Shown here piece after piece: positions 1 through 42,581 of a DNA stretch of 42,581 nt. Both the position numbers and the translations under genes were made by a program. Source of the DNA: an uncultured Acholeplasmatales bacterium (lineage in GTDB: Bacteria; Bacillota_I; Bacilli_A; Acholeplasmatales; Anaeroplasmataceae); assembly GCA_944324805.1 (NCBI GenBank), contig CALUXS010000014.1, positions 1 through 42,581 of the forward strand. Reading direction: 5' to 3'. The notes under the pieces were generated by a model. That model was not told the DNA's origin, did not search any database, and saw only the letters and a program-made list of their open reading frames with translations. Every line of letters starts with the position of its first letter. Position 1 is the stretch's first letter.

Positions 1-177
1 CCAAAGCATATAACAAAACGTTTGGCAGTTGAAATGGGAGCATCAATGCCATGGTATAAATATGCAAGTAAAGTATTGTCGATTGATACATTTGGAAGCA
101 GCATGCCAATTAAGGAAATCTTTGATTACTATGGCTTTACTGTTGAAAATGTTAAAAAAAGAATATTGTCGTTATAA
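1..177 (+). CDS. tkt: Transketolase, C-terminal end (partial)
   Basis: Only the last 58 codons are in the window; the frame is open from base 1 and ends at TAA 175-177. The translation contains KRLAVEMGASMPWYKYA and then DTFGSSMPIKEIFDYYGFTVENV. This is the typical end of transketolase, where the C-terminal domain closes with a D-[TR]-FG-x-S-x-P motif and an FGFT-like tail. Transketolase is the cytosolic thiamine-diphosphate enzyme that moves two-carbon units between sugar phosphates in the non-oxidative pentose phosphate pathway. The thiamine-binding and catalytic parts lie upstream of the window and cannot be checked. A large hairpin terminator follows. The family call is confident because the tail is so characteristic. 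Confidence 0.9.
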   Translation, partial: PKHITKRLAVEMGASMPWYKYASKVLSIDTFGSSMPIKEIFDYYGFTVENVKKRILSL

Positions 178-190
178 AAGATAAAATAAG

Positions 191-262
191 AAGCCAGTAA
201 TGGTAATGTCAATAAGGTAAGAAATAAAAAACTTATTGATGATACTATATTCTGGCTTTTTT
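191..262 (+). terminator. Rho-independent terminator with a two-block stem
   Basis: An outer stem AAGCCAG (191-197) pairs with CTGGCTT (252-258) and an inner stem TCAATAAG (209-216) pairs with CTTATTGA (232-239). The bases between the blocks are also mostly complementary, and a T-run follows (257-262). It sits just after the transketolase stop codon and is longer than the other terminators here. Confidence 0.8.
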
Positions 263-275
263 ATATCTAGCTAAT

Positions 276-303
276 TTGCTATTCGCACTTGGTATGGTAT
301 AAT
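276..303 (+). promoter_or_regulatory. Promoter of the DUF2200 gene
   Basis: TTGCTA (276-281), a 16-base spacer and a perfect TATAAT (298-303). The start codon is at 323 with an AGAGG ribosome binding site, giving a very short leader. Confidence 0.6.
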
Positions 304-322
304 TTCTTTAAAAGAGGTTTAT

Positions 323-670
323 ATGAGAAACGAAAAGATATATCAAATGTCATTTATAAAGATTTATAATTTATTACTCGATAAGATTAAAAGAAAAGGA
401 AGAACTGAAGAAGAATTACAATTAGTGATTGAATGGTTAACAGGATATAAAAAGGAAAATCTAGAACAATTATTAAAAGAAGATATTTCATATGGTAATT
501 TCTTTTTAAATGCACCTTTGTTAAATCCAAAAAGAAAACTAATAAAGGGTAGTGTTTGTAATGTTAAGCTTGAAAGTATTAGCGATCCTTTAATGTTAGA
601 AATTAGGTACCTTGATAAATTAGTAGATGATTTAGCTAAGGGAAAATCGGTTGAAAAGATACTTTTATAG
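323..670 (+). CDS. DUF2200 family protein
   Basis: 115 residues, the usual length for DUF2200. The family pattern is visible throughout: an N-terminal KIYQMSFIKIY, then KGRTEEEL and IEWLTGY near residues 26-41, a central FFLNAPLLNPKR, KGSVCNVKLE, and the closing DPLMLEIRYLDKLVDDLAKG. No membrane segment or signal peptide is present, so it should be cytosolic. Its biochemical role is not established. The start is ATG 323 with AGAGG seven bases upstream. It has its own promoter and no close partner gene, so context does not help with function. The family call is firm; the function is unknown. Confidence 0.85.
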   Translation: MRNEKIYQMSFIKIYNLLLDKIKRKGRTEEELQLVIEWLTGYKKENLEQLLKEDISYGNFFLNAPLLNPKRKLIKGSVCNVKLESISDPLMLEIRYLDKLVDDLAKGKSVEKILL

Positions 671-696
671 TGTAAAAACAACAAAAAAGCATAAAA

Positions 697-747
697 TCAA
701 CTTATAGTTGAGCAAAAATAACTATCTAGGTTAGTTAAATCAACTAA
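697..747. promoter_or_regulatory. Two inverted repeats upstream of the XRE gene (candidate operators)
   Basis: TCAACT-TAT-AGTTGA (697-711) is a perfect 6-3-6 inverted repeat. TTAGTT-AAATC-AACTAA (731-747) is a second one. The word AAATCAACT occurs at 694-702 and 737-745, 43 bases apart. Both lie upstream of a -10 like TATAAT (777-782) for the regulator at 813. Binding by that regulator is inference. Confidence 0.4.
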
Positions 748-812
748 TAATATCTTAATATATATTAATTTAAATATATAATTTAGGTAAGGTAAGAAAA
801 GAGGTAATGTTT

Positions 813-1307
813 ATGAAAGAAAGTTTTGGAACTCGTTTTCAAAGATTAAGAAAGAATAAAGGTTTGACACAAGAAGATGTTGCTAACGAAGTAAATATAA
901 CTCCTCAAAGTGTTTCAAAATGGGAAAACGATTTGTCTTCACCTGATATTTCTATTTTAGGTGATTTAGCTAAGTTATTAGGAGTAAGTGTAGATGAATT
1001 ACTTGGTAACGATACACTTCCTGAAACAAAGTATATTCCTGAAGAGGAACGTAAAGATATCAATAAGATGCTTCTTAAAATTATTGTTGATTCTAAAGAT
1101 GGAGATAAAGTTAAAATTAATATTCCTGTAGCAATGATTAAAATTTTAACTGATGGCGGTCTAATTAGTATGGGTGGCGAAAAAACAGAAGCTCTAAAAA
1201 ACATTGATTTCAATCAGATTTATAGTTTAATTGAACAGGGTTTGATGGGCAAATTAGTTGAAGTAGAAAGTGCTGATGGCGATACTGTCATAATTTGTGT
1301 TGAATAA
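813..1307 (+). CDS. XRE-family regulator with a YvlB/SHOCT-like C-terminal domain
   Basis: 164 residues. The first 60 or so form a Cro/CI-type helix-turn-helix: LRKNKGLTQEDVANEVNI, then SVSKWEND and VSVDELLG. A linker leads to a C-terminal domain (about residues 85-164) with KVKINIPVAMIKIL and a closing KLVEVESADGDTVIICVE, resembling the short domain at the start of YvlB-type proteins. It is probably a soluble DNA-binding regulator. I chose ATG 813 because AGAGGT (800-805) is seven bases upstream; the ATG at 807 is only one base from that site. The next gene starts two bases after the stop and encodes a free copy of the same C-terminal domain. Two inverted repeats upstream may be its operators. 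Confidence 0.75.
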   Translation: MKESFGTRFQRLRKNKGLTQEDVANEVNITPQSVSKWENDLSSPDISILGDLAKLLGVSVDELLGNDTLPETKYIPEEERKDINKMLLKIIVDSKDGDKVKINIPVAMIKILTDGGLISMGGEKTEALKNIDFNQIYSLIEQGLMGKLVEVESADGDTVIICVE

Positions 1308-1309
1308 AT

Positions 1310-1555
1310 ATGAAAATTAAGGTATATGCTGATAATAAGAAAATAAGGTTATGGATACCTAATTTTCTTATTACATCTAGGTTGACTACTTATTTTATTA
1401 GTAAATCAATTGATGATGTTCAAAGTAGAAATAAAATAAAAGAAAGTCTACCTAAATGCTATAAAATTATTAAAGAATATAGACGTGAAAATGGCCCTTT
1501 AAAGCTTGTTGAGGTAAAGACTAGTAGTGGTGAGATTGTTGAAATCACCATCTAG
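1310..1555 (+). CDS. Small protein, stand-alone copy of the preceding regulator's C-terminal domain
   Basis: 81 residues, starting two bases after the XRE gene stops, so the two are surely co-transcribed and perhaps translationally coupled. Its start KKIRLWIPNFLITSRL and its end KLVEVKTSSGEIVEITI align by eye with KVKINIPVAMIKIL and KLVEVESADGDTVIICVE of the upstream protein. It is therefore likely the same fold without a DNA-binding domain. Such a protein could pair with the regulator and tune it, but this is inference. There is no membrane segment. The stop codon lies inside the 3' arm of the terminator. Confidence 0.65.
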   Translation: MKIKVYADNKKIRLWIPNFLITSRLTTYFISKSIDDVQSRNKIKESLPKCYKIIKEYRRENGPLKLVEVKTSSGEIVEITI

Positions 1556-1565
1556 TCTTTTTTTT
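1516..1565 (+). terminator. Terminator overlapping the end of the small gene
   Basis: AAAGACTAG (1516-1524) pairs with CTAGTCTTT (1552-1560), with an inner GGTGA (1529-1533)/TCACC (1545-1549), followed by a T-run to 1565. The stop codon TAG 1553-1555 is within the stem. Confidence 0.8.
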
Positions 1566-1684
1566 ATTCCTTACAAAATATAAAAAGTCTTTAATAATAA
1601 ATTACAAATATTTACATATAGAACAAAGATTTTAATATGAAAAAATTATATAATCCAAATTGTTAAAAAGGAGAGAAGTATAGT

Positions 1685-2542
1685 ATGAATAATAAAAAAT
1701 GGATGAATGAATCCCAAAAATTAATGGTCTTTGTGTTATCAATGTCAATGTATGGTTTAGCAACGTTATTAACTGAACTAATTCCAAGTATACCTTTAGG
1801 TCCAATTGAATTGTCAGTTGAATATTTTTTGTTTATACCATTAACATTAGCAATGTTATTTGATCCACTATCAGCTGCATTAGGAGCTGCAACGGGCGAA
1901 TTGGTTTTTAGTGAAATAATGCTTGGTCAATTTGGAGGTTTAGGTGAGGTTGAAAAATTTTTGACTGTAACAATAGGTGTATATTTGGCAGGACGTTTAC
2001 TTAAAAATCCTGAAAGTCGTAAAATGGTTGCAATTTGTGCATTTATAGGAACGGCAATGCAATTATTTATGGGAACTATGGTAGATGTTTTAAAGGTTGT
2101 CTTTTCAGTAGAAGAATTTGAGGCTGTTGAAGGTCTTCCTGAATCTGTATTTGTTACTGAGGGTATCGCATTTTTAGTAGATTTAGTCTTTTCTGGTACT
2201 TTGTTTTGTATTCTTCCTTCAATGTTTTTAGTTCCAGCACTACATGGAAAAATTGAACCATTACTAGGAGTTTCACCTAGAACGAATGAAACCATTATTG
2301 GAAATAACAAGGTTATTAATTTAAAAGTTATTTTATTTGTTTTGTTTGGTTTTATATGTGCTGTTGGTTTTGAGTTTTTAGCTGAATCAGGTTTTGAATT
2401 AGTTGATTGGGAAGCAGCGTGGGCCGAATCAAAATTAGCAATGATTATTTCGATGGTTATTAGTGTAATAGTAATTGCTATAATTATTGGAGCAATTGTT
2501 TATCGTAAAAAAAATGATAAGGTAGAAGAGATTTATGATTAA
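1685..2542 (+). CDS. ECF transporter S component, large form (substrate-binding membrane subunit)
   Basis: 285 residues, very hydrophobic, with about six N-terminal membrane helices (roughly residues 12-205) and one or two more near residues 215-275, ending in a short charged tail. Typical S components are 160-220 residues, so this one carries a C-terminal extension. Early helices hold the small-residue stretches usual for ECF S components (for example FDPLSAALGAATGELVF near residues 59-75). The next two genes are the ECF ATPase and T component, overlapping or abutting, which makes the assignment strong. The cargo cannot be read from the sequence. The start is ATG 1685 with AAGGAGA (1668-1674); a TATAAT at 1649-1654 could be its -10. 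No riboswitch fits in the 130-base leader region. Confidence 0.7.
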   Translation: MNNKKWMNESQKLMVFVLSMSMYGLATLLTELIPSIPLGPIELSVEYFLFIPLTLAMLFDPLSAALGAATGELVFSEIMLGQFGGLGEVEKFLTVTIGVYLAGRLLKNPESRKMVAICAFIGTAMQLFMGTMVDVLKVVFSVEEFEAVEGLPESVFVTEGIAFLVDLVFSGTLFCILPSMFLVPALHGKIEPLLGVSPRTNETIIGNNKVINLKVILFVLFGFICAVGFEFLAESGFELVDWEAAWAESKLAMIISMVISVIVIAIIIGAIVYRKKNDKVEEIYD

Positions 2543-4226
2543 AATCCAAAATATGTCATTCACATATCCTGGAGCAAAAGAACCTACGTTAAAAAATATT
2601 AATTTAGAAATAAATGATGGAGATTTTGTCGCACTCATTGGTAATAATGGGTGCGGCAAATCTACTTTATGTAAGACTTTAAATGGATTAATACCACATT
2701 TCATAGTTGGTAAAATGACAGGTAGTGTATTAATAGATGAGATTGATACGACAAAAGTAAAAATTAATCAACTGGCAAAAAAAATAGGATATGTATATCA
2801 AGATTTTGAAAATCAAATTATTATGCCAACAGTTTTAGAGGATGTATCATATGCATGTTTAAACTATGGTTTTGATAACTATATAGAAAAGGGACTTGAG
2901 GCATTAAAAATGTGTGGTTTATCGGAAAAGAAAAATGATTACATATGGGAATTATCTGGAGGTCAAAAACATCTATTAGCACTTGCGGGTGTAGTTGCTC
3001 TTTCGCCTAAAGTAATTATTTTAGATGAACCAATAGCACAGCTAGATCCTTTTCATGCTAAAGAAATATATGAATGTTTGAGACGATTGAATACTTTATA
3101 TAATAAAACTATAGTCGTTATAGAGCATTCGACAGAGTTTATAGCTGAATATTGTAAAGAAGTTATTTTACTTAAAGACGGAAGTGTAAAATGGAAACTT
3201 CCTACTAAAGAGGCTTTAATAAGAGTAGATGAGCTAGAATTAAGTAATATTTATCCGCCACAAGTTACCATTGCTGCAGATAAACTTGCTAAACTCGGCT
3301 TTGTTAATGATTTGCCATATCCTATAACTGTTGAAGATGGATTAAAATATTTTAGTTGTTTTTCATATTCAAATTATATTGAGAAAAATGAAAACAAAAT
3401 AATGCCGCATAATCCTATATTAAACTTTAATGATGTGACATTAAAATATAGATCTGTGAAAGGTGAGCCGAAAAAAACTTTATCAAATTTTTCTTTAATA
3501 TTAAATAAAAACGAAAAAATAGCCTTGATTGGTTCAAATGGAGCAGGTAAATCGACGATAATGAAATTATTAATAGGTTTAATTAAACCTAATGATGGAG
3601 ATATTATTTTTGATGGTAAAAATATCAAAGATGTAGAACCTGAGATTCGCTCAAATAAGATTTCTTTAGTTTTACAAAATCCTGAAGAAATGTTTATCAA
3701 GGACTCCATAAAAAATGATATTATGTATGCAATGAAAGAAAGAGGAGTAAAAGAATATAAGGAAAAATCAAATTATTTATTAGAACGTTTTAGATTATCT
3801 AAGTATCAAGATAAAGATGGAAGATTATTATCAGGCGGACAAATGAGAAGAGCATCACTTGCCATTGGAATAGCTTTAAATCCAGAAATATTATTATTAG
3901 ATGAGCCAACAGCTAATTTGGATATAGCAACAAGACAAGAGATAAAACAAACATTACTAGATTTAAGAGAAATAACTAAAACAGTTATGATTGCAACACA
4001 TGATATGCAATTAGTTTGTGATTGGGCTGATAGGGTTATAGTTCTATACAAAGGTCAAGTATTGGCAGATGGAAAAGTAGAAGATATTTTGAAAAACGAA
4101 TTAGTTAAAGAAAAAGTAGGAATAATACCACCACAAATTGAAAGAATGGCACAAAAACTTGGCTTTACTGATAATTGTTTTACAATAGAAAGATTTGTTG
4201 CACATTTTGGAGGAATTTATGAGTAA
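2535..4226 (+). CDS. ECF transporter energy-coupling ATPase, two fused ABC domains
   Basis: 563 residues, two complete ABC ATPase domains in one chain, like YkoD-type proteins. Domain 1 has Walker A GNNGCGKST (36-44), signature LSGGQ (140-144) and Walker B VIILDEP; domain 2 has Walker A GSNGAGKST (333-341), a signature LSGGQ near 432 and ILLLDEP. Both also have the D-loop and a switch histidine (IEHSTEF, ATHDMQL). It is cytosolic and drives transport by binding the T component. The start overlaps the S-component gene by eight bases and the end overlaps the T-component gene by eight, so the three subunits are translationally coupled. It may also serve the second S component at 7513, which has no ATPase of its own nearby. 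Confidence 0.92.
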   Translation: MIKIQNMSFTYPGAKEPTLKNINLEINDGDFVALIGNNGCGKSTLCKTLNGLIPHFIVGKMTGSVLIDEIDTTKVKINQLAKKIGYVYQDFENQIIMPTVLEDVSYACLNYGFDNYIEKGLEALKMCGLSEKKNDYIWELSGGQKHLLALAGVVALSPKVIILDEPIAQLDPFHAKEIYECLRRLNTLYNKTIVVIEHSTEFIAEYCKEVILLKDGSVKWKLPTKEALIRVDELELSNIYPPQVTIAADKLAKLGFVNDLPYPITVEDGLKYFSCFSYSNYIEKNENKIMPHNPILNFNDVTLKYRSVKGEPKKTLSNFSLILNKNEKIALIGSNGAGKSTIMKLLIGLIKPNDGDIIFDGKNIKDVEPEIRSNKISLVLQNPEEMFIKDSIKNDIMYAMKERGVKEYKEKSNYLLERFRLSKYQDKDGRLLSGGQMRRASLAIGIALNPEILLLDEPTANLDIATRQEIKQTLLDLREITKTVMIATHDMQLVCDWADRVIVLYKGQVLADGKVEDILKNELVKEKVGIIPPQIERMAQKLGFTDNCFTIERFVAHFGGIYE

Positions 4227-5061
4227 ACTGACTGAAAGTATTGTAGATAAAATATCAATAGATTGTATTAAGAATCAGGTATTAAAAAATGCTTATGGAA
4301 ATGATGACACTCTATTAGCTAAAATGGATCCAAGAATGCTTTTAATATGGTATTTATTTTTTGGTATTGTGCCATGGTTTATAAATAATTTATTTGTATT
4401 ATTAGGTTTGTTTTTGTTTGTGGCCGTCACAACTAAGTTAGCTAAAATAGCTCCACTTGTTTTGATATTGTTTTTTATTGGTATATTTACCCAATCGGGT
4501 TATTTACTTATTGTATCTTTGTTTTTTGGCGGTAATGTTGAAACAATTATGGCTTTATTAAATATGACTCTCAAAATTGGAGTAGTTTCATTGGCCTCTA
4601 TTACAGTTTTTTCAGGAATGAACCCAGATCGTCTTTCAAATGGTCTTTTGTGGTTTGGTTGTCCGGAACGTTTATCATTCAGCATTTCTTATGCATATAG
4701 AATATTACCAATTTTGATGACAGAATTTCAAAATATTTTATTATCTTATCGTTTAAGAAGCAAAATTCCGAATAAAAAGGGGATACTTGGTAAATTTAGG
4801 TATTTAATTTTTCAAATTAAGATGATAGTCCTTGCATTTTATCCTTTAATGCTTAATACCGCTAAACGTTCTAGAACTACAGTCGAAGCATTAGAATTAA
4901 AAGGATATCGTTATGCTGCACGAAATAAAAAAATAAAAAAAATGAAGCTAAAGGATTTGAAAATACAAAAAATTGATATAATTTTTGCAATATTATCGGT
5001 TTTATTTGTGGTAGGTTTATTTATAGTTTCTAATTTTACAAAGATTGGAGAGATTTTATGA
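4219..5061 (+). CDS. ECF transporter T component (EcfT/CbiQ family)
   Basis: 280 residues with about five or six membrane helices. Two cytoplasmic coupling motifs typical of the family are visible: YRLRSKIP near residue 185 and AKRSRTTVEALELKGYR near residues 214-230, corresponding to the two Ala-Arg-Gly-type motifs that contact the ATPases. It forms the membrane scaffold between the S component and the ATPase. An upstream in-frame ATG at 4195 exists, but ATG 4219 has GGAGG (4209-4213) five bases before it and gives the ATGAGTAA overlap with the preceding stop, so I chose 4219. It ends in ATGA overlap with the PHP gene. Confidence 0.85.
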   Translation: MSKLTESIVDKISIDCIKNQVLKNAYGNDDTLLAKMDPRMLLIWYLFFGIVPWFINNLFVLLGLFLFVAVTTKLAKIAPLVLILFFIGIFTQSGYLLIVSLFFGGNVETIMALLNMTLKIGVVSLASITVFSGMNPDRLSNGLLWFGCPERLSFSISYAYRILPILMTEFQNILLSYRLRSKIPNKKGILGKFRYLIFQIKMIVLAFYPLMLNTAKRSRTTVEALELKGYRYAARNKKIKKMKLKDLKIQKIDIIFAILSVLFVVGLFIVSNFTKIGEIL

Positions 5062-5864
5062 AAATAGATTTCCATACTCATACCAAATTAGCAAAAAAAT
5101 TACCTTTTTCTAGTATATATACGGATTGGTTATTTGATGAAGCTCATAAACTTGGTTTGGACGCTATAGCAATTACAGAACATTTTAACACAAATGGTTT
5201 TGCTGAAGTTTATAGTTATATTCATAGTAATTATGAAAAAGTTGGTGACTTTTATAGAGCTAAAAGTGGATTAATCATAATTCCAGGGATGGAAATAGAT
5301 ATAAAAGAGGGTGGTCATACAATTATTTTGGGTAAAATGGAACACATATTAGATATAAATAAAAGATTAGAAAAAAATAAAAATGAAGCTAATTTTTTAA
5401 CTTTTAAAGAATTAGTAAAGTTGATACGAGAATATGATGTTATTTTTGGTGCTGCTCATCCATACCGAGGTAGAAGTAATATTCCAACATTAAAGATAGA
5501 ATATTTGAGATGTTTTGATTTTGTTGATTTAAATGGTAAAGATACAGCAATTGATAAAAATGGTAATATAGAACGTGTAAGAGTATTATCAAATTTATTA
5601 AATCGTCCGATTCTTTGCGGATCAGATACTCATCAAAGTTTCCAATATGGTTGTGTTTGGTCTAATTTTAAAAATAATTTTTATACATTTGAGGAATTGA
5701 AGTCGGAAATAAAGCTTGGTAATTATGTAAATTATATTTCTGATGATATATACGCAAAAGTTAAATCTGCTGCTACACTAAAAAAGGCATTGAAAGAGTT
5801 ATATTTCCTAGGGTATGACTATATAAGTATACTTGTTGATAGTAAGATTGATACCTCAATATAA
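5058..5864 (+). CDS. PHP-domain hydrolase in the ECF operon
   Basis: 268 residues. It has the four PHP motifs in order: DFHTHTK (H6, H8), AITEHFN near 40, GMEID near 78, AAHPYRG near 135 and GSDTHQS near 190. These bind a two- or three-metal centre, so the protein is probably a phosphoesterase or related hydrolase acting in the cytosol. It overlaps the T-component gene by ATGA and is followed by a terminator, so it is the last gene of the transporter transcript. This suggests it processes the imported compound or a related phosphorylated form, but no substrate can be named. No signal peptide or membrane segment is visible. Confidence 0.8.
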   Translation: MKIDFHTHTKLAKKLPFSSIYTDWLFDEAHKLGLDAIAITEHFNTNGFAEVYSYIHSNYEKVGDFYRAKSGLIIIPGMEIDIKEGGHTIILGKMEHILDINKRLEKNKNEANFLTFKELVKLIREYDVIFGAAHPYRGRSNIPTLKIEYLRCFDFVDLNGKDTAIDKNGNIERVRVLSNLLNRPILCGSDTHQSFQYGCVWSNFKNNFYTFEELKSEIKLGNYVNYISDDIYAKVKSAATLKKALKELYFLGYDYISILVDSKIDTSI

Positions 5865-5866
5865 TT

Positions 5867-5892
5867 AAAGTAAGTTTCTACTTACTTTTTTT
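5867..5892 (+). terminator. Rho-independent terminator of the ECF operon
   Basis: AAAGTAAG (5867-5874), loop TTTCTA, CTTACTTT (5881-5888), then T residues to 5892. It is placed two bases after the PHP stop codon. Confidence 0.85.
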
Positions 5893-5894
5893 GT

Positions 5895-5923
5895 TTGGTA
5901 TTTTAGTAAATATATGTTAAAAT
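5895..5923 (+). promoter_or_regulatory. Promoter of the DUF4430 lipoprotein genes
   Basis: TTGGTA (5895-5900), 17-base spacer, TAAAAT (5918-5923) with an extended TG at 5915-5916. GGAGG (5933-5937) precedes the ATG at 5944. It gives the second half of the locus its own transcription start. Confidence 0.6.
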
Positions 5924-5943
5924 AGCAACATTGGAGGTTTTGT

Positions 5944-7131
5944 ATGAAAAAAATATTTATTACTCTATTTATGAGTTTATTATTACTTGCAGGATGTAAG
6001 AAAGATGATAATCCTAAAGGTAACGAAGAAACAAATTTAAATTATAAAATAACTGTATATGATTTAGATGGTGAATTATTAGTAGATGATACTATTTCAG
6101 CAACAAGTAATGAAAATCTATTTGAGAGATTGAAAAATGATTATAATGCCACTTATGAGGAAAGCAATTATGGACCTTATTTAACTTCTGTGGCAAATTC
6201 AATAATTGATAAAAACTATTATGTTGCAATTTACGAAAATGATAGCTATGCAACAAGTGGCGTAAGTGATTTAGTAGTTGATAATAATGATCATTTTACA
6301 TTCAAAATAGAATGTTTTAATAATGAGTTTGATGAATATGATTTAATGCTAGATAAAGCCATTTATAGCTATATGAAAAATTATTTTAAAGATATAGTTA
6401 GTAAAGAAGAAGAATTTAGTACTAGCATGTCAGAATTTTGGTCTTATATGATGGTATCAATGGCTAGAGCTAATGGCTATGATAATAAGGTATTTAATTT
6501 AGATTTTGTAAAAGATAAGATGCTAAAATCATTAGAAGAGTTCGATGTAAATACTTTAACAGGACAAGCAATTGGTAAATATTATTATGTTGCAAGAGCA
6601 TTAGACTATAATCTTACTGACTACTTTAACTTTTATGAAAAGTTCGCTTCTGAAAATACTTATCCATTTAGCGAATATACTAGTCCATTTATAATGCGTC
6701 CGGCCGCATCTTTAGAAAATAAGCCAGCATGGCTAGATGAATATGTAAATGCCAGTCTTGCATCAGATTATTGGGGACCTGATGGTGCAGCTTGGCAATT
6801 AATGATTCAAAGTTATTTTAGAGATATAAAGAAAGATGAGCTTTTACCATTAACAGGAAAACTTGATTGGGATTATTCAAAAAATGCAACTTCAAAATCA
6901 TTAGTTTTAGCAGCATTTGCAAGTTGTGGGTATGATTTAAGAAGTGAAGAATATGAAGTAGATGGTGTTGATATGTTAGAAGATATTTTTAATAAATATT
7001 ATATAGATGGTTTAGTATGCTATAACGAAGATACACTAGAGCCAAATATGTCTACTTCACAAATTTATGCTTATTTAATGAATTATAAAGTTTTTAGAGA
7101 TAGTAGAAATAAGGTGACATTATTTGCGTAA
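5944..7131 (+). CDS. Surface lipoprotein: DUF4430 (transcobalamin-like) plus alpha-helical toroid-like domain
   Basis: 395 residues. A lipoprotein signal peptide ends in LLAGC with the acylated Cys18. Residues about 34-112 match DUF4430: a beta-rich start (ITVYDLDGELLVDDTI), a NLFERLKNDY helix, and YYVAIYENDSYATSGVSDL. The rest (about 120-395) is helical with repeat-like pieces such as GPDGAAWQLMIQSYF and ATSKSLVLAAFASCGYD. These resemble the alpha/alpha-toroid of terpene-cyclase and transcobalamin-type proteins. Intrinsic factor and transcobalamin carry the same two domain types in the opposite order. It probably sits on the outer face of the membrane and hands a ligand to the ECF system; a corrinoid is the natural guess, unproven. 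The next gene overlaps by eight bases. Confidence 0.7.
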   Translation: MKKIFITLFMSLLLLAGCKKDDNPKGNEETNLNYKITVYDLDGELLVDDTISATSNENLFERLKNDYNATYEESNYGPYLTSVANSIIDKNYYVAIYENDSYATSGVSDLVVDNNDHFTFKIECFNNEFDEYDLMLDKAIYSYMKNYFKDIVSKEEEFSTSMSEFWSYMMVSMARANGYDNKVFNLDFVKDKMLKSLEEFDVNTLTGQAIGKYYYVARALDYNLTDYFNFYEKFASENTYPFSEYTSPFIMRPAASLENKPAWLDEYVNASLASDYWGPDGAAWQLMIQSYFRDIKKDELLPLTGKLDWDYSKNATSKSLVLAAFASCGYDLRSEEYEVDGVDMLEDIFNKYYIDGLVCYNEDTLEPNMSTSQIYAYLMNYKVFRDSRNKVTLFA

Positions 7132-7516
7132 GCTTATATTTAAAATATCTATATCAGTAGTCGCAGTATTAATTATGGTTGGGGGATATTTATATTTTAC
7201 TAACCTTAATAAAATTGATGCTAGTAAAGGAATAGTAACAATAGAGGTTTTTGATATTAATAATGAGATGATTATTAATGACAAACTAGAATTTAGGGAA
7301 GAAGATACTTTAGTTTCTTTATTAGAAAATAATTACAAGGTCATATTAGAAGATGGGCCTTATGGTAAAACTCTTTTGGCTATTGATAAAATTGAAACAG
7401 ATTTTAAGTCTACATATTTAGCTATCTATGTTGATGGTAAATATGCTACAACAGGAATTTCTGGTATAAATCTTGTTGATGGAAGAAAAATTACATTTTG
7501 TGAGACTAAAATATGA
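7124..7516 (+). CDS. Membrane-anchored DUF4430 protein
   Basis: 130 residues: an N-terminal signal anchor (about residues 6-26) and one DUF4430 domain (about 37-128) outside the membrane. Its pieces IEVFDINNEMIINDKLEF, DGPYGKTLLAIDKI and YLAIYVDGKYATTGIS parallel those in the lipoprotein just upstream, so the two are paralogues. It lacks the helical domain. The start is TTG 7124, with AAGGTG (7111-7116) before it, overlapping the lipoprotein gene by eight bases. Its stop overlaps the next start as ATGA. It likely works with the lipoprotein and the second S component in ligand handover; that role is inferred from context. Confidence 0.65.
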   Translation: MRKLIFKISISVVAVLIMVGGYLYFTNLNKIDASKGIVTIEVFDINNEMIINDKLEFREEDTLVSLLENNYKVILEDGPYGKTLLAIDKIETDFKSTYLAIYVDGKYATTGISGINLVDGRKITFCETKI

Positions 7517-8010
7517 AAACTAGAAATATTACAATTATTGCAATCTTGACTGTAATTTTATTTGTTCAGGAGCAAGTTCTTGTTTTTTTACCTAATATTA
7601 GTTTAACAGTTTTTTTAATAGTTTTATATTCTAAGGTACTAGGATTTAAAAAAACGACAATAATAATATTAATTTATGTTTTATTAGATAACTTATATAT
7701 GGCAAGCTTTAGTTTGTATTTTTTCCCTTTTATGTTTATTGGTTGGGAATTAATTCCTATTATATTTTGTTCGTTTTTTAAGAAGATAGAAAATTCATTT
7801 ATACTAGCCTTAGGTGCTGTTTTATGCTCATTTTTGTATTGCTTTATTTATTTCATTCCTAATTATGTATTTTTAGAGATTGATTTAGTTCCATATTTTA
7901 TTGCTGATTTACCATTCGAGTTTTTATTAGCTGGATCAAGCTTTTTAACGACACTGTGGCTTTATCCTCCTGTTAAAAGAAAACTATTAGAACTATATTT
8001 AAAAAATTAA
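7513..8010 (+). CDS. ECF transporter S component (second, short form)
   Basis: 165 residues, almost entirely hydrophobic with five or six membrane helices and a short basic end (PPVKRKLLELYLKN). Size and hydropathy fit an ECF S component. In many Bacillota an S-component gene lies directly next to DUF4430 genes, as here, with ATGA overlap. No ATPase or T gene accompanies it, so it would use the module encoded at 2535-5061. Substrate is not readable; by neighbourhood it is the membrane receiver for whatever the two DUF4430 proteins bind. The family call is based on size, hydropathy and context rather than on a unique motif. Confidence 0.6.
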   Translation: MKTRNITIIAILTVILFVQEQVLVFLPNISLTVFLIVLYSKVLGFKKTTIIILIYVLLDNLYMASFSLYFFPFMFIGWELIPIIFCSFFKKIENSFILALGAVLCSFLYCFIYFIPNYVFLEIDLVPYFIADLPFEFLLAGSSFLTTLWLYPPVKRKLLELYLKN

Positions 8011-8030
8011 AAGCACTAACCGTGCTTTTT
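8009..8030 (+). terminator. Rho-independent terminator
   Basis: AAAAGCAC (8009-8016), loop TAACC, GTGCTTTT (8022-8029) and further T residues. It closes the DUF4430/S-component transcript. Confidence 0.85.
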
Positions 8031-8054
8031 CTTTTCTAGACTATATATTTTAGT

Positions 8055-8060
8055 TATAAT
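8055..8060 (+). promoter_or_regulatory. -10 box upstream of the NUDIX gene
   Basis: TATAAT lies 21 bases before the ATG at 8081. A clear -35 is not seen; TTTTCT at 8032-8037 is at the right distance but weak. Confidence 0.4.
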
Positions 8061-8080
8061 ATAAAAGGTAGGGTATTTAT

Positions 8081-8599
8081 ATGCGTTTATTATTTGAAAT
8101 TGGATTAAAAATAGATATTAATAATGAATTGGTTTATAGAAGGCCATCAGCTAGAGCAATTATTTTAAATGGCAATAAAGTTGGTCTTATTTATAGTAAG
8201 AGGTATAATTATTATAAATTTCCTGGAGGCGGAATAGAAATAAACGAGAGTAATATAGAGGCCTTAATTAGAGAAACTAAAGAAGAAGCAGGACTTAATA
8301 TAATTCCCTCTACAATTAAAGAATTTGGCTTAGTTAAAAGAATAGATGATTACAATAAGGATGGTTATAGATATTTTTATCAGGAAAATTATTATTACTT
8401 GTGTGATGTTTATCCATTTATTGAAGCACAAAAATTAGATGATTATGAATCCTATGAAGGCTTCACTTTTAAGTATGTTGATATTTTAGAAGCTATTGAA
8501 ACTAATAGGTGTAATTCACATAATAATAAAAGTAAGCAGATGCTAGAAAGAGAAGCTAAAATATTAGAACTTATAAAAAAAGAAATAATAAATAGCTAA
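8081..8599 (+). CDS. NUDIX hydrolase
   Basis: 172 residues. A perfect Nudix box G-x5-E-x7-RE-x2-EE-x-GU is present around residues 49-71 (GGGIEINESN, then ALIRETKEEAGL). Family members cleave nucleoside diphosphates linked to another group, using Mg2+ held by the EE pair. The residues that set substrate choice are not recognisable to me, so a general house-cleaning role in the cytosol is all that can be said. It stands between a terminator and the NifX-like gene, with 56 bases before the latter. Confidence 0.85.
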   Translation: MRLLFEIGLKIDINNELVYRRPSARAIILNGNKVGLIYSKRYNYYKFPGGGIEINESNIEALIRETKEEAGLNIIPSTIKEFGLVKRIDDYNKDGYRYFYQENYYYLCDVYPFIEAQKLDDYESYEGFTFKYVDILEAIETNRCNSHNNKSKQMLEREAKILELIKKEIINS

Positions 8600-8655
8600 A
8601 ATTTGCATTCTTGAAAGAATAGGATTAAAATTAAAGCATAGAGGTGAATTAGAAA

Positions 8656-9027
8656 ATGAAACTAGCAGTTACATATGAAAATGGTAAAGTTTTTGAGCAC
8701 TTTGGTCATACTAAGGAACTAAAGGTTTATGAGATTTTTAATGATGAAATTACTAATTCTGAGGTAATAAGCACAAATGGTAATGGTCATAGTGCATTAG
8801 TTGGCTTTTTAAAGGACTTAAAAATTGATGTTCTTATTTGTGGTGGTATTGGTACAGGCGCAGTTAATGCTTTAAATGATGCTGGCATTAAATTAATAGC
8901 AGGTCAAGCAGGAGATACCGACCTTGTTGTTGATAATTTTATTAAAGGTAAATTAGATTTAAGTAAAAAGGCAAATTGTAATCATCATCATAGTAATGAA
9001 GGCTGTGGTGAGCATACTTGTCATTAA
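8656..9027 (+). CDS. NifX/NifB-type (dinitrogenase cofactor biosynthesis fold) protein with His/Cys tail
   Basis: 123 residues. Residues 1-105 fit the NifX-like alpha/beta fold (PF02579 type): MKLAVTYENGKVFEHFGH, HSALVGFLKDLKIDVLICGG, then GTGAVNALNDAGIKLIAG. Stand-alone members of this family occur widely in bacteria that do not fix nitrogen, and no nif gene is near. The last 17 residues are rich in metal ligands (CNHHHSNEGCGEHTCH), suggesting metal binding or storage. The start ATG 8656 follows GAGGTGA (8641-8647). Role is unknown beyond likely metal or Fe-S cluster handling. Confidence 0.8.
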   Translation: MKLAVTYENGKVFEHFGHTKELKVYEIFNDEITNSEVISTNGNGHSALVGFLKDLKIDVLICGGIGTGAVNALNDAGIKLIAGQAGDTDLVVDNFIKGKLDLSKKANCNHHHSNEGCGEHTCH

Positions 9028-9028
9028 T

Positions 9029-9056
9029 TTAAAGGAAGGTTTTATCCTTCCTTTAA
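9029..9056 (+). terminator. Hairpin terminator after the NifX-like gene
   Basis: TTAAAGGAAGG (9029-9039), loop TTTTAT, CCTTCCTTTAA (9046-9056). The stem is perfect, but the T-run after it is interrupted (GCATTTTATTT). Confidence 0.7.
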
Positions 9057-9065
9057 GCATTTTAT

Positions 9066-9093
9066 TTGTAACTTATTTAAAAAAAAGTATAAT
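9066..9093 (+). promoter_or_regulatory. Promoter of cysK-cysE
   Basis: TTGTAA (9066-9071), 16-base spacer, TATAAT (9088-9093). The leader before the ATG at 9116 is too short for a T-box or riboswitch. Confidence 0.6.
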
Positions 9094-9115
9094 TAAGCAA
9101 AGATGAGGTGATTTT

Positions 9116-10042
9116 ATGATTTATGAATCTATATTAGATACAATAGGAAACACTCCTTTAGTAAAGCTAAATAAAGTAATGGAACATTTCCATTTGAAAG
9201 CAAATTTATATGCAAAAATAGAAGCAAGAAATCCAGGAGGAAGCATTAAGGATAGAGCTTCTTATAATATGATTAAAGAATATGAGAAAAAAGGATTAAT
9301 AAATAAAGATACAATTTTAATTGAGCCTACTAGTGGTAATACAGGTATTGGTTTAGCATTAGTATGTGCACGACTAGGCTATAAATTTGTTGTATGCATG
9401 CCTGAGACTATGTCTAAGGAAAGAAGAATGCTCATTGCTGCATACGGAGCAAAGTTAGTTTTAACGGATGGTAAGCTTGGTATGAAAGGTGCAATAGCTA
9501 AGGCTAATGAATTGAAAGCTGAATATGGTAATGCGATCATTGTTGGACAATTTGAAAATATCAATAATCCTTTAGCTCACTATTATGCTACAGCCCCTGA
9601 AATTGATCGTGATTTAAACGGGAATGTAGATATTTTAGTTGCAGGTATAGGAACAGGTGGTACTATTTCTGGTGTTAGCAAATATTTTAAAGAAAGAAAT
9701 AGTAATTTTAAGGCTATTGGAGTAGAACCAAAGTCGTCACCATTTTTAACTGAAAATAAGGCTGGAGCTCATAAAATACAAGGAATAGGGGCAGGATTTA
9801 AGCCTGAAACATTGAATATTGAACTAGTAGATGAAATATTAACGGTAAGTAATGAGGATGCTTATAATATGGCTAGATTATTACCAACACTCGAAGGAAT
9901 TTTAATTGGAATATCAAGTGGTGCTTCTTTAGCTAGTGCAATTTTAGTTGCGAGTAAGAAAGAAAATGAAGGTAAAAATATAGTTGTTATATTCCCTGAT
10001 TCTGGTGAACGCTATTTATCAACAGATTTGTTTGAGGTGTAA
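9116..10042 (+). CDS. cysK: Cysteine synthase (O-acetylserine sulfhydrylase)
   Basis: 308 residues, standard length. PLP-binding lysine is K45 in NPGGSIKDRA. The substrate loop SGNTGIGLA, the phosphate-binding GTGGTISG, and a late GISSGASLA are all present. The enzyme makes L-cysteine from O-acetylserine and sulfide in the cytosol. RBS GAGGTG sits seven bases before ATG 9116. The serine acetyltransferase gene begins two bases after the stop, so the two steps of cysteine synthesis are one operon. Related beta-synthases (for example cystathionine beta-synthase) share the fold, but the neighbouring cysE supports cysteine synthase. Confidence 0.92.
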   Translation: MIYESILDTIGNTPLVKLNKVMEHFHLKANLYAKIEARNPGGSIKDRASYNMIKEYEKKGLINKDTILIEPTSGNTGIGLALVCARLGYKFVVCMPETMSKERRMLIAAYGAKLVLTDGKLGMKGAIAKANELKAEYGNAIIVGQFENINNPLAHYYATAPEIDRDLNGNVDILVAGIGTGGTISGVSKYFKERNSNFKAIGVEPKSSPFLTENKAGAHKIQGIGAGFKPETLNIELVDEILTVSNEDAYNMARLLPTLEGILIGISSGASLASAILVASKKENEGKNIVVIFPDSGERYLSTDLFEV

Positions 10043-10043
10043 T

Positions 10044-10754
10044 ATGGAAAGATTAAAAAAATTAGCATTGCAAACTGAAAATGAGCCTCATTTAGACATT
10101 TTTCCTATCTTATATTTTGCTAAAAGTTGTAGAAAATTAGTATTTTTTGCATACTTTTATGACACAAATTACGAATCATATTGTAAGTATTATTTATCTA
10201 CAAAGGAAGCTTTAAAAAAGTTTATAAAAGAAAGTGATGTAGACATCTTTTTTGAACGTTTAGCAGATATAAGAGAAATATTAGATTTAGATGCTAAGGC
10301 AATGATTGAAGGAGATCCTGTTGGACCATCTAAGCAAGAGGTTGTTTTATGTTATCCAGGTTTTGAAGCAATTACTTATTATAGAATTGCGCACTTATTG
10401 TATGAGCTTGGCTATAAGCTAGTAGCAAGAGTAATTAGTGAATATGCTCATCGTAAAACTCAAGTTGATATTCATCCTGGCGCTATTATTGATAGTTATT
10501 TTTCAATAGATCATGGAACAGGTGTTGTTATTGGTGAAACAGCAATTATAGGTAAGCATGTTAGAATCTATCAAGGTGTGACCCTAGGAGCAAAATGGTT
10601 AAATGATCCTAGTCAGGTTATGGGTAAAAAAAGACATCCAACGATTTTAGATAATACTATTATATATGCTAATGCAACTATATTAGGTGGTAATACAATA
10701 ATAAAAGAAAATAGTATAATTGGCGCGAATGCCTTTATAACAAATAGCAATTAG
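10044..10754 (+). CDS. cysE: Serine O-acetyltransferase, short C-terminus
   Basis: 236 residues. The N-terminal half is helical; from about residue 145 it is a left-handed beta-helix with hexapeptide repeats (IHPGAIID, DHGTGVVIGETAIIG, VRIYQGVTLGA, KRHPTILDNTIIYANATILGG). The catalytic DHGTG and KRHP motifs are intact. It transfers acetyl from acetyl-CoA to serine, feeding cysK just upstream. The reading frame is open further upstream, but ATG 10044 has GAGGTG (10034-10039) and follows the cysK stop by one base. It ends right after NAFITNSN, without the roughly 20-residue tail and terminal Ile usual in the family, and the terminator begins at the stop codon. Confidence 0.85.
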   Translation: MERLKKLALQTENEPHLDIFPILYFAKSCRKLVFFAYFYDTNYESYCKYYLSTKEALKKFIKESDVDIFFERLADIREILDLDAKAMIEGDPVGPSKQEVVLCYPGFEAITYYRIAHLLYELGYKLVARVISEYAHRKTQVDIHPGAIIDSYFSIDHGTGVVIGETAIIGKHVRIYQGVTLGAKWLNDPSQVMGKKRHPTILDNTIIYANATILGGNTIIKENSIIGANAFITNSN

Positions 10755-10779
10755 GATGATATTTTTTTCATCCTTTTTT
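10753..10779 (+). terminator. Terminator of cysK-cysE
   Basis: AGGATGA (10753-10759), A/T loop, TCATCCT (10768-10774), then TTTTT. The first base pairs of the stem overlap the cysE stop codon. Confidence 0.8.
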
Positions 10780-10786
10780 GTTTTTA

Positions 10787-10795
10787 TGCTATAAT
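10787..10795 (+). promoter_or_regulatory. Extended -10 promoter of the DUF2779 gene
   Basis: TGCTATAAT: a TG at 10787-10788 and a perfect TATAAT at 10790-10795. No good -35 is visible, which is usual for extended -10 promoters. Confidence 0.5.
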
Positions 10796-10815
10796 AATTT
10801 AAAGGGTGTGATTTT

Positions 10816-12312
10816 ATGGGACTTTCAAAAAGTAAATATACAACATTTTGTCAGTGTAAAAAGAAGCTATGGTTAGATGAATATCACTCTGAACTAGCAA
10901 AAGAAGATTTTGCAAGTGAGGAGATTTTAAAATCGGGAAATGTAGTTGGTGATCTAGCAATGAGTTTTTTAGGTGATTTTGTTGAGGTTACAACTTATAA
11001 TTCTGATGGCAGCCTAAATTTAAAAGAAATGGTTTTAAAAACAAAGGAAGAAATAAACAATAAAACCTTAAATATTTGTGAAGCCTCTTTTTTTTATAAT
11101 GAAAATTATTGTGCAGTCGATATATTGCATAATGATGGTGATGGTTATTCAATATATGAGGTTAAATCTTCAACAAAGGTTGAACCATATCATTTATTAG
11201 ATGCTAGCTATCAATATTTTGTATTAAAGAACAATGGCTTAAAAATCAATAACGTATTTTTAGTTCATATAAATCCGTTTTATGTACGCAAGGATAAGAT
11301 AGATATCAAAAAATTATTTAAAGCAGAAAATATAACTAAAGAGGTAATAGAAAATTTAGATAATGTTTCTAGTAATATAGATATTGCTTTAGAAGTTCTA
11401 AATAATAAGGAAGAACCAAATGTAGATTTAGGCTTATATTGTGAAGAGCCTTTTGTTTGTCCTTATCAGGATTATTGTAAAAGGAACTTAGTTAGTCCTA
11501 ATGTTTTTTCTTTATATAGAATGGGTAAGAAAAAAATGTATGATTATTATAAGCAAGGAATAATATCTTATGAGGATATTAGGAAAAGTAAAATTAAGCT
11601 TAATAAGACCCAAGAAAGACAAATTAGTTTTCAGTTAGATAATCTTGATATAATAGTTGATAAAAAGGAAGTAAAAAAATTTCTAGAATTATTTAGAGGA
11701 AGGCTCTATTTTTTAGATTTTGAGACAATGCAAGAGGCAATTCCACCATTTGTTGATAGCAAGCCCTATAGCCAAATTCCTTTTCAATATTCATTGCATA
11801 TTTTAGATGAAAATAATAATTTAGTTCACAAAGGCTTTTTAGGTAAAGAAGGAGAAGATCCAAGAAGAAAAATAGCTGAATCACTTTGTAATGATATACC
11901 TTTAGATGTAATTTCAATTGCCTATAACAAAGCATTTGAATGTCAAAGATTACAAGAACTTGCAGATTTGTTCCCTGACTTAAGCAGTCATCTTCTTAAT
12001 ATTAAAGATAATATGCTAGATTTATTAGTTCCATTTCAAAAAGGATATGTTTATAAAAGGGAAATGGGGGGAAGCTTTTCTATAAAAAAGGTTCTTCCAG
12101 CCTTCTTTAATGAAGACAAAAATCTAGACTATCATTCATTACCTGGAGTTAAAAATGGAAAAGAAGCTATGCAGGTTTTTGTCAATTTGCCAAATATGAA
12201 TGAAGAAGATATTAAAAAAGCTAGAGAAGGATTATGGGAGTATTGTAAGCTAGATACTTTAGCAATGGTTAAATTATATGAAAAGCTAAAGGAATTAGTA
12301 AATGAAAATTAA
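10816..12312 (+). CDS. DUF2779 protein: Cas4-like Fe-S nuclease domain fused to a DEDD-type exonuclease-like domain
   Basis: 498 residues. The N-terminal half looks like a PD-(D/E)XK nuclease of the Cas4/RecB kind: Cys12 and Cys14 at the start, a YEVKSS active-site strand (E115, K117), and Cys209, Cys215 and Cys221 (CPYQDYC) that would close a 4Fe-4S cluster. The C-terminal half is DUF2779, an RNase H-like fold with LDFETM (D301, E303), AYNKAFECQRLQEL and YCKLDTLAM (D480), resembling the acidic residues of DEDD exonucleases. It is cytosolic. No cas gene or CRISPR array is nearby, so a DNA repair or nucleic-acid turnover role is more likely than CRISPR adaptation. It overlaps the next gene by 11 bases. 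Confidence 0.75.
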   Translation: MGLSKSKYTTFCQCKKKLWLDEYHSELAKEDFASEEILKSGNVVGDLAMSFLGDFVEVTTYNSDGSLNLKEMVLKTKEEINNKTLNICEASFFYNENYCAVDILHNDGDGYSIYEVKSSTKVEPYHLLDASYQYFVLKNNGLKINNVFLVHINPFYVRKDKIDIKKLFKAENITKEVIENLDNVSSNIDIALEVLNNKEEPNVDLGLYCEEPFVCPYQDYCKRNLVSPNVFSLYRMGKKKMYDYYKQGIISYEDIRKSKIKLNKTQERQISFQLDNLDIIVDKKEVKKFLELFRGRLYFLDFETMQEAIPPFVDSKPYSQIPFQYSLHILDENNNLVHKGFLGKEGEDPRRKIAESLCNDIPLDVISIAYNKAFECQRLQELADLFPDLSSHLLNIKDNMLDLLVPFQKGYVYKREMGGSFSIKKVLPAFFNEDKNLDYHSLPGVKNGKEAMQVFVNLPNMNEEDIKKAREGLWEYCKLDTLAMVKLYEKLKELVNEN

Positions 12313-12784
12313 AAAGATAATTTTCCCAACACTTGCAGTATTATGGATGCTGTTAATATTCTTTTTCTCTAGCCAAGATGGAAACGAATCATCAGGGCTT
12401 TCTGATAAAATAGTTTTCTTTATTATAGATATTTTTTGGGGCAATGACTTTTCTAGTTTACCTTTAGAAAAGAAAGACGCTATCATTAATTTTTGGACTT
12501 TAATAATAAGAAAGGGAGCTCATTTTACCATCTTTGGGATTTTAGCTCTTTTGTATTACTTTAGTTTAACTAGCTTTAAAAAAGACAATAAAATGTATTT
12601 TATTAGTATAATATTTGTTATTATTTATGCTTGTTTTGATGAGTTTCACCAAAGCTTTACTAATGGCAGAACTCCTAAATTTACGGATGTTTTAATTGAT
12701 ACTTCAGGAGCGGTTTTTTTCTTACTCCTGGTGTATTTTATTAATTTTTTTATACAAAAAAAGCATAATTCCCCTGTAGAGTAG
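12302..12784 (+). CDS. VanZ-like family membrane protein
   Basis: 160 residues with four membrane helices. VanZ motifs are visible: an N-terminal WMLLIFFFSSQ, RKGAHFTIFGILAL in the second helix region, and DEFHQSFTNGRTPKFTDVLIDTSG before the last helix. VanZ of enterococci gives low-level teicoplanin resistance; chromosomal relatives have no settled role. The gene starts inside the end of the DUF2779 gene (11-base overlap), so they share a transcript, though a functional link is not obvious. It is not evidence for a van resistance cluster, since no other van gene is present. Confidence 0.85.
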   Translation: MKIKKIIFPTLAVLWMLLIFFFSSQDGNESSGLSDKIVFFIIDIFWGNDFSSLPLEKKDAIINFWTLIIRKGAHFTIFGILALLYYFSLTSFKKDNKMYFISIIFVIIYACFDEFHQSFTNGRTPKFTDVLIDTSGAVFFLLLVYFINFFIQKKHNSPVE

Positions 12785-12853
12785 ATAAAATCTATGATAA
12801 ATATGTTTAATTTATATCTATTTAAAGGTTAAATTTAGGTAGGAGGTGTCATT

Positions 12854-14398
12854 ATGGACAATATTAAAATAGGATTATTTTTACAAGCTTTACGAAAGGC
12901 CAAGGGCTATACACAACAGGAATTAGCAGAGTATTTAAATCTAAGTAACAAAACAATTTCTAAGTGGGAATGTGGACAAGCTATTCCTGATATATCAACT
13001 TTGTTAGTGTTGGCTGAATTTTATGAGGTAAGTGTAGATGAAATTTTAAATGGTGCTAGAAAGGAAGCTAAAGAGGTTAAAACAACAAAAATAAGAGATG
13101 AATATGTTAAGAATAAAGTATATCGAAAATATCTTGTTTTTGAAATTGTTTCTTTAGGGTTATTAGGTATAACTTTAATATTCTCATTATTTGCGTGCTT
13201 CGGATTTTGTAAAGTACCATTTGTAATTGTTTGTGCCTTTACTTTATTTATTGCTTTAACTGTTAACCTAAGTCAATATTTATTCTATGACTATAAGACA
13301 GAGTTAGAGTTCAATGACAATTTGTATTACAAAAAATATAAGCTGATTCAAATGATATTTTTCAGTTCATTTGCCTTTGTATCATTTATGTATTTTGCTG
13401 TATGTTGGTATAGTACTAATGTTTTTTCAAATCTAATATTAATTGGCTTTTCTTTAATTTTAGGTGGCATTACTTTCTTATTGCTCTATAAAGAGAATAA
13501 AAAAGGAAGTGGTGTTATACTAATTATTAATAAAGTTTTGATAGCAACTATTATTGTTAGTGCAATCTACTTTATTGTAATTAATTTATATTTACCAGTG
13601 ATAATTTATCTTGATTCTGCAGTAGAAAATAGTAAAGTATATTTATATGAAGCAAAACAGTTTGTTTATGGTACATTTGCTTTAGCAATAGTATCAATTT
13701 TATCTTTATTCTTTAAAAAATTTAGAAAGATGATTATTGGTATTGTAAGCATTTTATTTGGTATACTATTAATTTATTCTATTTCTACAATTACAAAACT
13801 AGAAGGAACATATTTATATTATCAAGGTTCATATGGATATGGAGTTTTCTTTATTGTTTTAGGTATTGTTAATAGTATATTAGGCTTCATTAATAGAAGA
13901 AAGGTTAGCACGAAGAGATTTATAGTATATGAAAATGATCAAAAAGGAAAGATAATCTTCTTTATCTTAAGTCCTTTAATGATAATTGCTAATGCGTTAT
14001 ATCTACACTTTGCTAATGTCTTTAAAGTAACTACTGGTACAGGAGCACATTATTTATATGATGTTTACTATTTTTTTGATAACAAATTATTATATACTCT
14101 AGGATTTTGCTTTCTAGCAGTGGTTATTTTTGGTTGTTATTTTATAAAGAAATTTAGAGGATTTTTCTATATAATTTTAAATATTGGCGCTATTGTGGTA
14201 TTTTGTGTGTTACTATCATCTGCAATGGATATACTCTATGAGCGAACTAATTCTGTTGTAACTGAATATAGTTTTTATATCGAACAAGCATCTTTTTGGC
14301 ATATTGCTTTCATAGTCATTTTGATTGCATTAACTATAATGTGGCCTTGTTTATACACTAGAATAAAAATTAATAAAAAGAATAATGATGAACAATAG
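12854..14398 (+). CDS. XRE-family regulator fused to a ~12-helix membrane domain
   Basis: 514 residues. Residues 5-62 are a Cro/CI-type helix-turn-helix (LRKAKGYTQQELAEYLNL, TISKWECGQAIPD, VSVDEILNG). From about residue 95 to the end there are roughly 12 hydrophobic segments, so the DNA-binding head hangs in the cytosol from a large membrane domain. The membrane part has no motif I recognise as a transporter. It is probably a one-component sensor that reads the membrane or a small ligand. RBS GGAGGTG is at the right distance from ATG 12854, and a strong terminator follows. A similar but smaller protein is at 17250. Confidence 0.75.
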   Translation: MDNIKIGLFLQALRKAKGYTQQELAEYLNLSNKTISKWECGQAIPDISTLLVLAEFYEVSVDEILNGARKEAKEVKTTKIRDEYVKNKVYRKYLVFEIVSLGLLGITLIFSLFACFGFCKVPFVIVCAFTLFIALTVNLSQYLFYDYKTELEFNDNLYYKKYKLIQMIFFSSFAFVSFMYFAVCWYSTNVFSNLILIGFSLILGGITFLLLYKENKKGSGVILIINKVLIATIIVSAIYFIVINLYLPVIIYLDSAVENSKVYLYEAKQFVYGTFALAIVSILSLFFKKFRKMIIGIVSILFGILLIYSISTITKLEGTYLYYQGSYGYGVFFIVLGIVNSILGFINRRKVSTKRFIVYENDQKGKIIFFILSPLMIIANALYLHFANVFKVTTGTGAHYLYDVYYFFDNKLLYTLGFCFLAVVIFGCYFIKKFRGFFYIILNIGAIVVFCVLLSSAMDILYERTNSVVTEYSFYIEQASFWHIAFIVILIALTIMWPCLYTRIKINKKNNDEQ

Positions 14399-14430
14399 AT
14401 AAAAAGAGCTGGTTTTCAGCTCTTTTTATC
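14398..14430. terminator. Bidirectional-looking terminator
   Basis: GATAAAAAGAGCTG (14398-14411), loop GTTTT, CAGCTCTTTTTATC (14417-14430): a perfect 14-base-pair stem with A and T tracts built in. Confidence 0.85.
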
Positions 14431-14447
14431 TATTATAGTACTAATAA

Positions 14448-14475
14448 TTGCTATTTATTTAAAATGTGATATCAT
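14448..14475 (+). promoter_or_regulatory. Promoter of the YwaF-like gene
   Basis: TTGCTA (14448-14453), 16-base spacer, TATCAT (14470-14475) with an extended TG at 14467-14468. AGGAGTGG precedes ATG 14503. Confidence 0.5.
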
Positions 14476-14502
14476 ATAAGATACTTTAGGAGTGGTTATA
14501 AG

Positions 14503-15732
14503 ATGAAAAAAAGATACTTAAATTATATTTTTCTTTTTGTTTTTTTAATATTAGAAGCTATAAATTGCTTTAGTGCTAATTTACTAGAAGGCTTTAGACA
14601 TCATGAAAATATAGGAGTAATATTATCAAATTTATTTCGCTTTATCGCAATGACAGGTTTTTTATGGATTCCCTTAGCACTTTTATATGATTCAAAAATG
14701 GCTAAATTAAATAGCTTTTATTTTGTTTTACCTGCAACAATTTTAGAACTAGTATTTTCTTATTTTTATCTTAATATTTATCCAATGAATATTTTAGAAA
14801 TTTGTGTTTTTTATTTACGGGGAATAGTAAGGATAGTACTTATTATTACACTGTTTTTAAAAGAAAAAGATAGAAGATATAGTCTTAAATATTTTAATTA
14901 TTTTATAGTGTCATTATTATTTTTTATTCCGTTAAATTTTTTAGAACCACTTGCAATTAAATTACATGAGAAAAGATTTTTATTATTTAGATTATTTAGT
15001 GTTTGGCATTTTTTATTTTTGTTTTTATTTATAGGCTTTGCCTTAGGGTTAGAAAAGTTTTTAGAAAAGAAGAATAATGAAATACGTTATTTAATAATCT
15101 TTGGTTTATCAATAATTTTATTATATAAATTATTATGTCGTTTTTCTTTTGTAAGATTACAGGATTATCAGGAAGTAAAGGGCTTTATGGGAGCTTTACC
15201 ATTTTATGTATGTAGTTTTGGTATGCTTTTGTTGCCATTTGCAATTTATTCTCGAAATAAAGTATTTCAAGGCATCTTGTTTTTAGTCAATACGCCAGGG
15301 GCAATAATAGTACTTGTTAATCCTAGTACAGGTATTACTAATATTTTTCATTATAATGTATTATATTTTTTTGTGACTCATATTATGCTATTTGGAATTA
15401 CTATGATGTTACCAATATATTTAGAGGGTAAGCCTAATTTGAAAACGGTTAAAATTACAGGAATATTGTTAGCTTGCTATTTTATTACAATGGTTTTTTT
15501 AAATGGATTAGCTATTATCATTTCAAATGGTAATAATCCGAATTTTTCCTTTGTATCTAAAAGTCCAATTCCTGTTCCTATTGATAATATGTTCTTAATA
15601 AGAATTCATAGAATAAGATTTTCCCCAATTTATTTGATTTTATTATGGGCTGCACAATATGGACTAGCTTGTGTGACTTATTTAATTTATCGTACTATAA
15701 CTAAAAGAAAGGAAGATAGTGTTGCAAGTTGA
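14503..15732 (+). CDS. Polytopic membrane protein, YwaF/TP0381-like
   Basis: 409 residues with about ten membrane helices. The second half resembles the YwaF/TMEM164-like family in layout: LPFYVCSFGMLLLPFAI, then LVNTPGAIIVLVNPSTG, an FHYNVLYFFVTHIML helix, and a closing pair of helices after a SFVSKSPIPVPIDN loop. That family has no agreed function in bacteria. The first half (about residues 1-190) is extra relative to the usual 230-250-residue members. The PHP gene begins inside its 3' end, so the two are linked. The family call is moderate; with only hydropathy and a few motifs, another polytopic family is possible. Confidence 0.5.
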   Translation: MKKRYLNYIFLFVFLILEAINCFSANLLEGFRHHENIGVILSNLFRFIAMTGFLWIPLALLYDSKMAKLNSFYFVLPATILELVFSYFYLNIYPMNILEICVFYLRGIVRIVLIITLFLKEKDRRYSLKYFNYFIVSLLFFIPLNFLEPLAIKLHEKRFLLFRLFSVWHFLFLFLFIGFALGLEKFLEKKNNEIRYLIIFGLSIILLYKLLCRFSFVRLQDYQEVKGFMGALPFYVCSFGMLLLPFAIYSRNKVFQGILFLVNTPGAIIVLVNPSTGITNIFHYNVLYFFVTHIMLFGITMMLPIYLEGKPNLKTVKITGILLACYFITMVFLNGLAIIISNGNNPNFSFVSKSPIPVPIDNMFLIRIHRIRFSPIYLILLWAAQYGLACVTYLIYRTITKRKEDSVAS

Positions 15733-16549
15733 TTTACATATTCATAGCTATTATTCAGATGGAACGATGTCACCAAAAGAAATAATAGATTGTGCTAAAA
15801 AGAAAAAATTGAACTATATAGCTATTACAGATCATAATGAAATAGCAGGAAGTCTAGAGGCAACTAAAATAGATAGTAGTTTTGTGATTCCTGGTGTTGA
15901 ACTTGATGCTTTAATTGATGGGATTGATGTTCACATTCTAGCATATAATTTTGATATAAATAATAAAGAGTTTAGATCAGCAATTAATCATACAAGAGAA
16001 ATGCTTATGCAAGTTGATGATGAGTTGATTTATAAATTAGCTGCTAATAATTTTCCTAATATTTCTATAAATGATTATGAAGTGTTTAAATATGATAGAA
16101 GAAAAGGTGGCTGGAAAGCTTTACAATATCTAATCTCCTTAGGAATTATTAATAGTGTTGAAGGATGTTTTATTTTAATGAAGCAATATGATCATTCTCA
16201 TGCTAATTTGCCATTTTATAGTGTAGAGGAAATGATTAGTTTTATTCACAAGGCTGGTGGTATTGCTATTTTAGCTCATCCCGGAAAGACATTTCCTAAG
16301 GACAAGATGGAGTATTACTTGAATAAAATTTTAGCATATAAAATTGATGGGATTGAAGCCTTTTACCCTAAGCATGATGAAAATGAAAGAAATTATTTTT
16401 ATAATTTTGCTAAAAAAAATAATTTGTTAATTACTTGTGGCTGTGATTGTCATGGTAGCTTTCAAAGTACATCTATTGGGGAGGTCAAGGTTTTAGATGG
16501 CAAATTAAATTTGAAAGGAATAATAAAAGATGAAGGTATTATTAATTAA
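15722..16549 (+). CDS. PHP-domain phosphoesterase (YciV/RnaAM-like)
   Basis: 275 residues. PHP motifs appear in order: VDLHIHSYYSDG, AITDHNEIAG, IPGVELDA, AILAHPGKTF and GCDCHGS, giving the His/Asp/Glu/Cys metal ligands. The layout matches the YciV group (5'-3' exoribonuclease/nucleoside 3',5'-bisphosphate phosphatase), which acts in the cytosol on RNA ends or bisphosphates. The start is uncertain: GTG 15719 and TTG 15722 are adjacent. I prefer 15722 because the AGGAAG site (15710-15715) is six bases away from it rather than three. It overlaps the gene before it by 11 bases and the one after it by 20. Confidence 0.75.
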   Translation: MQVDLHIHSYYSDGTMSPKEIIDCAKKKKLNYIAITDHNEIAGSLEATKIDSSFVIPGVELDALIDGIDVHILAYNFDINNKEFRSAINHTREMLMQVDDELIYKLAANNFPNISINDYEVFKYDRRKGGWKALQYLISLGIINSVEGCFILMKQYDHSHANLPFYSVEEMISFIHKAGGIAILAHPGKTFPKDKMEYYLNKILAYKIDGIEAFYPKHDENERNYFYNFAKKNNLLITCGCDCHGSFQSTSIGEVKVLDGKLNLKGIIKDEGIIN

Positions 16550-17159
16550 TGGGTCTCCACATAAAAATGGAGCAACTAATAGAGCTCTTTTAGAAATTGA
16601 AGGAGAACTATTAAAAAATGATATTGAAGTCGAAAAGATTTGGCTAGGAAATGATGAAATGAGTGGTTGTATTAGTTGCGGTTTCTGTTATAAAAATAAG
16701 CGCTGTTTTAGAGATGACCTAGTAAATGAAGTCGGTTCAAAGTTAGATTTATATGATGGAATTATTGTCGGCTCGCCTGTTCATTATGCAAGTGCATCAG
16801 GATTTTTAACTTCATTTTTAGATCGACTTTTTTATGTATATGGTGCAAAAATGAAAGGTAAGGTTTATGCTTCAATAGCTAGTGCAAGAAGAGCAGGAAC
16901 AACGGCTACTTTAGATCAACTTTATAAATATGGTTATATAGCAGGTATGGTTATGGTAGGTGGGCAATATTGGAATGTAATTCATGGTAATGATGCTTTA
17001 GAAGCTGAGCATGATTTAGAAGGCTTACAAATCATGAGAACTTTAGGAAGAAATATAGCATGGATTATAAAGTGTATTGTACTAGGAAAAGAAAATGGTC
17101 TTAAATATCCTGAAAGGGAAGCTAGTAAAAGGACTAATTTTATTAGAAATGAAGGCTAG
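16530..17159 (+). CDS. Flavodoxin-like NAD(P)H-dependent oxidoreductase with Fe-S cysteine motif
   Basis: 209 residues. The FMN-binding flavodoxin-like fold begins LLINGSPHKNGATNRAL, and the PVHYASASGFLTSFLDRLF helix is the usual FMN/dimer contact. Four cysteines C47, C50, C53 and C59 (CISCGFCYKNKRC) match the compact motif of archaeal and clostridial iron-sulfur flavoproteins, which holds a 4Fe-4S cluster. Members pass electrons between ferredoxin-type donors and small acceptors such as oxygen or quinones. The gene begins 20 bases inside the PHP gene. Its physiological acceptor is not readable. Confidence 0.8.
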   Translation: MKVLLINGSPHKNGATNRALLEIEGELLKNDIEVEKIWLGNDEMSGCISCGFCYKNKRCFRDDLVNEVGSKLDLYDGIIVGSPVHYASASGFLTSFLDRLFYVYGAKMKGKVYASIASARRAGTTATLDQLYKYGYIAGMVMVGGQYWNVIHGNDALEAEHDLEGLQIMRTLGRNIAWIIKCIVLGKENGLKYPEREASKRTNFIRNEG

Positions 17160-17160
17160 G

Positions 17161-17173
17161 CAACTGCTAGTTG
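17161..17173. promoter_or_regulatory. Inverted repeat upstream of the second membrane XRE gene
   Basis: CAACT-GCT-AGTTG, immediately after the flavoprotein stop codon. It has the same half-sites and 3-base spacing as CAACT-TAT-AGTTG at 698-710 upstream of the first XRE gene. Operator function is inference. Confidence 0.35.
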
Positions 17174-17199
17174 ACATATTTCAAGGTTAACTTTCTAGT

Positions 17200-17227
17200 T
17201 TGCAAATGACTTTTAGGTTATTATATT
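17200..17227 (+). promoter_or_regulatory. Promoter of the XRE-membrane gene at 17250
   Basis: TTGCAA (17200-17205), 16-base spacer, TATATT (17222-17227), followed by GGAGGG and ATG 17250. A TTGACA at 17171 is farther up and has no matching -10. Confidence 0.45.
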
Positions 17228-17249
17228 AGCAAAGAAGGAGGGAGTAATT

Positions 17250-18227
17250 ATGCTTCTAGCAGATAAAATAATTGAACTAAGAAAAAAGAAAGGTATGTCC
17301 CAAGAAGAGCTTGCAAATATGCTAAATGTTTCGAGACAGGCTGTTTCTAAATGGGAAAGTAATCAGTCAATGCCAGATATTGATAAAATTATTAAAATGG
17401 CTGATTTATTTATGGTATCAACTGATTATCTATTAAAGGAAAATGTTTTTATTGATGAAAATATAATTAATGCAGAAACTAATAATGATAAGAAATTATT
17501 ATCACTAGAAGAAGCTAATAGTTTTATTACTTTAAGAAGAAAAAATGCAAAGCTTGTTTCTTTAGCTACTGCTCTTTGTATTATTTCGCCAACAGTTTTA
17601 ATCTATTTAGCAGCATATAGTGAAAGAAGCAATAATATTTCTGAATCTTTAGCTGCGATACTTGGTTTAGTTTTCCTTTTTGTTTTAATTGCTATAGCTG
17701 TTGCTATTTTTATGTGGGTATCTTTTTTAGAAAAAGACTACGATTATTTAAATAAAAATGAATTTGAAACTGCCTATGGTGTTAGTAGCTATGTTAAAGA
17801 GAAAAAGAAAGAATATAGGATAAATTATATCCGTAATAATATCATTGGCGTAATTGTTTGTATTTTAGCAGTTATTCCATTACTAATCGCCGCATTTACC
17901 GAAGATGAAATGCTTATAATTAGTACGGTTGTACTTTTGTTAGTACTAATATCGTTAGGAACTACCCTTTTTGTTAATAGTAATATTATTATGAGTTCAT
18001 ACTCAAAGATTTTAGAAGAAGATGATTATTCTAGACAAAATAAAAGAAATAATTCTATTCAAGAAAAGATTTCTGGTATCTATTGGATATTGGCTTTGAT
18101 AGTTTATTTTATTTGGAGCTTTTCATGTAATTCATGGAAGGAAAGCTGGATTGTTTGGCCTATTGCTGCACTTTTATATGTTTTAGTTTATAATATTGTA
18201 AAAATAGTAGTAGATAAGAAGCATTAA
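17250..18227 (+). CDS. XRE-family regulator fused to a ~6-helix membrane domain
   Basis: 325 residues. Residues 5-62 are a helix-turn-helix (LRKKKGMSQEELANMLNV, AVSKWESNQSMPDI, VSTDYLLKE). From about residue 105 there are six hydrophobic segments, ending in a KKH tail, so it is a membrane-tethered regulator. This head-plus-helices layout is common in Bacillota, but the signal sensed is generally unknown. RBS GGAGGG lies just upstream of ATG 17250. Upstream is the CAACT-N3-AGTTG repeat, a possible self-control site. A bidirectional terminator separates it from the minus-strand gene that follows. Confidence 0.78.
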   Translation: MLLADKIIELRKKKGMSQEELANMLNVSRQAVSKWESNQSMPDIDKIIKMADLFMVSTDYLLKENVFIDENIINAETNNDKKLLSLEEANSFITLRRKNAKLVSLATALCIISPTVLIYLAAYSERSNNISESLAAILGLVFLFVLIAIAVAIFMWVSFLEKDYDYLNKNEFETAYGVSSYVKEKKKEYRINYIRNNIIGVIVCILAVIPLLIAAFTEDEMLIISTVVLLLVLISLGTTLFVNSNIIMSSYSKILEEDDYSRQNKRNNSIQEKISGIYWILALIVYFIWSFSCNSWKESWIVWPIAALLYVLVYNIVKIVVDKKH

Positions 18228-18265
18228 TGATTTGTTTAATTAGTAAGAAGTTTATAGTATTAAAA

Positions 18266-18298
18266 TATAAAGAGCTCAGAATTACTGAGCTCTTTATA
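18266..18298. terminator. Bidirectional terminator between convergent genes
   Basis: TATAAAGAGCTCAG (18266-18279), loop AATTA, CTGAGCTCTTTATA (18285-18298). It lies between the stop codons of the plus-strand XRE gene and the minus-strand Zn-ribbon gene. Confidence 0.8.
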
Positions 18299-18305
18299 AT
18301 TAATT

Positions 18306-18518
18306 TTAATTTCCGATAAAGAAATCTAAAACATTAGCACCTGTTGAAGTTTTAGCCTTGTATAGTTCGGTATAACCACAATTTTCACAACTAATAGTTA
18401 TAAATTTCTTATTTTGAACATCAAATAGTTTTGCAAATGTACCACCTGTTGCTTGAAATTGATCTGAAACATAGTGTGTACATCCACATTTTGGACAAAC
18501 ATATTGTTTCTTTTCCAT
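18306..18518 (-). CDS. Zinc-ribbon protein (DUF2082-like)
   Basis: 70 residues. Two CxxC pairs make a zinc ribbon: CPKCGC near residue 8 and CENCGY near residue 44. Between them lies ATGGTFAKLFDVQNKKF, and the tail TSTGANVLDFFIGN is typical of the DUF2082 nucleic-acid-binding-type Zn-ribbon family. It is probably cytosolic. The molecular role is unknown. An AGGAGG site is nine bases before the ATG on the minus strand. It is transcribed alone. Confidence 0.8.
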   Translation of the reverse strand: MEKKQYVCPKCGCTHYVSDQFQATGGTFAKLFDVQNKKFITISCENCGYTELYKAKTSTGANVLDFFIGN

Positions 18519-18547
18519 AAACTTCCTCCTAATTTTTTGTTAATAAG

Positions 18548-18556
18548 ATTTTATCA
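18548..18556 (-). promoter_or_regulatory. Extended -10 promoter of the Zn-ribbon gene
   Basis: Read on the minus strand: TG-A-TAAAAT, about 30 bases before the start codon at 18518. No strong -35 is seen. Confidence 0.4.
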
Positions 18557-18622
18557 CAATAGTTATATTTTTAAAATGATTTTTAACAATTGTGAAAGAA
18601 AAGTGAAAACAAAGCGCATTGC

Positions 18623-18652
18623 TTGTTATAGATATAACTAATATGGTATAAA
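18623..18652 (+). promoter_or_regulatory. Promoter of the M60 surface-protein gene
   Basis: TTGTTA (18623-18628), 18-base spacer, TATAAA (18647-18652) with extended TG (18644-18645). The spacer contains the inverted repeat GTTATA-GA-TATAAC (18625-18638), a possible operator. Confidence 0.5.
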
Positions 18653-18684
18653 TACGCTTGAGAAAAAAATAGAAAGGAAATATT

Positions 18685-21600
18685 ATGAGACTAAATTATA
18701 AGAATTTTTTTATAACTATAGCCTTATTAATAGGCATAACCTTTACAGCTTTTATTAGTAATAATAAAGCTAAAGCAAGTGATGAAAATAGTTTTTCTGT
18801 TAGTACTATCACTAGAAGTCACGAATTAGTAAGTGAAAAATATCTAGAAGCATATTCTATTACTAACAATAATCAAGAAGAAATTTACATTACAAATGTA
18901 AATAGTAATGCACCTTATTACGGACAAAATAAAAGGGAAAATGCAGTTGATGGTAATTTTAATACTTTTTGGGAAACTAATAAGGTAAATACTATTGATT
19001 TTAAAAATGAATTTGTCATTGAATTAAATAAAGAAACAACAATTAATCGTTTAGTATTTGCTACTAGACGTGATGGCTCAGAAAAGAAGGGATTTCCTTT
19101 AGAGGCTACATTCTATATTTCTAATGACGGAATTGAATATACTAAAATTGGGGTTGGTAAAACTAGTTTAACGGATAAGGTTTTATTATATACCTTTGAT
19201 AAAAACTATACCTTCAAGTTTTTTAAATTTGAATATACTGATATAAATCCTGAATTAACAAAGCATGCAAGTGCAAGTGAGTTTATTCTATTGAAACCTG
19301 AGGAAAAGGAAGTTGTAGCGATTAGAAACCTTTTTTCAGATTATAAAAAAAGTATAATTAAAGAAGAGTATAACGATATTGAAGTTATCAATAATTTAAG
19401 AGAATTAGTTATTGATAATCCAATTTATGAGACAGTCTTAAAGGATAATTTAGATAGAGCAGAAAGCATATTAGAAAATAGTATTATTTTCGATGTTTCT
19501 AATAGAGAATTTTCAACAGGTAATCTTACTAGTAAAAAGATAAAACAAGTAGGAAGCATAGCTGATTTTAGAAGAAAATTAAAACATACTTGGCAAGGAA
19601 CTGATAGACAAGCAACAGGCATCTTTGGTAATCCAGGGGATGAAATAACTGTTTATGTTGAAGCAAATGAAAATGATCCACTTCCACAAATATGTTTTAC
19701 ACAATATATTGCAACCTATCATGGCTGGCAGGAAACTAAAAGCCTAACAGTTGGAGAAAATAAGTTCATTGTACCTAATTTATATAAAGACTCTTATGCT
19801 TCATATGGGGAAAGTATTCCAGGCGGACCAATTTATCTAATAAATCCGTACACAAGCGACGAACAAAGTCAAAATGTTAAGATTTACATTGAAGGTGGAG
19901 AGGATTTCCCAATTTTCTATGAAGGTGACAATGAGTATGATTTCAAAGATGAATTAGCAAACTATTTAGAAAAATATTATGCTAATAGAGAAAAATATCA
20001 TAACTTATGTGAGATTGTATCAGATAATGTGATACTTACAATTCAAGCAACGAGAGCTGATTATTTTTATAATAGTAAAAATTATGATGTTGTTAAAACA
20101 TGCGAAAATTGGGATTTATTTATTAGGTCTATTCATGAATTCGATGGGGTAACACTTAACGAAAATGATAAATATTATGATCCTCGGGCAAACTATTACA
20201 ATGTCAATATTAGAATTATGCAACCTTTTGGTTCAGCATATGCCTATACGGAGCATATAGGTATCCAAATTGGTACTTGGCAAGATATTGCTATTACAGG
20301 TGAGAATTTAAGTTGGGGATATGCTCATGAGATTGGTCATATGCTAGCAATGGGCGAACGTGAGATTGGTGAGGTAACAAATAATATGCATTCTCAGTTC
20401 AATCAAGCTTACTTAGAAAGAAATGGTGCGAGGGGAAATACAAATACCTTTAAGGATTATTTCTTTAGTGATGATGCAGAAGCTAGAAAAACTTATAATG
20501 ATTTGCCTTTAATTGAAAAAAGTCTTTTATGGTGGAATATTGAGGTTATGTATCCTGGCTACTGGGGTAGACTTAATAATTTGTATCGCTATCAAACTTT
20601 AACTACAGACTTAAATAAAATTGAAAAGCATGTTTATTTTAGTAGTATAGCAACAGGTGTTGATATGTCATATTATTTTATTAGAACTGGCTTTGATGCT
20701 TGGGGAAAATTTGATGAAAATAATATGTCAGATAACTTTAAGAAACTTATGAAGGAATTAAAGGATAATAATACAATCAAAGAAGAAGAGAAAAAGCTTT
20801 GGTATTTTGATAGTATGTCTGCAACCTATAATTACGAAATGGGTAATGAATTAAATATCTATTCTAATGATATAGCAATTGACATTCTAGGTGTTAGTAA
20901 GGAAAGTGATGGATATTTAATTATTTTACCAAATAAAGGAACACAAATTGCTCATTTAGGATATGAAATTTATGAAGGAACACCAGATAATTTAAAATTA
21001 ATTGCTTTTACTTATGGAAATACATATAAAGATAGTAAAACTTATACGGATGGATATATACCTTCATATTATATTAAGGCTATTGATAGACGTCTTAATT
21101 CTACTAAATTAAGTTTGCCTTATACAATTGCTGACAATACTAATAACGTTTGTAAAATAAATGATACCTACTATACATCACTAAAAGAAGCTATCAGTAA
21201 AGCAAATGATGCTGACACTATTTATTTACTTAGTGATATTAAAGAGGATAATATTGTAATTGATAAAAATATAACAATTACGATAGCTGAAAACCTAAAT
21301 AAGAATATAATAATTTATAAATTAACTAATAATCCTATTTTTAAAGTTAATGCAAATGTTACTTTTACTTTAAAAGGCAATGATAACTATAAATTATTAA
21401 TAGATGGAAATAATACAAGCCTTGCCGGAAGAATTATTTATTCGAATGGTGGTTTAAATTTAGATAATATAGAAGTAAAAAATATTATATCTAGTACTTC
21501 TGATGGAGGTATTATTTACAATAGCTCAAATGGTAGTGTTAATATTAGTAATTCAAAGTTTAGTAATATTAAGGCTAATGGTAAGGGTGCTATATTATAT

Positions 21601-23112
21601 AATGCTAATGCGAGCATTAACCTAACAAATACTATTTTTGATAGTAATAGCGCTAATGATGGTGGAGCCTTTTATAGTTTATCAGCAAATATTAAAATAA
21701 CTGATTGTAGCTTTATAAATAATTCTGCTAAAACAGGTGGTGTAGCAGTTACTAATAACAGCGGTAATGTTGTTGTAGATAATACAAGCTTCATAAATAA
21801 TAAAGCCACTAGTATGGGTGGTGTTGCCTTTACGCAAGCTAATTGGACAATTACAAGAAGTATTTTTACAGGCAATATATCAAATGGTGATGCTGGTGTG
21901 TTTTATGCTCAATATATGAGTAATATTAATTTAAGTGAATGTGAAATTAATAATAATGAAGCTAAAAGTAATGGTGGTGTAGTTTTTGGTAATCAATATA
22001 GTGTAGTTGGAGTTACAAATTGTACTATTTTTGATAACAAGGCAAGCAAAGGTAACATTATTTTTATGAATCAAGCTTATGATAGAACGTTAACTATTAT
22101 TACTAATGGCAATAAAATGTCAGGATCAATATGGATTGGAAGTAAGCACACTATTAACATTAAGGGTAGCTTAGATAATTTATATTTAGAAATTGGTACT
22201 ACTAAAGCTATAGGGCAAATAGTATTAAATACAGAAGTAGAATTAGATGATAATTTTTCTAAATACTTTGATTTAGAATTTGAAACAAAAAATAAGTATA
22301 GTCTTGAATTGAAAGAAAACTTAAAAAGTCTAGCTTTAATTGAGGGTAGTTATACTATTAATCTAGAGATTTTAGATGAAACAAAACCATATTTAGAGGT
22401 TAAATACAATGATAATATTACTCTACCTACATTTGATAATAACCTAGATGGATATAAATTTTTATATTGGCAATATAATGGTAAAAATTATAACCCAGGT
22501 GAAAATATTACTATAGTTGGTAATTATCCTATTATTGCTATATTTGAGCAATATAAATTCCCATTTATTATTAGTACAGCTGAAAACATAGTGGAATCTA
22601 GTAAAATGTATCAAGATGGTGATAAGGTAGATTTGAATGATTTAACTTTTACAATTACAGGAAAAAGAATTACAGGCTGGATTTATAAGGGAAAAGTTTA
22701 TGATAGCAATGATACAATAACTTTTGATAGTAGATATCAAGAGATTTCTCCTATTTTAACTAATACAAACAAGATTACTGTAATAATTAATAGTGAGAGT
22801 CATGTTTTAAATGGTGAATTTTTACCAGGCGATATTATAAATCTTTCTGATTTAGCAAAACAATTTTCTAATCCTATTAGTGCCTTTATTTACAACGGTA
22901 TTGAATACAAGATAACAGATTCTATTGTAATAGCTGATGGAGTTTATACAATTGAGGCTATTTTAGAAGATGATGTAGAAGAAGTACCTTCTACACCTTC
23001 AACACCGGATGATAAAAATAACGTCTATATTTATATTGTTTTAGGTGTAGTTGTTACTATAGTTTTAGCAGGTACTTTAACATTTGTATTTATTAAAAAA
23101 AGAAAAAACTAG
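18685..23112 (+). CDS. Surface M60-like (mucin-type) zinc metallopeptidase with discoidin, beta-helix and InlB-type repeats
   Basis: 1475 residues, exported and membrane-anchored. Order: signal peptide 1-32 (cleavage after AKA); F5/8-type discoidin domain about 68-207 (ENAVDGNFNTFWETN); helical linker; M60 peptidase about 295-720 with zinc motif HEIGH at 548-552 and a further glutamate at 560-563; a beta domain to about 815; a parallel beta-helix about 830-1150 with Chlamydia-PMP-like GGAFYS, GGVAVT and FxxN repeats (SFINNSA, SFINNKA); InlB-type B repeats about 1236-1400; a Pro/Thr/Asp-rich spacer; a transmembrane helix about 1446-1468; and KKRKN. There is no LPxTG sorting motif. M60 enzymes cut O-glycosylated mucins, and discoidin domains bind glycans, so a host-mucus role is likely. 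It stands alone behind its own promoter. Confidence 0.85.
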   Translation: MRLNYKNFFITIALLIGITFTAFISNNKAKASDENSFSVSTITRSHELVSEKYLEAYSITNNNQEEIYITNVNSNAPYYGQNKRENAVDGNFNTFWETNKVNTIDFKNEFVIELNKETTINRLVFATRRDGSEKKGFPLEATFYISNDGIEYTKIGVGKTSLTDKVLLYTFDKNYTFKFFKFEYTDINPELTKHASASEFILLKPEEKEVVAIRNLFSDYKKSIIKEEYNDIEVINNLRELVIDNPIYETVLKDNLDRAESILENSIIFDVSNREFSTGNLTSKKIKQVGSIADFRRKLKHTWQGTDRQATGIFGNPGDEITVYVEANENDPLPQICFTQYIATYHGWQETKSLTVGENKFIVPNLYKDSYASYGESIPGGPIYLINPYTSDEQSQNVKIYIEGGEDFPIFYEGDNEYDFKDELANYLEKYYANREKYHNLCEIVSDNVILTIQATRADYFYNSKNYDVVKTCENWDLFIRSIHEFDGVTLNENDKYYDPRANYYNVNIRIMQPFGSAYAYTEHIGIQIGTWQDIAITGENLSWGYAHEIGHMLAMGEREIGEVTNNMHSQFNQAYLERNGARGNTNTFKDYFFSDDAEARKTYNDLPLIEKSLLWWNIEVMYPGYWGRLNNLYRYQTLTTDLNKIEKHVYFSSIATGVDMSYYFIRTGFDAWGKFDENNMSDNFKKLMKELKDNNTIKEEEKKLWYFDSMSATYNYEMGNELNIYSNDIAIDILGVSKESDGYLIILPNKGTQIAHLGYEIYEGTPDNLKLIAFTYGNTYKDSKTYTDGYIPSYYIKAIDRRLNSTKLSLPYTIADNTNNVCKINDTYYTSLKEAISKANDADTIYLLSDIKEDNIVIDKNITITIAENLNKNIIIYKLTNNPIFKVNANVTFTLKGNDNYKLLIDGNNTSLAGRIIYSNGGLNLDNIEVKNIISSTSDGGIIYNSSNGSVNISNSKFSNIKANGKGAILYNANASINLTNTIFDSNSANDGGAFYSLSANIKITDCSFINNSAKTGGVAVTNNSGNVVVDNTSFINNKATSMGGVAFTQANWTITRSIFTGNISNGDAGVFYAQYMSNINLSECEINNNEAKSNGGVVFGNQYSVVGVTNCTIFDNKASKGNIIFMNQAYDRTLTIITNGNKMSGSIWIGSKHTINIKGSLDNLYLEIGTTKAIGQIVLNTEVELDDNFSKYFDLEFETKNKYSLELKENLKSLALIEGSYTINLEILDETKPYLEVKYNDNITLPTFDNNLDGYKFLYWQYNGKNYNPGENITIVGNYPIIAIFEQYKFPFIISTAENIVESSKMYQDGDKVDLNDLTFTITGKRITGWIYKGKVYDSNDTITFDSRYQEISPILTNTNKITVIINSESHVLNGEFLPGDIINLSDLAKQFSNPISAFIYNGIEYKITDSIVIADGVYTIEAILEDDVEEVPSTPSTPDDKNNVYIYIVLGVVVTIVLAGTLTFVFIKKRKN

Positions 23113-23121
23113 TTTAAAGTA

Positions 23122-23151
23122 AAAGAGTAGCTTCACATCAAGCTACTCTTT
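23122..23151. terminator. Bidirectional terminator between convergent genes
   Basis: AAAGAGTAGCTT (23122-23133), loop CACATC, AAGCTACTCTTT (23140-23151). It ends the M60 transcript, and the minus-strand pcp stop codon overlaps the right arm. Confidence 0.8.
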
Positions 23152-23704
23152 ATTTTAGATTGTTGATTATTATTTTTAAGGCTTCTTTTTGTTGTTCTAA
23201 AGAATAATTAGAAGCTAATGGAAGATGAATGAATAAGGCCTGATAACCATATGTATTAGCCATATCTAAAAGATGATAATATGTTGAATTACAAACATAG
23301 CTACCCGCTGATGTTGATAAAGTAGCATTGTGCCCCTTATCCTTTAATTCCTTTATAAAGGTATTTATAGGAAGAGTAGTAAAATAAGCCTTTGGTCCTT
23401 TATTTTTTATTAGACTACCATCTTCAATTACCCCCATATTATCAGGAATTGTTGCATACATATAATTTATGGCTGCTAGTTCTAATGAGATTTTTAGTCG
23501 CATTTGAGCAAGCCCTAAAGAAATAACATAATCTGGTTTTATTTCTTTTATTTTAGCTTCTAAGATATCTCTTACTTTATGATAGGATACAGGTAAAACA
23601 ACCGTGTAAACTTCTTCATCCTCTAAAAGTGGCAGTATTTGCATAGAGGGATTCTCTTTATTATTGTTAAAAGGTTCAAAGCCAGTTATTAGTATTTTTT
23701 TCAA
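23150..23704 (-). CDS. pcp: Pyroglutamyl-peptidase I (pyrrolidone-carboxylate peptidase)
   Basis: 184 residues, somewhat shorter than the usual 200-215. It begins KILITGFEPFNNNKENPS, the family's opening motif. The catalytic triad is in place: E75 in KISLELAAIN, C138 in TSAGSYVCNSTYY and H160 in FIHLPL. This cytosolic cysteine peptidase removes N-terminal pyroglutamate from peptides. The usual glycine-rich GxAGGR before the glutamate is here GLAQMR, a mild variation. The start is TTG 23704, supported by GGAGG eight bases upstream on the minus strand; there is no ATG nearby. It is a single-gene unit. Confidence 0.85.
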   Translation of the reverse strand: MKKILITGFEPFNNNKENPSMQILPLLEDEEVYTVVLPVSYHKVRDILEAKIKEIKPDYVISLGLAQMRLKISLELAAINYMYATIPDNMGVIEDGSLIKNKGPKAYFTTLPINTFIKELKDKGHNATLSTSAGSYVCNSTYYHLLDMANTYGYQALFIHLPLASNYSLEQQKEALKIIINNLK

Positions 23705-23725
23705 TGTTCTTACCTCCTTTTTAAA

Positions 23726-23734
23726 ATTCTAGCA
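23726..23734 (-). promoter_or_regulatory. Extended -10 promoter of pcp
   Basis: Read on the minus strand: TG-C-TAGAAT, about 22 bases before the TTG start. The -35 is weak. Confidence 0.35.
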
Positions 23735-23782
23735 CTTTTTCTAATTATTTCCTATAATTTTAAAGAAAAAAATAGCGTAATT

Positions 23783-23791
23783 TGTTATAAT
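23783..23791 (+). promoter_or_regulatory. Extended -10 promoter of the pectinesterase-like gene
   Basis: TG-T-TATAAT with the TATAAT at 23786-23791. AAGGTGA follows, before ATG 23820. Confidence 0.5.
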
Positions 23792-23819
23792 TTAAACCGA
23801 AGGAAAAGGTGAAAAGATT

Positions 23820-24602
23820 ATGGACATAAGTGATAAGAAAATTACCTTAAATGAGGCTTTTAAAATGGCCTCAGAAGGAGAAACTATTTATTTAGGTAAT
23901 AGAATATTTATAGAAAAAATATATGTAGAAAAGAAAAATATAGAATTAGTTGGCAATGGAGCAATAATTACCTTTTGTGCTTCACATGGTACGATTATTC
24001 CTAAGGAATTAGGGGGAGATGGAATAAAGACTTACGGCACAACAGGAAGCGCAACATTTACTGTTAAAAAGGAAGGTGAAGGTTTTAAAGCTAGTGGCAT
24101 TACCTTTGAAAACAGCTTTAAAAGAAATGGTGCTAAAAATGGACAGGCAGTAGCTTTTAAAAGTGAAACTTCACATATTAGAATTGAAAAATGCAGATTT
24201 ATTTCAGAACAAGATACTTTATATATAGATGAAGGAATCGATAATGAGATAAAGGACTCCTTTATCACAGGGGATGTAGATTTTGTTTTTGGTAGTGCAC
24301 AGTGTAAATTTACTAATTGTACATTCTTAGGAATAAATAAGGGTTACTTTATTGCCCCAGATACATATGATATTTATCCTAGTGGATTTACCTTCATTGA
24401 TTCAAGATTTTTATTAGCCGAAAATGCAAGCCTAAGCTTAGGTAGACCTTGGTTTCCTGGTGGGGCAAAACATTTTGTATACCCAAAAGCAAAATTCATT
24501 AGATGTGAATTTGACTCAAAAATTGATTTGAAAATGATTAGAATGCATGATACTGATCCTATTCGATATGAATTAGATTTTGAGGATTGTAAATTGCAAT
24601 AA
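23820..24602 (+). CDS. Pectinesterase-like protein without signal peptide
   Basis: 260 residues, a right-handed beta-helix of the carbohydrate esterase 8 kind. All the active-site landmarks are present: Q109 in GQAVAF, Q131-D132 in EQDTLY, D154 in GDVDFVFG and R209 in LGRPW. The classic enzymes remove methyl groups from pectin outside the cell. Here the N-terminus (MDISDKKITLNEAF) is charged and has no signal peptide or lipobox, so the protein appears cytosolic. It is also shorter than secreted members (about 300 or more). It could act on imported methylated oligogalacturonides, or have another ester substrate. The cca gene follows after 24 bases, perhaps on the same transcript. Confidence 0.8.
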   Translation: MDISDKKITLNEAFKMASEGETIYLGNRIFIEKIYVEKKNIELVGNGAIITFCASHGTIIPKELGGDGIKTYGTTGSATFTVKKEGEGFKASGITFENSFKRNGAKNGQAVAFKSETSHIRIEKCRFISEQDTLYIDEGIDNEIKDSFITGDVDFVFGSAQCKFTNCTFLGINKGYFIAPDTYDIYPSGFTFIDSRFLLAENASLSLGRPWFPGGAKHFVYPKAKFIRCEFDSKIDLKMIRMHDTDPIRYELDFEDCKLQ

Positions 24603-24626
24603 GTTTTATTTAAAGGATTTGATAAA

Positions 24627-25967
24627 ATGTTTAGAATTAGTATTCCTAAAAATATAGCATTAGCTCTAAAAATGCTAAATGAAAAAGGAGAGGCATATAT
24701 TGTAGGAGGCTGTGTTAGAGATGCTTTGCTTAATCTTAAGCCTACGGATTATGATATTACAACTAGCCTAACTCCTGATAAAATAAAGGAAGTATTTAAG
24801 GATTATCGCATAATTAATAATAATGGGGAAAAGCATGGCACTGTAAATGTAATTATCAATAAAGAAAAGATTGAGATAACTACTTACCGTTATGAAGGAG
24901 AATATCTAGATGGAAGGCATCCTTCATTCGTAGGCTTTACTGATGATTTGGCATTAGATTTAAAAAGACGTGATTTTACAATTAATGCTATGGCCTATAA
25001 TGATTCAAAAGGACTAATAGATTATTATGGTGGGAAAGAAGATTTAAAAAATGGCATCATAAGGACTGTAGGTACGCCAAGCTTAAGATTTGGTGAGGAT
25101 TATTTAAGAATATTAAGAGGCCTACGCTTTATGGGACGCTTTAATTTTAAAATAGAAAAAGAAACAAAAGATGCAATGCTTAATTTAGCTTATGGTTTAA
25201 AAAAAATATCAAGTGAAAGAATAGTTAATGAGCTAAAGGAAATTTTAGTAAGCAAAAACATCTTAGAGATTTTATTAGAATATAGACCGATTTTTACGAC
25301 AATTTTCCCTGAACTAATAGATACAATAAATTTTGATCAAAAAAGTAAGTGGCATAGCCATGATGTATATACCCATATATGCTATGTTACAAGCTATACT
25401 AAGCCTGATTTCATTACAAGATTAGCAGCCTTACTTCACGATATAGGTAAGCCACATTCATATCAAGAAGAGGTAATTGATAAAAATGTCATAAGACATT
25501 TTAAAGGTCATGCTAAGGTATCTTATCAAGCTAGCATAGAAATTTTAAAAAGGCTTAAGGTTTCTAATGAAATTAAAAATCAAGTTTTATTTTTAGTGTT
25601 ATATCATGACATTGAAATTATGCCAAATAAAAAAAGTATCAAAAACATTTTATTAAAAATGCCTAATCTAAATTTAGAATTATTTTATAAGCTAATTGAT
25701 TTGAAAAAGGCAGATTCCTTAGATCATACAATCAAAACAAATTTAGATTATGAATTAATATTAAATATTGCAAAAGAAATTATACTATCAGGTGAAATTA
25801 TAACGTTAAAGGAACTAGCTATAGATGGTAATGATTTAAAGATTTTAGGCTATCATGGTAGTGATATTGGTAAAATTTTAAATTATTTACTAAAAGAAGT
25901 TATAGAAGGAAGACTAAAAAATCAAAAGGAAATACTATTAAAGTCTTTAGTAAAGGTGAGACTATGA
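24627..25967 (+). CDS. cca: CCA tRNA nucleotidyltransferase
   Basis: 446 residues. Class II nucleotidyltransferase head: GG at 27-28, R31-D32, and the metal-binding DYD at 41-43 in LKPTDYDITTS. RRDFTINAMAY and the nucleotide-selecting loop ERIVNELKEIL follow. The middle has an HD domain (LAALLHDIGKP, about residue 270). The enzyme adds or repairs the CCA end of tRNAs using CTP and ATP without a template. Genomes of this type need it when tRNA genes lack encoded CCA. RBS AAGGA is ten bases before ATG 24627. It overlaps the next gene as ATGA. Confidence 0.92.
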   Translation: MFRISIPKNIALALKMLNEKGEAYIVGGCVRDALLNLKPTDYDITTSLTPDKIKEVFKDYRIINNNGEKHGTVNVIINKEKIEITTYRYEGEYLDGRHPSFVGFTDDLALDLKRRDFTINAMAYNDSKGLIDYYGGKEDLKNGIIRTVGTPSLRFGEDYLRILRGLRFMGRFNFKIEKETKDAMLNLAYGLKKISSERIVNELKEILVSKNILEILLEYRPIFTTIFPELIDTINFDQKSKWHSHDVYTHICYVTSYTKPDFITRLAALLHDIGKPHSYQEEVIDKNVIRHFKGHAKVSYQASIEILKRLKVSNEIKNQVLFLVLYHDIEIMPNKKSIKNILLKMPNLNLELFYKLIDLKKADSLDHTIKTNLDYELILNIAKEIILSGEIITLKELAIDGNDLKILGYHGSDIGKILNYLLKEVIEGRLKNQKEILLKSLVKVRL

Positions 25968-26428
25968 ACATTGATAAAATTGATAGAATAAAGGATGTAT
26001 TTATTAATACAGATTTTATATCTTGTTATCAAGAGCTGTTTAATTTTATAAATGAATTTAGATTAGCACTTATGAAAGTGTTTATAGACTATGATTTTTC
26101 AAAAAAAGTAACTGAAAATAGGTTGGATTATGCCTATTTTCAGTTTTATAATAAAAGTCTTAAGGAAAAAGGCCTAAAGTATGTAATTACATTCGATTAT
26201 AAGAGCTTTAGTTTTTATTTTTGGTTATCTGGCATTAATAAAGGAGTGCAAAATAGTTATTTTTCTCTTGCAAAAGAAAAATATAGAGAAAATTGTACAA
26301 AAAATCCATTAAAAAGTGATTATTTATTATTTTTTATTTTAAAAAATGAAAATTTTTGTCTAGATATATTAATAGAGAGAGTTTTGTTAGTAGAAAAAGA
26401 ATTAAGAAACTTTCTTAATAGTCTTTAA
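25964..26428 (+). CDS. DUF7000-like hypothetical protein
   Basis: 154 residues, translationally coupled to cca through ATGA. The central part reads LDYAYFQFYNKSLKEKGLKY, then YKSFSFYFWLSGINKGVQ. This resembles the small DUF7000 family, whose members share a D-x-x-YF...LK...KI...F-x-WL-x-G-x-N-K core. It is soluble, with no signal peptide. No function is known. The neighbour cca does not by itself imply a tRNA role. Family assignment is moderate because it rests on that one block. Confidence 0.5.
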   Translation: MNIDKIDRIKDVFINTDFISCYQELFNFINEFRLALMKVFIDYDFSKKVTENRLDYAYFQFYNKSLKEKGLKYVITFDYKSFSFYFWLSGINKGVQNSYFSLAKEKYRENCTKNPLKSDYLLFFILKNENFCLDILIERVLLVEKELRNFLNSL

Positions 26429-26462
26429 GCTTTCCTTAAAGCAGCAGCAATTAAGATTTTAA

Positions 26463-26491
26463 TTGTATTAGGAAGGCTAAAAGAGTATAAT
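26463..26491 (+). promoter_or_regulatory. Promoter of the membrane-protein gene at 26509
   Basis: TTGTAT (26463-26468), 17-base spacer, TATAAT (26486-26491). It lies after a weak hairpin (CTTTAAG 26423-26429/CTTAAAG 26435-26441) that has no T-run. Confidence 0.6.
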
Positions 26492-26508
26492 TTTTATGGG
26501 TGGAGTCT

Positions 26509-27393
26509 ATGATAAAACAGGGATTAAAAAATTATCTTTTAAATCTAAAATATTTTTTTACGCCATTAGGAACTTTCTTTTTAGGAATTATAATTGGCCT
26601 TTCAATACTAATTCCAGGAACAATTAATGTAGTAAATAAGTTAGGAATTCAGGTCGGGACTATTCTTAACAATGCCAATTTAAATTTTGAAGCCTTTAAA
26701 GATTCCTTAGTAGATTCAGTTAAGGCACTAGATTGGAATAATTTAGATGCCGCAATTAAAAGCTTTTTTAATTATCAATGGTTAACTAAAACTTTTAATG
26801 ATGCATTATATGCATTAGCAGGCGATTTTGGTAGTAGTGCTACAGAAATATCATTTTTAGTAGAAGAAGCAATCAATGATTTCTTGCCACTTTTAGTCTC
26901 CTTTGTTTTCTTTAGCTTACTTGGAATTCTTGGTGGGTTTATTCTTACAAGAATGTTAGTAAGAAAGGAAATTGCTAGTAGAGGAATTGGTAAGATGATT
27001 TTATCAACTTTATTAGATTCATTTTTGTCGTTGACATTAATTGCCTTTTCTTTATGGTTAATTGCAGTTTGGGAACCTAGTATTTTTATTAGTGCTTTTA
27101 TCTCTATTTTCCTATTTGGCTTTGTTTCTTTATTTGAGGCGTATTTTATTCATGCTAAAAAGAAAATGAAATTTAGAAATATTGTAAATTTGAAAAATGT
27201 AAGTAAATTACTTATTAGTAATTTGATAATTTTATTAATCGGTGTTATTTTTGTCTCATTAGTTAGCATTGTTATAAATAGACTAGTGGGATTATTTGTA
27301 GGTGTTTCATTTATAGAAATATCATTTGTTGTTATTAGCTTGAACGCAGAAGCTTATGTAAAATCAGTTGCGGAAAATAAAATTAAAGCTTAA
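26509..27393 (+). CDS. Unrecognised membrane protein (about six helices)
   Basis: 294 residues. One helix near residues 18-40, then a soluble loop of about 75 residues, then five more helices from about residue 120 to the end. The loop faces outside if the positive-inside rule holds, since basic clusters (RMLVRKE, HAKKKMKFRN) fall on the other side. I recognise no family. The start is ATG 26509: GGGTGGAG is four bases before it, whereas the in-frame GTG at 26500 lies inside that site. It is likely co-transcribed with the next gene, which begins 12 bases after the stop. Confidence 0.6.
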   Translation: MIKQGLKNYLLNLKYFFTPLGTFFLGIIIGLSILIPGTINVVNKLGIQVGTILNNANLNFEAFKDSLVDSVKALDWNNLDAAIKSFFNYQWLTKTFNDALYALAGDFGSSATEISFLVEEAINDFLPLLVSFVFFSLLGILGGFILTRMLVRKEIASRGIGKMILSTLLDSFLSLTLIAFSLWLIAVWEPSIFISAFISIFLFGFVSLFEAYFIHAKKKMKFRNIVNLKNVSKLLISNLIILLIGVIFVSLVSIVINRLVGLFVGVSFIEISFVVISLNAEAYVKSVAENKIKA

Positions 27394-27405
27394 TTGGAGG
27401 TAATG

Positions 27406-28287
27406 ATGAGGAGATCAATTTATGATGGAGATTTAGTTGATAAGCTATTGTGCTATGAAAGGTATAAAACTATTGTTCCATTTGCTAAAAACTATGACGA
27501 AATAACAAGACATGAGATGATTGAAACAGTTTTGAATGTGTATTCAAATGTTGAGCATTTGCTAGTATATATTTTAACTGATCAAGAACTTGAGATTTTA
27601 AAAGAGGTTAAAGGTAAGATAATTTGCCCAGCAATCAATAAGAATCATCAGTTTTTAGTTGATATTTTTTTGTATGTTAATGATGAAACAGGTGTTTACT
27701 ATGAGCTTGCACGTGAGTTTGTTGACTATGTTGATGCTGAGCTTGCATACTATGAGGAATACAAAGAAGAAATTGAATTACAAAAATATCCTAGCTATTT
27801 ATTATTAGGATTATTAAGAGCATATGGTGCTTTAAGCTTTAAAGAGGTTGAAAGGCTTCTTGGTCAATATGGCGTATTTGAAGAAGCATCATTAGCTAAT
27901 TTTTTAGATCGCTTTATTTGTGCAAACAATTATTATGAGGCGATAGGATTAAGGGAACATGCTAACGCTTTTGCGGAAATATTAGCTACCCATTCAGATA
28001 GTTTTAAATCTACATACACTATTGAATCTATTATTAGTATGGCAAAGAATGTATTTGATGAGACTAGTTTTGAGTATTTAGAAATGATTCAAAATGAAAA
28101 ATACAAAAGTGTTTTAACTAATTTAGATAGAAGAAGTGTATTAGCTGCTGTATCTTTAGGAAATAGTAATGTAGATACGTTTAGATATTTAGATTATAGT
28201 AATAATTTAGAAGAAGATGAGTATGTTAAGATTGTTTCTTATTTTGAAACACTGCCACACTATCTCTTAGATAAAGAAGAAAATTAA
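27406..28287 (+). CDS. Hypothetical soluble protein
   Basis: 293 residues, acidic and mostly helical, without membrane segments or known motifs. A stretch of Tyr/Glu-rich helices (YVDAELAYYEEYKEEIELQK, near 105-125) leads to PSYLLLGLLRAYGALSFKEVERLLGQYG. The latter could be a small winged-helix-like unit, but that is only an impression. The start is chosen as ATG 27406, five bases after GGAGG (27396-27400); TTG 27394 and ATG 27403 in the same frame are badly spaced. It pairs with the membrane protein gene upstream. No function can be assigned. Confidence 0.6.
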   Translation: MRRSIYDGDLVDKLLCYERYKTIVPFAKNYDEITRHEMIETVLNVYSNVEHLLVYILTDQELEILKEVKGKIICPAINKNHQFLVDIFLYVNDETGVYYELAREFVDYVDAELAYYEEYKEEIELQKYPSYLLLGLLRAYGALSFKEVERLLGQYGVFEEASLANFLDRFICANNYYEAIGLREHANAFAEILATHSDSFKSTYTIESIISMAKNVFDETSFEYLEMIQNEKYKSVLTNLDRRSVLAAVSLGNSNVDTFRYLDYSNNLEEDEYVKIVSYFETLPHYLLDKEEN

Positions 28288-28338
28288 AAAAAGATGCGTT
28301 TGTAAGGACTAATAAGCCCCTTAAAGACGCATCTTTTT
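28288..28338. terminator. Bidirectional terminator between convergent genes
   Basis: AAAAAGATGCGT (28288-28299) pairs with ACGCATCTTTTT (28327-28338), with an inner TAAGG (28303-28307)/CCTTA (28319-28323). T-runs are present in both directions. Confidence 0.85.
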
Positions 28339-28348
28339 ATTTATTTAA

Positions 28349-29056
28349 TTAGAAGAAAAGCTTTAAGAAATTTATTAATATATTATTTTCATAGAAATAC
28401 TTAGATAATCTAAATTTATCAGTGTTAAGTTGCATATCAATTATCATAAAATCTCTAAAGCCTTCTAGTTGAGGTATTTGCATTACTAAGGATAAAACAA
28501 AGAATAGAATATATATTGTACAAATTCCTAAAAATCCATATAAGAAGAAGCCAAGAACACCATCAACAATTCTTACAAGAATTGATTGTCTAATTAATTT
28601 AACTAATAATTTCAAAATGAAAACTAAGATTAATATTCCAACAAATAAACAAAGAAAGGCGATTACAACCATAAATAATTTAGTTATTTCTGTTGCTAAA
28701 TTATTAGCAATTCCGGTTGCATCAATTCCAACCTTATCTCCAATATAATCAGATATTATTGAAGGAAATCCTAACTCGTTAAAAAAGTCAGCGGCAGTAG
28801 CATTTGGATTATTAAATGCTTCAGTAGATTGAATGTTTGCTAAAACATTGTCTCTTATGCTGCTATAGAAGATGTTTTGATCAATTAAGAAGCTTGAAAA
28901 GCGTCCACAATAAATAATAGATAATACTAGGGCAACTATCCAACTAGCTAGACTTATAAATTTTTCTAAAAATCCCTTTTTAGCTCCAACGATTAAAACA
29001 ACAAGTAAAAAAACAACGATTATAATATCTGTAATTCCCATAATTTTTAAGTCCAC
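28349..29056 (-). CDS. CvpA family membrane protein
   Basis: 235 residues. The opening ITDIIIVVFLLVVLIVGAKKGFLEKF and the two later helix pairs fit CvpA, named for colicin V production in E. coli and now often seen in cell-envelope stress contexts. A ~70-residue outside loop lies between helices 2 and 3. The frame is open to an ATG at 29095, but that ATG falls within the predicted -10 and has no ribosome binding site. GTG 29056 has GAGGGTGA four bases upstream and a promoter about 40 bases away, so I use GTG 29056. It is transcribed away from the aminopeptidase gene. Confidence 0.8.
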   Translation of the reverse strand: MDLKIMGITDIIIVVFLLVVLIVGAKKGFLEKFISLASWIVALVLSIIYCGRFSSFLIDQNIFYSSIRDNVLANIQSTEAFNNPNATAADFFNELGFPSIISDYIGDKVGIDATGIANNLATEITKLFMVVIAFLCLFVGILILVFILKLLVKLIRQSILVRIVDGVLGFFLYGFLGICTIYILFFVLSLVMQIPQLEGFRDFMIIDMQLNTDKFRLSKYFYENNILINFLKLFF

Positions 29057-29073
29057 TTTTTCACCCTCTTTAC

Positions 29074-29101
29074 TTGTAAAATTTTCCTTTTTCATTATAA
29101 T
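29074..29101 (+). promoter_or_regulatory. Promoter of the aminopeptidase P gene
   Basis: TTGTAA (29074-29079), 16-base spacer, TATAAT (29096-29101). The -10 shares bases with the minus-strand promoter. Confidence 0.55.
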
Positions 29102-29122
29102 ACTAATTGAAGGTGATTACAA
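29094..29122 (-). promoter_or_regulatory. Divergent promoter of the cvpA-like gene
   Basis: Read on the minus strand: TTGTAA (plus 29117-29122), 17-base spacer, TATAAT (plus 29094-29099). Its -35 overlaps the start region of the aminopeptidase gene. Confidence 0.55.
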
Positions 29123-30930
29123 TGAATTTGGTTGAAAGTTTACAATTAAAATTAAAGAATGATAAAATAAGAGCTTATCTAATTCCTACTTCTGATTATC
29201 ATCAAAGTGAGTATATTAGTGATTATTTTAAAGCTCGTGCTTATGTTAGTGGTTTTACTGGTTCTGCAGGTACTTTAGTTATTACAGCAGGTAATGATAA
29301 GGATACAAGTAGTGATGCTAGATTATGGACTGATGGTAGATATTTTTTACAAGCTGAAGAAGAATTAAAGGGTTCTTCAATTAGCTTAATGAAAATGGGA
29401 CAAAAGAATATTCCTACTATTTTTGAATACCTAGCAAGTATTCTAGCTTCTGGAGATACTTTTGGCTTTGATGGTAAAGTTGTTAGTACAAGCTTTATAA
29501 ATAATTTAGATAAAGCCTTAAAAAATAAAAAGGTTAATTATAAAGATGATTTAGATTTAATGGATTTAGTATGGCCTAATAGACCTAGTCTTCCTAAAGA
29601 ACAAGTATATATTCTAGAGGAATTCTTTGCAGGCAAATCATATGAAAAGAAGATAGCTGAGGTTAGAGAAAAGATGCGTGAAGCTGGTGTTTCTCATTTT
29701 CTTTTAACTGCCCTTGAAGATCAAGCATGGCTATATAATATGCGTGGTAATGATGTCTTATATACCCCTGTATTTTTAGCCTATTCTTTAATTTCTCAAG
29801 AAGAAAATATCTTATATATTGATAAGAATAAGTTAAGCTATGATGTCTTACGTTATTTAAAGGAAAATAAAATTAAGGTTAAGGATTATAATGAAATTTA
29901 TGAGGATGTAAAGGATTTAAAGGGAACAAATATTTTAGTAGATCCTAATAAGGTTAACTATACGCTTTATAAATTAATTAAAGATACTAATAAAGTCATT
30001 TTTAAAGAAAATCCAACCTTACTTTTAAAGGCAATCAAAAATGAAGTTGAAATTAAAAATACAAAGCTTGCTCATATAAAAGATGGCGTTGCCTTTACTA
30101 AGTTTATGTACTATGTAAAACATAATGTAAGTAAGAGCAATCAAAACTTTACTGAAATCACAGTTTCAAATTATTTATATAATTGTAGAAAAGAACAAAA
30201 AGGCTTCATAGAGCCATCATTTAATACAATTTGTGGTTTTGGTCCTAATGCCTCAATGCTTCATTATAGCGCTACTCCTGATACTGATACTAGAATAACT
30301 GAAGATGGTTTCTTATTAGTAGATTCAGGTGGACAATATCTAGAAGGAACAACTGATATTACAAGAACGTTAGCTCTAGGACATTTAACTGATGAAATGA
30401 AATTGCATTTTACAACAGTATTGAAGTCAGTAATTGCATTATCTAAGGCTGTATTTATGAAAGGCGTTAGAGGTATAAACCTAGATATTCTAGCAAGAGG
30501 ACCTATTTGGAAGCTTTTAATAGACTATCGCTGCGGTACAGGTCATGGTGTTGGTCATATCTTAAGTGTTCATGAAGGACCGAATGGCTTTAGATGGCAA
30601 ATTGTACCAGAACGTAATGATTCAGCTATTTTGCTTCCTGGTATGATTACAACAAATGAGCCTGGTATTTATTTAGACAATAAATATGGTATCCGTTTAG
30701 AAAATGAAATGCTATGTAAAGAAGTTGGTTCAAGTGAATTTGGTGATTTCTTGGGCTTTGAAACTATAACATACGCTCCAATTGATTTAGATGGAATTGA
30801 TGAAAATGTCTTAACAAAAGAAGAAAAAGATTGGTTAAATCAATATCATCAATTAGTATTTGAAACCTTAAAGCCATATTTTGAAGGTGATATGTTAGCT
30901 TGGTTGACCTTCGCAACAAGAAAGATTTAG
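29122..30930 (+). CDS. Aminopeptidase P family (Xaa-Pro) metallopeptidase, M24
   Basis: 602 residues, the long three-domain form seen in eukaryotic XPNPEP1 and many bacteria. An N-terminal creatinase domain (IPTSDYHQSEYISDYFKAR, TDGRYFLQAEEEL) is followed by a second similar domain and the C-terminal pita-bread domain. Metal-ligand motifs are intact: LLVDSGGQYLEGTTDITRT, GTGHGVGHILSVHEGP, TTNEPGIYLDNKYGIRLENE. It removes an N-terminal residue before proline, with two metal ions, in the cytosol. The start is ATG 29122, six bases after AGGTGA; the in-frame TTG at 29107 lies upstream of that site. The DUF1292 gene follows eight bases after the stop. Confidence 0.9.
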   Translation: MNLVESLQLKLKNDKIRAYLIPTSDYHQSEYISDYFKARAYVSGFTGSAGTLVITAGNDKDTSSDARLWTDGRYFLQAEEELKGSSISLMKMGQKNIPTIFEYLASILASGDTFGFDGKVVSTSFINNLDKALKNKKVNYKDDLDLMDLVWPNRPSLPKEQVYILEEFFAGKSYEKKIAEVREKMREAGVSHFLLTALEDQAWLYNMRGNDVLYTPVFLAYSLISQEENILYIDKNKLSYDVLRYLKENKIKVKDYNEIYEDVKDLKGTNILVDPNKVNYTLYKLIKDTNKVIFKENPTLLLKAIKNEVEIKNTKLAHIKDGVAFTKFMYYVKHNVSKSNQNFTEITVSNYLYNCRKEQKGFIEPSFNTICGFGPNASMLHYSATPDTDTRITEDGFLLVDSGGQYLEGTTDITRTLALGHLTDEMKLHFTTVLKSVIALSKAVFMKGVRGINLDILARGPIWKLLIDYRCGTGHGVGHILSVHEGPNGFRWQIVPERNDSAILLPGMITTNEPGIYLDNKYGIRLENEMLCKEVGSSEFGDFLGFETITYAPIDLDGIDENVLTKEEKDWLNQYHQLVFETLKPYFEGDMLAWLTFATRKI

Positions 30931-30938
30931 GTGAATGT

Positions 30939-31265
30939 ATGGATAAAATTAATAAAGTTTCTGGAAATGATATTTTTAATATTTTATTAGATGAAAATAA
31001 TGATAGTGATTTAGTTTTATTAGACAACGATGGTAAAGAGGTAGTTTTTGAACAAATCATGACAATTCCTTATCATGATGAATATTTAGATAAGGAAGAT
31101 ATATATTGCATTTTACATCCAAAAACAAAATCAAAGTGGTTTGATACTAATCAAGTATATCCATTCAAAGTTCATAAAGATGAAGATGGCTCATACTCAT
31201 TACAAGATGTAGAAGATAAGCAAGTATTAAAATATCTAGACAAAATATATCAAGAAATGGAATAA
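30939..31265 (+). CDS. DUF1292-like small acidic protein
   Basis: 108 residues, acidic. LVLLDNDGKEVVFEQIMTIP, YCILHPK and a closing block with VYPFKVHKDEDGSYSLQDVE follow the DUF1292 (YrzB-type) pattern of a short beta-strand unit ending in an acidic helix. The family's function is unknown. ATG 30939 is used because AGGTGA (30929-30934) is four bases before it. The frame also opens farther up inside the aminopeptidase gene, but without a binding site. Likely co-transcribed with the aminopeptidase gene. Confidence 0.6.
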   Translation: MDKINKVSGNDIFNILLDENNDSDLVLLDNDGKEVVFEQIMTIPYHDEYLDKEDIYCILHPKTKSKWFDTNQVYPFKVHKDEDGSYSLQDVEDKQVLKYLDKIYQEME

Positions 31266-31270
31266 AAATT

Positions 31271-31301
31271 AAGCTTGTAGAAAAAACTACAAGCTTTTTT
31301 T
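31271..31301 (+). terminator. Rho-independent terminator
   Basis: AAGCTTGTAG (31271-31280), loop of six A, CTACAAGCTT (31287-31296) and a T-run to 31301. It separates the aminopeptidase unit from the polysaccharide locus. Confidence 0.9.
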
Positions 31302-31388
31302 GTTGGAAAAATGGTTATAAATTTCATCTTATAATAGGAATATATATTTCAAAATTAAGTTTTGCAAGATTAGTATTATCATAAAATT

Positions 31389-31416
31389 TTGATAATTTAT
31401 AATTTTATGTTATAAT
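31389..31416 (+). promoter_or_regulatory. Upstream promoter of the polysaccharide locus
   Basis: TTGATA (31389-31394), 16-base spacer, TATAAT (31411-31416) with extended TG (31408-31409). It lies in the roughly 297-base gap between 31266 and 31562, which holds only the terminator and the two promoters and is otherwise A/T-rich filler. Confidence 0.55.
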
Positions 31417-31473
31417 AAAATGAGTTTTTGTATATTTATTTTGTATAAGAACTTATATTTCACTAGTCTTTCA

Positions 31474-31502
31474 TTGACAATATATTACATATGTATTATT
31501 AT
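31474..31502 (+). promoter_or_regulatory. Downstream promoter of the polysaccharide locus
   Basis: A perfect TTGACA (31474-31479), 17-base spacer and TATTAT (31497-31502), about 60 bases before the first gene at 31563. Confidence 0.65.
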
Positions 31503-31562
31503 ATGTTGCATTATTTTAATTTGATAATTTATGTTTATGACATAGGATAGGAAGAAGATATT

Positions 31563-32213
31563 ATGAATAATGAAGAAGTTTATAAGAAGAAAACAGGGTA
31601 TGAAATATTGAAGAGATTTGCTGATATATGTGGTTCATTCATTGGACTAGTACTGTTATCATGGCTAATAATCATAGTTGCAATAGCAGTAAAATTATCT
31701 TCAAAAGGACCAGTACTCTTTAAAGACAAGCGAATTGGTAAAAATGGAAAAGAAGTTAAAATTTGGAAATTTAGATCTATGTATGTTGATGCAGAAAGTA
31801 GACTAAATGATTATTTAACACCAGAACAATTAGAGCAGTGGAAAAAGGAAAGAAAGATTGATAATGATCCGAGAATTACTAAAGTTGGTAAATTCATTAG
31901 AAAAACATCACTAGATGAGCTGCCACAATTATTTAATATTCTCTTTGGAACAATGTCTATTTGGGGGAATAGGCCTATTACAAAGATGGAATTAGATACT
32001 TGGTATACAGAAGAACAAAAGAAATTGTTATACAAGATTAAACCAGGATTGACAGGTTATTGGCAAGCTTATGGTAGATCGGATGTTACCTTTGAATCTG
32101 GTGAAAGACAAAAATTAGACTTGATATACGTCTATAAACGTTCTACGTGGTTAGATATTAAGATTTTCTTTAGAACTATTTACGTAGTTTTATTTGGTAA
32201 GGGGGCAAAATAG
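31563..32213 (+). CDS. Initiating phosphoglycosyltransferase (bacterial sugar transferase)
   Basis: 216 residues. One N-terminal membrane helix (about 22-43), then the catalytic domain of the PglC/WbaP core type: KDKRIGKNGKEVKIWKFRSM, DPRITKVGKFIRKTSLDELP with the catalytic Asp-Glu pair, a GNRP variant of the usual GxRP, and IKPGLTGYWQ. It transfers a sugar phosphate from a nucleotide sugar to undecaprenyl phosphate at the inner membrane, starting each repeat unit. It lacks the extra N-terminal helices of WcaJ or WbaP. As the first gene of the operon it defines the locus as Wzx/Wzy-type. Which sugar it uses is not readable. Confidence 0.88.
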   Translation: MNNEEVYKKKTGYEILKRFADICGSFIGLVLLSWLIIIVAIAVKLSSKGPVLFKDKRIGKNGKEVKIWKFRSMYVDAESRLNDYLTPEQLEQWKKERKIDNDPRITKVGKFIRKTSLDELPQLFNILFGTMSIWGNRPITKMELDTWYTEEQKKLLYKIKPGLTGYWQAYGRSDVTFESGERQKLDLIYVYKRSTWLDIKIFFRTIYVVLFGKGAK

Positions 32214-33097
32214 TGGGTGAACCTATTAGAGTTGATATAGTTTGTCCTGTATATTGTGGGTTAAGTTATATTAAAAGATTGGCAAAAACTATAAAAAGTC
32301 AAGAAAATATTATTGTTAATAAAATTGTAATGCCAATTACGGATTCTAATGATAATGAATTTAATGAAATAATTGATTTTGTTATTGAGAATAAAATAGA
32401 ATATTTTGTAGTTAAAAAAGAAGATTTTTCACATAGTTTTACTCGTGAAAAGGCAATATTAGACTATTGTAATGAAAAAATTGTAATAATGTTATCACAA
32501 GATGTTATATTATGTAATACAGATTCAATTTATCAACTTGCCAAATCGATAGTTGAAAAAAAGTCTGCTTATAGCTATGGTAGACAAATTTGTACAAATA
32601 AATCAATAGAAAAGTATATACGTCAAAAAAATTATTCTAATACTAGTATATGTATTTCTAGACAAGATGTTGATAGAATGGGACTGAGTGCATTTTTTTC
32701 ATCGGATGCTTTTTCAGCGTATGATAGAGATATTTTCATTAAAATAGGTGGTTATAATGGATATAATGTCATGATGAATGAAGATATGTTATATTCAAAA
32801 TTTGTCTTGGATAATGGATATAAAAAATGCTATGTTTCTGAGGCTGTTGTTGAACATTCGCATAAATATAAATTACGAGAATTATATAAAAGATATTTTG
32901 AAACTGGTAGATTCTTTAGAGACGTTCCTTTGTTCGATGGGTATAAATCAACAACAACTGGATTTTCATTGGCTTTATACGTTTTTAAAGAAGCAATAAA
33001 GCATTTCGATATACCCGTTTTAATGAGATTTTTTCCGGATATGATTGTAAGATATTTTGGTATGAAAAATGGGAGAAAAGGAGATAAAAAGCAATGA
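32213..33097 (+). CDS. Glycosyltransferase family 2, rhamnosyltransferase-like
   Basis: 294 residues. A GT-A fold with [17 protein letters not shown] at the N-terminus, [11 protein letters not shown] near residue 78, LSQDVIL as the DxD-equivalent, and [13 protein letters not shown] before the acceptor region. These features recall rhamnosyltransferases of the RfbF/WbbL kind, which fits the rml genes downstream. It acts on the lipid-linked unit at the cytosolic face of the membrane. It starts at GTG 32213, overlapping the preceding stop by one base, with AAGGGGG upstream. Its stop overlaps the rmlA start as ATGA. The linkage made is unknown. Confidence 0.75.
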
Positions 33098-33978
33098 AAG
33101 GAATAATATTAGCTGGTGGTAGTGGAACTAGATTATATCCACTTACTACTGTAACAAGTAAACAATTACTGCCTGTATATGATAAACCGATGGTTTATTA
33201 TCCATTAAGCATATTAATGCTAGCTGGTATTAAAGATATTTTAATAATTTCAACACCACAAGATACGCCTAGATTTGAAGAGTTATTTGGAAATGGCGAA
33301 AAATTTGGGATAAATTTAAGTTACAAAGTGCAACCATCACCTGATGGATTAGCTCAAGCGTTCATTTTAGGTGAAGATTTTATTGCAGGAGACTCTGCAT
33401 GTATGATTTTAGGAGATAATATTTTCTATGGCAATGGTTTAAAGAACGCTTTAAAAAGAGCAGTAGAAAATAGCAACAAAGGTATTGCGACTGTATTTGG
33501 ATATTATGTCACTGATCCAGAGCGTTTTGGTGTTGTTGAGTTTAATGAAAATGGTCAAGCAGTATCTATTGAAGAAAAACCACAAAACCCTAAGTCAAAT
33601 TATGCTGTAACTGGTCTATATTTTTATGATAATAAAGTTGTTGAAAAAGCAAAACTCGTAAAACCTTCTCCTAGAGGTGAATTAGAAATTACTACATTAA
33701 ATCAAATGTATCTAGAAGAGAATAAACTGGATGTAGTTACATTTGGTCGTGGCTTTACATGGCTTGATACAGGGACTCATGAATCATTAGCAGAGGCTAC
33801 AGCGTTTGTAAAAATGATTGAAGAACATCAGGGTTTAAAAATTTCTTGCCCTGAAGAAATTGCATTTAATAATGGTTGGATTTCTAAAGAAAAATTGTTA
33901 GAAATTGCTGAACCAATGAAGAAAAATCAGTATGGTCAACATCTAATTAATGTTGCCAATGGAAAGGTATTGTATTAG
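33094..33978 (+). CDS. rmlA: Glucose-1-phosphate thymidylyltransferase
   Basis: 294 residues, the normal length. [11 protein letters not shown] with [13 protein letters not shown] is the nucleotide-binding signature of Rml[10 protein letters not shown] and [10 protein letters not shown] are also present. It makes dTDP-glucose from dTTP and glucose-1-phosphate, the first step to dTDP-L-rhamnose, in the cytosol. Start ATG 33094 overlaps the preceding TGA. The order here is rmlA-rmlC-rmlD-rmlB, all four present and tightly spaced. Confidence 0.95.
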
Positions 33979-33979
33979 T

Positions 33980-34543
33980 ATGGAAAAAATTGTTGGTAAT
34001 TTTAAGTTTATAACTACTGATATTGAAGATGTATTCATTATTGAACCAAAGAAATATGGTGATAATCGTGGTTATTTTATGGAAACATATAAAGAAGAAT
34101 CGTTCAAAGAAGCAGGATTAAATTATACCTTTTTGCAAGATAATCAGTCTAAGTCAAAAAAAGGAGTATTAAGGGGACTTCATTTTCAAAAGAAATTTCC
34201 TCAAGCTAAACTTGTACGTGTAATTGAAGGAGAAGTATTTGATGTTGCTGTAGATTTAAGAAAGAATAGTCCTACATACGGAAAGTGGGTTGGTGTAATC
34301 TTATCTGAAGAAAACAATAAGCAATTTATGATTCCTCGCGGTTTTGCGCATGGATTTGTTGTTTTATCAGACACAGCAACATTTTGTTATAAATGTGATG
34401 AATTATATCATCCTGAAGATGAAGGTGGCATTATGTGGAATGATCCTGAAGTTGGTATTGTTTGGCCATATGATGGCGAAGTTTTACTTTCTGAAAAGGA
34501 TAAATTACATAAATCTTTAAAAGAAAGTAAGGTTGAATTTTAA
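33980..34543 (+). CDS. rmlC: dTDP-4-dehydrorhamnose 3,5-epimerase
   Basis: 187 residues. A cupin-type epimerase: YGDNRGYFMETYKE near the N-terminus, RGLHFQ carrying the catalytic histidine, IPRGFAHGFVVL, and the DELYHPEDEGGIMWND loop with the catalytic tyrosine region. It inverts C3 and C5 of the 4-keto sugar made by RmlB. ATG 33980 directly follows the rmlA stop; GGAAAGG (33961-33967) is 12 bases upstream, so initiation may rely on coupling to rmlA. The stop overlaps the rmlD start by one base. Confidence 0.93.
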   Translation: MEKIVGNFKFITTDIEDVFIIEPKKYGDNRGYFMETYKEESFKEAGLNYTFLQDNQSKSKKGVLRGLHFQKKFPQAKLVRVIEGEVFDVAVDLRKNSPTYGKWVGVILSEENNKQFMIPRGFAHGFVVLSDTATFCYKCDELYHPEDEGGIMWNDPEVGIVWPYDGEVLLSEKDKLHKSLKESKVEF

Positions 34544-35412
34544 TGAGAGTTTTGGTGACTGGAGCTAATGGTCAATTAGGATATGACTGTATAAAAGAAT
34601 TATCAAAACGTGGCTATAAAGACATAAAAGGTATAGACATTGAAGATTTAGATATCACTGATAGAGACAAGGTCATAAAATACATAACAGAATATAAACC
34701 GGATGTTGTAATGCATAATGCTGCATGGACAGCAGTAGATAAGGCTGAGGAAATGGCTGAAAAAGTGTATGAAGTTAATGCTTTAGGGCCTAAATATATT
34801 GCTGAAGCATGTAAGATGATTAATGCTAAAATGGTATATATTTCTACAGACTATGTGTTTGAAGGAACAGGTAATATTCCATATGAGGTAAATGACCCTA
34901 AAAAAGGATTATCAGTTTATGGCAAAACAAAATCAGAAGGAGAGGATTTTGTTCAAGAATTACTTGATAGGTATTTTATTGTTAGAATTTCTTGGGTATT
35001 TGGATTGAATGGAAATAATTTTGTGAAGACAATGTTAAAGCTTGCAGATATGGGGAAAAAAGAATTAAACGTTGTATGTGACCAAGTTGGATCAGTTACA
35101 TATACTGCTGATTTAGCAGTATTGTTATGTGATATGATTGAAACCGATAAGTATGGTATCTATCATGCCACTAACGAAGGATTTATTTCTTGGGCTGAGT
35201 TTGCTGATGAAATTTTTAAATTAACTGATAAGAATGTGAAAGTAAATTATGTATCAACAGCTGAATATTTAAAGTTTGTTCCACAACAGGCTAATAGGCC
35301 ATTAAATTCAAGAATGAGTAAAAAATCATTAATAATTAATGGATTTAAGACACTTCCTAATTGGAAAGATGCATTAATGAGATATTTAAAGGAGTTGAAA
35401 TTAAATGAGTAA
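34543..35412 (+). CDS. rmlD: dTDP-4-dehydrorhamnose reductase
   Basis: 289 residues. An SDR-type reductase with VTGANGQLGYD as the NAD(P)H-binding motif and the catalytic YGKTKSE (Tyr-x-x-x-Lys). The ISWVFG and RPLNSRMSKKSL stretches are family typical. It makes dTDP-L-rhamnose in the last step. It overlaps rmlC by one base and rmlB by eight, which supports translation coupling. Confidence 0.93.
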   Translation: MRVLVTGANGQLGYDCIKELSKRGYKDIKGIDIEDLDITDRDKVIKYITEYKPDVVMHNAAWTAVDKAEEMAEKVYEVNALGPKYIAEACKMINAKMVYISTDYVFEGTGNIPYEVNDPKKGLSVYGKTKSEGEDFVQELLDRYFIVRISWVFGLNGNNFVKTMLKLADMGKKELNVVCDQVGSVTYTADLAVLLCDMIETDKYGIYHATNEGFISWAEFADEIFKLTDKNVKVNYVSTAEYLKFVPQQANRPLNSRMSKKSLIINGFKTLPNWKDALMRYLKELKLNE

Positions 35413-36427
35413 GTTTTTAATTACAGGTGGTGCAGGTTTTATTGGTGGTAATTTTTGTCATTATATGGTGAGTACTTATCCAAATGATAATTTTGTATGT
35501 TTAGATGCACTAACTTATGCAGGTAATCTTGAAACATTAGAACCAATCATGAATAAGCCTAATTTTAAGTTTGTTCATGGCAATATTTGTGATAGAGACT
35601 TGGTCTTTAAATTGTTTGAAGAAGAAAAATTTGATTATGTTATTAATTTTGCTGCTGAAAGCCATGTTGATAGAAGTATAGAAAATCCTAGAATATTCTT
35701 AGAGACAAATATTTTAGGAACACAAACTTTGATGGATGCAGCTTTAAAATATGGTGTAAAAAGATACCATCAGGTATCAACAGATGAAGTATATGGTGAT
35801 TTGCCATTAGATAGACCTGATTTATTTTTTACAGAAGAAACACCAATACATACATCAAGTCCATACAGTGCCTCAAAGGCGTCAGCTGATTTACTAGTTC
35901 AAGCATATCATAGAACTTTTGGTTTACCTTGTACAATATCTAGATGTTCAAATAATTATGGACCATACCATTTTCCAGAAAAATTAATTCCACTAATTAT
36001 AAAAAAGGCTTTAGCAAATGAACCATTACCAATATATGGTAAGGGAGAAAATGTTAGAGACTGGTTACATGTATATGATCATTGTACTGCCATCGATTTA
36101 ATTGTTAGAAGAGGTAGAGATGGTGAAGTATATAATGTTGGAGGACACAACGAAAAAACAAATTTAGAGGTAGTAAAAACAATTTTAAAGGAATTAGGTA
36201 AGCCAGAGTCGCTTATTACATACGTAAAAGATAGAGCAGGCCATGATTTACGTTATGCAATGGACCCAACGAAATTAATGTCTGAGCTCGGATGGAAACC
36301 AAAATACACATTCGAAACAGGAATTGGCCCAACAATAAAGTGGAATTTAGATAATCAAGAATGGATAAATAACATCTTAAGTGGTGAATACTTAAGATTT
36401 ATGGATAAAAATTATGGTTGCAAATAA
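35405..36427 (+). CDS. rmlB: dTDP-glucose 4,6-dehydratase
   Basis: 340 residues, standard length. An extended SDR enzyme with ITGGAGFIGGNF for NAD+ binding, AESHVDRSI, the catalytic STDEVYGD, and YSASKAS. It makes the 4-keto-6-deoxy sugar from dTDP-glucose. It completes the rhamnose set, although it acts second in the pathway. Its end overlaps the next glycosyltransferase gene by 14 bases. Confidence 0.95.
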   Translation: MSKFLITGGAGFIGGNFCHYMVSTYPNDNFVCLDALTYAGNLETLEPIMNKPNFKFVHGNICDRDLVFKLFEEEKFDYVINFAAESHVDRSIENPRIFLETNILGTQTLMDAALKYGVKRYHQVSTDEVYGDLPLDRPDLFFTEETPIHTSSPYSASKASADLLVQAYHRTFGLPCTISRCSNNYGPYHFPEKLIPLIIKKALANEPLPIYGKGENVRDWLHVYDHCTAIDLIVRRGRDGEVYNVGGHNEKTNLEVVKTILKELGKPESLITYVKDRAGHDLRYAMDPTKLMSELGWKPKYTFETGIGPTIKWNLDNQEWINNILSGEYLRFMDKNYGCK

Positions 36428-37139
36428 TGTTAATATTTCTATTGCTATGGCTACATTTAATGGTGCAAAATACATATCAAAACAAATAGAATCTATTTTG
36501 TCACAACTTTTACCAGGAGATGAACTTGTTATATCTGATGATGGTTCAACTGATGATACTGTTAAAATAATAGAATCATATATGAAAAAATATAATTGTA
36601 TAAAGTTTTTGGAGAATAAAAAAAGGCATGGTGTTGTTGGAAATTTTGAAAATGCTTTATATAATTGCAAAAATGATTATATTTTTTTATCAGACCAAGA
36701 CGATATTTGGAAAAATACTAAAAGAAACGAGATTTTAAATGTTTTTTCTTTAAATAATTGTGTTTTAGTGCTTCATAATGCTAATATTTATTATGAAGAT
36801 TCAAATTCGTATGACTCAGATACGATGTATGAAAAATTAGGATTTAGTAAAAATTTATTTTCAGTTATAAAAAAGAATCCATACATTGGGTGTTGTATGG
36901 CATTTAAAAAAGAACTTTTAGAAAAAGTCCTACCTATTCCAGACGAGAATAAAATAACAATTCATGATTGGTGGATTGCTATTTGTGCTATTAGATATGG
37001 TAAAGTATCTTATTGTAATAAAAACCTTATTGATTATAGAATTCATTCTAATAACACTTTAGGATTTAATAAAACTACACTAAAATATAAGATAAAAAAA
37101 AGATTGAATATGGTCCTTTTTTTATTGAAAAAAAGATAA
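36414..37139 (+). CDS. Glycosyltransferase family 2
   Basis: 241 residues. GT-A fold: ISIAMATFNGAKYISKQIES, VISDDGSTDDT, and the DxD-type LSDQDDIW, then a HDWWIAICA block near residue 184. SDQDDIW and HDWW are seen in many capsule and O-antigen glycosyltransferases, including rhamnosyltransferases. It is probably a membrane-associated enzyme that extends the repeat unit. Base composition turns visibly more A/T-rich from here on. Donor and acceptor are not readable. Confidence 0.8.
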   Translation: MVANNVNISIAMATFNGAKYISKQIESILSQLLPGDELVISDDGSTDDTVKIIESYMKKYNCIKFLENKKRHGVVGNFENALYNCKNDYIFLSDQDDIWKNTKRNEILNVFSLNNCVLVLHNANIYYEDSNSYDSDTMYEKLGFSKNLFSVIKKNPYIGCCMAFKKELLEKVLPIPDENKITIHDWWIAICAIRYGKVSYCNKNLIDYRIHSNNTLGFNKTTLKYKIKKRLNMVLFLLKKR

Positions 37140-37153
37140 AATGGAGGATTTAG

Positions 37154-37981
37154 ATGAGAATATGTGCTTGCGTTGTTTTATATAATCCTACCAATGTTTT
37201 TTCTAATATAAATTCTTATCCAAGTTTTGTAGAAAAAGTATATATAATTGACAATTCTAGTGTTAGTCATATTGATGAAATTAGGCAAAGTATAAATAAA
37301 AAGTATGAGTATTATTTTCTTGGTGAAAATAAAGGTATTGCATATGCATTGAACCTCTCTTGCAAGTTGGCTATGAATTCCAAATTTGATTTTATTTTAA
37401 CAATGGATCAGGACAGTGTCTTTCCATCTGATAAGTACAATGATTTGATTTTAAAGTACTTAAATAGTAAAATTATTGACGAATATGGTGTACTAGGATT
37501 GAATTTTAACTCATCATCAATGGAAGAAAAAATTGTGGATACGAATTTTTGGATTACATCAGGAGGATTTGTAAATTTAAAAAATTATAGTAAAATCTTG
37601 GGTTTTAAATCGGAATTATTTATAGATTATGTGGATTTTGAACTTGGTGAGCAATTTCAAAAAATCGGGAAAAAAATTGGTTATATAAATAATATTTCAC
37701 TACAACATACCATTGGTAACCCAATCAAAAAAAAGTTTTTTTTAAAAGAAATAACATGTTTAAATCATTCTCCGATTAGATATTATTATAGGTATAGAAA
37801 TTCATTATACCTATACAAAAATAATAAGAGATTTTATAGAAAAAAATATTTTCATGATTTAATAATAGATACACTCAAAATATTATTGTTTGAACCAAAT
37901 AAATTAGAAAAGATAAAAATGATAAAACTAGGAAGAAAAGATGCAAAAATTGGTAAATTGGGTAAATTTGAACCTAGATAA
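37154..37981 (+). CDS. Glycosyltransferase family 2, rhamnosyltransferase-like
   Basis: 275 residues. It begins ICACVVLYNPT, then YIIDNSS, FLGENKGIAYALN and LTMDQDSVF with a DxD-like motif, WITSGGFVNL, and the closing RYYYRYRNSLYLYK. This order matches the group that includes RfbF/WbbL rhamnosyltransferases. With the rml genes upstream, a rhamnosyl donor is likely. A ribosome binding site GGAGG precedes ATG 37154. Which residue it modifies is not known. Confidence 0.78.
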   Translation: MRICACVVLYNPTNVFSNINSYPSFVEKVYIIDNSSVSHIDEIRQSINKKYEYYFLGENKGIAYALNLSCKLAMNSKFDFILTMDQDSVFPSDKYNDLILKYLNSKIIDEYGVLGLNFNSSSMEEKIVDTNFWITSGGFVNLKNYSKILGFKSELFIDYVDFELGEQFQKIGKKIGYINNISLQHTIGNPIKKKFFLKEITCLNHSPIRYYYRYRNSLYLYKNNKRFYRKKYFHDLIIDTLKILLFEPNKLEKIKMIKLGRKDAKIGKLGKFEPR

Positions 37982-38014
37982 TAATGTAAATTAGTATATT
38001 TTCAGGAGATTTTT

Positions 38015-38647
38015 ATGAAAAAATTTTTTTTAGCAATTATAAAATCTTTTTCTTTTATATTGAGTTTTATATTTAACGAAAAAGTAAAGAAAACGATATA
38101 TAAAATAAAACGCTATACCAATACATATTGCTTCATGAGAGCAATTTCTAAAGATAGTGTGAAGAAAAATTATTTAATAGGAATTAATAATACATTTTCA
38201 GGATTAGAAAATGTTAGAATTGGTTATAATTTTGTATCAGACGATAATTTGTGGTTGGCCACATATACTAAGTATGGAATATATACATATAATCCTAAAA
38301 TTGAAATTGGGAATAATGTATCAATTTCTAAGAATTGCCATATTGGAGCTATAAACAGCATAAAGATAGAGGATAATGTTTTAATTGGCAGTAATGTTTT
38401 AATTATTGATCATTCTCATGGTAATGGAGAAATTAGTAATACTCCAGTTATTTCTCAAAGATTATATTCTAAGTTGGGAATTTATATTGGGAAAAATGTA
38501 TGGATAGGAGATAATGCGGTATTGTTACCAGGAACATATTTATCTGATAATTGCATTGTTGGAGCTAATGCAGTAGTTAATGGTAAATTTGAGAAAAATT
38601 CACTTGTGGTTGGAGTTCCAGCTAAATCCTATTTACGTTATAAATGA
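38015..38647 (+). CDS. Hexapeptide-repeat acyltransferase (probable sugar O-acetyltransferase)
   Basis: 210 residues. The N-terminal 60 or so are basic with a hydrophobic stretch; the rest is a left-handed beta-helix with hexapeptide repeats (IEIGNNVSIS, IKIEDNVLIGSNVLI, IYIGKNVWIGDNAVLL). DHSHGNGE carries the catalytic histidine and the end is VVGVPAKSYLRY, as in the WbbJ/LacA group. It likely O-acetylates a sugar of the repeat unit using acetyl-CoA. The basic, hydrophobic N-terminus may bind it to the membrane. Confidence 0.8.
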   Translation: MKKFFLAIIKSFSFILSFIFNEKVKKTIYKIKRYTNTYCFMRAISKDSVKKNYLIGINNTFSGLENVRIGYNFVSDDNLWLATYTKYGIYTYNPKIEIGNNVSISKNCHIGAINSIKIEDNVLIGSNVLIIDHSHGNGEISNTPVISQRLYSKLGIYIGKNVWIGDNAVLLPGTYLSDNCIVGANAVVNGKFEKNSLVVGVPAKSYLRYK

Positions 38648-38669
38648 TATTATTGAGGCTGGTGATCAT

Positions 38670-39839
38670 ATGAGATTTATTTTTAGAATGTATTCAGTGA
38701 TTTGGATGCTTGTACTAATATTATATTTTTTTAATTGGTCTGAATTTAGCTTTCCCTTATCGCCAGGATTATTTGTTTTTATAACTTTTTCAATAATTAC
38801 ATGTTTGATATTATCTTTTTGCATTAAAGATATAAAAGTAGAAAAAACGAAGTTAAATAAAAATATTTACTTTATAACTAAATTGATAATCTTATTATAT
38901 TTTATTAATTTTATATATGCAGGATATATACCATTTTTTGGCATAATTACTGGTGATAACAAATACACTGAATTTCCTGGTATACCGGTATTGTATGCTT
39001 TTTTGGTTCCGTTCAGTTTATACATATACATAGTATTAATCTCAAACTTTTTGTATAATACAAAAAATATAAAGCCACTTTTATATTCTTTTTCTCTTGT
39101 TTTTATGTTCTTACTCATATTTTCTAGAAGTATGATATTATTGGCTTTACTTTCAATGGGATATATATTTTATAGAAAAAATAAGAAAAAAATTAATTTT
39201 AAGATTATTTTATTACTTATTATTGTTGCTATTTTTTCAACGTATTTATTTGGTGTATTAGGTAATTTAAGAAGCGGCGGTAGATGGAACGATAGTTCTT
39301 ATATAGAAGAACTTGGATTATTCAATAGATACCCTAAGTTTTTACCCAAACAATTTATGTGGGCATATCTTTATATTATAACACCACTATCAAATCTGAA
39401 TTTTAATGTTATTAATTCTAATCATATTTTTTCATTTCAACATTTAGCAGTTAGTTTTGTTCCAGAATTTATTTCAAAAAGATTATTCTCTAGTTACATA
39501 ATATCAAGTTTAGATGAAACACTATTAGTTAAAACATATTTTAATGCACAAACTGTATATGTCGAAAGTTTTTATTCAGTAGGTATACTAGGATGTTATT
39601 TAACATTTTTTGTTATTATAATTATTGGTTTAATGTTTAATTACTTTTTAAAGAAATATAGATGTAAGACAATTTATGTTCAAACTACATATTTAATTTT
39701 TGTTTCACTTTCTTTTTTTTACAATGTTTTCTTTTATATGTTAACATCATTTTTAATAGTTATTGATGTGATTTATATTCTATATTTAAGGAGAAATTAC
39801 AAAAATGCAAGAAATAAGTATAATAGTACCAATATATAA
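38670..39839 (+). CDS. Oligosaccharide repeat-unit polymerase (Wzy-like)
   Basis: 389 residues with about ten or eleven membrane helices. A larger loop between late helices (near residues 200-300, starting around GNLRSGGRWNDSS) is typical of Wzy polymerases, which share layout rather than sequence. It would join repeat units outside the membrane. Its place between an acyltransferase and a glycosyltransferase, with a flippase further on, supports this. The frame is open upstream, but ATG 38670 has GAGG (38655-38658) and GGTGAT close by. Polymerases vary greatly, so the call relies on topology and context. Confidence 0.7.
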   Translation: MRFIFRMYSVIWMLVLILYFFNWSEFSFPLSPGLFVFITFSIITCLILSFCIKDIKVEKTKLNKNIYFITKLIILLYFINFIYAGYIPFFGIITGDNKYTEFPGIPVLYAFLVPFSLYIYIVLISNFLYNTKNIKPLLYSFSLVFMFLLIFSRSMILLALLSMGYIFYRKNKKKINFKIILLLIIVAIFSTYLFGVLGNLRSGGRWNDSSYIEELGLFNRYPKFLPKQFMWAYLYIITPLSNLNFNVINSNHIFSFQHLAVSFVPEFISKRLFSSYIISSLDETLLVKTYFNAQTVYVESFYSVGILGCYLTFFVIIIIGLMFNYFLKKYRCKTIYVQTTYLIFVSLSFFYNVFFYMLTSFLIVIDVIYILYLRRNYKNARNKYNSTNI

Positions 39840-40794
39840 TGGAGAGAAACAGTTGGAAAGATGTTTGGAATCTATTAAAAATCAAACATATGAATCCTTT
39901 TATGCGATATTAGTTAATGATGGTTCAACTGACAATAGTGAAAAAATATGTAAAAAATATCTCATGGATAGTAGATTTAAATATTATTATAAAAATAATG
40001 GTGGTTTGGTAGATAGTTTAATATTTGGCATAAAGCACTCAACTACGAAATATACTTGCTTTGTTGACTGTGATGATTTTATAGGGGAAGATTATTTAAA
40101 TAATTTTATACGAAATTTTGAAGAAAATATAGATGTTTTAGCATGTGGTTTTTATTATTACAATAATGGAGAAAAAATTCCTTATTGCTTAGAGCCAAAA
40201 ACTATTGATAATTTTGAATTGTTAAATAGATACATAATAAGTGAAAATTTATCACTTGATAAAAGTATCTTTATTGCTAGATGGAATAAAATGTATAAGA
40301 CTTCCATATTGATTGATAATCTTAATTTTATAATGGATAATAGAGACACATCTTTATTTGAAGATTCTTTATTTGTTGGGATATTACTTAAAAATAATGC
40401 TAGAATAAAATCATTAAAAATTATTAATTCATATTTTTATGATATTTCTAATTCTTCAATGACTAGGAGTAATTTTGATATTGAATCATATTTTATAAAA
40501 CAAAATAAATTGATTAACTCTACTGTAATAAAGAAAATAGATACTCCTTCTCATTATATAATTAATGCTATATTATATTCACTTGGTAATATTTATATTT
40601 CTAGTTTTGTTAATTCTAGTGACATAGAAAGTCTATCAAAAATATTGAATGATGAAATTTATATTAAGGCACGAAAATATTTAAGCAATAATTTTCACAT
40701 TTCTATAAAAAACAAAATAGACAATTTTATAATTAATAGGAAAAAACATAAACTCTATTTTTTTATTCACAAGATAAGAGCAAAAAGGGGATAG
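39805..40794 (+). CDS. Glycosyltransferase family 2
   Basis: 329 residues. Classic GT2 start: ISIIVPIYNGEKQLERCLES, VNDGSTDNSEK, NNGGLVDSLIFGI, and FVDCDDFI as the DxD motif. A FEDSLFVG element near 190 is common in capsule glycosyltransferases. The start ATG 39805 lies 35 bases inside the polymerase gene, with AAGGAG upstream. It is the fourth GT2 of the locus, implying a repeat unit of about five sugars if each acts once (with the initiating enzyme). The donor is unknown. Confidence 0.85.
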   Translation: MQEISIIVPIYNGEKQLERCLESIKNQTYESFYAILVNDGSTDNSEKICKKYLMDSRFKYYYKNNGGLVDSLIFGIKHSTTKYTCFVDCDDFIGEDYLNNFIRNFEENIDVLACGFYYYNNGEKIPYCLEPKTIDNFELLNRYIISENLSLDKSIFIARWNKMYKTSILIDNLNFIMDNRDTSLFEDSLFVGILLKNNARIKSLKIINSYFYDISNSSMTRSNFDIESYFIKQNKLINSTVIKKIDTPSHYIINAILYSLGNIYISSFVNSSDIESLSKILNDEIYIKARKYLSNNFHISIKNKIDNFIINRKKHKLYFFIHKIRAKRG

Positions 40795-40798
40795 AGGC

Positions 40799-42319
40799 AT
40801 GTTAGATAAAAAAAAATCCATAATAAACGTGACCGTGGCAATTGCTTTTAAGGTAATTCTACTTATATTGACTTTATTTACAAGAAGATTTTTAATAAAA
40901 TATGTTGGTAACGATGCTAATGGTGTTTTTAGTTTATTTACATCTATAATAGGATTTTTATCAATTGCTGATTTGGGAATAGGTACTGCCATCACATTTT
41001 CATTATATAAGCCTATAGTTGAAAATGATACTTATAAGGTTGCAGCTTTATACAAACTTTTTATTCGTGTTTATAGAATCATTGGTATTGTTGTTTTTGT
41101 TTTTGGAATTTGCGTTGTGCCATTTGTTCCGTATTTAGCGAAAGATTATAGTGCAGATTTTAATTTATACTATACTTTTTTGTTAATGTTAGTTTCCATA
41201 GTTATTACGTATTCATTTAGTGCAAAATCATCAATAATAAACGCATATAAGAATAATTATGTTACAACCACGATACATTCTATAGCATTAATAGTTGAAG
41301 GTGTATGTCAACTGATTCTACTTTATTTTTTTAAATCTTTTGAGTTATACTTGATTTGTAAAATAGCATCTGGTTTAATTGAATGGATATTAACGAATAT
41401 TTATTTTTACAGTCATCATAGAAAAATTATGGAAATAAATGGGAAATTGGACGAAATTACCAAAAGAGAAGTTATTAGCAAAACTAAAGCTATGTTTATG
41501 CATAAAATTGGTGCACTATTGGTTAATACATCAGATAGTATTATTATTTCTGCTTTTATTAGTGTAGTGATACTTGGGAAATATTCAAATTATACTACTA
41601 TTGTCATTGCTATGAATGGTATTATTTCTCTTTTATTTACACCATTAACATCAATAATCGGACATTTATGTGTTTCTAGTGATAGAACTAATAAAATGAA
41701 ATATTTCAATTTCTTTTATTGTACAAATTTTATCGTTGGCGTCTTATTTTATTTAGGATACTATGCTATTATTGATGATTTGATTACAATTTGTTTTGGA
41801 AATAATTTAGAATTAGATAGACAAGTATCAATGGTTATTACAATTAATTATTTTATTCAATATATGAGACAAACAGTTTTAACATTTAGAGATGCTACTG
41901 GGACTTTTTACAATGATAGATATAAACCATTAGTTGAAGGCGTTTTTAATATTATTTTGTCAATACTATTAGTAAAAAAAGTAGGAATAGTTGGAGTTAT
42001 TTTAGCTACAATTATAACTAATATTTTCATTTGTCACATAGTTGAACCTTATGTATTATTCAAAGATGGTTTTGGAATAAAACCAAAAAAATATTATTTT
42101 TTTAACTACACTAGCATATTAATATTTATTATTCTATTATTCACTATTCATTATATGCACATTGACGGATATAACATTTGGATAAGAATTTTAATTAATG
42201 GTTCCATTTCAATTTGTATTTCATTAATTCCAGCAGTTTTAGTATATAGTATAAATAAAAGTTTTAGATATGAGATAAATAAAATATTTTGTAGGTTAAT
42301 GTCTATGCTTAAGCATTAA
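40799..42319 (+). CDS. Polysaccharide flippase (Wzx-like)
   Basis: 506 residues with about 12-14 membrane helices. The opening LTLFTRRFLIKYVGNDANGVFSLFTSIIGFLSIADLGIGTA region is typical of polysaccharide-export flippases of the MOP superfamily, and so is the length. It would move the undecaprenyl-linked repeat unit across the membrane to the polymerase. It begins four bases after the preceding stop. An LPS O-antigen is excluded by the Gram-positive character of the window; capsule or wall-linked polysaccharide is the likely product. Confidence 0.85.
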   Translation: MLDKKKSIINVTVAIAFKVILLILTLFTRRFLIKYVGNDANGVFSLFTSIIGFLSIADLGIGTAITFSLYKPIVENDTYKVAALYKLFIRVYRIIGIVVFVFGICVVPFVPYLAKDYSADFNLYYTFLLMLVSIVITYSFSAKSSIINAYKNNYVTTTIHSIALIVEGVCQLILLYFFKSFELYLICKIASGLIEWILTNIYFYSHHRKIMEINGKLDEITKREVISKTKAMFMHKIGALLVNTSDSIIISAFISVVILGKYSNYTTIVIAMNGIISLLFTPLTSIIGHLCVSSDRTNKMKYFNFFYCTNFIVGVLFYLGYYAIIDDLITICFGNNLELDRQVSMVITINYFIQYMRQTVLTFRDATGTFYNDRYKPLVEGVFNIILSILLVKKVGIVGVILATIITNIFICHIVEPYVLFKDGFGIKPKKYYFFNYTSILIFIILLFTIHYMHIDGYNIWIRILINGSISICISLIPAVLVYSINKSFRYEINKIFCRLMSMLKH

Positions 42320-42448
42320 ATTAGAAGAAATATTATTAATTAATAAATTATTTAAGATTAAAATCTTAGAATAGTTATTAAATATTTCACAACTAATTAA
42401 AATTGTATTTTGAAATATTAAAGATGTTTTATATATGAGGGTTTTAAT

Positions 42449-42581
42449 ATGATGAAAAATATTTACCATTTAAAAATAATTAATTTATTAGAAAAAAAGT
42501 ATTTTTTAGAAATATATGTATTAATTTTAGCTATAATAACTATTCTTGGTTGGTGTTTTTCAAGCGCTATTGGAATGGGTG
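42449..42581 (+). CDS. Membrane protein, N-terminal fragment (cut by window edge)
   Basis: ATG 42449 (or 42452) follows TGAGGG (42436-42441) and the frame stays open to the window end, giving 44 residues. They start MMKNIYHLKIINLLEKKYF and lead into a first membrane helix (YVLILAIITILGWCFSSA). This could be a polytopic glycan-related protein of the locus, but the fragment is too short to assign. The 129-base gap before it is A/T-rich and contains only a short palindrome (TAAGATT-AA-AATCTTA, 42353-42368) without a T-run. Confidence 0.55.
   Translation, partial: MMKNIYHLKIINLLEKKYFLEIYVLILAIITILGWCFSSAIGMG

Follow-up and report, generated by a model that had tools for sequence, protein, structure and literature searches.

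A predicted CbrT-type corrinoid importer and its candidate DUF4430 partner proteins in an uncultured Acholeplasmatales bacterium

Introduction

To our knowledge, ECF transporters have been described as importers in which the S component binds the vitamin directly, and for which no separate soluble capture protein is known. The described system closest to the locus analysed here is ECF-CbrT of Lactobacillus delbrueckii, an experimentally shown and structurally solved (6FNP) transporter of cobalamin and cobinamide; CbrT binds and transports cobalamin alone, with nanomolar affinity, and belongs to the gene cluster nrdJ-cbrS-cbrT-pduO (PMC5997447).

Extracellular corrinoid carriers are found in other settings. 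BtuF, of the BtuCDF system, captures corrinoids outside the cytoplasm for an ABC-type importer, much as we propose for one protein of the present locus, but it has the unrelated periplasmic binding protein fold and serves a type II importer rather than an ECF S component. The vertebrate carriers transcobalamin, intrinsic factor and haptocorrin (2BB5, 2PMV, 4KKI, 5NO0) consist of an alpha domain followed by a beta domain, and in the structures of transcobalamin and intrinsic factor the ligand lies between the two. A solved bacterial DUF4430 protein, RUMGNA_00854 (3U7Z), has a single domain and carries the PDB title 'putative metal binding protein'; we know of no transporter context for it. The DUF4430 name has also been applied to fish transcobalamin fragments (PMC4350170). 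In the titles, abstract beginnings and term counts covered by our search of freely accessible literature, we found no link of DUF4430 to ECF transport or to bacterial B12 uptake, no function for cbrS/DUF4430 or for the pairing of a CbrT-type importer with DUF4430, and no mention of PF14478.

Here we analyse a locus in the window, a stretch of 42,581 nucleotides of contig CALUXS010000014.1 from an uncultured Acholeplasmatales bacterium. By examining its gene content and order, its homology to CbrT, the linkage of its relatives to riboswitches and B12 enzymes, and fusions of DUF4430 with the S component—assisted by the predicted folds of both domains of a DUF4430 lipoprotein and of an S-component homologue—we conclude that three overlapping genes encode what is almost certainly an importer of vitamin B12, of the CbrT type already known, along with two predicted DUF4430 surface proteins.

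Results

Two cassettes in the window

A preliminary description had presented seven genes of the window as one uptake locus in two transcripts, in which the second S component (S2) borrows the ATPase and T components encoded next to the first (S1). All seven open reading frames are indeed present, intact and in the claimed order, and the internal overlaps are confirmed, at 8, 8 and 4 nt for the first cluster and at 8 and 4 nt for the second (Table 1). The division into two transcripts is also borne out, since the gap between the clusters (5865-5943) carries a terminator-like hairpin; a promoter-like site in the same gap is to be read as a consensus match, because a promoter scan gave no excess over shuffled sequences.

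The seven genes are nevertheless two unrelated cassettes and not one system. The first (1685-5864) is a self-contained set of four genes encoding S1, the fused ATPases, the T component and a PHP-domain protein. Homologues of S1 are always accompanied by the other three genes, and five unrelated Bacilli have the complete cassette with neither DUF4430 nor S2; among the genomes sampled from the order no other carries it, while S2 is present in 65 of 150. Coupling of the two clusters was accordingly rejected, on the grounds of this independent occurrence, of the cassette's absence from the other sampled genomes and of the hairpin between them. The second cassette (5944-8010) encodes the DUF4430 lipoprotein (D44L), an anchored DUF4430 protein (D44s) and S2.

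Table 1. Coordinates of genes, domains and signals of the two cassettes in the window
Feature	Position	Strand	Basis
S1, S component of a separate group I ECF cassette, outside the B12 system	1685..2542	+	56-65% identical homologues
Fused EcfA-EcfA' of the S1 cassette	2535..4226	+	TIGR04521/TIGR04520, two stretches
EcfT of the S1 cassette	4219..5061	+	CbiQ 34.9 bits; 63-67% identical homologues in the same cassette
PHP-domain hydrolase of the S1 cassette	5058..5864	+	PF02811; conserved last gene of the cassette
Terminator-like hairpin with U-tract between the cassettes	5868..5892	+	AAAGUAAG-loop-CUUACUUUUUUU; -9.1 kcal/mol, z -3.2
Promoter-like site ahead of D44L	5895..5923	+	TTGGTA-17-TAAAAT, extended -10; consensus match only
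D44L lipoprotein, candidate corrinoid capture protein	5944..7131	+	lipobox LLAGC; DUF4430; predicted structure
DUF4430 / transcobalamin beta-like domain of D44L (residues 30-126)	6031..6321	+	structure alignment
Alpha/alpha barrel of D44L (residues 130-395)	6331..7128	+	structure alignment
D44s, membrane-anchored single DUF4430 protein	7124..7516	+	DUF4430 28.4 bits; N-terminal hydrophobic anchor; TTG start
S2, CbrT-related ECF S component, predicted corrinoid-specific	7513..8010	+	profile match to CbrT
Terminator-like hairpin after S2	8009..8029	+	

S2 is a remote homologue of CbrT

S2 has no Pfam or NCBIfam match. A profile of its family (A1) matches CbrT (6FNP chain A) with an E-value of 5.3e-5 over profile positions 3-157 of 167, that is, over essentially its full length; the relation is a remote one, as a direct phmmer search of the PDB with the window S2 alone found no match. 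The model of a fused homologue (L082, not the window S2) shows the six-helix S-component fold, aligning with 4huq_S at Z 14.6 over 157 residues and with other S components at Z 10-14.5; Foldseek gave no match below 0.001 for this fusion model, for which only the VIA realignment was clear, and 6FNP was not among the structures aligned to it, which has no bearing either way. As in ECF-CbrT, a group II system whose S components share one ECF module, the S2 gene has no A or T genes of its own, nor do the S2 cassettes of relatives, and a stand-alone canonical ecfA1-ecfA2-ecfT-truA module lies elsewhere in the genome (contig C17, 5330-8667). S2 probably uses this C17 module.

Relatives of S2 are linked to corrinoid use

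A search for cobalamin riboswitches found none in the window, not even when the region was searched at E 10, and none in the genome of the window copy. A hidden riboswitch was considered and rejected, the 79-base gap being too short for a complete aptamer. The preliminary description had noted this absence correctly, but its suggestion that the cargo may therefore be something else does not hold across the family, as most relatives do have a riboswitch: of the 50 cobalamin riboswitches in 150 genomes from the order, 44 are followed by S2 on the same strand within less than 4 kb, and DUF4430-CbrT-like cassettes of other Bacilli are preceded by riboswitches as well (L152, L153, L155, L158, L159, L167 and L192). 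The neighbours of S2 relatives vary but have B12 in common, and include metF-metH on either side, genes of lysine fermentation, lysine 5,6-/ornithine 4,5-aminomutase and the CobO adenosyltransferase; relatives also adjoin QueG, NrdJ, AdoCbl aminomutases and corrinoid adenosyltransferases.

The B12-binding domain PF02310 is present in 58 of the 65 genomes with S2 versus 11 of 85 others (Fisher p 3e-22, with species not independent). Occurrence of the locus without any corrinoid enzyme had been named beforehand as evidence against a corrinoid cargo; of the seven S2 genomes that lack PF02310, five encode QueG (near S2 in two of these), and the last two, which have neither, are 72-78% complete, yet contain a riboswitch. 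Riboswitch position, B12-enzyme neighbours, co-occurrence and CbrT homology thus agree with the corrinoid cargo first proposed, which is well supported.

DUF4430 proteins accompany S2

The association of DUF4430 with S2 is likewise well supported, and with it the earlier assignment of the lipoprotein to the second S component. DUF4430 is encoded next to or fused with S2 in 71 of 77 loci, the two genes overlap in 43 of 60 pairs, and relatives carry a D44s-type protein fused to S2. The pair also occurs in Lactobacillus and Enterococcus, in the gene orders nrdJ-DUF4430-CbrT-adenosyltransferase and queG-DUF4430-CbrT. Because the first of these equals the nrdJ-cbrS-cbrT-pduO order of L. delbrueckii, cbrS most likely encodes a DUF4430 protein; D44s occupies the CbrS position, the same as that of DUF4430 in the Lactobacillus operons. 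Compared with ECF-CbrT, the window adds a far larger second DUF4430 protein with an alpha/alpha barrel, and its small partner has an anchor of the uncleaved type and is fused to the S component in relatives. RUMGNA_00854 (3U7Z) is the best structural and sequence match of the window's DUF4430 domains (E 6e-13 for the D44s profile).

A two-domain lipoprotein with predicted transcobalamin-like folds

D44L scores 20.2 bits against DUF4430 as a whole protein, below the cut-off of 23.8, and 24.7 bits with the domain alone; Cys18 is invariant in 39 homologues. Its AlphaFold2 model (pLDDT 90.6, pTM 0.88) consists of an N-terminal DUF4430 domain at about residues 30-126 and a C-terminal all-helical alpha/alpha barrel at about residues 130-390 (130-395 for the feature in Table 1). 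The predicted beta domain aligns with 3u7z at Z 14.6 over 95 residues and with the beta domain of human transcobalamin at Z 13.0 over 99 residues (5no0) and 12.9 over 100 (5np4), with Foldseek E-values of 2-3e-4. The predicted barrel aligns with the alpha domain of intrinsic factor at Z 13.4 (3kq4_A) and 13.3 (2pmv_A), over about 230 residues at 13% identity, and ties with other alpha/alpha barrels (Z 12.8-14.7). Many enzymes that act on sugars or terpenes share this fold, with equal Z scores, so that the barrel alone is not evidence for B12 binding. Within it, D280 and Q373 are invariant in the 39 homologues. A Pfam search of the barrel domain in 29 members found no match and its profile found nothing significant in the PDB; a direct sequence search of the PDB with D44L likewise found no match, and only profiles worked.

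Both domain folds of the vertebrate carriers are thus present in the predicted structure of D44L, which supports the likeness of the lipoprotein to transcobalamin that the preliminary description had drawn for DUF4430. In sequence, DUF4430 has no significant similarity to the human proteins (E 0.07 for haptocorrin and 0.36 for intrinsic factor), and it is therefore the fold that links them. Unlike the vertebrate carriers, D44L is bacterial and lipid-anchored and, in the model, has the beta domain first and the barrel second; because of this reversed order we do not count it as a member of the transcobalamin family, the best reading being that it would work like transcobalamin or intrinsic factor.

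Discussion

We consider it likely that genes 5944-8010 form a corrinoid (cobalamin/cobinamide) system in which D44L captures, D44s hands over and S2 imports through the C17 module. D44L would bind the corrinoid at the outer surface of the membrane, presumably in the space between the two domains, and would pass it to, or share it with, D44s, a membrane-anchored beta-type domain beside the S component that may itself bind corrinoid and that we propose as a candidate docking or hand-over partner of S2. S2 would then accept the ligand and move it across the membrane by means of the shared EcfA1-EcfA2-EcfT, not the S1 module, the order of hand-over probably being D44L, D44s, S2.

The DUF4430 proteins might not be carriers at all: S2 would still import corrinoid, and they would act as a gate or lid, as stabilisers, or in stripping corrinoid-loaded debris or other binding proteins of their ligand. 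In vitro, L. delbrueckii CbrT needs no DUF4430 protein to transport B12, so that such a partner is not essential there (PMC5997447), and its high affinity unaided fits this alternative, as do the 17 of 77 loci that have a small anchored DUF4430 protein alone, without a barrel protein, and one family in which barrel and beta domain are on separate proteins. The modelled two-domain architecture of D44L, however, matches that of full-length corrinoid carriers, and we regard a role other than carriage as rather unlikely. Much slighter still is the chance that, as first described, S2 and its partners draw on the EcfAA'-T module beside them and that the PHP hydrolase participates; the two clusters are adjacent and on the same strand in the window, but this arrangement is opposed by the solitary S1 cassettes of five unrelated Bacilli, by the unequal distribution of S1 cassette and S2 in the order, by the hairpin between the cassettes and by the canonical ECF module elsewhere in the genome.

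It is also very improbable, in our view, that the window copy changed its specificity after riboswitch loss and now carries another large cofactor or a metal complex, a point related to one raised in the preliminary description. The genome has no riboswitch, the only B12-type enzyme candidate found in it is a DUF4080 radical-SAM protein of putative function (QueG and NrdJ were searched for and are absent), and seven further species of its genus do not carry the locus. Against such a change, the window S2 is up to 60% identical to that of a Holdemanella MAG in the locus S2-metF-metHact-metH (L053), many relatives without a detected riboswitch lie directly behind metH, and the B12-type gene of the window genome belongs to a gene pair that adjoins S2 in three other loci (L054, L055 and L140). 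The missing riboswitch and the single putative B12-binding protein do count against a corrinoid system, which nonetheless remains the preferred reading, and the cassette probably serves corrinoid uptake in this genome as well. The genome also has two FecCD permeases, so it may encode another corrinoid importer.

More broadly, B12 ECF transporters of many Bacilli probably operate together with extracellular, transcobalamin-type corrinoid carriers that are dedicated to them. Such carriers would comprise an anchored beta-domain protein, often accompanied by a two-domain lipoprotein and sometimes fused to the S component. If this is true, such transporters would form a class of their own among ECF systems, one that has a substrate-capture protein, and the vertebrate B12 carriers would be related to a bacterial system of uptake. 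Should DUF4430 proteins load CbrT-type S components, this exception among ECF transporters would be widespread, given the 65 of 150 genomes of the order and the pairs in Lactobacillus and Enterococcus. A large family named as a domain of unknown function would gain a testable job, and the human B12 carriers would have in D44L a bacterial counterpart to each of their two domains, with possible implications for the origin of those carriers and for B12 competition in the gut.

Gene layout of the locus

The seven genes of the preliminary description are all intact and lie where it had placed them, in two cassettes; successive genes of the second share 8 and 4 nt where the stop of one overruns the start of the next, and no cobalamin riboswitch was found at the locus.

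Features of the locus, with related observations on other sequences
Feature	Sequence	Position	Description
Cassette 1	window	1685-5864	S component (S1), fused EcfA-EcfA', EcfT, PHP hydrolase
Hairpin with U-tail	window	about 5868-5892	between cassettes 1 and 2; -9.1 kcal/mol, z -3.2
Cassette 2	window	5944-8010	lipoprotein with DUF4430 domain (D44L), small anchored DUF4430 protein (D44s), second S component (S2)
1475-aa protein	window	18685-23112	N-terminal signal-like stretch, HEIGH metalloprotease-like motif (AYAHEIGHMLAMG), C-terminal hydrophobic anchor
Radical-SAM gene pair	contig C10 of the window genome (L135)	22500-28500	DUF4080 gene divergent to PF08497/DUF3362 gene
Large DUF4430 lipoprotein	L110	5047-7592	tandemly duplicated
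Two S2 copies	L081	2920-3441, 7152-7676	

A transcobalamin-like lipoprotein

The likeness of D44L to transcobalamin, first suggested from its DUF4430 domain, is borne out by an AlphaFold2 model (39 homologues; pLDDT 90.6, pTM 0.88). The stretch from residue 30 to 126 is matched by 3U7Z (Z 14.6) and, with Z 13.0 over 99 residues, by the beta domain of human transcobalamin, while residues 130-395 form an alpha/alpha barrel that matches the alpha domain of intrinsic factor (Z 13.4 over 230 residues), its scores there being tied with those of epimerases and terpene cyclases. The DUF4430 part of a fused homologue likewise resembles the beta domains of transcobalamin, haptocorrin and intrinsic factor (Z 10.4-11.5). 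On these predicted folds D44L, like the vertebrate carriers, unites both domain types in one protein, but in reversed order. Because sequence profiles gave no significant match to vertebrate B12 carriers, we say from the model that D44L would work like transcobalamin, and do not claim that it is one.

Pairing of DUF4430 with S2

In a survey of neighbours at 77 S2 loci from named genomes, a DUF4430 gene is adjacent to or fused with S2 in 71, the genes overlap in 43 of 60 adjacent pairs, a large D44L is present in 55 loci, and D44s and S2 form one protein in five. The pairing extends to true CbrT relatives, in the orders nrdJ-DUF4430-CbrT-adenosyltransferase (L. intestinalis), nrdJ-adenosyltransferase-DUF4430-CbrT (L. 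plantarum) and queG-DUF4430-CbrT (E. gilvus); since the order nrdJ-cbrS-cbrT-pduO has been published for L. delbrueckii (PMC5997447), cbrS is, by analogy, probably a DUF4430 gene. Another Bacilli family (L190, L191, L195) has metF-metHact-metH-barrel protein-DUF4430-CbrT-like operons, with barrel and beta domain split over two proteins; the barrel proteins show weak Prenyltrans or squalene-hopene cyclase matches and, in some, an fn3-like tail. A riboswitch precedes DUF4430-CbrT-like cassettes at seven further loci.

Identity and cargo of S2

A PDB search with the window S2 alone gave no match; a profile of 11 homologues reached significance with a single chain, 6FNP_A (E 5.3e-5, over almost the full length), from ECF-CbrT, for which transport of cobalamin and cobinamide has been demonstrated (PMC5997447). 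An S-component fold is seen in the model of a fused S2 homologue, whose match to 4huq_S has Z 14.6 over 157 residues. More distantly CbrT-like S components of about 225-300 aa directly follow an ABC ATPase gene in L154, L156, L157, L160-L166 and L168-L170, where no DUF4430 gene was seen; some have a short membrane protein downstream, possibly QueT. These may form a different substrate group.

The preliminary description, seeing no B12 riboswitch, had allowed that the cargo may be something other than a corrinoid, a reservation not supported by the B12 users and riboswitches found beside S2 in relatives. Among 150 genomes of the order Acholeplasmatales, S2 occurs in 65, the B12-binding domain PF02310 above cut-off in 69, and a cobalamin riboswitch in 48 (50 sites, of which 44 precede S2 on the same strand at a distance below 4 kb). 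S2 and PF02310 occur together in 58 genomes, S2 only in 7, PF02310 only in 11 and neither in 74 (Fisher p 3e-22, the species not being independent). The case held to count against corrinoids, a locus in a genome lacking any corrinoid enzyme, is approached by the seven S2 genomes without PF02310, but five of these have QueG, near S2 in two (G030, G071); the two with neither, at 72% and 78% completeness, each carry the riboswitch. Genes adjoining S2 include metF-metH (upstream in L075, L087, L106, L110, L121, L122 and L126; downstream in L053, L056 and L058), lysine fermentation genes (nine of the 77 loci), lysine 5,6-/ornithine 4,5-aminomutase (L129), CobO adenosyltransferase (L063, L064), and a gene pair including a DUF4080 B12-type radical-SAM protein (L054, L055, L140). 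Judged from gene context, the factor common to these varied neighbours is a corrinoid.

The ECF module used by S2

S2 had been proposed to borrow the ATPase and T component of cassette 1. Gene neighbourhoods indicate, however, that the two cassettes are unrelated. S1 was found in no genome of the 150 besides the window's own, and in six others among 392 genomes of the phylum (56-64% identity); in all five loci inspected the fused ATPase, T and PHP genes follow S1, and DUF4430 or S2 never does. These five (L185-L189) belong to unrelated, scattered Bacilli and keep the four-gene cassette at about 43-67% identity gene by gene; two have a possible RpiR-like regulator alongside, as read from its N-terminus. 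Conversely, none of the cassette 1 genes was seen in the loci of cassette 2 relatives. Cassette 1 represents an ECF transporter of group I that brings along a PHP hydrolase. As the cassettes occur apart and contig C17 of the genome encodes a canonical ecfA1-ecfA2-ecfT-truA module, borrowing is both unneeded and unsupported. A single ECF module serves CbrT and other S components alike (PMC5997447, PMC12075633), so the C17 module is the most likely partner of S2.

Proposed mechanism and role in the window genome

From anatomy, homology, context and predicted folds, we infer binding, transfer order and the module used as follows. Lipid-tethered D44L would capture the corrinoid; D44s, anchored beside S2 and fused to it in relatives, would receive or orient it; and S2 would bind it and use the shared ECF module to bring it through the membrane. 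CbrT and the DUF4430 fold are already known; what is new is the pairing of an S component with a lipoprotein predicted to be two-domain, order-reversed and transcobalamin-like. In the papers searched, judged mostly by titles, abstract openings and term counts, we found nothing that connects DUF4430 with ECF transport or with corrinoid uptake by bacteria.

No riboswitch, QueG or NrdJ was found in the window genome, and its sole B12-binding protein found is the DUF4080 radical-SAM protein on contig C10, a candidate B12 user; its divergent gene pair, which in relatives adjoins DUF4430-S2, here lies apart from it. FecCD permeases are present, which leaves room for another importer besides S2. The locus is absent from seven congeners, and the window S2-DUF4430 copy may have been acquired recently and serve a single enzyme.
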